Assembly: GCA_037447655.1 (NCBI GenBank)
Contig: JBBHKE010001487.1
Location: forward strand, 1-64,000
Direction of reading: 5' to 3'
Length of the DNA: 64,000 bases
DNA from: Zygnema cylindricum
Taxonomy: Eukaryota > Streptophyta > Zygnematophyceae > Zygnematales > Zygnemataceae
The translations under genes were made by a program, and so were the position numbers. Under the pieces are notes generated by a model, which was not told the origin of the DNA, ran no database searches, and saw only the letters and a program-made list of their open reading frames with translations. This document shows, piece by piece, positions 1 to 64,000 of the stretch (position 1 is its first letter; each line of letters opens with the position of its first letter).

Positions 1-390
1 AGAAAGTGGTAGATGTTGTGTTGAAAAGTTAGTTTCGTGCATACGCGACATTTTGTGCGCACGCGACGTTTCGTGCGTAAATTATTACCGGACGTAATGT
101 GGTGGTTCGAATGGAGGTTCAAATGTATTTGCGGATTGGGGGAGTAGTACGATTGAAATTAAAGGGACGTGAGGGACTATTTGAGTGGTGCGTAATGCGT
201 TGAGAAATGGACGATTCAAAATATTTGAAATGTTGAAAAAGTATGTCGCTCGTACGAAACATAGTGCGACATGCGCATTTATGAAAAAGGACACCGCAGG
301 TACGGAGCGTCTTAGTTGGCATGTGGACGTGAATTCGCTTCGCGACGTCGTGGGATATTTGACGACTCGCGTGGATTTCGTTTGGATTTT
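1..390 (-). mobile_element. Retrotransposon debris at the window edge
   Basis: The first ~45 bases closely resemble, with a few mismatches, the stretch at about 23464-23502, which lies just upstream of the gag of the minus-strand gypsy remnant. They are therefore probably the same upstream segment of that family. From about 45 to 390 I recognise nothing. An open frame runs through part of this stretch into the gag fragment beginning near 393, but the residues before that point match no gag domain I know. Confidence 0.4.
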
Positions 391-1452
391 TGTGACCGTT
401 CAGAGCCATTTAACTGAGGCATATGGCCTTAAATTTACTTTTGAGCAGGCTGCAAAATATGCTGTAAAGCATGAAATGCAGACCAGCTGGTGGGATGCTC
501 ATGAGCGGCCTCTGCCTTTGCTTAAGGAATATCCAAATTCAAATCAGAACCCGATTTTTACCCGCGCAACCCATGGCCCAACCCAAGACCTCCAAGGGCT
601 CCGGCCATGGGAACATTACCGCCGACCCCCGGGGTGCGTATTTGCTTCCGGTGCGGTAACACTGGTCACGACGCGCGTTGGTGTCTAGATAAGACAGCCA
701 TGTGTACTCATTGCAATCAGATAGGTCATTATGCACATCGATGTCACGTTAAAAACCTGGACTTCAGTTATCAAAATCAAATAAAAAACGGCGGTATACT
801 TGCCGGCTCGGCAAAATTGGTCACTCCACCTAAAGAGGTAGAGAAAGACACACCTCCCAAAATCAGCAGGAGGGACCGAAAGAAAGCCGAGATGTAGGCT
901 ACCATGGCGGCCATGATGAAGGAGCAGTTTGCCGCGCTTATGGCGTAGGTCAAACCACAATTATCTGGAATGGCCCGAACTGTGGTTCATATGCCCTTTT
1001 TTGCAAGTCGATCTCTTCGAGAGTCAACCGTTCAACAGCGGGCAGCTCTCTTTAAAGGGACCCCCGATCATAATCGCGAGTCGAAATCCATTAACACCCG
1101 CATACCATTATCATTCACTAAAAAACCTCACTCACCTATTCCAGAAATAGCCTCTAGCATCACTGCTGATGCATTAACAATCCTTGAGAGGAGTATACAA
1201 GACACTTATAAGGTCAAAGAACGGTTATCAATACTGTCCACCATGCTTCCCTATCCGGATAGCAACACTAAATCCGGGGATCTAACTCCATCAGCGCAAG
1301 CGTTACAGGCTCTTCAAAACCCTCGTAATACTCTCTTTCGTCAAGCAATTACCCTTGAAGAGCGTTCCAGCCTTACTCCTCACATCACTTTTTTGGATAA
1401 CAAATTAGGTGTGTTTACAGTCAATGGGGTTGCCCAGGCTTTACCTCAATAA
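390..1452 (+). pseudogene. Gypsy gag-pol fragment, same family as the DNMT-bearing element
   Basis: This stretch parallels 14463-15507 of the gypsy element almost codon for codon. It has the end of the gag capsid-like region (HLTEAYGLKF), two zinc-knuckle-like motifs of which the first reads CFRCGNTGHDARWC, and the lysine-rich gag tail. The start of the pol frame follows (MARTVVHMPFF through FLDNKLGVFTVNGVA). A stop codon interrupts the gag tail near 896. Homology ends at about 1447, just before the position where the longer copy has its protease active site, so no catalytic domain is left. It is a dead 5'-internal fragment showing that the family is present more than once here. Confidence 0.8.
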
Positions 1453-1502
1453 ACTTTAGAACGTTTAAAGAGAAAGCAAGAAAAAACGTCAATTTCTAGC
1501 TC

Positions 1503-1560
1503 AGGATGGGAGAAATGAAGTGGTCGGATGAAGGATGGGAGAAATGAAGTGGTCGGATGA
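1503..1560. repeat. 29-bp tandem duplication
   Basis: Two adjacent copies of a 29-bp unit beginning AGGATGGGAGAAATGAAG lie directly after the end of the gag-pol fragment. The copies look identical. No function is evident. Confidence 0.8.
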
Positions 1561-1617
1561 GACGGGATCAGACACGGGGTTTGGGAACATGGTAACGTCT
1601 GAAAAAGCAGAAGGCTG

Positions 1618-1892
1618 TAGTTGTACACTTCACGAATAATTTGAAATTTTGGTAGAATTAAATTGCTCAAGTGAGAGGATTGTTGAGATTTAAAAGATCT
1701 AATGCTGTGAAGGTTCGAAGAAATAATTTCTCCACTTCACATCATTTTCGGCCATAGTTGTACACTTCACGAATAATTAGAAATTTTGGTAGAATAAAAT
1801 TGCTCAAGAGAGAGGATTGTTGAGATTTAAAAGATCTAATGCTGTGAAGGTTCGAAGAAATAATTTCTCCACTTCACATCATTTTCGGCCAT
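1618..1892. repeat. 137-bp tandem duplication
   Basis: Two adjacent copies (1618-1754 and 1755-1892) of a unit beginning TAGTTGTACACTTCACG and ending TTTTCGGCCAT differ at only a few positions. They lie between transposon debris and the GT61 exons. From 1893 to 2731 the DNA is AT-rich and I see no gene there; it is presumably intronic or upstream sequence of the GT61 gene. Confidence 0.8.
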
Positions 1893-2731
1893 CAATCTGG
1901 TGTATGCAATCTCCAAAGTGCTATATTATATTCGTTAGTGTCTTTTGCTTTTCGAAAGCAGCACAAATTTTGCAAATTATTTTGTCCTAAAATGAAATTT
2001 TTTTGAACCATGTAAGGAAGTTTTGGCATTTGCTTCGCTTTCTCTTATAGTGTAGGTAACATGATTTTGATTATCCAGTCTTACAACTACCATATTCTCA
2101 AGTACATGACTTAAACCCATGTATTTTTTGGTTATGTCACAATTGCGGCTTCTAAAAGAGAAAGAACAAGTTACGAGAAGCTCGTGAACTTTTTCTTTCT
2201 ATCATGTGGAGTTTCTATACTTTTTCAAGGGTTTTGTTAGATGAGCTAATTTGTCAGAGGAATATAAGATGGAGGACGAGTTTTGCTAATAAATTACTGG
2301 ATACTGGGATAAAGCAGTATATTAAAGCGATTTCAAGTTGTTTGAAAACTGTATCATGATATGAGATAATCTCAATTATCCGAAATAAGATATTTATAAT
2401 CAGGTCTATCACTTCTCTCAAGAGATTACAGGTAAACTCCGCCAGATAAGCTCTGTCAGAAAAAAACTTACATAAATCACTTGTTTGGTAAGTATTACAA
2501 TTTATGTGATACCTACAGTGGTCGACAGCATATTCTAAGAATGGAAAAGTTCGGATTGTTGTCATAATACATCTTCACTATCCGCTCCTCCACATGTGAG
2601 TCCTGTAAGGAAGTATTCTTCCTTGCTTAATGTAGGCGTTATTTTAATTCTTCATAGGAATAAAAATGCTCAACCCTTGAAGAATTATTATGGAAACTAA
2701 CTTTCACCGTCCCTATTTTGTGTCTTTCTAG

Positions 2732-3897
2732 CCATTCTACCAATGGTGTGCACGTCCCAGCCGGAAACTATGGTTCGAATTACGGAAAAAGAATTTTGTT
2801 CCTCGTGACGGAATTCCAATGTTCAATCCTGATTGGTCACGCCGAGAACCCGAGGTTGCTGCATCTCCCACAGATAAGATCTCTAAGGATTGGATTATCG
2901 TTCTTGGGAAGCGTTATCACACAAGAGGATTGGCTCAGAGCGATGAGGTGGAAGCATATATGAGGAAAATTTTTCCAAGCGAACGTGTGGTGATATTTGA
3001 TGGAAGCCTTACCATTCTTGGAGGTGAGCTAGTCTTTTTGATGTAGAGAAAAATATGTTGCTTACAATCATTATTGTGGCTTTAATAACAAGTAATATTT
3101 TTACATGCACTCCAGATATGGCGCATTCTGAACAGCAGTATTCAATAACAATTCAATATAGAAAAGCCATCGCATTACTTAGTTCATAAATAGCATGAAC
3201 CGCACTAATGAGGGGTAGTTGGTGGTGTAAATTCCAAATCCCTCTATACTACATCAGGTCAAACAACTTGAATATACTTTTTCACCAAAAGGGATTTATT
3301 ATGACATTGCACTATCTCGTTATGCGTTGTCGATGTCTTAGATTTGAGGCATTCTATGTGTTAATTTTTTTCCTCGTTGTGGTATTGCGCTCTCCTTTTT
3401 TATGGGAGAAGTTAGTTAGTATAGAAATACATTGACGGTGTTGTTAGCATACTGATTTTTTTGGTGGTTTGTCATATTTTGGTCAAGTAGGGTGGCCTCA
3501 TTTAACTAGGAATATTTATGATTTACCATGTTACTTATGGGTCTTTATATTATCTTAACCTACTGTAGTATTGGTCGATGTTGGTCTTGCAGCAAAGGAG
3601 CTTTTCAACCGTGCTCGTCTTTATGTGGCGGTTCACGGGGCTGCTATGACAAATATGATATTTATGCCCTTTAATGGGTTTGTATTTGAAATGCGACCAA
3701 GACTATACCATAATTCATGTTACCACTACCTGGCAGAAGTATGTAATCAAGAGTACTATTTGACTTTTGGAGATGGGAACAAGGACTCCCATACCACAGT
3801 CAATACAACAGAAGTTTTTGAAGTGCTTAACAAAATTGCGAGGAGGATGGATCGGCAATTAAAAGGTTCTTCTAATCTTGATTCAGAACCAGAATAG
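2732..3897 (+). CDS. GT61-family glycosyltransferase, 3' exons
   Basis: Two exons, 2732-3023 and 3569-3897, join in phase (one base carried over) and encode the C-terminal ~205 residues of a glycosyltransferase family 61 (DUF563) protein. The first exon follows a TTTCTAG acceptor and includes KDWIIVLGKRYHTRG. The second follows a pyrimidine-rich TACTGTAG acceptor and carries the family hallmark HGAAMTNMIFMP, then a tail ending at TAG. Plant GT61 enzymes are Golgi type II membrane proteins that add xylose, arabinose or N-acetylglucosamine to wall polysaccharides or N-glycans; which sugar applies here cannot be read. Full-length members are about 400-500 residues, so the 5' half, including the membrane anchor, is missing from what I can see. 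I found no convincing upstream exon between 1893 and 2731. The gene may be truncated by the transposon debris upstream, or it may have a long upstream intron. Confidence 0.82.
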
Positions 3898-5254
3898 GGA
3901 AAAGCTCAAATTCATCCGCAATAGAAGTTAAAAAGTTTGTTGTCAAATTTGTAACAAAGTTAGTTCGTCGACAAAGCATCCATTTTCGAAATCAGTAGGA
4001 TATAGCAAAAGTCGCTTCTCAAAGGGTACTCTTTTAGTTTCCTTGTCGCCTTTTACCTCTCGTCGAGAGTTTTCTTGTCACCTTTTGATTTGTTTATTAG
4101 TTTTCAAATGCTTTGTTTGTCTCTTTTTTGGCAGCATGCGAGGCTGCAAAGGTCTTTCGAGTAGAATCGTTGGTTAGTTTTGTTTCTTTCATTCACTCTA
4201 GGAGGGAAGTAAGTTAAGTTTGGAAGCAAGATTTTTCAGAAATGTAGCTTTAATTTCGTCTCTGATTTATAAAAGGTACAGGCTCTGTAATCATCATTGG
4301 AAATTTCCAATTTACGCCAAAGGTTTTTGATAAAATGGGCCACGAAAAGTACTTCGTGGTTGTGGATTTTGTGGATTTCGTTGAAAGGAAATGGGGATGT
4401 GAATTTTTTTTAAGCTCAAACTTCTTGATGTACATGATTTCCAATATCTGGTGGACTATTTTTTATCCTTTTTTTACCAACCTCTTTTTTATGTATATGA
4501 TGCATTGCGTGTATATGTGCATATGTTATTCTGACTACCTAATATAAACATATAGATTATCGTACAAAAGTCTCTTTTTTTTTGTACCGGCTAGTTGTAC
4601 TTTGTGAGATTCTGTGATTATACAACCATTGTTCACCATTTTATGAAGTCATAGTTTGGTCGAAAAAATATTTAGAAAGTAATTCTCAAATGTATTTGTT
4701 TTGGTTTTGCAATATTGAGATTTTTTATTTTACTTCTTATTAAACTAACTAGGTTTTTTCTGTGTTTTTTAAAAAGTGTGTACAAAGCGAAAAATGTTTG
4801 TTCGTCTTTTTATTTCTACAATTTGTTTATAGTGTTGTGCTGAGTTTCAATGATAAATACCATTAAGTGGCCATGAAAGATCTAGAATTCATTGAAGATA
4901 TTATGAAGAAACATGTTATAAGTTGAGAGATAACTAGAAGACAAATTCTGCCGTCAAAACAGATAAAAACGTTTTAATGGAAGGTACCGAAGGTATAAAT
5001 GTTTAAACGATCGTTCAAACGACTCGTTATTTCTGGTGTACCGTTTAAACCTAGCCTTGGTCGAAGGCCGAAACTGAGAACCAAATTAGTGTTACTTTTC
5101 TGTTTAACGATACAGTACCGATCTCGTATGCTTAGTGCTTCACAGCTTACTGAAACATTTCCTTTATTGCCCGCTGAGCGCTGTTGCTTTGTTGGATGCC
5201 GAAAAGTTTTATGCCTGCCCAACGGCACTCCCGGCATAGGTTTAAGCCTTTAAA
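3898..5254. other. Unassigned AT-rich intergenic DNA
   Basis: This stretch follows the GT61 stop and presumably holds its 3' UTR. Short open frames occur on both strands, but none shows a domain, a plausible splice structure or a repeat that I recognise. Confidence 0.6.
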
Positions 5255-5822
5255 TCATAGTTCAAAAGTAGGTGTTTTTATGGTAGGCCTTTGGTAGGTG
5301 CACAAAACTTGGCACAAAACTCGCGCAGAGTAGGCATACTGTATGTGTGTGCGTTGTGCACACTCTTGTACGAACGTACGAATCTGACGTATCATCATAG
5401 TACAGCGCACGCCGCCAGACGAATTTTTTTAGCGAACTGACACGGCGTAGGATGACATTCCGCGGGGAAAAAAACCCGGAAAAAAAAAAAACGCAGACGT
5501 AAGTCCTATCGTAAGTTGTGTTATGGGCTTTTCATGTGATCTTCTTAGATCGCTACTTTGATATGCGACCGTCCGATCGTCCAAATCTGACGGTATAAAT
5601 GAAAAATACCTCACAACTCACAGAAAAATAAAAATTTGTCCGAATATTTTTCAAAATTTAGACATGGCGTTTAATTCTCTATCGATCGATGTGCAACTCA
5701 ACCCTGTTACTATTATTTTTCATTTTGCGACCAATACAATATGAGTCTTTAGGCCATATTGTATGTTTTGCGTACAATAGGCATATTGTATGGGCCTACT
5801 TTCACCTACTTTTGAACTTTGC
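5255..5822. mobile_element. MITE, copy 1 (6-bp TSD TTTAAA)
   Basis: A 568-bp non-coding element. Its left end (CATAGTTCAAAAGTAGG) and right end (CCTACTTTTGAACTTTG) are imperfect terminal inverted repeats. TTTAAA is directly repeated immediately outside both ends (5249-5254 and 5823-5828). A second copy at 28513-29154 shares almost its whole length. There is no coding capacity, so it would depend on a transposase encoded elsewhere. I cannot assign the superfamily; a 6-bp target duplication is not typical of the common MITE classes. Confidence 0.82.
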
Positions 5823-5828
5823 TTTAAA

Positions 5829-6916
5829 TTCCATATTCATTTTTTAACGGATAAATGAGACCGTATGGTACGGTCTCGTACATTATTTTTCGTTCGATTT
5901 TCAACTGACGATAAGGTCGCACAATAGAGTTAAACGCACTTGGAAACTTGGAATACTTCGCGAGACACCTACATGGATGCTACACCGCTCATCGTTATTA
6001 GCGTTAATAACACTAATTGTGTCGCGCCATTTCTTGGCCCAAAATCATAAATTAAAGTTGATATGGAAAATTTTACTATTAGCCACTTTATATAATGTTC
6101 GTATAAATTAGCGCTATGTTTGTCAGGTCTGTTTTGTACAAAACTTTCCACGTGGCATCTTATTTGTCTTACATGCGTTAATTTACGCATGTAAATTAAC
6201 TTTCAATACATGTTAGCCGTCGAAAATGGAGGGAACATTATTAATAAAGCATAAAATGGCGTAAAAGAAAACAAGAAACGTTATTTCAAAAAGTAGGATG
6301 GAAAAAACCATCAGGGTACAAGGGCTTCAAAAACGAAAAAAAAACGCTTAAAGACTACAAAAGCCAAAGGAGACCGAGGCTAAGAAAACATGTGAAGACA
6401 CCAAATGTAAATAGAATAACTGCCAAAAATAAGAAAATCTATCCAAAAGGACAGCACACAAAGGTAAAACCTTCGCAGCTTTAACAAACAAAAGTCCACA
6501 CACTCGAAGATAGTGGATGTGGACAGAATCCCTTGGTGGAAGATCCGAGAGGCCCCGCCTATCATCCGCCACTCTGCTTCACCGTAGAAGGGTCGCAGCA
6601 TGCGCCACGTTGACGGTAAAACGAATCTAGAGGCTCGGGGGAGGGCTCCTTGGACCTCAGGATTCAATTATTTTCTTCGCGGAAATCATCAAAAGACTTG
6701 TCCAAAGAACCGCAAATTTCAGCGGCAAACGGGACAAACTAGACCGTCGAGTCTCGGTGAGCATAATCACTTTCCTTAAAATTCATTCCGTCCAAAGCCG
6801 CCACGCACGTAGGTAATACCAAGTGAGAAGAAATTGTTGTAATTTAGAAATCTTTATTTCAGTAGATAGGGCTAAAATAACTTAGAATATTTTCTAAGTA
6901 GTCTGCTGTAATACTT
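5829..6916. other. Unassigned stretch, possible LINE 3' end
   Basis: No gene is recognised. A near-palindrome at 6169-6194 has arms TTACATGCG and CGCATGTAA around an AT core. Read on the minus strand, 6667-6300 is open with a T-rich tail and could be the 3' end of a non-LTR element, but I see no diagnostic motif. Confidence 0.35.
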
Positions 6917-7491
6917 ACCTAAATTAGTGTTACAGTAGCAAAAGTACAATAGAGTATATTGTACTTTTACAATGACACGTGTCGGCAAGAGAACGTATGC
7001 AGGTTTTACAGAGTGGCGCCGACAGTCAGCCACACGCGTCACGCAGTTGACGATTGGATTCACAAGATCGGACGAACGGAATCTGAACCGCGTATTCCGG
7101 AAATATATGGTATGGTTCAATGGTACCATCGTCGATTGAATTTGTTCCAACGGACGCGATTCACCTAGGACTACAAGCGTGATTCACGAGGGACCACAAG
7201 CTGATTCACGTGGCACCACAAGTGACGAAGCACTCAGGTGCTTCGTACTACACGACCACAGTCGGCTGGACTTTAGCGACTACCGCTGGTTAAGCATCTG
7301 GAACGTTTTGTGTACGGTTTGATATTTGAAAATATATGAATAAACATTGTTTTGTAGTTTAGTGTAATAAAAAAGGTGTTCCATTAATTAGGCTTTTGGA
7401 AAAGAGTAATTAGGGTTTTTGAGGTACTACCGGTACAGTAACGTACAGGTAGGATACTTTGTCGTTAGTCAGGATAATAATCGTAGTAACA
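6917..7491 (+). mobile_element. Ty1/copia 5' LTR
   Basis: The likely LTR core is 6928-7491. It begins TGTTAC and ends GTAACA, giving the expected TG...CA ends with a 6-bp inverted repeat. The same sequence recurs at about 23499-24073. It is followed by a leader of ~300 bp and then by a copia gag start (ATG at 7791). The word AAATTAGTGT occurs both at the left end and just after the right end, so the exact boundary is uncertain by about 10 bp. Confidence 0.75.
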
Positions 7492-7790
7492 GTTACCCAA
7501 ATTAGTGTAGACAAGTAGATACACACTGTGAGTATATAACTTAGGACTTAGCCATTTTTGTAGTATCCAGTTTTGGGAATATGATTTTCTAAGGGCAGCT
7601 TTTTGGGAAACTTCCAGACATCATATCTTATGGTTTACTTGGTCATTTGAACTGCAATTATGGAAATTGCCAATTTACTGTGTTGTGTATCACTGTGTAA
7701 AATTTAAGGCATATTGGCCTTTTGAGTCATATTCTCTGTTGGATCAAAGTTGGCTGTAGAGTAGGTGTTTTGATAGTTTCTGTTGTTTTA

Positions 7791-10700
7791 ATGTCTACTT
7801 CCACTACTACTGGTGGTTCTCCTCCTGCAACGGTGTTGTAGAAAAACATGTTTTGGGCCTTTCGTCAAGAATTCCAATCTTTAATGGCCAAAAGTATGCG
7901 TATTGGGCGGCGATTTGTCGAATCCTCATTTGTAACTGCTGACTTATTGGGTGTCTTCGATGGCTCTCTTGCTGAAACAGATCCAAGTTGGGCGAAAAAG
8001 AATTCAATGGCAAGGAAGAATCTGATTCTTTGTATTTCAAAAAATTTAGTCATGTCTCGACTGAAAATGAAGAAGGCGAGCGAGATTTGGACGTCACTGA
8101 AATCCGCTTTTGAGAAAGCGAATGTTCAAGAGGACCTCTTGGTGGCAGGAAAAATTTGGGGATACAAATACTTAAGGGGAACTATGGTCGAGTATTGTGA
8201 CAATTTTAGTGCACTTATTGATACACACTCTTCTGGTGGGGGGTCATTTCCTAATCTTCAACAAGTAGCTCTGCTTATCAGAGGTCTCCCTAGTAGCTTG
8301 AAAGGTGTGTCTGCTCTGCTAAGAGGAAGAGACTAATACTAAGCTCCTTCAGAGAGAAAGAAATGTTGAAGCTTTTGCAAGAGACTTTGACAAAAGAAAT
8401 CATGTTAATCAAAACAAGAGTCAGTTTAACCAAAATCAGAATCAATTTAATCAGAGAAAATCAGAATCAGTTTAATCAGAGGCAGAATAGGCCATCTTCT
8501 ACTACTTGTGTTTATTGTTCTGAGACGGGTCATGGATACAGGTACTATCCTAAACTGAAAAAGGCAAAAAGGCTAATAAGATAGGTTTATAGAGGCCAGG
8601 TTGGCAGCAAAGCCAGTATCACAAAGGTTTTTATGGAAATCCTACCCGTGGAAGTGCTCTTTTTTCAGCTTCTGCAACTGATGCACATGAGTCTCTAAGC
8701 TTCAATGAGCAAGAGGAAGCGGATTTATTTGCTATGGCGGCAGCCATGGAGGGTCCAAAGGATGCAAGATGGATCATGGACACGGGAGCGTCGGCCCACA
8801 TATGCTGGAACAAGGCGGCTTTCACAAATCTTAAGCAAACGTCTCCAAAGAGTATCTACTATGCTTGTGGCATGAGTGTTCAAACCTCAACTCACGGTGA
8901 TGTATCTTTGATGGTAGATGTGGGGGTAAAGTCGGTAGAGAGAACCATTCACAATGTTTTGTATGTTCCAGACTTTAAGAATTTTTTTTTTCTACATCGT
9001 TAGGAGAGAGCTAAGGCTTTGAAGTTGTTCTGAAAGGAGGTAGACAGGTTGTTAGCAAGAAAGGGAAAGTAGCAGTAACTAGAACTAGAGATGCTAGCAA
9101 AATGTATTGGATGGACATGGCTGAATATAAAGAAAATGTTGTTCTCTACTCAAGTGTCCAATCTGATAATGAGTTGTGGCATAAAGGTTATGACAAATGA
9201 TTTATGATTGTCTTAAGAAAATGGTGAACTAGGGAAAAGTTGCGGGAGTTCCTCTCAGTTCTCATCCAATAAAATCAGGTGATGGTTGTTCACTTGGCAA
9301 GATCCACAAATTGCCACTTCCACAGGAAACGGACCACAGATCGCAAAAAGTTTTGCAGCTAATACATTCTGATGTTCTCGCTACTTCTCAAGTGGCTTCA
9401 ATTGGAGGCGTCCACTATATCTTTACATTCACAGATGACTACTCGAGGTACACCAAAGTTTACATCATGTAGCATAAAAGTGAAGTGTTTACTCACTTCA
9501 AACACTACAAAGCGTGGGCGGAAAAACTTCATGGAGTTCGAATCTTGGCGCTGAGATCGGACAATGGGGGAGAATACACATCAAAAGAATTCAAAGAGTT
9601 TCTCCTTCATGAAGGTATTAGCCACAATCTGATAGTTCTATATACACCAGAACAGAATGGTGTTTCTGAGAGTTTAAATAGGACAGTGACAGAGAGTGCT
9701 CGGTCCATGCTTACAGATAAAGGGCTAGATTTGAAATTATGGGCTGAAGCACTTAAGTGTGCTGTTTATATTAAGAACATAATTGCTTCTATATCGGTTA
9801 GCACTACACCTTAAAAGCTTTGGACAAGAGAGAAACCTGATGTTAGTCACTTTAAGATCTTTGACATCAAGTGTTTTATTCTAGATACATCATAGGATAG
9901 ATAGAAAATAGATGCTAAGGGCTTACCAAGAATTTTTATGGGGTATAATGATAATGCAAAAGGTTATAGAGTTTTTGTATTTGAGAAACAAAAAGTTGTT
10001 ATCTCTAGAAATATCCAGATTAAAGATGAGATAGATTCGGTTGACTCTTTTCAAGTGCCACACAAATCGGCAACGGAAAAACAAGAATATGTCATCTTTC
10101 ACCATACGCAACGAGTTTACTTTCCACAGCCAAGTGGGACTACTCTTCCTTCAGTTCCCTTAGTGACTTCATATGATGTTTCACCACAAGTTCTGCCACA
10201 GGCGGATCAAACGGTTACACCTTCCCATCCACAACAAGTTGCGGATCAGCCAAGGCAGTCAAATAACAGGCTGCAAACAATTTCAGCCTCAGAATTTTCG
10301 ATGGGAAAGAGATCTAGCAGCCGTTTGCAAGCGAACTCTCACTTTGCTTTTTCTGCAGCTACAGAGGAGCCTCTAACAATTTAATAGGCCTTTTCATCAC
10401 CCGAGAGATATCACTTGATCGAGGCGGCGAACGATGAAATGAAATCTATTGTAAAGGCACAGATGTGGGAGCTGGTGGATCTTCCTCCGGGCAGAAAAAC
10501 CATCGGCAGCAAATGGGTATTCAAGGTGAAGTTGAACCCGCACAACACCGTTGAAAGGTATAAGTCCAGACTAGTGGCCAAGGGTATAATCAAAAAGAAG
10601 GCATTGATTTTGAAGTAACCTTCTCTCCAATTGTTAGATTTCCTACTGTCAAAAATTTTGCTAAGTATAGCGGCTATAGAGAATATATAAATATAGCAAA

Positions 10701-11335
10701 TGGATGTCAAAACTGCATTCTTGCATGGAGAGTTGGAAGAGACAATCTACATGAAATAGCCTGATATGTATGTAGAAAAAGGAAAGGAGGAATTGGTGTG
10801 TAAACTGATGAAGTCTTTGTATGGGCTAAAACAAGTCTTTCTATGTGCTAAAATAAGCCTCCAGACAATGGATTTTGAAGTTCGCTGAGTTTATGACTGG
10901 GCTAGGTTTTAAGAGAATTAGCTCAAATCATTCTGTATATGTTCTACAATGGGGAGAATGGGATAATATACATTGTTGTATATGTGGATGATCTATTATT
11001 AAAAAGTACGACAATCGATGAAATAAACCGCATTAAAGCGGCTTTAAGGTCTAGTTTTGAAATGAAGGACCTCGCAGAGGCCAAGTATATCTTAGGTATA
11101 CAGGTAGAAAGAGACACAAATTAAAGGTTGATTATGTTAACTCAGAAAGAAGAAGCAATAGGTAACATGCGGGAAAGATTTGAAATGAAATATGTGAAAG
11201 GATCTGTAACTCCCATGGAATTCAGGCAGAAATTGGGAGGAATTGAGTCAGACTTAGGCATAATGGTTTGTGAGAGTCGAAAGACACAGGAGGAAGAGTT
11301 TATGGCTTCAAAGCCATATAGACAAGTAGATGAAG
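7791..11335 (+). pseudogene. Decayed Ty1/copia gag-pol
   Basis: Domains occur in copia order but are broken by stops and frameshifts. Gag starts at 7791 and has a TAG at 7839; its capsid-like part runs 7848-8336. A zinc knuckle lies near 8508 (CVYCSETGHGYRYY, last cysteine lost). The protease begins near 8734 (WIMDTGASAH) and an integrase core spans about 9370-9814 (RSDNGGEY, then SESLNRT). The reverse transcriptase runs from about 10415 and retains YVDDLLL at 10980-11000. The RT then degenerates and the element stops at 11335, where the inverted arm of the gypsy structure begins, so RNase H and the 3' LTR are missing. Copia places integrase before RT, as seen here. It is non-functional. Confidence 0.9.
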
Positions 11336-12288
11336 TGTCATGCCGTAAGGCGTCGGCGGATATTATTGGGCCGACCCATAATAATTATTCCTATATGATG
11401 TAACAGGTCTGTACGGGAGCTCACGGCGCGAAGTACGGACAGGACTGTGACCAGATTATCTGCTAGTGTACGGCACACAGGGAACGCGATCCAGAATTTA
11501 CATGGAATCGAACCGCGGTACAGCGTCAGATGTTAGGAACCCAACGACTCCGAACCTGACACATGCCAAAGTCATGGACCCTCGGAGGTTCATGCATTTA
11601 TGTTTGTTTAGTTTAGGGAGGGTTTTCATCCTCGAGGTGTAGATGTAAGGTACCCGAGGCGGCCACGCAGCGGCCGTCTCTAGAAACTGGCAGCGTTTAA
11701 ACATAGAAACCTGCACGCTCAGAGACACATAGAAATTAGTGTAGTTGTACGGCTAGTACCAGCATAGGATAAATGCCAAATGGCATGCTAGAACAGTTTT
11801 GCAAATTAAGAACACGGGAATCCAACATTGGAGCGTTGTCGTTTTCTGACAGAGTTTTTTCCCTGGGAATTTGCCGAACTCTGAAACACTTAGGTTTTGA
11901 TTCTGAATATCTACTGACAGGCTAGTTTGAGTTAGGGTTTGCTCGCAGATCCATAGTTCAGGCTAGGAAGTGTCTCTGAGTCTTATTCTCTATATTTTCT
12001 CTTTTGTACCAAAGACCTTACCTAATCTACCGGCGCACGCCAGCCTGCAAGGTTTCCCTCCATATTGTTGTTTTCTTGCTTTGGAGTGAGACTTGCGTTG
12101 GGTGAATCTGGTTCGATCTTGCTATCTTGTTGTCAGAACGTGGGCTGTGGCGGTTAAGTTCCTGGCTTGTTTGGCTTTGTGAGAACCGGCTATCTCGGCT
12201 CCTACGTCCAGTTCCGGCAGGGTTTTCCACAGCTGGTTGGACTCCTGTATGGTATATTTGAAAGACTTCAGGGCCTAGTGGCTACTGT
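11336..12288 (+). repeat. Left arm of a ~953-bp inverted repeat (LTR-like plus leader)
   Basis: This arm begins TGTCATGCCGTAAGG, a plausible LTR start, and its reverse complement is present at 19644-20597. By eye the arms differ at only a few per cent of positions. The arm also runs past a promoter-like, T-rich stretch near 11980-12010 into sequence resembling the leader of the gypsy element. I could not fix where the LTR proper ends, nor identify a primer-binding site. It abuts the copia pseudogene directly, with no target-site duplication relative to the other end. Confidence 0.85.
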
Positions 12289-13804
12289 CGCAAATATTCC
12301 CGTGTTCTTAATTTGTTGTTTCTGCAATTTGTTGTTTCATTTTCTTCAATTTGCTGTTTCTTTAATTTGTTGTTTATGCAATTTGTTGTTTCATTTTCTT
12401 CAATTTGCTGTTTCTTTAATTTGCTGTTCCTGCAATTTGTTGTTCTTCAATTTGTTGCTTTTCCAATTTGCTTATTTCTTTTCAATTTTCTTTATTGCTG
12501 GTTTAATCGTTTTTTCCGTTCGGTTTATGGTTAAATTGTTGGTGTTTTATAATACTTGTTTGTTTCATTCCAGTTATTGTTCGGTTATTGTTGAGATTGT
12601 TGGGTCTGAGATTGCTGAATTATCCGGTATAGTTTTATCTTCTTTCTTCCTACCGGATTAACTCACTCAAAACACTAGCAAACTTAAAACATTAAAACTT
12701 AAAAAAAAAAAAACCTCTAAAAATATATATATATTAGGTTGCACGAATTATCACGAAAATTATAATTGCTTTATAGTTGGGCAGAGCGTGGCATAGTGCT
12801 GATACGCGTGCCCTAACAGGCTACTAACTAAGTTGGTCATTGAGCTGTGGTGTTTCCCGACAATCTGGAATTGGAGAGGGATTGGAGCTCGCAGTACCAT
12901 ACTTGGTGCTATCGCTCTAAGGTGAGTATTCGGCTCCTTGTGGGTGCAGGCGCGAAGTAGGTAGTAAGTGCAATCGTTTAGAGGGATTATCGTCAACCGA
13001 AGGCTGTGCCTTCTGTTTGTATAGAGCATTTGTCGCATTTTCTTAGATCTGACCGTGATTGGTCTTGGATAGCGGCTTCTTGATTTTTTACATCTGGCCT
13101 TGTTGGCCCTGATAGTTTCCTGCTTTTCTTTACATCTGGCCTTGGTGGCCCTGATAGTTTCCTGCTTTTATTAGATCTGGCCACAAGTGGCCCTGAATAG
13201 GTGACATGTTTTCTTTTTGGTGTGGTTTGCAGTGAATTCTTGAGGTCTGCCTAAATCTGGCTGTGAACGGCCTTGTTAGGGGGGGGTTCTCAATTAGACT
13301 AACCCTGGTGATTCAGAATAGGCCGAATCGTGGGGGTGGTGTCTGTTTGCTTGAATTGATATAGTCCTTGTGTGGTTGATTGGTAGATCTGGCAGTGGGC
13401 ATCTGCACACTGACCTTGATTAGTGTGTTTCATATAGTTGCATCCGGATAGGCCGATTGACTGGTTACATGCCAACGGACTGGAATAATTTACAGTTTCC
13501 GGCCGGTACCACTAGAAGCTCGAGTTAATACCGTGGACCGGCTAGGGATTCCATTCCTGTCGGATCCTCGCAGTTACAGTCTCCCTATCATACTGATCAA
13601 TCTCAGCTTACAGGTTCACCCACATCCAGATCTGGTATCTCTCCTAGAGATAGAACTGCATCATCTGTTTCGTCGTCTTCTTCCCACAATTGGGGGGAAG
13701 ATTCTGACATAGGCTCCCTTGATATCCGGGATTTGAACTTACCGCCCTCACTTTTTCCGTTGGGCGGAACTATACACACTAACTCGGGTTCCTTTAGCGT
13801 GGAC
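12289..13804 (+). other. 5' leader of the gypsy element with tandem repeats
   Basis: This long leader lies between the LTR-like arm and gag. It holds a 54-bp tandem repeat (about 12308-12417) made of TTTGTTGTTT/CAATTT words. Three copies of a ~42-bp unit containing CATCTGGCCTTG follow (13090-13200). The gag frame is open from 13529 (after a TAA at 13526) but has no ATG until 13805, so translation could begin upstream at a non-AUG codon. Confidence 0.65.
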
Positions 13805-15013
13805 ATGGCCTCGTCCATGGACACCGGAGGAGGTAAAAATCAGTTTTGTTTTTCGGGTCTCAAGGATACTATGTCCTTGTCACATTTTCGCATGCTTTTT
13901 GATACTGAGATGCGCGATCTCGCATTCCGGTATCAAGATCGTTATGATTTGCGTGTAGCTTTTTCTTTGCTGGGACGATACCTAAGGGGATCTGCCCTAT
14001 CTCTCTATACTCGGAAATATGCAGCAATTTGTGCTATGACTGAGATGGCACCCGCCTATCCCGGCTCGCCAGCCATAACTGGCAGCCCGGAAATTCCTTT
14101 CCAAGCTGCAGTTCCCGCAGTTTATGACCCTACCGGTATTGAAATTTCACCCGAAATACCTGAGATTCCTCATCAATTCGCGGTGGCGGCTCGGGCAGCA
14201 ATTCCTGCTCGAGCAGCCATGCTGGTTCCCTTACAAGATCCGGTTTCGTTTGTTTTTAGTTTGTTACAGGAAGAGTACAGAATGCAGAATCCTGACCAAG
14301 TCAAAGAACTAATGAATTTCGAACGCAGACTGGGTGAAACTGCCCCGGCATTGCGAGCACGTATGGAAACCTTACGTGAAGCCCTGCCTGACCTAATGTC
14401 AGATGCAGAGGCAGTACAGAAATTTGTGGGACAATTTCCCACTCAATCCCGTCGATTCATTCAAAGTCATCTAACTGAAGCATATGGTCTGAAATTCACT
14501 TTCGAGCAGGCTGCGGAATATGCCGTAAGGTATGAAATGCAGACCAGCTGGTGGGACGCTCACGAGCGGCCTAAGCCGTCTCGTAGGGATCATCCAAATC
14601 CAAATCCAAATCCAAATCCTAACCCGCGCCCATGGCCAAACCCCAGACCTCCAAGGGTCCCGGCCATGGGATCTCTCCCAACAACCCCCGGGGTGCGTAT
14701 TTGCTTCCGGTGCGGTAACACTGGTCACGACGCACGCACCTGTCCAGATAAGACAGCCACGTGTACTCACTGTAACCAAACAAGTCATTACATTTACAGA
14801 TGTCATATTAAAAACCCCGATTTCAGTTATCAGAATCAAATCAAAAATGGCGGTATACCTACCCGCTCGGCAAAATTGGTCACTCCACCTAAAGAGGTTG
14901 AGAAAGACACACCTCCTAAAATCAGCAGGAGGGATCGAGATAAAGCTGAGATGCAGGCTACCGTGGCGGCCATGATGAAGGAGCTGTTTGCTGCCCTCAT
15001 GGCGCAGGTCTAA
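13805..15013 (+). CDS. Gypsy gag polyprotein
   Basis: An intact frame of ~402 residues from the first ATG at 13805. The N-terminal half contains a retrotransposon capsid-like region. An alanine/proline-rich insert separates the two capsid segments. A (NP)n run encoded near 14600 precedes two consecutive zinc knuckles, CFRCGNTGHDARTC and CTHCNQTSHYIYRC, which would bind the genomic RNA. The tail is lysine-rich and ends in a TAA at 15011. The pol frame lies +1 relative to gag and overlaps its last ~26 bases, so pol would need a +1 frameshift or reinitiation. Gag forms the virus-like particle in which reverse transcription occurs. The frame shows no stops, suggesting a fairly recent copy. Confidence 0.88.
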   Translation: MASSMDTGGGKNQFCFSGLKDTMSLSHFRMLFDTEMRDLAFRYQDRYDLRVAFSLLGRYLRGSALSLYTRKYAAICAMTEMAPAYPGSPAITGSPEIPFQAAVPAVYDPTGIEISPEIPEIPHQFAVAARAAIPARAAMLVPLQDPVSFVFSLLQEEYRMQNPDQVKELMNFERRLGETAPALRARMETLREALPDLMSDAEAVQKFVGQFPTQSRRFIQSHLTEAYGLKFTFEQAAEYAVRYEMQTSWWDAHERPKPSRRDHPNPNPNPNPNPRPWPNPRPPRVPAMGSLPTTPGVRICFRCGNTGHDARTCPDKTATCTHCNQTSHYIYRCHIKNPDFSYQNQIKNGGIPTRSAKLVTPPKEVEKDTPPKISRRDRDKAEMQATVAAMMKELFAALMAQV

Positions 15014-15875
15014 ACCGCAATTATCTGGAATGGCTCGAACCGTGGTTCACATGCCCTCTTTTGCGGGTCGATCTCTACGAGAGTCCACTGTTCAACAGCG
15101 GGCAACTCAATTTAAAGGGACTCCCGATCATAACCGTGAGTCCAAGTCCATTAACACCCGTATTCCATTATCTTTTGCTAAAGAACCACTCTCGCCTATT
15201 CCGGAAACCGCCTCCAGCATCACAGCTGAGGCACTAACAATCGTAGAGAAGAGTATCCAAGACTCCTACAAGGTCAAAGAACGGTTATCCATACTGTCCA
15301 CCATGCTTCCGGATCTGGTGCGCGACACAAAATCTGCGGATCTAACTCAATCTGCACATGCATTACGGGCCCTTCAGAATAATCGAAACTCTCTCTCTCT
15401 TCAAGCAATTACCCTTGAAGAACGTGCCAGTCTTACACCTCACATAAGTTTTTTGGATAACAAGCTAGGGGTATTCACAGTCAATGGGGTCGCTCCGGCG
15501 TTACCTCTCATGGACACCGGGGCCAAACCAATTATCCTCGGTTCAAATTTTGCCATCAAAATAGGTCTTACAGCAGATAAGTTAGAACCCACTACCACAC
15601 GTCTATTGACTTCCGCAGGTACCACAGAGCCAGTCCTCGGTATTACGATAGAACCAGTCTGTTTTCAGTTCCAAGGTCAGTCGGAGACAGATTTCGCAAA
15701 AATATATGCCCACGCCTTGGTCACCAAGTGCAGTGATTATGAATGCCTTGTAGGCCAAGACGTCATTTTTCGCGTAGGGGGGGGGGTTGATATGCATGAT
15801 TAGACATTTTCGTACAGACCTAACAATTTTCCGGAACGAAAAATTTGCTTACCTCTTATCTCGGCCCGGCAACCC
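14988..15875 (+). pseudogene. Gypsy pol: N-terminal part and aspartic protease
   Basis: The pol frame opens within the end of gag; its first ATG is at about 15030. The retropepsin-like active site LMDTGAKPIILG lies near 15510-15545, followed by the protease core to CLVGQDVIF near 15770. A run of ten G bases precedes a TAG at 15801. Past that stop the same frame continues without a shift into the methyltransferase segment, so the stop looks like a point mutation in a once-continuous polyprotein. The protease would cleave Gag and Pol. Confidence 0.85.
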
Positions 15876-17050
15876 ATGCCTACTACGGCCCATTCGGCGC
15901 TGATCTTACACGCCTATGCCGCAGTTAGCATAGGAGCGGACATTCTTGAATCTCTAACAGCGGAAGAAATCTCATTAAACTCTCCGGGAATACCTGAATT
16001 ATTTAGTACACTCGGATTCATCATAGACTCTTCGGATTTTGACCGACTTTATAAATTTACTATTCCAATTCCTTTATCTAGTATTCCGGATCCACCCTCC
16101 ATTACGATGGATCCATTCGGATTCTTGCCCATTAAATGGAAACCAATCAATTTACAGCCTCACCAAAACGGTCTCGTTATCTTAGACCTTTTCGCAGGAA
16201 TAGGGACTTCACTTCTCTCTTGTCTTCGGAACGGTCTTTCAATAAAGCATTACTATTCTGTCGATATTGACCCCTTGGCTAGACGCGTCTAGTTGCATCA
16301 CTGTCAGATCTTGCACGAACAGTATCCTCATCTCTTACCCCAGTCAGCGTTTCACAATATGCATTCGGCTTTGCCACAGGATATCCGGCTAATAGGAAAT
16401 CATCACTGAATGGAATTGGAACCAATTGATCTCTTTTTTGCCGGATGGGAATGTCAGGGTATGTCTAGGGTCGGGAAAGGTTTAGGTCTCGCAAATCCGC
16501 GTACTAAGCTGTTCTTCGAGGTGGTTCGTCTGATCCACTTCTTCCAAAAACTGGATCGTCCTTTCGGATACATCTTGGAAAATATCGCGGCTTATAATGA
16601 TCCTCGACCCAGGGTTCTCGCAGATTACAGACGCATCGAATCATTGATCGGACCACCGTTGATTATCGATGCCGCACGCCACGGTTCGCTGGCCCACCGG
16701 GTTCGTTCCAAGTGGACAAACCTGGTGGACATGGGTCGGCTCCGAGAAGCTAACCTCGCTGTCCGACCACCTAACCTTTCCATTCAGGAGGCACTTCTTC
16801 CATTTCATAAGGTCCAGACATGTATACAGACAGACTATCCTCCTGCATTTGGTCTTAACATTCCGGGCCAGCCACTACGTGCACTGCCTACACTAGTTGC
16901 ATATCCACACTCTCACGCATACTCACATAATGGACCGGGCATGCTTCAGAATACCCATACAGGCAGCTTAGAAGAACCCACTGCTGCAGAACGAGAACAT
17001 CTTTTACATTTCATTCCAGGCACTACTGCCGCTCGGGACTCATCGAGCGG
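15876..17050 (+). pseudogene. Retrotransposon-encoded cytosine-5 DNA methyltransferase domain
   Basis: In the pol frame, between protease and RT, the C5-methyltransferase motifs appear in canonical order. Motif I, which binds S-adenosylmethionine, is LDLFAGIGTSL near 16181, followed by SVDIDPLARR. Motif IV is GWECQGMSRVGKG, with the catalytic cysteine codon at 16452. Motif VI is YILENIAAY near 16575 and motif VIII is HRVRSKWTNL near 16694. A motif IX/X-like end follows (LPTLVAYPHSHAY, then EEPTAAEREHLL near 16970). The order I-IV-VI-VIII-X excludes the rearranged plant DRM type and fits the DNMT3/DNMT1-type fold; no known targeting domain is visible. Two in-frame stops (TAG 16290, TGA 16407) disable this copy. 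Such enzymes in retrotransposons are reported from charophytes and dinoflagellates and are thought to methylate the element's own DNA. Confidence 0.87.
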
Positions 17051-19643
17051 CAGCGCTGCACATTACTTGGTCGAGTCATGGATCCGCAATCATTGTCATT
17101 TGTCTTGGGCATGGGGTTTGCAGCTGGTCGATACGCACAGAACAATCCTTCTCAATCAGCTGGGGGGGGGGCATACACCATTTAAACATACAACATCTAA
17201 GTCCGCACCTTCTCTCCAGGGAACAACTTTTCAGCTCTCCCTCTTTCCTACCACTGCCAAGTCGGACACAGCTCACACTATTTATGATTTTTTGGTCCCT
17301 AGTCATATGGGTTGGTCCCTCCTTGCATACACAGCCGCTAGGTCTCAGGCACCGGCCCAAGTTTCCCCACACTGGACAGCTGCATTTCCGTCTAGAAGTT
17401 GGCATCACGCAGTAAACTGTTTGCATCAACTTCCAGTCGAGTACGAGTTGGGTCACTCCTTGATAGCAGATGAACAGCTAGCAATTGCACAAGCCATGGA
17501 AGCCATGACCATTAACACGCCTGAGAAACCGACATGGAAATTCGGATCTGGACTAACAAAAACTGAACACGAATTGTTGGATGGAGCCATTAACCGACAT
17601 AGAGACGCGTTCGCTTTCTCTATGAAAGACGTAGGTCGACACACCACTTACAGAATGTCCATTGACCTCGAAGATGACAGACCCATATTCAAGCCCAAAC
17701 ATCGTCTATCCGAAACTGAATGGGAATCCGTGGACAAAAGATGTGCAGAATTAGAAGAGGCAGGTCTGATTTATAGGTCCGATTCCACTTTCGCGGCGCC
17801 CACCGTTATGCCTCGTAAAAAAGACGCGGAGGGGAATTTTACAGAACGTCGTATGTGTGGGGACTATCGAGAACTAAACTCACGAACGATCCAGGACCGA
17901 CATCCAATGCCGTTGGCAGAGGACATTTTTGATCAGGTCGGAGGAGCTAAATATTTTAGTATCCTAGATGTGCGACAGGGGTTTAACCGAATCGAGATAG
18001 AGGAAAAGGACCGACACAAGACCGCATTTTGGGGTAGTGACGGACGTTGGGAATGGGCGGTTATGCCTTTCGGACTGAAAAATGCACCGGCAGTATTTCA
18101 GAAGGTCATGGACTCAGTCTTGGGGGGATGTAAGTTTGCTCGTTGCTATATCGCTTCGGCTACTATAGAGGAACATGCAGTCCATATAGAGTGGGTGTTG
18201 AAGGAATTAAAAAAAGTAGGACTTAAATGTCATCCCGCCAAATGTACCTTCGGGGCCGAAAGGGTCCCATACCTCGGGCATTTTATCTCATCCGAGGGAA
18301 TTACTCCATTAGAGGTCAAAGTGGAAGCCATTAGTAAACTACCAACCCCAACTGATCTGACCAGTCTGCGGGCATTTCTCGGATTGGCTAATTATTACCG
18401 TAGGTTTGTCCCCAGTTTCAGTACACTCGCATCTCCACTGAATGAACTTTTAAAGAAATCGGTTCCGTTCTCTTGGGGACCAACTCAGATAGAAGCTTTC
18501 CAAGGATTAAAAGACGCACTGTCCACTGCTCCCATTCTCCGTCCTCCAAATCATAAATTACCTTTTTGCCTACAGACTGTTTTTGGTAAGCCCAGTATTG
18601 CTGCTATCCTAACTCAACGCGAACTCACAGGTGAGGAATATGTGGTGGCTGACGCCAGTAGAAGCAACAATCAAGCGGAATCAAATTACAGTAGTTACGA
18701 GGGCGAATGCCTCGCCGCAGTGTGGGGTATTGTGCATTTCCGACATTATCTCTATGGCAAGCCTTTTACCCTTCTTACTGACCATCAACCATTGCATTGG
18801 CTCATGACCAATGACAAGCTATCTAGCAAATTAGCCCATTGGGCTCTTATTTTACAGGAATATGATATGGAAATAATTCATCGACCCGGGCTCCTCAGCT
18901 TGAATGCCGACGGGCTCTCCAGGAATCCTTTGCCCAACTCCATTGACAATGGTGTACGACAGGATTTTGATGGCGAAACAGTTGCCTCCCTATCGGCCGG
19001 AGCGCATCTGATTTACAGTTTTGCGGCTCCTACATATCACAAAACCGAACACGATCCATGGAGGGACAGCGTTTTGATCCTATTTCTATCCACTCAGTCT
19101 TTCCGAGCGAGCACCCTACCAGGAGAAGAGGAGCGCGTGCGGAAGAGAGCCCAAAGCTACTTGTGGATGGGGGGCTCACTTATCCGTCTTCTCGCCGATG
19201 GAAGTCATCGGCATGTTCCTCGCCCGACGGAACGACTATCACTTATCAACCAGATTCATACTGAACTTGGACACTATGGCACCAAACGGACGTTGAGCTT
19301 GGTACAGGCACGGTATTGGTGGTTAGGCATGCAGACTGATGTGGCGGCTGTGTTGCAAGAATGCAGCACATGTGACCGGCTACGAACCTCGTTTTCTAAT
19401 CGGCAAACCACCCTTCAACCCTTGCCCATTCGAGGGCTCTTCTACAGATGGTCGTGTGACTTGGCAGGTCCCTTACCAATTTCTCGAAGGGGCAAACAGT
19501 ACATTATGATTATGATCGAAAATTTCAGCAAATGGGTGGAAGTGGTGGCTCTCCCGCAGAAAACCGCTAAACTCACCACCGCGGCCTTCAAGGAGAATGT
19601 GCTTCTCTGATACGGGGCCCCTGCAGAAGTACTTACTGACCAA
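17051..19643 (+). pseudogene. Gypsy pol: reverse transcriptase, RNase H and truncated integrase
   Basis: One open frame runs from 16410 (within the methyltransferase) to 19610. The RT spans about 17670-18460 with RRMCGDYRELNSRT, FSILDVRQGFNRIEI and GLKNAPAVFQKVMD. Where the YxDD box should be, the protein reads CYIASATIEEH: about five residues including both catalytic aspartates are lost in frame near 18152. RNase H (about 18545-18950) has ECLAAVWGIVHFRHYL and LLTDHQPLHW. An integrase zinc-binding HHCC region lies near 19250-19385 (HTELGHYGTKRT, CSTCDRL) and the core starts with WSCDLAGPLP and IENFSKWVE. A TGA at 19608 precedes the remnant PAEVLTDQ, where the frame stops against the inverted arm at 19644. 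The third catalytic residue of integrase and the 3' LTR are missing. Confidence 0.9.
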
Positions 19644-20597
19644 ACAGTAGCCACTAGGCCCTGAAGTCTTTCAAATATACCCTACAGGAGTCCAACCAGC
19701 TGTGGAAAACCCTGCCGGAACTGGACGTAGGAGCCGAGATAGCCGGTTCTCACAAAGCCAGACAAGCCAGGAACTTAACCGCCACAGCCCACGTTCTGAC
19801 AACAAGATAGCAAGATCGAACCAGATTCACCCAACGCAAGTCTCACTCCAAAGCAAGAAAACAACAATATGGAAGGAAACCTTGCAGGCTGGCGTGCGCC
19901 GGTATATTAGGTAAGGTCTTTGGTACAAGAGAGAAAATATGGAGAATAGGACTCAGAGATACTCCTTAGCCTGAACTATGGATCTGCGAGCAAACCCTAA
20001 CTCAAACTAGCCTGTCAGTAGATATCCAGAATCAAAACCTAAGTGTTTCAGAGTTCGGCAAATTCCTAGGGAAAAAACTCTGTCAGAAAACGACAACGCT
20101 CCAATGTTGGATTCCCGTGTTCTTAATTTGCAAAACTGTTCTAGCATGCCATTTGGCATTTATCCTATGCTGGTACTAGCCGTAGAGCTACACTAATTTC
20201 TATGTGTCTTTGAGCGTGCAGGTTTCTATGTTTAAACGCTGCTAGTTTCTAGAGACGGCCGCTGCGTGGCCGCCTCGGGATGCCTTACATCTACACCTCG
20301 AGGATGAAAACCCTCCCTAAACTAAACAAACATAAATGCATGAACCTCCGAGGGTCCATGACTTTGGCATCTGTCAGGTTCGGAGCCGTTGGGTTCCTAA
20401 CATCTGACGCTGTACCGCGGTTCGATTCCATGTAAGTTCCGGATCGCGTTCCCTGTGTGCCGTACACTAGCAGATAATCTGGTCACAGTCTTGTCCGTAC
20501 TTCGCGCCGTGAGCTCCCGTACAGACCTGTTACATCACATAGGAATAATTATTATGGGTCGGCCCAATAATATCCGCCGACGCCTTACGGCATGACA
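19644..20597 (-). repeat. Right arm of the ~953-bp inverted repeat
   Basis: This is the reverse complement of 11336-12288, ending CGGCATGACA. It replaces the remainder of the integrase and the normal direct 3' LTR. Its outer end directly abuts the minus-strand gypsy remnant inside that element's RNase H region. The bases flanking the two arms do not form a direct repeat. A normal LTR retrotransposon has direct repeats, so this orientation implies rearrangement. Confidence 0.85.
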
Positions 20598-23500
20598 GTG
20601 TTCATCTTGCCAGGTATATATTCAATAGCAAGTTCTGGCCCGAAGGTCTGAAGAAACGTCATCTATCGCACCTGTTTCTTTGACAACTTCGGTTGTGTTT
20701 GAAGATACTATAGGGCGTGGTGATCGGTGATTATCGTGATCCGCTTCCTTTGAACGTAACGCTTCAAAAAATCCAGCGCATTAATAATTGCGATTCTCCT
20801 TTTCATGGGTGGCCCAGTAAAGTTCCGCTGCCTTTAGTTTCCAACTGTCGTAGGCAATGGGTTGAAGGCCTTTCCCTTAATCTTGCATATGGATCGCTCC
20901 AATAGCCGTATCGCCAACGTCGGTGATTATCGTCCAAGGTAACTCCGGGTCAAGGACAGCTAACACAGGGTCGGTAACCAACCACTCCTTCAGCGTGTGA
21001 AACGTTGCCTCTTGCGCCGTTTTCCACTCGTAGGGCATGTCATTCTTGAGTAAGTCCGTTAGTGGTGCAGCACTTTTTGTGAAACCTTCGACAAAACGGC
21101 AATAATAGGAGCATAGTCCCAAAAAGCTCCGCAACTCCGTAATGTTCGTTGGCTGCGGCCACTCGTTCACTGCCCTGGTTTTATTCGGATCCACTGCGAT
21201 CCCGTCCTGGCTCACCAAATGACCCAAAAACTCAATTTTCCCTTTCAAAAAGTCACACTTACTCCTTTTTGCGTACAACTTGTTCTTCCGAAAGACTTTT
21301 TGGACCATATGTAGATGCTCCAGATGATCCTCCAATGTTCGGCTATACACCAAGATGTCATCAAGAAAGACAATTACAAACGCGTCCAAATATTTCTGAA
21401 AGATAAAATTCATCAAGTGCATAAAGGTTGCCGGTGCGTTGGTAAATCTAAACGGCATAACCCGAAATTGGAAATGACCATATCGAGTCCGAAATGCTGT
21501 CTTTTCCACATCTTCCCCGGCAATTTTGACTTGGTGATAACCGCTTCGCAGGTCTATTTTTGAAAATTATTTAGCACCTCGTAATCGATTTGACAATTCG
21601 TCTATCCTCAATAGAGGGTACCCATTTTTCAGTGTTAACCAGTTTAGCGCTTTGTATTCCACACACATACAAAAACCTCCATCCTACTTATTTACGAAGA
21701 GAACGGGGGCTCCGTAAGCTGACTTGCTCGGTTCAATTGCTTCGGCTTCGACCAACTCCGCTAGTTGCTTTTTGAATTCGTCCAATTTGGTGTAACTCAT
21801 TTTCTACATTTGATTAGCCAGGTGTACAGCTCCGGGAACAAGCTCTATCTTGTGGTCCACTTCCCGCTTCAGAGGTAAGCCATCTGGGAGCTTCGAGGGA
21901 AAGACATCTACATACTCCTCAAGAAGTTTTGTCACGACTTCTGGGGCCTCTTCGGAAGTCTTTCTGGAGTCGTCACTTTCTTTTGAGTCGAAGTCGGGGT
22001 CTTTCTTACTCCATTCCTTCGGAATTCCCTCCTTCACCTCCTCCAGAGGCTGGACGACCGCCATACTAATTATTTCCACTTTCTTGAGTGCCCTCTTTAG
22101 CGTAAGGCCGAAAGCAAGCGTCCCTCTTTCGGTCTCTTACCAGTCGATCCCGCTTTTTCCTCAAACTCTTCTTCACCTTTCCTCACTCTCATGTCGCCAC
22201 TTCTCCAATCGATTGTTGGATTCCATTTTTGAAGCCACAGCTTCCCTAAGATTACCTCATGGTCTCGAAGAGGTAATACATGAAGAGTGTCATGCCATTG
22301 GAACTTGCCTATCCCAACACGTAATCTCGGCGTATGATGAGTAAAGGATAGGGAACTCCCGTCGGCCAATTGGACCGATTGACGATCCTTTAGCACCACG
22401 AGAGGAAGCTTCAACCTTTTCACCGTCACTTTGTTGATGATATTCCCAGATGCAACAGAGTCCACCATGAAGCTAGCTGCGCTCACTCCGATTCGACCTT
22501 TGAATATTAATGGATCTCCTCCATCACCGGCTAACTTCATGACGTTTAGTTTGCCCTTCTTAAGACCTTTCCTTTTTGGGCATTCTTGTGTCATATGGTC
22601 TGGGGAACCATACTGGAAACATAAATCGTTTTGCCTCCTCCGTTGGAGCTCCTCGGAGGACAAGTCATTGGTCTTGGCCTTGGTGGTCTTCTTCTTCTTC
22701 CGAACCACATTTACGACTTCCTTATCCCCGTCAATTGCTCCGAGCTCCATGGGGGTTGGACCATTGTCTCGTTGACCTCCTCCGCCATTGTTCAACCCAT
22801 ATTGATAAGGTCTACGGAAGGTGAAGTCCACCGAATCGGTCCGTTTTGCAAACTGAATGATGGCCGAGAGACTAGGGGTCGTACTTTCTCGAGCAAGCCA
22901 TTGCTCCACATCCCTTCGAATGGATAACTTAAGCCCCTTCACGTAGCGATCCACGGCTTCATCCTTCGTCATGGTGGGTATTTTGGACTTTGCACTCCAA
23001 GAACCACTGCGTATACTCCAACACCGAGGTTTGTTGCCTCAAAACTGCGATCTTATCCCTTGCAGCCTTAACCGTGTTAACGCGTTGCCAAGAGTCACGG
23101 AGTAGTTAAATAAATAGAGTCCAAACCGTCGGTATCTCATCATTTTCCACCAGTGTCCTCCACCATGCTCCCGCTGCCCCTTTAAGAAGACCACCTATGT
23201 AGTGAATCTTCTCTCGATCTGATAGGCTAGGAAATTTTTTGAGATAGTTCGCAACGGAGAACATCCACGCGTCAAGGTTTTTGTTCCTGGCCGGGTCAAA
23301 CTCGTCGGGAAGCCTTAACTTTGTTCTCCTTAAGTCTCTCTCCATGCCTCCATGAGGTCGTTCACCAAGACGAGCTTCCAAGGTTACGACGGTGTTCCTC
23401 AGTTGAGCATTTTGTAATCTCACGCCTTATAACTCCCGGAGAACTTGCGCTAACATTTCCGTGGTGGATGTTGTTTTTGAAAAGTTGGTTTCGTGCGTAC
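20598..23500 (-). pseudogene. Decayed minus-strand Ty3/gypsy gag-pol (second family)
   Basis: Read leftward, gag begins near 23450 and includes KLRLPDEFDPARNKNLDAW. The next part (22972-22097) has a zinc knuckle with one cysteine lost (CFQYGSPDHMTQEC) and a protease whose active site has decayed to DSVASGN. RT follows from about 22079 and retains FLDDILVYS near 21370, plus [14 protein letters not shown]. RNase H remnants (LQPIAYDS, then YIPGKMN) continue to 20598, where the inverted arm begins. Several stops and frameshifts interrupt it. Its sequence differs clearly from the DNMT-bearing family, so it is an independent, older element. Confidence 0.87.
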
Positions 23501-24442
23501 CTTAATTAGTGTTACAGTAGCAAAAGTACAATAGAGTATATTGTACTTTTATAAGGACACGTGTCGGCAAGAGAACGTATGCAGGTTTTACGGAGTGGCG
23601 TCGACAGTGAGCCACACGCGTCACGCAGTTGACGATTGGATTCACAGGATCGGACGAACGGAATCTGAACCGAGTATTCCGAAAATATATGATATGGTTC
23701 GACGGTACCATCGTCAATTGAATTTGTTCCAACGGACGCGATTCACCTGGGACCACAAGTGTGATTCACGAGGGACCACAAGCGTGATTCACATGGGACC
23801 ACAAGTGACGAAGCACTCAGGTGCTTCGTACTACACGACCACAGTCGGCTGGACTTTGGCGACTACCGCTGACTAAGCATCTGGAACGTTTTGTGTACGG
23901 TTTGATATTTGAAAATATATGAATAAACATTGTTTTGTAGTTTAGTGTAATAAAAAAGGTGTTCCATTAATTAGGCTTTTGGAAAAGAGTAATTAGGGTT
24001 TTTGAGGTACTACCGGTACAGTAACGTACAGGTAGGATACTTTGTCGTTAGTCAGGATAATAATCGTAGTAACAGTTACCTAAATTAGTGTAGACCACTA
24101 GATACACAGTGTGAGTGTATAACTTAGGACTTAGCCAATTTTGTAGTATCCAATATTGGGAATATGATTTTCTAAGGGCAATTTTTTGGGAAACATCCAG
24201 GCATCATATCTTATGGTTTACTATCATTTTGGTTGCAATTTTGGGAATTGTTAGTGTACTTTGTTGTGTATCAATGTGTAAAATTTGAGGCATTTTGGCT
24301 TTTTGAGTCATATTCTGTGTTGGATCAAAGTTGGCTGTTGAGTAGGTGTTTTGATAGTTTCTGCTGTTTTGATGTCTACTTCCACTACTACTGGTGGTTC
24401 TCTTCCTCCAACGGTGGTTGTAGAACAACAGAAATGTGGGTC
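23499..24442 (+). mobile_element. Second copy of copia LTR, leader and gag start
   Basis: This is a direct repeat of 6917-7858. It contains the LTR (about 23510-24073), the leader and the gag start codon at 24372, whose first codons read MSTSTTTGG as in the first copy. Homology stops about 70 bp into gag. It follows immediately after the 5' end of the minus-strand gypsy remnant and so is a truncated 5' piece of another copia copy, not the missing 3' LTR of the first one. Confidence 0.82.
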
Positions 24443-24569
24443 CAAGTCGGGTCCGTGAGGACCACATCACTCGAGGTCCTCCCAACTCCATGGAGGAAAC
24501 CAAGTCTACCCAAGGAACTCAAGGACTACTAGATTGTGAGCGAGGAGGGAGTATATGAGAAACATCTCG

Positions 24570-26200
24570 CTTTACAGTGTAGCGTGCTTCGGGGCAAATC
24601 GCAGCAATTTCGTTGCAAACCAAATCATGCGCAACATACGACCACCCCCAGGTGAGTAACGAAGTAGATGAATCTCGTCCGAGTCTATAAAATGGTTAAA
24701 CACGCAATGGGGCCGCCGAATAAGAGGAGGGTGAGGCAAACCCAAACTTAGACGTAGGGCATACGTGAACTGGTCGGACATTAAACGAAGAAACGAAAGA
24801 ATAAGTGTGGCTTAAAACCACGCACCCGTCCCCGGCCCAAAACACGAACGCAGACGAGCACGCGACTGAGAAGAAGGTAACGCGTTTCATAAGTTGTGGA
24901 AATCAACGGCTGCCAATTGCTCGGTCATGCTCCGCTATACATAAAAGTTATTGTCGGAAGTAAGAGATTGAAAAGGTGAAACCTAGTTTTGGGCATCAGG
25001 TGGTAAGAGTGCATGAGCAGAGAGAAGAGCCTCGTGAAAAGGAAAAAGGTTTTCTTCCACTTTATGCACAAATTGGACTCTTATGGGGACGACATCCACT
25101 ATAAAACAAGATGTGATGGTGGGTGCCGCCAAAGCCGAACTACCCAAATAAGTTGTCGGAGCAAGTATAACCAATTATAACCACAAGAATTAAGCCTACA
25201 TTGCGGTTCAAAATATGAAGATTGGCTTATTAGCAGGCACACGAGCCCTTCGAGAAGTCAAAAATCCCATGCCCAACTAGGTGGTGGAGCACACTAAAAC
25301 GTTAATCCTCAAAGTCTTTAACAGAAGACAAAAATGGAGTCGTTGTTGGGAATGTCCGTGCGAGATAGAAAGGGCGTTAAAAAAAACAACACGTGAGGAT
25401 CCCAAAGCTCACTTGGGAGTAAAAGAGCTTAAGAAGGTCAACAGAGTGCGAGAGGTAATCAAACAAAGCACTGGTAACAACTTGGTTCACAAATGACTAG
25501 GCTCCAATAGGGAAACCTAAAGCTTTTATTCCATTAGTTGAATATGGAATTCAAAAACCCATAGGGACAAGGAAGTTGGAAGGTAAGCCTTGGATGCCCC
25601 ACCAAGTCACACATTTAGATGGGTTAACTGATAAACGGAACTTACAGAGTTGCTCCGCAAAATGGGTGAAGGTAGACAAAACTTAGTCTCGAGAATCTAA
25701 AATTTGTGTATCATCCGTATTCGAATGGAATAAACAACCAAGGAAATCCGGAGCAAAGCCTCGCAATGCTTGAATGTTTGCCAATGCTAAAAGGGGTGCG
25801 CTGAAAGGATCACCGTGGCGAGTGCCACTTGTAGATTTCTAAGGTTGTAGCATCATCAAAGGGGGTTAGGAAGAATAAAATGCACGAACAAAAGGGAAAA
25901 CTTGTTTGATAAGTGGTGGAGAACTCGTTAGTTCTCGGAAGGTAACATTACGGTTGAGTGTGGTGAAGATGTTGGCAACATCCACTTGAAGGACCACCCA
26001 ATCCGGACGGAGATCCAAACAAAAACCATGAACAACCGCGTCGCAACCCCCTTTGGTGGCAACTCTAAACTGGTGTGGTGTGAAGTTGTCATGGAACGCC
26101 CCTTGAAGTTGAATACACATCGCACGAGCCACTAAGCGGTACAACACTTCTCCTATAACTTTGGGATGAATGCCCTCGACAAAACCGCTACAAGACGAGC
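24570..26200 (-). pseudogene. Non-LTR retrotransposon-like reverse transcriptase remnant
   Basis: Minus-strand fragments run in RT order. IHPKVIGEVLYRLVARAM and FRVATKGGCDAVVHGF occur near 26170-26040, then DWVVLQVDVANIFTTLNR near 26010-25950. Towards the left end are HEALLSAHALLPPDAQ near 25010 and YALRLSLGLPHPPLIRRPH near 24740. These resemble the RT family found in plants and protists whose members have a VDVxNAFNxV core; here the phenylalanine and threonine variants and many stops show decay. Neither end of the element is visible. The region 24443-24570 holds nothing else I recognise. Confidence 0.6.
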
Positions 26201-26671
26201 CGTAGAGTGAAGAGATATATCATGGTGAAAGACGTTCCCCCGAGCCATCCCAGAAGCCACTTTTAAAAGAAGGTCAAAACCGTTTACTTTAATTTACATG
26301 TTTCGTACAATTTCTAAACCCCAAAATTATGTCTCTCGCGGATGCTGTCACGAAAATACACTTGCACTTGAAATTGCGCTAATGCCAGCTTAGCATAAAC
26401 GCTACAAAACCGACACACGAATTTGCGTTGAGTGCCAAAATAATTTTTAATGGTTATTTTTTTGACACAAATACAAAAAATAGTGTTATTAACTCTAGAC
26501 GCTCTTTTTTTTAACATTAATAACAACGATGTGCGATGTAGTGTTGTGTAACGTTAGCCTCTTACTGATATTTGATGTGTGTCTTTTTTGACCTAACTAA
26601 AAGGATGTAACGTTTCTATGTATTGGCAAGGGAATTATCACTCTAAATTACCAATATATAGCCGAGAAAAA
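26201..26671. other. Unassigned stretch before the TIR transposon
   Basis: I see no gene or repeat here. The last eight bases, GAGAAAAA at 26664-26671, are the left target-site duplication of the transposon that follows. Confidence 0.6.
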
Positions 26672-29600
26672 GGGAATTGATAAGGACAGTGACTGTTTTG
26701 GTTGCGCACAGTCACTTACGTCACTTTGTCAAAATTGTACGTTAGAAGTACACATTGGTACAAATAAAGTACCGTTGAGTGACAAATTTGACGGTCAATC
26801 GGTTGGACAACTGTGACTTTCAAAATATTGTTTCAACCGCTTAAAACTTTGACGTGCTTGCGGATGTCGACCGTCATAACAAAATTAGCAACTCACACGG
26901 CCGGCGAACGTTTATGGTAACAAAAGTGCGGCAACCACATGTAAATAAAAGTGTTGCACACATTCACTTTTTGTCTTTACGTGAGCTCCACGGTGAGAGC
27001 ACTTAGCGGCAAAATTGAAATTTAATCGTCTAAGCGTTACATTGAATTTAGGGTGACGTTCCATCAGGCGAAAAGTGGCGTAGTTTACACAAATATGCGA
27101 CCCTCCGTACCAGATCGTACTGCCTATTTTGTTTTTATACAAAAAACAACATTATAGAGAATCTTGCCGATGCTCTCCGAAGGTCTTGGAGGTAATACTG
27201 GCCGTCAGATGTTTATCTGCGAGGAGTTTGCTTCATTTTTTCTGTAACTGTCAACCCACCTCCTCGAGGTGGGTTGGCAGGTACAAAAAAAAAATCGTGA
27301 CACGCTGGACGATTAAGCTACGTGTCATGATGGAAAACCAACGAAAAATCATAAGATTTGCACATGGCACGCGCTTTCCAAAATACAACCGAAAATAAAA
27401 ACGAAATTACGTAACATTCTCTCGTCACTCTATTTTCGGTAACTTTTGTTGGTCACACTATTTCTCTCAAATGACTTTCGTTATGTTCGAAAACTGAAAC
27501 CCTAAAAAATGAGCTGGCGCGTCTGCAAAAAGTATAAAAGTTTTGTCATATGATTACTTCGTACGCAGGTACATGGTACGCAAGTCAAGATTTGAAGTTA
27601 AGTTTGTCGGTGCTAAAAATGTGAAAGATATTCAATATCGGATCGTAGCTTGCGTGGCGCCAATCAATTTATAACACGTGGCTTACCGACTCTACGTGAT
27701 GGAACTTCGACTCAATCGACCCGGTCTGTAGAGTTTGCCGTACAATTACAAAAACGTATGATGGAACTTCACCCTTAGCGAAAATGTGGGGTTTTTTACT
27801 CACGACCCTACCGTTTCGTACAAGTTCGTACATAATTTTTTTTTTCAACGAAAACAACTTTACAGAAAATTGTCCAAGGTTGTAGGTGTAAATTAGGACC
27901 GTCGGATTTAATTACATTTTTTATCCGTGACGCCACGTCACCAACCCTACTGTTTGTTAAGACCGTGCACAGGGAGGACAGTTCTCGAATACATAACGTG
28001 TAAAAATGGGCAGGGTGGAAAAGGTAAAAAACATCCACGATGGGCGCTCGCATATGTGCGTACACGTCGCAATGGCCATGTGCCTTCTACCAAGGTGGTT
28101 GCGAATCCGCCGAAATTATCTCGTCACGCTCCCACCATCAAAGTTTGCTGCCGCCTTTTTGTCGTTGCATTTTGAAATTTTGGGTAGTACATTTATTGCG
28201 TTTTGTACGAGTCATTAATTACCTCCGCTGGTACAGATATTATCTCCGCTGGTACAGATATTACCTCCGCTCGTACAGATATTGCATTCTGACATCGCGT
28301 TCGAAGATTCTTTCAAGATTTTCAGCATCAAATATTTACCTACGTGTTACCAACCAGAATAAGCCACGCAAATAAAAAGTGATTTACAGATGCGACCTAA
28401 TGGAAGGCACGCCCTTCAGTAATATTTTCCGTGCAATTACTGAGACGCATAATGGAAGTCCACCTTTACACGCAAATTGAATCGAAACTTCTTTAAACTG
28501 AAGTAATGTAAAGCATAGTTCAAAAGTAGGCGTTTTTATGGTAGGCCTTTGGTAGGCGCACTAAACTTGGCACTAAACTCGCGTAGAGTAGGCATATTGT
28601 ATGGGTGTGCGTTGTGGGCACTCTTGTACGATAGAACCAATCTGACGTATGATCATGGTACAGCGCACGCCACCTGACGAAATTTTTTAGCGAACTGACA
28701 CGACGTAGGATGACATTCCGCGGGAAAGAAAACCCGAAAAAAAAAAAAAAAACGCGGACGGGCAACTTGATTGGTCAATTTGATGCTTTATTTAGTGTGG
28801 CCTTCGAAATTGCAGACGCGAATATGACAGATTGTCCTATCGTAAGTTGTGTTATAGGCTTTTCATGTGATCTTCTTAAGATCACTACTTTGATCAACGA
28901 CCGTCCGATGGTCCGAATATGACGGTTTAAATAAAAAACACCTCAAAATTCACAGAAAAAATATTTTTTGTCCGATTGTTTTTCAAAATTTAGACATGCC
29001 GTTTAATTCTCTATCGATCGATGTGCAACTCAACCTTGTTAACCTTTTTTTTCATATTTCGACCAATACAATATGGGTCTTAAGGGCATATTGTATGTTT
29101 TACATACAATAGGCATACTGTATGGGCCTACTTTCACCTATTTTTGAACTATGCTGTAAAGTCTTGTACGGAATTATTGAAACGCACGAAACGAAATTTC
29201 GCTGTCAATGTAAAAATGTTGATTCGTAGATAGTGCGGCTCAATTTCGTCGCGCGTGACGACGCGCATTTTTTTCATTTAATTTCAATTGATATTTTTAC
29301 GCCGGTTCGTTTTATTATAGTGTACAAAGTTTACTTCGTTTCGTGCGTTTTATTTTTTTCGTACAAGTCTTATAGTACTTTAGTTTAAATAGGTTTCGTT
29401 TCACTTTGCGTCTAAATTCAATCTAACGCTTATACGATTAAATTTCAATTTTGCGGCGTAAAGACAAAAAGTGACTGTCTGCAACACTTTTTTTTACATG
29501 TGGTTGCCGCAGTTTTGTTACCGTAAACGTTCGCCGGCCGTGTGAATTGCTAATTTTATTTTGACGGTTACGTCCGCAAGCGCAGCAAAATTTTAAGTGG

Positions 29601-29765
29601 TTGAACCAATGTTTGAAAGTCACAGTTGTCCAACCGATTGACCGTCAAATTTGTAACTTAACGGTACTTTATTTGTAGCAATATGTACTTCAAACGTACA
29701 ATTTTTGAAAAAGTGACGTAAGTGACAGTGCGCAACCAAAACAATCACTGTCACGATCAATTCCC
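26672..29765. mobile_element. Non-autonomous TIR DNA transposon with 8-bp TSD (MULE-like)
   Basis: The left end (GGGAATTGATAAGGACAGTG) and right end are long terminal inverted repeats, about 26672-27053 and 29412-29765. The left arm carries a ~26-bp insertion relative to the right. GAGAAAAA is perfectly repeated outside both ends (26664-26671 and 29766-29773). Long TIRs with an 8-11-bp duplication suggest a Mutator-like element; hAT elements also give 8 bp but have short TIRs. No transposase is encoded. The interior holds a second repeat-like module (27051-28466, also found inverted at 49263-50600) and a nested MITE at 28513-29154. Confidence 0.85.
28513..29154. mobile_element. MITE, copy 2 (6-bp TSD TGTAAA), nested
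   Basis: The same family as 5255-5822, starting GCATAGTTCAAAAGTAGG and ending TTTTTGAACTATGC, with TGTAAA repeated on both sides (28507-28512 and 29155-29160). It is 642 bp, longer than copy 1. It sits inside the 3.1-kb TIR element and so inserted after it. It has no coding capacity. Confidence 0.83.
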
Positions 29766-29773
29766 GAGAAAAA

Positions 29774-31240
29774 TTTTCGCATATCTTTACTCTACAAAAT
29801 GTACACCTTTACTGTTTTCCTCACGGACCTGATTGTTAAAACAAATCATCCCTCTCCCCTCCCCCCAAAACTGAAATATCAGTAAATACAGTATTTTGCT
29901 GGTCCCCGCCCGATATATCGACTGCCCTCACCGTTTACGATTACAACGTATCGATTGTCGGGTTTATTGCCGATGGTAAATTTACCGATATATCAACTCA
30001 AAATTATGCTTAATAAATTTCAAACGAGCCCTTGGAATCTGGAGTCAAAGGAAGAAAAAGCCTCTATCACAAACAGATACGGTACGTGTACGGTATAGAC
30101 TTTACCATGTACCCATAGTTCAAACGTGCAAAAACGCGTGAAAACGCATGGTGGCTCCATATTCTATGCACTATGCGTGCAATACGAATTTTACACGTGT
30201 ATAATATGGAGTACACATATAAACCATTCCGTACATATTCGTACGTTGTGCTCCTGCAACGAAACGATCTCCTATTAATTTTGCTTCTTTTGAATGATTC
30301 TCGCTTCAGCCTGCCTTCAAACCGGCGGCTTTAGGAAACCCTGGCGCCTCTACAGGAACTCAAGCACATTGCAAGAAGAAACAACAGAACATGGCGATCT
30401 CACACATCCATGCAATATGTGAAGGCCACCGTGTAGCTTGTAGTTTTCTTCTTTCATAAGGTTTTTTGCTTCTTGACCTTTTTTCAGTGTTTGCTAGAAG
30501 ATTTATTCTGAAAATTTGCCTTAATTTACTGATTACGGCGGCAATATGTGATTTCGTGACACACGCACCAGGTAAGGTCGCGGGAGGTCGCGGGAGGCGT
30601 ATTTTTGACTTTCTTTAGTTTTTTTTCAATTCGTTGTGCAAAGTCTCATACATTTCTGTAAAGATAACTCACGCTACTATATTCAATCCTCCGTTGTCTT
30701 TTTCCTTCACTGTTCCATATCTTCATATTATAGTTTTGTCTGACACTGAAGCCTTTCGATTTAGTTGGAGATGTAGGAATAACATCTCTGCTTGAATGTT
30801 TTGCTCAAGAAAATTGCATTCTTGTATGTGCATCATACAGGAAAACGAGGAAAAGCAGGAAATCACACATTTTAATCACCGTTCTTTTTACGGCAGCACC
30901 TTGATAAGTCCGACAGGCCAATTATTTCCAGTGGCAGCAAATACGAACTAATTCTAAAAAAAAAATTACAACATTATGCAGTTAATACAAAGGCCAAATA
31001 GCAGGTCTTATGGTTTTTTGTTAGCTTATGCCAAATAAATGAAATTGCTTTTTTTTTGAACTATATGCTTATACCAGTAGAAAAGCAGAACCGAACTTTG
31101 ATCAAACCATCTCTCTAGAAGTATCTAGTATGTAAAAAGCAAATAAATTTGATTCAATGTCTGTAACAGAGTACGGAAGGGGGTAGTAGGGAGCGTTGCC
31201 ATGTCTAACTCCACATTTAAACCCCCTCCAACCAAATGCA
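29774..31240. promoter_or_regulatory. Upstream region of the BELL-like gene
   Basis: These 1.47 kb lie between the TIR element's right duplication and the predicted start codon. A TATA-like stretch occurs near 30198-30225, but I cannot place a transcription start. An in-frame TAG at 31187 lies just upstream of the ATG at 31241. Non-coding first exons could lie here; none is demonstrable. Confidence 0.35.
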
Positions 31241-34200
31241 ATGGAAAATGTTTTTGGCCACGAAACAGGAGATTTTGACTCATTGGCAACTCTTTTAAAA
31301 AGCGTGAATCAAGCTGGTACTGTAGACCGCCAAGAATCCAGTATGTCACATACAGATTTTCATCAGTTTTCTCCATACCAGACCCAGTCATATGACCTTC
31401 TCCCATCATCCAAATGGATCGAACCTGAAGCTGGCCAAGTAAATACCTGGAGTACACCCGTTCTCTTTGACAGGCAGAATGTTGCCCAGATTAACGAACC
31501 GTATAATAATGGCCTCTTACCGCAGGGTCATTTACTGTCACAAAACTACCTTACTTCGTTGCATGGACAAAACATGGACTTCCAAATTTTCCAAACAAAT
31601 GCTGTCATTCAACCAGAAATTGATTCCGAATCAAGAAAGAAGCTTTCTCAATTGCGTGTATTGAAAGACGTAACAACTCCACAAATATTGACTGCATGTA
31701 GGCCAAGCTTGCCAAGCTTGCCAAGCTTAACCAATCAACTAGAGATTGTTCCTCCACATAATCCTAGGATTCCACCGCATTACTCGGAAACTGAATCACA
31801 GCTGCAAGTTAACCGTAGGATTCTACCACATGCACAATTGCAAATCAATGCACAGGAGAAACCTCCATTTGGCTTAGGAATGCAACAAGATCACTCACAC
31901 TACCAATCGAATTTCCATGTCCTAAGTGAAGCCGGCCGCCAGACAGGCATAAAAGATTTTGAGATTCAAAGAGAAATGAAACATACTGGCAACTTTCAAG
32001 CAAGGGCAGGGTACAACTTTAATCAGTCTCAATCTTTGCGTGATGATGAGTCAAATACCTGGCAATACATGGTACAGAAAGACAGAGGTGTTAAACAAGG
32101 TCAACCTCAACTGGGAGGAAGAACACAAGGAAAAAAACATGATCTTGGACTAATTGGTCTCGGGTTGCCTAAAGAGCAGTCAGTTGTGACAAAATACGAA
32201 GCACAACTTGAAACATGGAGAAAAATAGGAGAGAATGACAAGGAGAAAGCTCACGGAATTGACGGAATAGAAAAAAATGAGCCAATCCATTGTAGAGGAA
32301 GTTCCCTACCTCGAAGTGAAAATATGTTTTTAGAGGAACAACAGGAACAGGCTGACCTTCAAGAATGTTATGAGCAGCTGACACCCCTCCCATCAGAACC
32401 AAACTCATTTCATCCCTTTACAGAAAACAACTACCATCCAGATGTTAGCATGTTTACTCAGGAATTGCATTTGATAAATGAAGAGGAAAATCTTGCAGGA
32501 TTCTTAAGCCAAGTAAAAGCCGCCGCCCTTTCAATTCTTTCTGGTTTTACTGCTAATTCCAGGAGTTCAGTAAGGGGAGAAGTTGCCATAGATTGCACAA
32601 ACAATGAATTGAAAAATTCCCTATCTGAAGCTTGGCTAGACGGTCTCAACAGTGGGGACAGTATCAGAGAACAATTAAGGGATCCATATGATATTGGAGT
32701 GGGGCTTCCTTTTGGACTTAATAACATAAGCTCACATACCGACAGCCGTTTCACTGTGTCTATGTTAAGCGATGATCTGACCAAGGAGACTTCTCCCCTT
32801 TCTACACTACTCGAGAGCTCTGATGGACGCATTCAAGGTGGTTTCCCTTCTCCCTTCTCTTCTTGTTTTCCCTCTCTCCTCATTTTCCCCTCCTTAATCT
32901 CTCTCATTCATTGCTTTCCAGCCATTGTTCTGTCCAGAATCTCTTTCTTTTGTCACCTATTATCTTATGAAGGTATCGTGTTTTTTTTGTGCAAATTCAG
33001 CGTCCATTAATTCTTCTGCATCCCTCCATTATCCCTCTTATTCCTACACTATTTAATCTACCTTCTTTAAACTCTGACTATTTTTCATCCAAGGTGCTCC
33101 CACTCCTTACAGTTTCCTTCTACCATGTTTGTCCCTGTTCTATTATTCGTCTTTCCCTCGCTTCTTTCACTTGATACGAACTAACATTTCTCCCTCTGCC
33201 ACACTTTATCCCCCCTTTTCCACTGAGCATTCTTGACCTCCTTAATCACACCCCTTCCTCCTCCCTCCTTCCTCACACTCCTGCCTCCTGCCTCCTTCCT
33301 CCTTTCTCCTTCCTCCTTCCTCCTCCTCCCTCCTTTTCCACACTCCTGCCTCCTTCCGCCTTCTTTCTTCCTCCTCCCTCCTTCCTACTTCCTCCTTTCT
33401 TTTTCCTCCCGCTCACTCACACTCCACGTCTTCTAATTTCAATCTTTTCCAACATCTTCGACAGCCATCTCTTCTTTCATCTCCTCCTGCTCTGTGTACC
33501 TCCCTCTTCTCCATCCTCCTGAATTGTCAAATTATACAAGATACCGTTAAATGTTTCCAGAAATTGTCACAATTTTGTGATAAATTGAGCAACAATTAGA
33601 GAATTTGTGGAAAATTTTGAGAAATTGTGTGAAATTTATAAGAGATTGCGAGAGATTGTGGGAAACTATGAGAAATTGTGAGAAATTGTAAGATATTCCG
33701 AGAAACATTGAGAAATTGTGGGAAATTGTGGGAAAATGTAGGAAATAGTGCAAAATTCTGAAAAACTATGGGGAACTGTGATAAACCGTGAGAAATCGTG
33801 AGAAATTATGGGGAAATTGTGAGAAATTGTGGGAAATTTCAAGAAATAGAAAACAGTGAGGAACTGTCGGAAATTGTGGAAATTCTAAGAATTTGTGGAA
33901 AACCATCCGAAACTTTGGGAATCTGTGAAAATTTATGGGAAATCATACGTGTCTGGAATTGCAAGAAATTGTGAGGATTTGTGGGAATGTACGCGAAATT
34001 GCGTGGAATTGTGAGAATTCGTGGGAAATTATGCGAAATTGCTGGAAATTGTGTGAACTTTGAGAAGTTGTGTGAATTTGTGAGGCATTGCTCAAAATTT
34101 CGGGAAATTGTGAGAATCTGTGGGAAATCATATGAAGTTGTTGTAGTTTGTGAGAAACTGTAACAAATTGTGTGAAATTGCGAGATTGTGGAAAATTATG

Positions 34201-37200
34201 CAATATTGTCCGAAATTGTGGGAATCAAGAGGATTCGTGAAAATTTGTGGGAAACTGAGCGAGATTTTGGGAAATTTCGCGAATTTGCAGGAAAATATGG
34301 GAAATTGTAAGAAATTATGAGAATTTGTGGAGTATTATGCAAACTTGTGGGAAATTGTGAGAAATCCTGAGAAATTGTGAGAATTTGTGGGAAATTAAGT
34401 GAAATTGTGGGAAGTTGTGGGAAATTGTGAGAATTATGGAGATTTATGAGATCACTTCCGTTCTAGCACTATTTATCTCCGCTTCTTCTATCAATCTCCG
34501 TCCCTCTTTCTCTCCTCCTTTTTTTTTCAAGCCACTTTCTGTGCATTGCTCTTCCTTGTAGTTTGTTCTCCTTATGCCTCTTACGTCCCTCTTCTCTTCG
34601 ATACCTCTGAGTTGCCTTTCCCTCCTTTCTATTCTTATCTTTCTTTGCCTGTAGCAACGTTTGAACCGGAGGCAATGAGATTTCCAACCTTGTCAAGTGG
34701 TGATATTCGAATGCTACTCGATGAGGTTCCGGATGATCAATTCCTACTTCCAGAGGTTTTGGATCCTGTTCTAGTTCCAGAGGCTGAACTTTTACATCTC
34801 TCTCCGTTCCTGAAACCTTTTGACCACTGTTCTTCACCTATCATTTTGCCACATCCAGTGAAGCTTGAAGAGGTCGATATAACAAACTCCTATGACCACC
34901 TGTATACCACACTAGTTCGGGATAGATTTGACCCTGAAACTTCGCAGTCGCGACTTGTAAAGCCTCTTCCACAGAATCTAAAGGACGGAAAAATAACTAC
35001 CGAAGAAACAAAAATGCTTGATCTTGGAACTGCTTGCAGTAGCAGTGCACAATCAAGTAGTAGCTTAGATGAATCAACACGGGAAAGCAGTGACAAAAAA
35101 CCATTAAATGTGATGAAAGACAAAGGAAAGGAGAGCGAGTGGAATTCATCAGCATATTGTATTCCGAAGACAGCTGAAAGGCATAAGGAAGGTATTGTTG
35201 GTGATAAAGAAAAATATGAAGGCCAAGCTTGGAACACAGATTGCTTAAAGTCACAACAATCTATGGATGCTTTTAGCGTGGAAAGACTGAACAATCAATT
35301 ATTGCCTAAATGTTTGACTGACTTAGAGTTTGTTAAGCGAGATCGGAGTAAATCCACAGAAGTCCTCGAAAAAACACAAACCTCAATTCGCAAAAAGAAG
35401 CAAAAGGATGAGTCGGAGGAGATGGAGTTTGGGAGGTTGCGAGGAACAACTGTTACTTTAGACCCTTCAATGGTCGCAGCAGCTGAAGAGCTTCTGATGG
35501 TAACAGAACAGGCATGATCAATTCCTTTGCCTTACAGCATTTTTGAAGCAATAAGTTCAACTTAATATGCTCGGCTAGATATTATTCAATGACTCTGCAC
35601 AAGACGAAATAAACATGGTTTTGTAATTGCTAACAAATTGAGAAATTCTAGTTGATTGTAAAAAAACAAAATTGGTGTTTGTTTCCAGGCGCAGAGGCCA
35701 CCTCCATAACAGATAGTTTCACCAGAATTAAAACGATCTGAAAAGCTGAGAGACTGCTGAATTATCTGATTGAACTTTACAGGTTTTTACTTTTTCAATG
35801 TTCTACGCCCCTAGGGAATAGGGAATAGGGAATAGGGAATTATAGCGAATTATTGTCAGTACTATTATTGATTATGTAAGATTTTACCAGTCTGTCAACA
35901 AAAGCAATGACGGTTGCAGGTGGCCTTGCCTAGGCGAAGTAAACATTATAGTATGTACCATTTCTTCGCAAAATAAATACATAAATTGGAAGTTTTTCCT
36001 TTTTGCCTGAATAACTGATTTGATATGTGTGATCATTACTGATGCCAATAACAGGTGGGAGAAAATACACAAAGCCGCCTTCGCACAGATTTACCTTTCC
36101 AAAAGCTCCTTCAAATGGAACTTGACAATATGATTGCAGAAAAAAAGCTGTCTGCCAGAGCCCTCGCAGCTTTAACTGCCATGGAACAAGGCAGAGACTC
36201 CCTTGACGACGCAGCTCAATGCTATGTAGAAGTGGTGAAGTCGATCACGACGGTAAATACCTACTTTATCATCCAATTGTTGAATTTTGATCATGGAAAC
36301 TAAAATGTTTGAACTTCTGAAGCCAGGTGCATTCGGGGTTTTCATTATGTGTTTTTCTTTTTTGTTTTTGTTTTGCAGGCCTTTGTCAGCATGGTGGCTG
36401 TTGAAGTAGAGAACAAATTTGCACAAGTCATGACAGAGTTAAAGGAGACCATACAGCAATTTTCCGCACAAACCTATAATCAGAAATCAAGGAGTTGGCT
36501 TTCAAAGGTAGGTATAAAGAAATCAATGCAAGAACTTGATTGGGGGAATAGGGGCAGTTTATCGAAATAAGTAGAGAACAAGAAAAGTATTACACATTTG
36601 ATGATGAACTTACTAGGCTCTAGGCAGTGTTGGAAAATTGGTAACGAAATCTCATATGTTATCAACCGGAGATACTTACTTTCATATAAACCTTGCTTTC
36701 AACTAAACCTCCTTTCCGGATGCCATCTTTTTACAAGCAACGGGGCAATATACTGAAATAATTACATGATCACTTTTCAAATTGACTTTTATGTTCATGT
36801 TTCAGATCCACCAATTGCATTCTCTACATGCGAGTATACAACAAAAAGCATGTAAAGCTTTTCAACAAATAATACTTTCTATACCATTTTCCGATGAAAG
36901 CAACCTAACAATTCAATCGGGGGCCACTTTACCTAACTTTGCTACAGGAGGTTCTCCGTACAGAAACATAGCTCCATTTCTGGCTTCTATTACATTGTTA
37001 AAAGAATCAGGCCCAGAATGTGGTCCCAAATTGTTAGCGGTTTCTAGGAAACAAAATGAAAGCCGAATGGCAAAAAACACCACACAAGATCTAGCTTTAA
37101 TACCTCCAGGAGAAAACTTGCTCAAAGTGGTGAAACTAGAAACTTTAACAGATGAGAAGATTCCATTTGTGATATTCAACTCAGTAAATGAATTGTCATC

Positions 37201-39998
37201 AGATGAAAGTGATGGCAAAGATATTACAGGGAGAAGGAATGAAGAAAACAACGAGTTGAAGCCATTGGCCATGATTGAAATTAAGGATAATTCAAAGAAA
37301 GGCGAGAATGCGGAGCTCTATTACAAAGGCTCCTCCTCTCGAAAATCAAGAGGACTTTCTGGAGCTCGTGGAGAACTGCCCCAAGCTGCGGCTATTTACA
37401 TGAAAGAGTGGCTAATCAACCACTGGGATAATCCGTAAGCGACAATACCTCCAAGAACTCTAGGAATTTAATATCTTTTTTCTTTTAATGTCTTTTATAT
37501 TTGGCTGGAAGTGTGGACGAATACAGAAATAGACTGCGCAATTGTTTTATTTTGGAGATTACTTTTCCGTCGGAGGTAAGGGTGAAACTCCTGCGGATTC
37601 CATGAATCATAAGTGAGAATCTTCGGCTAGCCACAGCAATGATTTGCACATTTGACTTTATAGCTCATAACACCGAAACAGCTTTAGATGCAACCTGGAG
37701 GGGGAGAGAGAGGGAGAGAAAGCGAAGGGGAAAGAGGAGAGAGAGGGAGAGGCGGGTGGAGAGGGAGACGGAGAGGGAGAAAGAGGGACATTGTTCTTTG
37801 AAATCCTTGTAGATTTTGTTAGGCTTGTCACTCTTGTATTGTTTGTATACTGGTAAAACGATGGGCAGCTGAGAAATTTGGGTAAACGTAGCAACGACAT
37901 CACGGATTTTTAGCTTTCTCTCAACTTTTAGCCAAAACCGTTAAAACTGTTACTTCTGTTGCTCAGAATGGGAGGTGCTCACCTCCACAAATTCTGCCTG
38001 ACAGGTATCCAAGACGAGAGCAAAAGATGGAGCTTGCAAAGGCGTGTTCAATCAGTCTCAAGCAGGTAAACAACTCTGGCCGGCGTATAAATGACATTGT
38101 TCACCATACCTGTTTGGTCTTTAGTCATATTTGATGAGATTCAATAAATATGTGCTTAAACCATTAGTTAATGTGGAAGACATCAAATCTGCCAGAACTG
38201 TACAACAGTAATTGAGGATTAAAAATGATGAGGCAATTATGTTCGCTTAATACAACCCATACTATTGGTGGTAAACGGATTAGTGATCTTTTCTGATTTG
38301 TAAGAACTGCACTGTAAATTGGTATTAGAGTACAGAAATTATTAGCGTGGGGTTTATATTAGTGTTGTTTATTTTAATACAGTTCCGGCACCGATGTACT
38401 ATTACTAACTCTAATAACAATACACGGTGTAGTGACCAGCTGACATTCTAGACAATTATGAACTGCCTGGATACGGAAACTGAATCCAAATTAGTTCCCG
38501 ACCAAAAAAATTGAAGTCTAGATCTTGGGAACTTTAGGAATGTTATCAGCTTTAACAACTTATACCACTAAAACAGGCCTCGTCAATAATTTCTTTGCTC
38601 TAAAGGTGACACATATTAGTCTGGAAAAAGCTACATTACTGTTTACCACCATTAGTGTGGTCCACACTGTTTATGACTAATGTGCATTAAAGCTGAAGCA
38701 GTAAAATCTGTTCAGCTACAATGTATGAATAGTGGGAACTCATCCGGTGTGTGAGAATTGGATCCTCAGTATGTGTGAATAGCAGTGACGAATCGGTTCT
38801 AAGCTTGCTAACACTGCCCATCTCTGTTAGTGCTGGGCATTTGGCACTTATCATCTTTAGCTCTATTGTCAACCATTGGATTTTTTTTTGAGTAACAATC
38901 GAAAGGTAACCGTCTCGCATTTCGATAGATTGAAAAATCAGAAAATTCTGTGATGACAAAAAGTACTTCGAGTGCCTGAAAAATGTTTCACTCTAATAGC
39001 GATGGGCAGTGTACACTGCCCATCGTTATTAGCGTTACGGGTTTATTAGTGTTGATGCGATATTAGAATATATAATGCTAACTTAGTTCAAGGAGACGTC
39101 GCGAATCGTACCCCACTTCCTTGAATGGTGTTGTTAACACTATTTTATGTTTTTCGACCAAAAAAAGTCGCGACCGGATTAGTGTTATTAGCTCTAATTA
39201 TTATGGGCAGTGTAATGCTGGAGAATGAGAAACTGAGGATGATCTACTTATACAAACTGTTAATGCAATTCATCTTTCAATACTGGACAGCGCTGTCCAG
39301 TTGTACATGGCTTACAGTAATGATGAATTTCAATTTTCTTCGAGTAAATGTGGACAGGTGGATGACTGGATGGTGAATGCAAGAGCTCGCTTCTGGAAGC
39401 CCTTGGTAAGCTGAAAATATAAACCTTACAACGGTTGTTTGTTTTATTGTGTGCAAAAACACCTGCTCGCTGATGTCAAAACAATTGTTTGCTGTAGGAT
39501 TTGTAAATGCTTGCTCATTTTTAATAGTTAACTTTATGGACAGTCTTCGTGAACTTTGTTCAACTCTCATAAAAGCAGAATATTTACAATGTTAAAGGCG
39601 AGTATGATCCATTTATGTGCTGTTACACACATGTTTTTTTTTCGTTCCAAATATCGTAACTAGGCAACGAGATTTTCTCTTGTAATTGTTATGAGTTAAA
39701 GTTATTTTCTTACTGTTGTTTGACTCATTCTACTAAGGCATTCATGGAAGCCCTGCCTATCTTGACCTTGGTGGACCTTATGTTTTAATTTAGTGTTGAC
39801 CTCATGTTACCCACCAAGTGACAAAGATCATTAAAAATGTACTTCAAATTCCTCTTACTCGCTTGATGCTTTTGGTCGAGTGGTAGAATCTTCCTTCAAA
39901 TTTCCTTTTCCTGCTCTCCCGCGTCCTCTCTCGTTTTTTCTCCCTCCTAACAGACAATGCAAATTATACAAGAGATACAATCTGAGAATGCGGCCTAA
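31241..39998 (+). CDS. BELL-class TALE homeodomain transcription factor
   Basis: Eight predicted exons join in phase: 31241-32837, 34655-35499, 36055-36252, 36379-36507, 36806-37434, 38005-38065, 39358-39405 and 39954-39998, giving ~1183 residues. All introns are GT-AG. The homeodomain spans exons 5-7. Helix 1 includes GELPQAAAIYMKEWLINHW, the TALE-specific PYP loop is assembled across the exon 5/6 junction (DNPYPRREQK), and helix 3 is VDDWMVNARARFWKPL. N51 and R53 are kept and the usual WF is WM. The intron just before the helix-3 valine sits where I recall one in plant BELL genes. Exons 3-5 hold a helical stretch weakly like the second half of the POX/BELL domain (VEVENKFAQVMTELKETI). The long N-terminus is Q/S/P-rich and probably disordered. 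BELL proteins pair with KNOX partners in the nucleus and, in green algae and bryophytes, switch on the zygotic programme. The last exon is the least certain; without splicing, the frame stops two codons after 39405. Confidence 0.82.
32838..34654 (+). repeat. Intron 1 of the BELL-like gene: pyrimidine tract then GTGAGAAATT minisatellite
   Basis: The first ~700 bp on the coding strand are almost pure C/T (about 32840-33530), including CCTCCTTCCTCC-type arrays near 33240-33420. Then about 33540-34440 is a degenerate array of words like GTGAGAAATTGTGGGAAATT, in which C is rare. A second pyrimidine-rich stretch leads into the TTTGCCTGTAG acceptor. Open frames here are compositional artefacts. Confidence 0.85.
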
Positions 39999-42626
39999 GA
40001 CTGTGAGGCGATTGACTAACGGTGAGATTCTCCAGTCTCCATGCCCTTCCTGTCATTTTTTCTTTCCTGCAAAATTGGTTTTAGGTTTAATATGGCCTAA
40101 GACTTGATTAAGAGAGCGAAATTAAGATGACAAAGGAAGAAATGTGGGTATCTCGGCCGTATTCGTATTCCTAAAATTCCTTGATTGGATCATATTTAGG
40201 TTAGGTTTTGATCTGGTGGTTTACATATTGCTGTTTATAATTTGTTCTGATTGATCGGAAACAGTTGGAAAAATTTGGAGAGGATAACTTAGTCACATTT
40301 TTTTATTTTTTTTTAAATGCAGTAACATGTAACTCTTGAAACTGCGGATTACCTTTTCGGCACTTTTTTTTCGTATTCGCGATTATATTGCACACCATGG
40401 TTAGCCTGGGCCACACTATTTATGGTTTTAAATAAATTGTTTTTAAAGCAAAGTCAGAAAACTATATATAATATAAAGCATGACTTAGTGCAGATTTTTT
40501 GAAATCCATGCACAAAAAATTATGTTCCTTCATTGGAACCATTCAAGAAAACTTAAAGAAATCCAGACTAATTTCGGCAAATAGTCTAGCTATTTTTTTC
40601 CGAAGGAGAGGCAGGAAGGAGCACAAGTCTACACTTTTTTTGAGGTTTTAGCGATGGGACTGATTCAAATTTGGTATCTTTTTACTTTTACAAAATGAAT
40701 TGTATTGAGATACCTATACGTATTCGGTGTCCTTTCATCAAAGTTGTGAACCAGGGCTATCTGAAATGGAATAAATTTATGTATTAACTTTTATGTATAA
40801 TGGAAAGATTGTTTATGGTAAAAGGAAGAGGTATGATGAATTGGGAGGAAAGGAGTCTGAGCAGAATTTGCCGTGGGAAGGAGAAGGGAAGGTTGTAAAA
40901 TTGCAAGATGAAGGTCAAAAGTTGAGGATTTATCATTTTATTTTGGCGATTCTGGGCAACAAACTTTGATTGAATTTGACTTTGACTTTGACCTTGACTT
41001 TGACATTGACTTTGACCTTGACTTTGACTTTGACTTCTTTTTCCTTTGTGAGATGAATATACTGTTTGAGTATTTGTGAGAGAAAATTAAGTTTCGTAGA
41101 ATTTGAATTGCGCAAAAGGAACGACTGGGAGTCAGCAATGTGTGTAGTTTCATGACGAGGAAGTTGAATTACTTTGCTTTACAGAACAACTTTTAACCTA
41201 CTTTTACAAAACTTGAGGATGCAACATGCCCCTGTTGTCAGTTCCGTTACACGACATTTTAGTGAAATCAAATTTTGTCATGGGCATGTCATTTATTAAT
41301 AAACATATAAAAATAATTAGTTGATCTATTGATAATTAGAATGTGAGGGGGAATGTGAGACTGCGCAAAATTGGACTTTTAGTTCAAGATGAGCTCATGG
41401 CAATTGATTTTCTCGTACGACTTTGGGACAAAATTCTAAGGGGAAAGTCGAAATTGAGTTGTATTTCCTTTAAATCCATAGGAGACAACCATCATATTAC
41501 ATTAAATTAATGGTTGTAACTTAATTCCAAAAGTGAAAGGTCCAAAATCAAAGGTAGTTAGGCTTACCTTCCAACTCGAAGACTGGCTCTAAACATTGGT
41601 TTATTTGGGATATGCATTAAAAAATCAGCATTGATAAGTGTATGACCTAAATATCCGCCTTCACCGGTTCTTGATGTTTTGAATTGTAAAAACGTTTTAT
41701 CGGCCTTTAACATTATAAATTCAGTTCCGTTAAACATTAACGGTATACTGGGATTTCATGGCTGCCGGTCCACATTGATTGACGTGTACAATTAAATAAA
41801 TAAAAGACGCTTTTGCCGTACAATGGCAAGGTACATTTTTTACTCCAATGGAGGTCCAATTGAAGCTCAATGGATGACAATCAACACTGTTTTTAGGGTT
41901 GAAAATCAAGGCTGAAATCGAGCAATTTAGACTATTAGAGATTGCTAAGGAATATGAGGCTCAAAAACAGCATAAAAGACCTTATGCCTTTTCAAATTCC
42001 ATAGCTTCCTATCCACATTAGTTATTGTTTGCAATGGGATGCCATCCAAAATGGACCTATCCAAAATTTGGTCCAATGTACACACTATTGATGTTACAAT
42101 GGAATTTCATTGGTGTATTGTTACCAATATTGACAGTGTGGAATTCTAGGGTTGATAAGCAGAGTAGACACTAATTTATGTCTAATAGGGTAATTATACA
42201 TATACCGGTATACGATAATAGGAGTAATCGTACAGAAAAGCGTACGATTCTTCGATTTGCTTCGTACGATTAACTCGATTACTGGCCAGTGTCGCCAGTA
42301 AAAGCGCGCGTATAATTACGCTCAAGTGGTTGAAGCAAATTGTTGAAACCCGTGAAATAAGGAAAGAAAGGACCGGAGGAGCGAGGAAAAAAAAAAGGGA
42401 CGGCGTAAAGTTAAAAAGTAAAGGGAGGAAAAAAGTACGAAATAAAGAAGGAATGCAGCTTTCTATGAACAGTGAAGCAGGAGATAAGAGCAAAAAAATG
42501 GGAAAGAAATCGTACGTTTTTCTACAGAACTTTTTTAAAAGAAAAACGCAAGAATTATCGCTAACAAACTTTTTTCTCTTTTCTTATTTCTTTTTTCGTT
42601 CTTCTTTATTTTTTCTCGCCCAATAA
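39999..42626. other. Unassigned intergenic DNA with a hexanucleotide repeat
   Basis: I recognise no gene. A TTTGAC hexanucleotide microsatellite with CTTGAC and ATTGAC variants occupies 40974-41034. The stretch begins with the 3' end of the BELL-like gene. A plus-strand open frame at 42330-42626 is lysine-rich and low-complexity, and I do not support it as a gene. Confidence 0.55.
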
Positions 42627-43384
42627 GGGTGTGTCCCCATGTGCATAAGTAAGGGTTTTTTCCTGTCGTTTTGCTGTAAAACTTAGCGCCGTACTGCCTA
42701 AGTTGCAACCGTACGAAGGAATCGCAAATTTGTAGAGTACAATTTGCGTCATCCCTGAACTTAGGATGTACGAAAAGTTGTCGTCTTGTGCTTTTCGACC
42801 CACTTCGACGACAAAAAACGTCATCTTCAACCTTATCTTTAAAACACATGCGCGATGTGATTTAAAATTAGGTTTTTTCGATTGACAAATAGGAACATAC
42901 ATTCGCACGTGCCGTAAATTTCGACAAAAATCCTACGATTTCGTTCGTTATGTTTTGTCCGTTTGCGTTCTAATACGACAAAGACAAGTACACAATTTGT
43001 TTGGATTTGTCCGTTTTCGTCTAGTACGGATTTCTTTTTTTGCAGGGGTCTTCAAATTCCGATGCCATTTCACGTCGAGCGGACAGGCGACGCGAAGACA
43101 AAGCGCATCTTCTTCGACCGTGAAATTGCACAGGCTGGAAGGCGCTACATCTACAATGTCATGGTAAGACATGCGACGTCACACTCAGGTACAAAAAACA
43201 ACGTGCGACCACAGATTGTAGACGTTGACAACCGTCACAGGTACTGTTGACGTATACAATCGTCACAAGCGTAAGTTACGATTTCGTCCTTACAGACATA
43301 GGGACACTTGAACACCGGGTCCGGCGGATCCGCGCTAAAATACAAAGTAATTTCGCTAAGTTACAAGTACATGGGGACACACCC
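42627..43384 (+). mobile_element. MITE A of a head-to-head pair (TWA target site)
   Basis: Starts GGGTGTGTCCCCATGTGC and ends GTACATGGGGACACACCC, a clear terminal inverted repeat, with TAA before it (42624-42626) and TTA after it. GGGTG-type ends and a TWA target site suggest a PIF/Harbinger-like MITE. It has no coding capacity. The neighbouring element at 43388-44166 is the same sequence in reverse orientation with some divergence. Confidence 0.82.
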
Positions 43385-43387
43385 TTA

Positions 43388-44166
43388 GGGTGCGTCTCTA
43401 TGTACTTCAAACTTAGAGATTTTTTTTTTGTTTTTTAGCGCAGATCCGGCGGACCCGGATTTCGGGTGTCCCTATGTGTACCAAACGAAATTGTCACTTA
43501 GGGCGTGACGATTGTATACGTCGACAATGCCCGTGACGGCTGTCAACGTCTACAATCTGTGATGACGCACGTCATTTTTCGTAACTGCTTGTGACGTCGC
43601 GTGATTTTTCGTGACATTGTAGACCTATCGCCCTCCAGCCTGTGCCGTTTCACGGTTGAAGAAGATGCGTTTTGACTTTGCGTCTATTGTCGGCTCGACG
43701 TGAAATGGCATCGGAACCTTGAGACCCCTGCAAAAAAAAAATCCGTACCGAATGGAAACGGACAAAACAAAACAAACTGTGTACTTCTCTTTGTCGTATT
43801 AAACATAAACGGACAAAACATAAAGAATCGCGTACACTTCCACGTCGCTTGAAATCGTTTGAATTTTTTGAACAAAACGTTACACGTGCGAATACGTGTT
43901 CCTATTTGTTTATAACAAATCCTTAATTTTAAATCACATCGGCCCTGTATTTTAAAGATAAGGTTGAAGATGACGTTTTTTGTCGTCGAAGTGGGTCGAA
44001 GAACACAACACGACAAGATGTAGTACATTTTAAATCCGATGATGACGCAAAATGTACTTCTCTTTTTTCTATTTTATTGTACGGTTGAAACTTACGCGGT
44101 ACGGCTCTAAGTTTTACAGGAAAACGACAGAAAAAAACCCTTACTTAAGCACATAGAGACGCACCC
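43388..44166 (-). mobile_element. MITE B of a head-to-head pair
   Basis: Starts GGGTGCGTCTCTATGTAC and ends GCACATAGAGACGCACCC, then TAA at 44167-44169. It is separated from MITE A only by TTA (43385-43387) and is its inverted counterpart along nearly its whole length, for example the GATCCGGCGG-type words near the junction. The pair together is flanked by TAA on both outer sides. Confidence 0.82.
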
Positions 44167-44370
44167 TAAGATATTGCTTCCTGGTTTTCTGCGAGTCGGT
44201 TGAGAAACTGGTAACAGAGTAGCACATGTACTCGTTTTAAAAACGTACATCCCACAGTACATTATCCGTACGACGAGAACGTTAACTACGTGTAGGACAC
44301 ACGAGAACGTTTGACCTCCTAGTTCAAATTTTCAAAACTACAGTACAGTACTAATGTCTTTTAGAACTTT

Positions 44371-44536
44371 ACCTCTTCTATGTATAAACGTACCTATTTT
44401 ATGTATAAACGTACATCAACTATGTATAAACGTACCTCTTCTATGTATAAACGTGCCTATTTTATGTATAAACGTACATCAACTATGTATAAACGTACCT
44501 CTTCTATGTAGAAACGTACCTTATCTATGGATGAAC
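44371..44536. repeat. 21-bp tandem repeat with 63-bp higher-order period
   Basis: About eight copies of a unit CTATGTATAAACGTACxTxTT. Every third unit is most alike: ACCTCTTCTATGTATAAACG recurs at 44371 and 44434 and, with one change, at 44497. This gives a 63-bp higher-order repeat. It lies just after the MITE pair, and no function is evident. Confidence 0.88.
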
Positions 44537-45692
44537 GTTTTGACGCTTGAACATAGCTGGGTATTAACAGCACACTGTACGGTGAATCTATAACGCAGCA
44601 CAGCCAAGAAGTTACCAGACGCCAAGACCGAGCTGGACCAGCAGCTATACGACAAGAATTGTAGAAACCGAACTATAGTGACGTGTTACGCACGATTGTG
44701 TCTTTCACGTGTTTGCCACGTGAGTGATTAGATCATGACATCATGACGACCTTTGGGAAAATGAGTCCTAGTCATCAACTTCCCTATACAGCTGTCCAAC
44801 AAACTTTCCTTTTCGTGGTGTGACGTCGTTACGCTACAGTGGCCTTCAGATCGCCACGTATAACTGGAGTATGTTTTCAAGGGGCTTGTTGTGCTGACGT
44901 GTTGTACTTACAGTGGTTTCCCAATGATAAGTGGAAATTTCAGCGAATCGCCCACGGTCCTAGTCTAAGATTCCTTTCCAGGCTAGATATTCTCTGAAGA
45001 TTCTTCTTGATGTTGCCAAAAGATGCACTGTACGGTGATGTATCGGTCGAATCCTAAGCTGTTTGCCCGTTCTCTCGGACATCCTATTCCGAGTTGAAGA
45101 TTTCCCTTTCTGATAAACAAAATTAGTACTTTGTGATTTTTTTTTTTCTGAATTCTTCCATCTGCGTTTATTTGTAAAGTCTTTCGCAGAGTACTAATGC
45201 TAGTCAAACTGGTTGATAAACAGTTTCGCGGCTGAAAATTTGGGCGGTATTCCATTGCAAATGGATTGGAATTTGTTTCGCTGTCGTATGTACAACTTTT
45301 ACGAAAGCGTCTCGGAAAATGCCAAAATGCGCAAGGCAAAACGCTGAACGTTTTACGTCTCGACAGCGAAACAGATTCCAATTGTTCGCTATGGGATAAC
45401 GCCCTTTTAAACGTCCACGGATGCTCGTAATTAGTATGACCATTTTGCATTGTCAGGTCCATAACATAACGTCTCCCCTCGGCAAGATAATCTTCAACTT
45501 TGAACTGCTAGATTTTCTGTTAGTACCAGCTGACACGTAAGCAGAAAGGTTCAAACGGTGAAACGTAAAAACCATGTTTAAACTTCCATGAAGTGCGTTT
45601 ACTCGTTTACTGTACTTCCTGAAAATTTTAGTACATGGAACATCTGGTCAAACCGTACCTCTAACCGTACGATTTCGGACTGGCAGTTTCAC
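44537..45692. other. Unassigned region upstream of the CipC-like gene
   Basis: A 159-codon minus-strand open frame (45462-44983) lacks any recognisable domain. I see no repeat or RNA gene. Its right part is presumably promoter sequence for the gene at 45840. Confidence 0.5.
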
Positions 45693-45700
45693 TATAAATA
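45693..45700 (+). promoter_or_regulatory. TATA box of the CipC-like gene
   Basis: TATAAATA lies 140 bp before the ATG at 45840, in an otherwise TATA-poor stretch. A transcript starting ~25-35 bp downstream would have a 5' UTR of about 110 nt. This is inferred from position and sequence only. Confidence 0.55.
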
Positions 45701-45839
45701 TCAGCCGAAAATTGTTGCCTAGGGGGCAGTAATCACTTGAGCCACATTGCCAAGCAGTTTCAATCTGTTGACGTAACTTTGCAGCCCAGCTTCATTACTA
45801 CTGTAGTCTTCATTTTTTAGCAAATACAGCGCTGCAATC

Positions 45840-47141
45840 ATGTTTGGCTGGGGAGAAGCTGAGGAGAAACACGATGCTGTGTACAATGACAAGCATGAAG
45901 GCTCCTTCTCTCACGAGCTTATTGCTGGAGCTGCCGGATTTGCTGCAATGAAAGTGCGGTGACGCTGCTTTACTTCTGCTGTAATACTTCTATTGACGTT
46001 CTGCTATTATGCTTTAGGTGCTTGGTTGTCAATTTACGTCAGCAGTTCACTTCGGATCGATGTAGCTTCGTGTGATTTGTGTTGTGTGATTAGGTGCTTT
46101 GCTAAGGTTTAATTATTACCGGATTTAAGGAGGTAAACTGTGGCTCCTCGAGGTGGATTGCGTTTTTATTGGTTTTAATGTTTAGATATGACGCTATTTT
46201 TCCTGAGCGAAATTCGATCTTTACTCCCATTTTTTCAGTCACGATTTTGAATGAATTTTCTCTTAAGCTTGTGTGTTTGTTAGACTTAAACGAGTCTTTC
46301 TTGTTCCTGATTTTTGTCTTGGGCGTCTCATCTGCATTTTATTTAATTTGCGTGATGTATAAATGTCTCTAATTTCGACAAATCCAAAAGGTGTCTGCCA
46401 AATTGTTTTTCCCGTCCTTAGGCTCAGTTTAGAAACTCAGCCCCGTCAATAAAGACCTTCGTTTTATTGCATCTTCCAATCCCTTGGTCTTTTCCTTTTT
46501 GTTTGGTTCTTGGAAGACACGTGTGAACGCTCTTCATTCCTCTTGCAGTTTTTCGGCTGTCATAGTCGGAATCAGAAAAACAATCTATTCAATTTTTTCT
46601 TCGTCTTTTGAATTCACGCTAATTACGTCACGTGACAATGATTGCAGGCATACAATGATCATCAGGAGGAGAACGGCAAGCCCCAGAGCTACGAACTTTT
46701 GAAGAATATTTTGGCAGGCATTGCTGCTTCTCAAGTAGACAAGCTCATTGAGACAAAGGGTCTAGATTATCTTGACAGGTACTTAAATTGATGTAACTCC
46801 TCTATTTCTCCCTCTCTTTTCTCTCCTGTTCTTTCCAGCTCTCCCTCTCCATTACCTCTCGTTTCGTCAAGCAAGTTATTTGAAAAATAATGCGTCTCCT
46901 GTCTTGTTAAAAAAGTATTTCATCAGTAGTTAGGTCTTTTGCTAGCTTGATTGGGGATTCTTCTTTGTTTGAAAACTTGGGGATGTTTCTTTACAGAAAA
47001 ATAGCGGTTTTGACATAATTTCACAATCGGTCTCTCATAATGTTGTGTATGTGGTCCAGGGATACTGCCAAGGAGCAGGCAATCCAACAGGCTTACAAGC
47101 TGGCTGACGAGAAGAGAGAAAAAGAAGATGGCTGGTTCTAA
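45840..47141 (+). CDS. CipC-like (DUF3759) small protein
   Basis: A complete gene of three exons, 45840-45953, 46648-46778 and 47060-47141, joining in phase through GT-AG introns of 694 and 281 bp. It encodes 108 residues. The protein begins MFGWGEAEEKHDAVYND, then SHELIAGAAGFAAMKAYND, SYELLKNILAGIAASQVDKL and AYKLADEKREKEDGWF. This is the full CipC/DUF3759 pattern: an N-terminal W-G-x-D/E segment, a glycine/alanine-rich hydrophobic helix and a lysine/glutamate-rich C-terminal helix. The family is known mainly from fungi, where members are induced by antibiotics or stress; its biochemical role is unknown. No signal peptide is visible, so it is probably cytosolic. Eukaryotic introns, a TATA box and flanking host-type MITEs argue that it is a resident gene, not contamination. 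Confidence 0.85.
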
Positions 47142-49262
47142 GTAAATGGAGGGCTGCAGTCAGTTCTGTTAATTTGAAAATGTTGTACATCTGTATTTTT
47201 TGTATCAATGGTTACTACAATCAGAAGTGACTTTTACTGTTAAATGAGACGGGAAGTGGCTCACAGTCACCTAATTTTTGGCAGTTTCTTGTTCCACATA
47301 CAGTTTCTTGTTTCTTTTAAGGTCTTTCCATTCTGAATGCACCTCTTGTCACATATGAATTTCTCATCGTTTTGTTTATGATGTTGTGGAAATTGACGAT
47401 GGGAGCTTGTTTAAGTTTTTACATTTTGCAATAGTATGCTGTTTATTTTTGGCGACTCAAATCTCGACTTTCCTCTCTTTCGGTTTTTTGTCCAGTACGG
47501 ATTTTAGAAGTCGATGGAACTTGAAACGTTTATAAATGTGGCCAGTTATATCTTGTGTTCAACTATCTTCTTTGACTACGGATCGGATTAGGGCTGGTGT
47601 TTGCTTGTAGACGTGTTTTTGCTCATTAAGGAACTTCTGTGACCACAACGTTGAGTGCTGTATAGAACTGCAGTGATATCTTGGAAGATACAGTACTGGT
47701 CACATCTACAGATGTGGAAGGAACCATCTCTTAGCAGCTATAGGAAGCAGTTTTGGAAACTATGGAATTGAATCAATGTCACTATCATCATGACCACACT
47801 ATCTGTTTGTTTGAATCTGGAATCGGGCTTAGTAAGTATGTGCGAGGAAATGTCACAAAGTCTTGCTTTTAGATGTGCTAAGTCACAGAATAATCAACTG
47901 AACAAGTTATGGAAAATCGTTAACAATTAACATATATGGAACTGCAAGATTTGAAGTTGTGCACAAAGGTATCAAAGTGAACGTTAATCTGAAAGCGGAA
48001 TCTGGTTCATGGGGAGTGAAATGCCGGTGGGGGAATGTGTACCTGAGAATGCTTGCAATATGTCTGTGCCAGCTGTTAAAAAATTTTCCTTGTTGGATAG
48101 AAAAGTCGCCAAGGGAAGAGAAAAATCTTCAGCAAACAGGGTTGACGAAATTTCCAACGTGAAATTGTCATAAACGGTTGTAAAAAGTTTCAGAACGGAA
48201 GAGACCACGTGTGCAACTTCTCCCTGTATCGCTAATAGTGATAATGTTATATTTTGCCAACTAAAACATCTTTTCTCACACTTGTTGAATTATGTATATG
48301 ACGCGTTCGATAGAAAGGTAAGATTTTTACCTTGTGATCGGCAGTCTCCATCTGAAATCTGACATCTGTAGATTTTTAAGCGGCGAAAAGAATATTAACA
48401 CCTTTAGCGATACATGGATGATTTATTTACTATCTCAAGGAAAAGGGAGGCCGGTATAAATTTTTGTTAATTATCTGAAACAAAGGAATACAGCTCAACT
48501 GTGTTAGATTCAAGTTCCATCAGTCGTTTATGTAATCGTACGGCCAACTCTACGGGCCGGGTTGTTTGAGACCGATTGATTGAGACCACTTTTCCATCAG
48601 GCGCCGACAGTAATTGGACGAATCAGTAATTGTACGAATAAGTGAACTGGAAGTAATACATCGTTCACTTCTCCATCAGGTCGTGTCAGCAATGGAGTCT
48701 ATCGCGTACGTGCTTTCTTTCGATTGGATGCACGTAGATTCCTGTTTTGACGGCAAGCGTTGTCAAGATTCTAAAAGCAAAATGTCCAAACTCGTATCCG
48801 TACAACCAACCGCAAAATAAGATTGACGGGAATGTACAGGTTGTGCGTACCTGTTTTGTAAGCAGGCGCAGCTAATTTCGGATGACGATGGATGGTGGTG
48901 GAGGCGTCACGGCACATTCTTCAACAAACTTTTTGCGGTACACCGTGAATCGTTATTAGCGTACTGTACGCTATATCGGCACCCCAAAATTTTGACATTG
49001 ATACCCGAAATACAGTGATTGAATCTAATTTATCTTTGACATTAATTAGGGTTCTAGTAAAATGACCCTTGCACGCGCAAACATTTTACACGTCCGGTGA
49101 TTGGCTAGTGTCCTCCCCGAGGAGAGTAATTAATGACTGGACGAAGTGACCGCTTGCTTCGATAACACATAATCGGACGGTCGACGTCGTCCCCCAAAAG
49201 TTTGGAGAATCTTGACGAATCTCCAGTGATGATGCCCCACCATAAAAAAAAACATCACTAAG
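47142..49262. other. 3' flank of the CipC-like gene and unassigned DNA
   Basis: It begins with the likely 3' UTR. I see no further gene. Pieces near 48950-49080 and 49150-49250 resemble 51300-51500, the latter in inverted orientation, so repeat-derived DNA starts here. Confidence 0.5.
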
Positions 49263-50600
49263 GGTGGCCTTCCACTAGGCGTCTCAGTAACTGTACGGAA
49301 AATTTTACTGAAAGGTGTGCCTTCCATTAGGTCGCGACATTAAACCACTTTTCATTTGCGTGGCTCATTCTGGTTGTAACACGTAGGTTAATATTAGATG
49401 CATAAAATCTTGAAAGAATCTTAGAATGCAAAGTTTGAACGCAATATCTGTACGATCGGAAGAAATATCTGTACCCGCGGAGGAAATATCTGTACCGTCG
49501 GAGGCATTTAATGACTCGTACATATGGCATTAAATGCACTACCCAAAATTTCAAAACGCAACGTCAAAAAGGCGACGGCAAACTTTGATGGTGGGAGCGT
49601 GACGGGCTAATTTCGGCAGATTCGCAGCCACCCTGGAGAAGCGCACGTGGCCCTTGCAGCGTGTACGCACATATGCGAGCGCTCCTCGTAGATTTTCTTT
49701 TCCTTTTCCACGCGGCCTATTTTTATTCGTTATGTATTCGAGAACTGTCCTCCCTGTGCACGGACTTAACAAACTGTAGGGTTGATGACGTGGCGTCTCG
49801 GATAAAAAATATAATAGAATCCGACGCTCCGAGATTACGCCTACAACATTGGACATTTTCCTGTAATGTTGTTTTCCTTGGGAAAAAAAAAATTGTACGA
49901 ACCTGTACGAAACGGTACGACCTACAGTAAAAAACCCTACATTTTCGCTAATGGAAGTCCACCCTAAGCCTCTGTAAACCACGTGTTCACTGGAACCACG
50001 TAATCTATGATCCGATATTGAATATTCTTAAGATTTTTACCACTGACAAAGTTTACATCAAATCTTGCTTACGAAATCATCATACGACAAAAGGTTGTTA
50101 TACTTTTGCAAACGCCAGTCTTTTACGCCAGCTCATTTTTTAGGGTTCCTGTTTTCGAACGTAACAAAAGTCTTTTGACAGAAATAGTGTGACAAACAAA
50201 AGGTACCAAAAATAGTGTTACGGGGGAGAGTTACGAAATTACATTTTTATTTTCGGTTGTATTTTCGAAAGCGCGTGTCATGTGCAAATTTTGTCAATTT
50301 TCGTTGGTTGTCCATCCTGACACGTAGCTTAATTGTCGAGCGTGTCGCTATTAATTTTTTTTATGTAGCACCTCCTCGAGGTACGTTGGCACCTACAGGG
50401 AAAGATGAAGCGAACGCCTCGCGGGTGAATATCCGATGGTCAGTGTTACCTCCCAGACCTTCGGAGAGTATTGGCAAGATTCTTTGTAATGTTGTCTCGC
50501 ATATGAAGACAAAATAAGCGGTACAGTTTGGTACGGATAGTCGCTGATTTCTGTAAACTACCCAACTTTTCGACTGATGGAACTTGACACTTAGTTGAGA
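49263..50600 (-). mobile_element. Module homologous (inverted) to the interior of the 3.1-kb TIR element
   Basis: This stretch is the reverse-complement counterpart of about 27051-28466. Shared landmarks include CAAACTTTGATGGTGGGAGC near 49580 and a CCTCCTCGAGGT palindrome region near 50370. Both copies begin and end with words resembling GGGTGxxxTTCCATxAGxCG, which look like terminal inverted repeats of a separate non-autonomous element. At the first copy TTTA flanks both ends. No coding capacity is visible. Confidence 0.65.
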
Positions 50601-53531
50601 ATTTAGGTTCTTGTTTGTCAATCAAGTAGAAAATAAAGACCTTTCAGGGGAAAATGAAATTGTAAACATTTTGTACCTTCCATTGTTTCTTTTAGACATT
50701 CGTGTCTTCACTAGTGATAAAAAAAAATCAAATCAAGATATATCTCGAAATCTTCTTATGTTAAAAGTAAAATATCTAGGCAAAATACGTAAATTAAAAG
50801 AGATCGTCAAGAGTTGAATAGATTTGTCAGCAACACGGGTGAAAAAACTTTAGCAATCACACTTGCGAATCTGCTATTTTTCTAGAAGAAATCTTAAAAA
50901 GCTATGATATGCATCCCTTCTAAAATGTTTGTGTAATTCAGTACGGTTAAAATTTATCTGTAATCTGTCTCATTACTTTCTAAATAGTAGATAGTAAATA
51001 CCTTTCCCTCGACCGACAAATAACTGCCAGATAAACCAATAAACAAGTGTTAAAGCGCCGCAGTCCACGTGCGGACGTGCGCCGTACAAAACACATAGGC
51101 GCGCGAAACTATGCACGCTACGCGTAATAAGACACAATGTTGCCGATCCTACACGGCGCTCAGAGAACGTGCACTAAAAATGAGTTAGGGTGAACCTCCA
51201 CCATGCAAAAAGTGAGGTTCATTACTGGAAAAAATACATTTCCGTACAAGTCCAGCTCATTTTCGTACATGGCCGTACTGTTTTTTTTTTTATATTTAAA
51301 ATGTGATGTCTGGAGATTCGTCAAGATTCTCCAAAATTTTGGGCGACAACATCGATCGTCCGGATTATGTGTTTCGAACCAATCGGCCACTTTATCCAAG
51401 GTCTAGGTACACCGTGGAATCGTTATTAGCCTTATGTACTCTTATATCTAAGACTCTAATTTTGACATTGACGCTAATTACGGTTCTTGTAAATTAGCTT
51501 TAATGGTCATACCGTGATTTATTTCATGAATAGTGTGGTAATGGAATGTGTTTATTCGTACAACACTGTACTTCGTTACCGAAAATCGTACGGAAATTGT
51601 AGTTAACTTATGTCGGTTGCATATAGAATTGCGCTTAGAATAAACGTGGAGTCGAGTTTGCGACACACGCGTTCGCATACATTTAGACGTTCGTTGTTGT
51701 GGATGGCAATGTGAACAGATAACATGTGCATATGCGAAAAACTGTATATGTTACGTAAACGTAATGCCGCAGACTTACACATGTTGTACAGTCAGGGAAC
51801 GTTAAGTCTATTATGTTGCCGTTTTAATTCTATTTGATATCCTTCGAACGTAATAGAGTACATAATTACTCTATTACAGGGTCAAAAAGAAACATAACGG
51901 TAATAGACTTGTAAATGAAAGAGACGCTTATTAGAGTTAAGTTTGACTCGAAAATGGGTAATGTTTCACAAATCGTTAACAAATTAGAGTCACAATGTGT
52001 ACATATTAGAGTAAAGTTACAAAATTTAGGATGGAAAAAACGCGGCGCCTTGAAAATCAGAAAATATAACAAACAAACGGCAAATGCGGACAAAACACAA
52101 AAAGTAGATTTTTGTTTTGACCAATCCCATCCACATCCTCGTTGCCTGGTGGGTGACGTTTGAATATGGCAGAACCATTTTCACAAAACGTCGCCATTTT
52201 TTGGGCAAGGTGCGGATCTTCGTTCCGCCGTCTCTCGTAGGCTTGCGACACCCAATACGCCATACTTTATTTTAAGGGTTTATAGCAGTATGAGGGATGG
52301 CATAACATGGTGAAACAACATGGAAGTGCGCGTCATTATCGTCGCTTGTCTTTTATGAGGTATGAACAAAAGCACGGGTAAGTGCGCGACTCTATCCGTT
52401 TTTCAATCCGCGATGTCAATCTCCTTCATTCTTTCCCATACCTTTTCCCTACTCTTCTCTCTCACTCTTCTTCCCACTCTCTTTCTCTCCCTCATTCTGT
52501 CCCATACCCTTTCCCTACTCTTCTCTCTCACTCTCTTCTTCCCACTCTCTCTCTCTCCCTCATTCTGTGTCCCCTCTGTCTATCTCTCAATCCCTCTCCA
52601 ATAAATCTACCCTACTCCCCTCCTACATATTTGCCCTATCCCTAATCCTCTCTCTTCCCCTTAAATCCGCCTTCCTTCTTTTTCACCCCTGTTATTCACT
52701 TGAACGCACCCTCCCCCTCTCTCTCCCTCACTCTTTCCCACTTTCTCTTCCTCACTCTCTTGATCTTCCCTATCCACTCTCTCTCCCACTCTCTAATCCA
52801 ACCTCATCCACATCCCTTTTGTCTTTTCTCTCCGCCACTGTCCCTTGTCCATCCTCTCACACTCTTTTTCCTCTCATTATTGCTCGCCATCCTGCTATCT
52901 CACTCTCTCAACCTTTCATTCAGCCTTTTCCTTCCCTTCTCTCTCTCTCTTTTCCCCCTTAAATTTCTCACACTCCCTCTTCCACACTTTATCCTCCCCC
53001 CCCCCCCCCCCACCTTCTTGTTTTCCCTATCCATTAGCCTCCCGTCCTCACTCTCTCGCTATGTCTTTATCTCCCTTATTACTCTCTCGGAATACGTCAT
53101 TCTCCTTTCCTCGTTTTCCGTCCCTCTTTCTTTTCATTATTTTTGTCGAACTCATATACCCCCCATCATTCCTTTTCCCTTTCTTTCTCTTTTGTATCCG
53201 ATACTCTAATCAACGATCAACTTCTTCATTTGGTGTTCACCATCCAACGGTCGTTGTATTAATCCGTGCCCTACGGCAACATATGATCGTCAAAAAGAAT
53301 AAATTATCATCTTCAAGGTGTTGGAGCGGATGACATCGTTTGGAGGAAACCGTGAAGAACTTTGCAACTATCTCTCTTTGTCGTGGCGGATCCTTAATAT
53401 TTAGATAGTGTGTGCAGTATTGCCAAAGTTTTTCTTTTTATTAATAGGGGTTTTGCGTGCTTGAGACGTAAGCGTTAGAAATAGTGTAGTACATAGTGCT
53501 TTGTATCATACTGTAAATTAATTGGCTTCAT
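49991..53531 (+). repeat. ~3.55-kb direct duplication, unit A
   Basis: Unit A matches unit B (54107-57687) over essentially its full length with small indels, for example a ~28-bp insertion in B near 54190. The right boundary is sharp: both copies share AAATTAATTGGCTTCAT and then diverge. The unit contains part of the TIR-element module, AT-rich unique-looking DNA (50600-52350) and a ~0.8-kb polypyrimidine tract (about 52420-53200). I support no gene in it. Confidence 0.85.
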
Positions 53532-54106
53532 GTAACAGCAATAGCGGATCGAACTTGTTTATAAAGGGGTATTTAGGTGTTATGATTATAGAGTACTAAA
53601 TTTGGTAGACGCCCGCAAAAGAATCACGCTATTTGGAGTTATATTTTAAAAGTTATAGCGATGGGTGTATTTAGGTGACAGCGTGGGGTCTAAATAACAA
53701 GTGGGTATCATTGAAACGGGTTAAGGGTCAAATTAGTACCGAAATTACGCGCGTACGTTTCATAAAGTTCTAATGAAACGTTTAGTATGCACGGTACTTC
53801 GTTTCGTACAAATTTTGGTACGAAACGTCACTTTCACTTAAGGGAATTTCGTAGGAAGTTTCGCGTGCGAAATTTGTTATGCACGATCGTGCGAAGTCGC
53901 GTTTCGTTTGGCGCGCAATTTTGCACGTAAATGTTACGTAGTGAAACGTAACGTTTGATTGGTTAGTAAAGCGCTAAGTAGTTAGTAAGAGATTTCGCAC
54001 GTTTTTGCATTGGTCAGTCTGAGTCTTTGCTGATCAATGATTGGCCCAGGTAAAAGCCTGTTAAAACGGAGCGTTGACTCTGGCCTGGCGAGTCCAGGGC
54101 GATGAT
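53532..54106. other. Spacer between the two duplication units
   Basis: About 575 bp that is not part of the duplication. No gene is recognised; several GTACGAAACG-like words occur near 53760-53910. Confidence 0.5.
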
Positions 54107-57100
54107 GGAACCACATAAGCTGTGATCCGATATTGAATATTCTTAAGATTTTTACCACTGACAAAGTTTACATCAAATCTTCACTTGCGTACTTGCGTAC
54201 CATGTACCTGCTTACGAAATCATCATACGAAAGAAGGTTGTTATACTTTTGCAAACGTCAGTCTTCTACGCCAGCTCATTTTTTAAGGTTCCTGTTTTCG
54301 AACGTAACGAAAGTCTTATGACAGAAATAGTGTGGCAACAAAAGATACCAAAAAAAAGAGTGACGAGGGAGAGTTACGAAATTACATTTTTATTTTTGGT
54401 TGTATTTTCGAAAGCGCGTGTCATGTGCAAATTTTGCCGATTTTCGTTGGTTGTCCATCGTGACATGTAGCTTAATCGTCCAGCGTGTCGCGATTAATTT
54501 TTTTTTGCAGCACCTCAACGAGGTATGTTGGCAGTTATGTTGGCAGCTACAGGGAAAGATGAAGCGAACGCCTCACGGATGAATATCCGACGGTCAGTGT
54601 TACCTCCCAAACCTTCGGAGAGTATTGGCAAGATTCTCTGTAATGCTGTTTCGCATATGAAGACAAAATAAGCGGTACGGTTTGGTACGGATAGTCGCGG
54701 ATTTCTGTAAACTACCCCACTTTTCGACTAATGGAACTTGACACTTAGTTGAGAATTTAGGTTCTTGTTTGTCAATCAAGTAGAAAATAAAGCCTTTAAG
54801 GGGGAAATGAAATTTTAAACATTTTGTACCTTCCATTGTTTCTTTTAGACATTCGTGTCTTCACTAGTGATAAAAAAAATTCAAATCAAGATATATCTCG
54901 AAGATCCTCTTATGTTAAAAGTAAAATATCTAGGCAAGAATACTAAAATTAAAAGAGATCGTCAAGAATTGAATAGATTTGTCAGCAACACGGGTGAAAA
55001 AACTTTAGCAGTCACACTTGCGTATCTGTTGTTTTTTTGAAAGAAATCATAAAAGGCAATGATATGCATATCATCTAAAATGTTTGTGTAATTTAGTACG
55101 GTTAAAATTTATCTGTAATCTGTCTCAGTACTCTCTAAGTAGTAGATAGTAAATATCTTTCGCTCGACCGACCAATAACTGCCATATAAACCAATAAAAA
55201 AATGTTAAAGCGCCGCAGTCCACGTGCATACGTGCGCCGTACAAAACACATTGGCGCGCGAAACTATGCACGCTACGCGTAATAAGACACAATGTTGCCG
55301 ATACTACACGGCGCTCACAGAACGTGCACTAAAAACGAGTTAGGGTGAACCTCCATCAGGCAAAAAGTGAGGTTCATTACTGGAAAAAATACATTTCCGT
55401 ACAAGTCCAGCTCATTTTCGTACATGGCCGTACTGTTTTTTTTTATATATTTAAAACATGATGACTGGAGATTCGTCAAGATTCTCCAAACTTTTGCGTG
55501 ACAACGTCGATCGTTCGATTATGTGTTTTCGAACCAATCGGTCACTTTATCCAGTGTCTAGGTACACCGTGAATCGTTATTAGCCTTATGTACTCTATAT
55601 CGGCACCCCCTAATTTTGACATTGACGCTAATTACAGTTCTTGTAAATTAGTGTTAATGGTCATACCGTATTTATTTCATGAATAGTGTCATGTACGGAA
55701 TGTGTTTATTCGTACAACACTGTGTTTCGTTGCCAAAAATCGTACGGAAATTGTAGTTAACTTATGTCGGTTGCATACAGAACTGCGCTTAGAATAAACG
55801 TGGAGTCGAGTTTGCGACACACGCGTTCGCATACATTCAGACGTTCGTTGTTGTGGGTGGCAATGTGAACAGATAACATGTGAATATGCGAAAAATTGTA
55901 TATGTTACGTAAACGTTCTGCCGCAGACTTACACATGTTGGGCAGTCAGGGAACGTTAAGTTTATTACGTTGCCGTTTTAATTCTATTTGATATCCTTCG
56001 AACTTAATAGAGTACATAATTACTCTATTACAGGGTCAAACAGAAACATAACGGTAATACCAAACTTGTAAACGAAAGAGACGCTTATTAGAAGTAAGTT
56101 TGACTCGAAAATGGGTTATGTTTCACAAAACGATAACACATTAGAGTCACAATGTGTACATATTAGAGTAAAGTTACAAAATTTAGGATGGAAAAAATGC
56201 GGCGAATTGAAAACTAGAAAATATAACAAACAAACGGCAAATGCGGACAAAACACAAAAAATAGATTTTTGTTTTGACCAATCCCATCCACATCCTCGTC
56301 GCTTGGTGGGTGACGTTTGAATCTCGCGGAGCCATTTTCACAAAACGTCGCCATTTTTTGGGCAAGATGCTGATATTCGTTCCGCCGTCTCTCGTAGGCT
56401 TGCGACACCTAATACGCCATACATTATTTTAAGGGTTTATAGCAGTATGAGGGATGGCATAACATGGTGAAACAACATGGAAGTGCGCCTCATTATCGTC
56501 GCTTCATCTTTTATGAGGTATGAACAAAAGCATGGGTAAATGCGCGGCTCTATCCGTTTTTTCAATCCGCATTGTCAATCTCCTTCATTCTTTCCCATAC
56601 CCTTTCCCTACTATTCTCTCTCACTCTTCTTCCCACTCTCTTTCTCTCCCTCATTTTGTCCCATACCCTTTCCCTACTCTTCTCTCTCACTCTCTTCTTC
56701 CCACTTTCTCTCTCTCCCTCATCCCGTGTCCCTCTCTGCCTATCTCTCAATCCCTCTCTAGTAAATTTGCCCTACTCCCCTCTTACGTATTTGCGCTATC
56801 CCTAATCCTCTCTCTTCCCCTTAAATCCGCCTTCCTTCTTTTTCATCCTTGTTATTCACTTGAACGCACCCTCTACCTCTCTCTCCCTCACTCTTTTCCA
56901 CTTTCTCTTCCTCACTCTCTCGATCTTCCCTATCCACTCTCTCTCCCACTCTCTAATCCAACCTCATCCACATCCCTCTTGTCTTTTCTCTCCGCCACTG
57001 TCCCTTGTCCATCCTCTCACACTCTTTTTCCTCTCATTATTGCTCGCCATCCTGCTATCTCACTCTCTCAACCTTTCATTCAACCTTTTCCTTCCCTTCT

Positions 57101-57687
57101 CTCTCTCTTTTCCCACTTGAATTTCTCACACTCCCTCGTCCACACTTTATCCTCCCTCCCCCCCCCCACCTTCTTGTTCTCCCTATCCATTAGCCTCCTG
57201 TCCTCACTCTCTCGCTATATCTCTATCTCCCTTATTGCTCTCTCCGAATACGTCATTCTCATTTCCTCACTTTCTGTCCCTCCTTCTTTTCATTATTTTT
57301 GTCGAACTCATATACCCCCCATCATTCATTTTCCCTTTCTTTCTCTTTTGTATCCGATACTCTAATCGACGATCGACTTCTTCATCTGGTGTTCACCATC
57401 CAACGGTCGTTGTATTAATCCGTGCCCTACGGCAACATATGATCGTCAAAAAGAATAAATTATCATCTTCAAGGTGTTGGAGCGGATGACATCGTTTGGA
57501 GGAAACCGTGAAGAACTTTGCAACTATCTCTCTTTGTCGTGGCGGATCCTTAATATTTAGATAGTGTGTGCAGTATTGCCAAAGTTTTTCTTTTTATTAA
57601 TAGGGGTTTTGCGTGCTTGAGACGTAAGCGTTAGAAATAGTGTAGTACATAGTGCTTTGTATCATACTGTAAATTAATTGGCTTCAT
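54107..57687 (+). repeat. ~3.58-kb direct duplication, unit B
   Basis: The counterpart of 49991-53531, offset by about 4.12 kb at the left and 4.16 kb at the right because of indels. It holds the same polypyrimidine tract (about 56575-57330), whose long plus-strand open frames are composition artefacts (L, S, P, F only). Divergence between the units is low to moderate by eye, so the duplication is not very old. Confidence 0.85.
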
Positions 57688-58133
57688 TGCACCTTTTTTT
57701 TAATATGACGTTGTAAATGGATATCACCGTGAAATATAAAAATTTGGTATTTTTTATTCCATTATTGTTAATCAATGACTTTATTTGTGTCAACTTATTT
57801 TACATTTTCTATTCGTTGTGGCTTTTTTCATTTGGTATCATGTTGTCTCAATGTATGTTTCATATTGAAATATACTAAGTGTTCTCGGTATTTTTTCCCT
57901 TGTGTATCATCTGTGTATGTTGACGATATTACTTTATTTATCTTACTGCTCACCGCGTAGCTTGGTCGTGTAGTGCTTTTCCTACATGGAAGAATCTGAT
58001 TTTTTCATTCACTCCAATTTTTCCTCAATTCAGCTAAGTCAAAAATGCTATTTTTTTGCAAAATATCAACATTCTTATTTGTTGATAGCTCACAATATTT
58101 TCCACCTATTATACAAACTTACTATTTAAGAAC
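57688..58133. other. Unassigned AT-rich DNA
   Basis: T-rich sequence after the duplication, with no gene or repeat that I recognise. Confidence 0.5.
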
Positions 58134-58489
58134 CAGCGACGAGCCAACCTCGCCGCTGTAAGGCCATGTGATGCGACAGACTCATCATTACATTGACCGC
58201 AAACAAAAAATGCAGTCTCTTTGCTTTGTCGGAGATAACGACGAAGCAGTCTCACCGTTGGATTTCCATTCAGCGACGAGGCAGCCTCGCAGCTGAATGG
58301 GCAACCATTGAATATTGTGGAAGCGTTGCTTAAGAAAGTTACAACGAGGCAAATTTGTTGTTAGATGACTAACCATCTACGAAGCATATGTTGGATTGGC
58401 ACGTGAAGCCGGTCCAATACGGGGTAGAATATGGAAATATCCATACTCGAGCCGCCCGTAATAAATGGGTACGGACCCGCCAGTCTCAA

Positions 58490-58560
58490 CATCGAGCTGG
58501 TGGCACAGTGGTAGTGCGTTCGCAGCTGAAGTGAAAGGTCCCATGGCCAGCTCAATTTTC
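58490..58560 (+). other. Possible tRNA-derived SINE head
   Basis: TGGCACAGTGG near 58500 matches the RNA polymerase III box A consensus and is followed by GTAGTGCGTTCGC, the usual context in tRNA-derived SINEs. A clear box B is missing (a degenerate GGTCCCATGG follows). It cannot fold as a full tRNA, so at most it is a decayed SINE. Confidence 0.25.
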
Positions 58561-59036
58561 CCAAGTGTGGGACATGCCGAATCCCGGATTTCTAGGAAAT
58601 CTAATAGCATACTCGTCGCTATATTTTTTATCATTTACAAGGCAGCAAAGTCGATAAATCCAGACCACACGCAAACACCATTTCCATACATCACCTTAAC
58701 TACATCTCGAGTAAAACACACTTGGATACTTACAAATGCATCAAATTCCACATTATACAAAATACAAAACGTGTAAGCATGGGAAAAAAAGAAATTGTAT
58801 TATCCTATATAAAATCATAAACACATATAAAATATGGTTTGCCCTATAAAGTGAAGTGCTGATACACTTCATAAACTGCCTACATTAAGCTGCCACCAGT
58901 ATCAATACCATTGTTATTCTATAATTAAACTACCAAGCCCAAACTAAGATTTAAAAACAAAAAAAACACAATATGTAATTATCTAAAATCTTTAAAACTG
59001 GGTGCCGTTCATGCCTCCCTCGCTGAAAATGCTGTC

Positions 59037-60887
59037 TTATTGACTGTCAAAATCTTGAATATTTTGGAGGAATTCTCTTGCCCTTGGGCAAGGAGGTTCC
59101 ACTACCTCGCCGTCAAAGTGGTTGCTGTGCTTGGTGATTATTGCTTGTAGTTGTTGTGTGAGCATGCCTTCTTCCCATTGTCTGTCACGTAAGGACAACC
59201 CACATTGAATCATTGCCTTCCTCGCATAACTCATCCCGTTTTTGTCTCTCATCGCATTAACCTCTCGGATAGAGTCCCTTGCCAATTTTTAAAAAAGGGC
59301 CTTACCGGGTCCAACCAATTTTCCAGACCATCCACAACTCAAAGGTTTAGCCCATTGCTCGGTTTCAATTCCTCTCGCCTTCCAACTATCCATAGCGAGT
59401 TCATACGTCCTTGATTTTAGAAATGACGAAGGAGTTGGCCAGTTGAACCAGATGCGTTGCATTGGGATGGAAGAAATATAAAACGGTGTTTTTTGCCGTT
59501 AGAACTCGATCCAACTCATCCGACATGTTGTGACCTCCACAATTGTCTTAGAACATAATTTTTTATCGTCCTTCTCGGTCCCCTTGATAAGACCTCCCCT
59601 CTTCAAACCATTGCGGGAACACCGTTTTCTCATGCTAACCCTTCGGACCGGTCTGGTAACAAACATATGAAAAGGTTTTTAATGGACAAAAAAAGGAAAT
59701 AATTAACACCTTATATTGCATAAATAAGTTTGTACTAACGGGAAAGTAAGCTACGTATACAATAGGTATCTTGTAATAGGAGGCATTATTTACGATGAGA
59801 AGAGTGAGATAATTAGAGAAATAAAAAGTCAGAATTTAAAGTGGGAGAGAGAGGGATATAAAGAGGGAAGGTAGATATACATAGATATAAATAAGTATTA
59901 GAAATAGTGATAGAGAAGACTGAGACCTTCATGAAAGACATAAAAAAACATTAAAAATAGAGTCAATAAATTAGAGTAGGGGAAAAAAATACACCTGGGA
60001 CGGTGTGGTAAGCCTTGTATTGGGTAATTTCTGCCACGATTTGCAAAAATTATTATCGGGCTCTCGATCCGTGCGTTCACCCCTACTTTAATTCGTACCA
60101 TGAGAGTCATCGATTCACCTCCTCCGGTGACGTCGCTGTATTTCACCACATCATCCCCTCCAAACCTCAATGTCTTCCCGTTATCGGTGTTAACGATCAC
60201 ATGTGTTTCATCCATGTTTTCCACTAAATCTTCATTGAAAATTCCTGATATTCACCAGACATCAAACCATAACAAAAAAAAAATCGTAGTTTGTTAGTAT
60301 ATGTCATTAGGTAGGAAATAAAGCGAAAACAAAAGACTTTACAAATAAAGGAAAGAATTTTAAAACAGTTTCAAATCAATAGTGGTATAAAGTAAACGAA
60401 TGCTCACCGGATTGAAAACCTCATTTTAGTACGCCCATGTGAAAGGCTACGGTCCGCTCGATGTAGTCTTCTTTTTCGGGACTACATTGCAATTTTCCCT
60501 TTTGGGCACGCACAACGATGTTGTGTTTTTCCTGACACCTTTGCACCTACCTTCTATTGATTATTTGATGTATTTCGGACCCATCGTTATTGAACCATTC
60601 CGGGCCGTTGTCTTTTCTCCTTCGTCTTATTATGTCCCTTACGATGTCTCTGAGAATTGTAGTGGACATCTTCATACCCGCCTTTTTAAACCGTTGGAAA
60701 ATCTCAAGTAACTCTTCATGTATAATCGTGACCCACTCGGCTTCCTTCCTTCCTCGTCCCGGCAATGCCTTGGTAACCACCACAGATCTCGTCCCAAAAC
60801 TCGAAGAAGAGAATGTCCGTGTTGTCTGTGGTATCCCATCAAGCAGGGACCTATTTTCTACCCACCTTCGCTTGGCCTTTTGATACC
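59037..60887 (-). pseudogene. DDE transposase pseudogene
   Basis: Read leftward. An exon from about 60887 (after a TTTGTGTATAG acceptor) to 60551 (AAG/GTAGGT donor) encodes GRGRKEAEW and a helical EELLEIFQRFKKAGMKM segment. The next, from about 60247 to about 60005, encodes IFNEDLVENMDETHVIV, the first catalytic aspartate of a DDE superfamily nuclease, and GGGESMTLMVRI. Further on are DNCGGHN (second aspartate region) near 59545 and ATHLVQLANSFVI near 59450, where the expected third acidic residue is an asparagine. A C-terminal frame ends at 59037. Several stops occur. The pattern is that of the DDE_1/pogo-like transposases common in oomycetes and some plants. Confidence 0.68.
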
Positions 60888-61413
60888 CTATACACAAAAA
60901 ATAAAGAAAGAAAGAAAAAGTAAATTTCAGTGTGTGTATCACTTAATTAATCGTAATGTTATGCAGACTACCAATTAAAAGTGACACTTAAAAGAAACAG
61001 GAAATATTCAGCGACGATGTGTTTTCGTCGCAGATTTAGCGACGAACGACTCTCGTTGTTAGTTCAGCGACGGGACATTTTTTCTTCGTAAACACTGATG
61101 ATATGTAGTCGTTTGCCAACCACCGATGAGACATTGTCGAAGTTCATCAATAAACTAGCGACGACAGTGCCTTGTCGCTGAACCGTCAATGAGGAATATA
61201 AAACCTAATATCAACATCAACAAGACCAATGAAAGAGTTAAAAAAAAAATTTACATACGGAATGTGAGGAAAGGGGAGAGGGAGATGAAATTCATACAGA
61301 TAGGGACAAAGGATAAACAAGCAAAACAATGTGCACTCAATGTTGGTTGAGAGAGCAATCGGGATACTTCTCCATCAAATGAAAGGCATAAATATGACCT
61401 TCATCATCTCCCA

Positions 61414-62541
61414 TCAACGTCGCCTAACTCTTGCAATCTCTAGGGTCAAGTTTTTAATCAAGCGACGAACCTCTATCATGGCTACTTCTTGAGCCACCAT
61501 CATGTGATTGAGATGATCAACTTCATTACTCAATTGTTCTATTTCCGCTGGTGAAGGGGGCTCATTGATAGGTGGGACCGTCGGAATTTCCCAAAAATAT
61601 GTACGTCTCACTTGTACATTTCGAAAGTGTTGTACAACCGCACTTCGGGCATCTAGAAATTCGTTTAGATCTGGAGTAGGAATTGCACGACGAAAAATAG
61701 TGAATGATCGTGGGTCCCAAGGGTGATAATGGCGCATTAATTCTGGCACATCAATTTCGAATCCGTTCACTCGACGGACAATCCATGTGAAACGGTCATC
61801 ATTAAGTTGAAAATGCCTAATGTATGGGAAATTAGATGCATGGTTGTAAGATGCGATATACAACCATGTTGTGTGGGCTGGGACATCCGGAGAGATGTCG
61901 AGGATTTTTGGGACGGAGGTCAACCACCGGTCGATGGGCCAAGACTCCCCGTAACGCCAATAATTCGGCTAATCCTTGACCAGGATGGTAATGGGCCGCC
62001 GTTGGTCGGAAGCCATCCATGGCCTCATCTCTGACGGGAGGCGGAAAAAATCAGTCGCGTTTTCCTCTGGGACGGGAACTTCATGGTCGAGTGGAGTTTG
62101 AGCCGGTTGTACTGCCATGAGATCTCTTTCACGGTTTGGCAAAAGAAGAAAACCCACGACCTCGTCTTTGTCAACATACTCTTCCTCCATGCGTCTTTCC
62201 GAGCTCTCTAAAGATTGGTCGTCTGAGGTTGTGGGGTCGTCGTCGTATTTTGTCACTGGAATATCTTACGGTTGGGTTTTTTCCGTCACATCCTCCTCTT
62301 CCAAAGGCTCATCCCCATCCTCTATAGACTCGTCCGTCTCGGTTCCTCAGGGGTCATAATCTTCATCGACTTCCTTACCCCTTTCTACTTTCCAGACAAC
62401 TACTTCCTTCGCTCCAACCCTTTCATCGTGTAACCCCCCCTCCGACACACTTCGCGTAACTACCATGTCTATCCCCGTTCTTTCCCTTCCCACCTCTTCG
62501 GATTCCTTCGTCTTGTCTAATTGAACATCCGATTCCTCCAC
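61414..62541 (-). pseudogene. Transposon accessory protein frame, function unknown
   Basis: Three segments (62541-62347, 62256-61969, 61923-61414) lie in one minus-strand frame separated only by stop codons, so they look like one former protein of ~375 residues. The N-terminal part is very acidic (ESIEDGDEPLEEED, MEEEYVDKDEVV). The C-terminal part is better conserved in character, with YNHASNFPYIRHFQLNDD, RFTWIVRRVNGFEIDVP and YHPWDPRSFTIFRRA, then a coiled-coil-like helix to the end. I recognise no family. Its position upstream of the transposase on the same strand suggests that it belongs to the same element, or that it is a separate gene captured by it. Confidence 0.45.
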
Positions 62542-64000
62542 CTTCCTCTATACAAGCTCTATTCCAACCCTTTCCCTTCCACCCTCCTCCATTGCCACCC
62601 TATTCCTTGATACGTCGTCAGTTGCCTCCCTCTCTCTTACTACGACCTCCGCTCTCGGTATTTCCTGCCCAGTCGCCTTTACCACATCCCGTACACTAAG
62701 AGACTCCTCCCTTTCTCTATTTAAATCCTCCCTTCATTCTACCATTTTCTCCCGCCTCCTCAGCCAACCTTTGCCTTTCTTGCGCCTCCGCTATTTCCCT
62801 TGCCCTAACCAGTTAAGCGCCTTCCTCACGTTCTCTTTCTACACCCTCCCCTACCACTATCTCCCTTTCTTATAACTGCCTCCCTTTCCCTCACTAAGTT
62901 CTCCCCTTTTGGTATATCACCCCCCACCTCGGTTTTCGTCAGTTGTGGATGATATCGTCGCTGAATGGCAGAGCGCGGTCGTTTGAATGGTCGTCGGCCG
63001 CCCTCTATGGAGAATAAAACCAGATGCGTACTCGGAAACTAAGCAGTCATACAATTGAGATATACAAAAATAAGGCAAAACACACACTTTTACCCTAATA
63101 TCTGTGATCTAGCCGCCTTCCACTATTTTGTGAGTGTTAGACTAAATAACCGTTGTCCCTTGCGACTCATGAAGCGACGTTCAAGCGACAACACAATGTT
63201 GTCGACCGTTCAAATGTATTCGAGTTTCCCAACTGTGAATCGACTAAACACCGTCGTCGCTCGCTAATTTCATTCGAGAATACCTGCGTTGGAGTTAGTG
63301 AACTGATGTCGTCGCTGGTTCAGTCGAAACGACGAACCACTATCGTCCGTCATTCGCACTTTCGATCTAACGAGGTGTCCTCATCCACTCACTAAATTCC
63401 TCGTACCCATCATTGAAGCGACGACATGATGTTGTCGCCTACAGCATGATAAGGCACTGTCATCGATCGTTCACCGACCCAAAAAGGAAATCGTATGACA
63501 TGTGGAAGAGAAGACAAATAAATATGAAACTCTGAGACCTCCATAAGTCCTCAGAGTGGACAGCTTCCAAGAAGCCTCTAGGATAATCCTGACCCCTTTG
63601 TGTTTAAGCAAAAATAACTGCTACCCTGGCAGACAAAAACTCTGATCAACTTCACCCCTGTGAAGACAAGACTCCCCTGAGTCGATAGCAAAAAGAATCT
63701 CTGAATTTGCTCCCCTGAGCAGTAAGTTATGGAGGGTCAAAGTTGCCCTTTTGTACAGAAGCTCTTTGGGAGAGGGGGTCCTATCTTCTAATTTTTCTAA
63801 GTCCTATCTCTCTCACAGACTCTATCTACTGATGTACAGAACCAATCAGAATTGAGTTCCGTACGTAAAAGTACAGCTGCCGGTGTACTTTATGTACGGA
63901 CATTGTACGACATGGCCAAAATGTCGACACATGTCAAATCCGGATTCGGTGATATAATCTCCGGAGATTCCACAATCCAACGGAATTTCGCCACGCGTCA
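62542..64000. other. Right end of the window: decayed repeat DNA
   Basis: From 62542 to 62940 the minus strand is rich in E/R/K-type codons but full of stops, probably an extension of the acidic accessory frame. The hairpins listed for the transposon region lie at 63184-63438. From 63440 to 64000 I see no gene; the sequence has an LTR-like texture but I found no ends. Confidence 0.4.

Follow-up and report, generated by a model that had tools for sequence, protein, structure and literature searches.

A decayed Ty3/gypsy retrotransposon of Zygnema cylindricum and its family, with a DNMT3-like methyltransferase between protease and reverse transcriptase

The element at the locus

The window, that is, the whole stretch of 64,000 nucleotides that we analysed, contains at 11336–19643 a decayed copy of a Ty3/gypsy retrotransposon in which a DNMT3-like C5-methyltransferase (DMT) lies between the protease and the reverse transcriptase (RT). 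The parts are listed in table 1. An earlier note, made from the letters of the sequence, had described a gypsy element with a C5-methyltransferase in this very position, and on both points it was right: the domain matches PF00145 (E = 2.4e-10) and is accompanied by gypsy pol domains. The start that it gave, 15876, falls in the linker from protease to methyltransferase; the domain itself is real and lies further downstream. The Pfam matches follow the Ty3/gypsy pol order PR-RT-RH-INT with a gypsy-type RT, and the best solved-structure match of one relative, P0101, is the Ty3 Gag-Pol (6.7e-96). Instead of the identical direct LTRs that end a Ty3/gypsy element, the family has split direct repeats. 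Unlike DIRS elements, which have a tyrosine recombinase and insert without target duplication, it has a DDE integrase, and its full copies are flanked by 4-bp duplications. The zinc knuckle of gag is weak (15.9 bits, below the cut-off of 20.8). The locus is, with next to no doubt, a truncated, dead member of a high-copy Ty3/gypsy family with a DNMT3-like methyltransferase.

Table 1. Features of the methyltransferase-bearing element and of a second partial copy in the window.
Feature	Positions	Strand	Basis
Further partial copy of this family, restricted to the gag and protease part	398..1446	+	sequence comparison
Left terminal repeat A, begins TGTCATGCC	11336..12296	+	alignment to repeat A of the C1344 copy; start identical to A in full copies
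A-internal segment, perfect complement of the putative primer-binding site	11802..11821	+	exact reverse complement of 12296–12315
Putative self-priming primer-binding site, end of A	12296..12315	+	20 of 20 nt complementary to 11802–11821; maximum in shuffles (n = 100) 13
gag, frame differs from pol	13424..15010	+	tblastn with the C1344 copy, 84% identity
Aspartic protease, DTGA at 15513–15524	15420..15800	+	PF13650 2.1e-4, 22.4 bits, below cut-off 24.3
TAG stop in pol frame	15801..15803	+	reading of frame
DNMT3-like C5-methyltransferase domain (about), frame broken	16150..17160	+	stops 16290 and 16407, tail out of frame
Motif I DLFAGIG	16185..16205	+	same frame as motif IV
Motif IV catalytic Cys codon (GWECQ)	16452..16454	+	Cys in 94 of 94 aligned domains
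Motif VI EN	16578..16583	+	same frame as motif IV
Motif VIII AHRVRSKWTNL	16692..16724	+	same frame as motif IV
Motif IX RALPTL	16878..16895	+	same frame as motif IV
Motif X LGRVMD	17066..17083	+	outside pol frame here; in frame in the C1344 copy
Reverse transcriptase and RNase H	17610..18870	+	PF00078, PF17917, PF17919; RT active site gone (CYIAS 18144–18158)
Integrase zinc-binding domain and truncated core	19224..19643	+	PF17921 4e-15; rve positions 6–56 of 102; stop 19608–19610
Inverted repeat-A copy, truncates integrase	19644..20598	-	97% inverted repeat of 11336–12288

Does this copy still make an enzyme? Evidently it encodes none that works, and nothing at the locus would methylate today, because pol has four in-frame stops (the last within the integrase), motif X stands in another frame, the active site of RT is lost and the integrase is cut. 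The YIDD site of RT is present in 10 of the 12 genome copies examined; in the window the region is about 5 codons short (900 nt as against 915 nt elsewhere in the family) and the catalytic pair is missing. The integrase is cut off at 19643 by an inverted terminal repeat, and the PHD-bearing C-terminal end is absent.

What do these inverted repeats mean? The locus is probably a chimera of two elements, one on the plus and one on the minus strand, or an assembly join, and its inverted repeats would then say nothing about the family. The four flanking bases are GAAG at one outer end and GTGT at the other, the left flank reads as Copia and the right as an unrelated gypsy, and the repeats of full copies are direct. 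On the other hand, the inner edge of the inverted repeat falls no more than about 8 nt from where A ends, which the self-insertion of a cDNA end would fit too. As the terminal structure of the family, inverted repeats are ruled out by the direct repeats of the full copies.

The methyltransferase domain

Motifs I, IV, VI, VIII and IX, numbered as we take the C5-methyltransferase scheme to run, occur in canonical order in the pol frame, as the earlier note had stated. Motif X, which it had placed in that frame as well, lies outside it, and the frame is broken by stops. With the stops entered as X, the window domain scores 40.8 bits against PF00145 (cut-off 22), and its open second half alone scores 30.4 bits. 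The profile search that the earlier note had proposed therefore returned a C5-methyltransferase match, and the failure to match that it had allowed for did not occur. The match is far beyond chance.

To which class does the domain belong? Against PDB sequences the window domain (X at stops) finds DNMT3A at 4.9e-11, followed by 3C and 3B and, a long way down, by bacterial enzymes and DNMT2. When eight domains are combined into a profile, it finds DNMT3A at 1.4e-19, DRM2 at 9e-11, HhaI at 1e-8 and DNMT1 at 0.3. The model predicted for the P0101 domain (pLDDT 82; the sequence is the relative's, not the window's) has 38 top structure matches, all of them DNMT3 entries (best E 7.3e-13, TM 0.64 by query length); no other enzyme comes before HhaI at rank 39. 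By these profile and fold rankings, rather than by a tree, the domain belongs to the DNMT3 class: DNMT1, DRM, DNMT2 and the bacterial enzymes all stand further from it than DNMT3 does. The order of motifs I to X, with the catalytic Cys, is unrearranged in the family, with X out of frame in the window; DRM methyltransferases, in contrast, have a rearranged order.

We aligned 94 domains, those of 108 that passed a length filter, the window's included. All 94 have the catalytic Cys, the EN pair and, in motif VIII, the second Arg. Immediately before the Cys, 73 have Glu and 14 have Pro, the residue usual there. Animal DNMT3A and 3B share the fold, the motif order and the DA..AHR.R..W.NL region. 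They differ in having GSPCN at motif IV and ADD and PWWP domains, whereas the window family has GWECQ and a PHD elsewhere in the polyprotein. A phage origin was considered and rejected: among the viral-contig matches listed, phage relatives stand further off, with 82.6 bits as their best score on the family profile, and DNMT3 comes first in PDB.

The family in the host genome

Is the methyltransferase peculiar to this locus? The 353-Mb genome (2689 contigs) holds at least 116 family matches, among which are the window itself and a few split pieces; of 1861 first-look candidates, 114 were scored. The domain is present in other genomic copies across the family, which rules out the one-off insertion that the earlier note had named as the outcome against it. 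The order PR-DMT-RT occurs in all nine mapped loci. Counting the window, 22 of the 26 best RT matches have a DMT match listed 1.55–1.87 kb upstream on the same strand, and one (C1506) has it 2.9 kb upstream; for C2450, C1707 and C2304 no upstream DMT match was found among the matches listed.

The collection of further copies, also proposed earlier, yielded one on contig C1344 with a single open frame of 2395 codons that encodes protease, methyltransferase, RT, RNase H, integrase and a C-terminal PHD. The family polyprotein thus reads gag-protease-DNMT3-like methyltransferase-RT-RNase H-DDE integrase-PHD. The earlier note's claim that the element lacks any targeting domain finds no support, given this PHD and the PHD of 81 among 101 relatives, the others being fragments in many cases. 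The two A repeats of the C1344 copy are identical across 931 bp; in five other copies 5 to 38 substitutions per about 1.1–1.5 kb separate A1 from A2, and in C449 there are 141. The family is alive, or was until recently.

Has selection acted on the domain? The window domain compared with eight copies, one of which has a stop of its own, gives dN/dS of 0.08–0.16, the purifying pattern for which the earlier note had advised looking; L086 and L094 (saturated) and L109 and L111 (too short) were left out. Against the C1344 domain dN is 0.030 and dS 0.353, a ratio of 0.09 over 298 codons with the two window stop codons dropped. Measured against C1344 and C783, the window lineage has 8 nonsynonymous and 47 synonymous changes (p of about 4e-20 for an assumed neutral nonsynonymous share of 0.74). 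The median dN/dS among open DMT copies (16 of 30 loci) is 0.22, from 40 usable of 120 pairs, which are non-independent; that of RT is 0.095 (12 copies, 14 usable of 66 pairs, likewise non-independent). The methyltransferase is less constrained than RT in seven of seven pairs measured for both. We conclude that the domain was preserved by purifying selection until recently.

A diverged second methyltransferase lineage, represented by the one member examined (L138, C544:127300–128800), has GWPCQ as its motif IV and a 1525-codon frame; its methyltransferase is 41–42% identical to the window family. Many PF00145 matches at profile 45–158 may resemble L138, and the genome may thus hold at least two such element lineages.

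Relatives and domain orders

Searches with the window, P0002 and P0101 returned 107 public-protein relatives besides the window's own. We classed the domain order in 102 rows (101 relatives and the window's P0005). The commonest order, RT-RH-DMT-H2C2-INT-PHD, is seen in 60 rows and after a protease in three more; another 35 are parts that fit or do not contradict this whole order (among them 12 DMT-H2C2-INT-PHD and 10 RT-RH-DMT). These gypsy relatives (P0002 and others) belong to the same methyltransferase clade (0.98) and have the same INT-PHD end as the window family, but their methyltransferase lies between RNase H and integrase. P0101, in contrast, reads PR-DMT-RT-RH-H2C2-INT-PHD, and P0003 (host label Haematococcus lacustris) and the window piece read PR-DMT. 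P0054 was classed as DMT alone, with a protease preceding it and the start of RT read after it. Six added relatives (P0103–P0108) are PR-DMT-RT; five extend to INT and PHD. The PHD of P0101 matches the solved fingers of MLL3 (KMT2C), KDM5B and UHRF1. The label 'Chrzof1' of P0068 we take to be Chromochloris zofingiensis.

Do the two orders go back to one capture? The tree rows were thinned from 88 to 38 for RT and from 115 to 61 for the methyltransferase, and the iqtree methyltransferase tree has no support values. The retrotransposon domains are monophyletic with respect to DNMT3A and phage enzymes at 0.87 (55 of 55), and at 0.98 (56 of 56) in a later tree. Since they group apart from those enzymes, the trees suggest one methyltransferase capture followed by a change of place in the polyprotein. 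Without genome copies and with stops dropped, the window falls with the RH-DMT-INT group (0.98). With genome copies included, the window family joins the PR-DMT-RT group of P0101 at 0.89, and at only 0.25 once one sequence is added. In the RT tree, whose root is one partial gypsy RT from the window, the window family stands apart and the P0101 and RH-DMT-INT groups are joined at 100. The trees disagree, and the PR-DMT-RT order may be ancestral or may have arisen twice. Independent captures from close relatives could also account for the grouping; the trees contained no algal host DNMT3.

Terminal repeats and priming

How are the full copies bounded? Seven of the nine mapped loci have direct repeats in the arrangement A-coding-B-A-B; of the other two, C1407 has the B pair only and C783 reaches the contig end. 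Eight further, diverged copies were compared by short end pieces. C905 and C78 have A and B pairs, C2403 has a direct pair only within its 3' piece and C1987 has an inverted match; in the short end pieces of the remaining four no repeat pair long enough was found. In the seven copies the element begins with TGTCATGCC, altered in C2495, and ends with CACGACA. The 4-bp target duplications are clean in six of the seven, with one mismatch in C449; the edges of C2602, C2234, C2495 and C449 were placed by eye. A G-rich tract, mostly AAGGAGCTGGGGGG, stands before B1, and the joint of B1 and A2 is GACAGCTGTC in six of seven copies. The A2/B2 joint is variable. In six of eight copies A ends 2 nt or less from the primer site; that site begins 11 nt (C2495) and 81 nt (C2234) past the repeat edge in the others, and A2 ends that much earlier.

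In all eight copies, the window included, a stretch of 14–21 nt just after A1 pairs without mismatch with a segment inside A. Four versions of its sequence occur, and 100 shuffles for each copy gave maxima of 10–13 nt. Further versions occur in C605 and C783, a 13-nt pair in C2403 and slightly decayed pairs in C905 and C2053. At the expected spacing no self-pairing was found in seven of twelve further loci (C1506, C2158, C1987, C2570, C78, C1407 and C2310), several of which are old or partly covered; C2310 has another pair at another spacing. Pairing that is kept as the sequence changes is the mark that a structure under selection would leave.

In Tf1 and sushi LTR elements the 5' end of the RNA is complementary to the primer-binding site beside the LTR, by 11 nt in Tf1; these elements have ordinary LTRs and no methyltransferase. 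The window family would resemble them in its putative self-complementary primer site, with a pairing of 14–21 nt as against 11. Because a covarying complementary segment sits at the primer-binding position, there is a good likelihood that the element primes its own reverse transcription as Tf1 does. The 5' end of the RNA, where the segment at 11802–11821 perhaps lies, would fold onto the site after A and serve as the primer.

How might self-primed reverse transcription lead to A-coding-B-A-B? The LTR of reverse transcription would be B+A, starting past the G-rich tract. The integrase would open a two-LTR circle at the B|A palindrome GACAGCTGTC, which would yield A-coding-B-A-B. The A2/B2 joint would be remade by end joining in each round; we offer this because end-joined circles would leave an edge as variable as the one observed. 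We hold insertion through a circle opened at the palindrome only tentatively. It is open to doubt, too, whether the integrase simply uses linear cDNA, with the start of A and the end of B2 as its ends. The 4-bp target duplications and TG..CA ends are what linear insertion yields. Against it, a G-rich tract before B1 and a primer-like site after A1 would by ordinary reverse transcription place B+A at both ends, and the A2/B2 joint differs among copies. Split repeats in an element with a DDE integrase bear on the question whether circular retroviral-type DNA can be a precursor of insertion.

Related elements in the literature

That retrotransposons may carry a DNMT was, as the earlier note said, known (PMC5890265). 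KnitGypsy-Dnmt3 of Klebsormidium nitens is a published gypsy element with a Dnmt3 (de Mendoza et al. 2018, PMC5890265). Like the window family it is, in the available text, an LTR gypsy with an unrearranged Dnmt3-type domain in the Pol frame, DIRS-like A-coding-B-A-B repeats and purifying selection (Ka/Ks < 0.2). By that text the window family shares its defining combination of gypsy pol, Dnmt3 domain and DIRS-like repeats. The likeness is one of description; domain order, PHD, primer site and target duplications do not figure in the available text. SymbioDIRS-Dnmt3 of Symbiodinium, as described there, shares the Dnmt3-type Pol domain, the A-coding-B-A-B repeats and two coexisting domain orders, but has a tyrosine recombinase where the window family has a DDE integrase.

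The accessible text of PMC6338049 speaks in a general way of green-algal gypsy and DIRS elements that carry a methylase, and that of PMC12344493 restates the streptophyte and dinoflagellate cases. The latter also describes ChloroDNMTs of chlorophytes and charophytes, a separate green-algal C5 group, often with PWWP; they and the window domain, both green-algal C5-methyltransferases, are set side by side here by description only. In the literature searched, figures and supplements lying outside its scope, the protease-DMT-RT order, the C-terminal PHD and a self-priming site were not found in print for such an element, nor were 4-bp target duplications together with split repeats; KnitGypsy was named there only in PMC5890265. 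Known already, then, are the gypsy element with Dnmt3, the DIRS-like repeats and the purifying selection. The order of the parts, the PHD and the signs of priming and insertion are, on weak evidence, candidates for what is new.

The 2018 survey, by its available text, started from PF00145. The window's own family and seven proteins of the P0101 search do pass or carry that profile. Surveys of this kind may nevertheless miss many relatives, because 79 of the 100 listed have no PF00145 label in the database, and the clade of methyltransferase-bearing retrotransposons looks larger than reported.

What the methyltransferase may do

Retrotransposons are usually victims of methylation, and a methyltransferase of their own, kept by selection, makes the question 'why methylate DNA?' testable. 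In the explanation that we prefer overall, with moderate confidence, a self-priming member of this family opens a circle and methylates its own DNA. The methyltransferase would modify the double-stranded DNA copy of the element, either ahead of insertion or directly after it, and the methylated copy would escape defences against unmethylated DNA or be damped before it harms the host. Methylation of its own DNA as the main role falls slightly short of probable. Taken whole, a self-primed gypsy whose circle is methylated before the DDE integrase inserts it from the opened palindrome, in effect a DIRS-like cycle run by retroviral-type machinery, is unlikely to be right in every part.

Might the enzyme act on host chromatin instead? 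DNMT3 acts on chromatin with its ADD finger, and the chromodomains of chromoviruses aim the integrase. With an H3-reading PHD the methyltransferase could mark or silence the neighbourhood of the insertion, an account that we think improbable. The C-terminal PHD of the relatives and of the C1344 copy speaks for it, as does the resemblance of the P0101 finger to those of MLL3, KDM5B and UHRF1. However, the PHD follows the integrase and the methyltransferase lies far upstream near the protease, so that processing may separate them, and there the PHD may aim only the integrase, as chromodomains do.

It is more improbable still that the domain binds or modifies RNA, or is structural in the particle, with DNA methylation incidental. 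The frequent Glu before the catalytic Cys would suit this. The SymbioLINE and KnitGypsy DNMTs had no DNA activity in yeast, and for KnitGypsy-Dnmt3, where no methylation was detectable, the authors in the text available call the result inconclusive (PMC5890265). Against such a role stand the invariant Cys, EN and Arg, the purifying selection and a domain nearer to DNMT3 than to DNMT2. The findings would seem best explained by action on the element's own DNA first and on chromatin at the insertion next, with an RNA or structural role less likely.

Has methylation left a trace? Observed over expected CpG comes to 0.93 for the window, 0.83 for the element and 0.89–0.99 for the 10-kb pieces with the seven copies. 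Because CpG content is near expectation, no trace of prolonged, heavy CpG methylation is seen, which argues that the genome may not be heavily and lastingly methylated at CpG, or that repair is good. The A1/A2 transitions of the seven copies are enriched at CpG (72 of 143), where bases in CpG make up about 17% in six copies and 9% in C1344. C449 alone, however, accounts for 46 of these 72, and in the window arms the figure is 1 of 19.

Other features of the window

Direct repeats at 6916–7848 and 23498–24430 (93.6% identical) resemble a Copia LTR pair. A putative Copia gag and pol lies at 7842–11335, and this Copia is interrupted by the methyltransferase element and by the unrelated gypsy piece (20600–23430, minus strand). 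Upstream, a frame at 3559–3897 with a weak glycosyltransferase 61 match (PF04577, 23.3 bits, cut-off 27) is perhaps an exon of a host gene. A diverged tandem-repeat array, its units 65–77% alike, occupies 33600–34450. At 42626–44167, 1.5 kb match their own reverse complement at 78%, as a long hairpin or an old inverted repeat. The region 49991–57687 holds two direct 3.6-kb copies (49991–53531 and 54106–57687) that are 92.8% identical.
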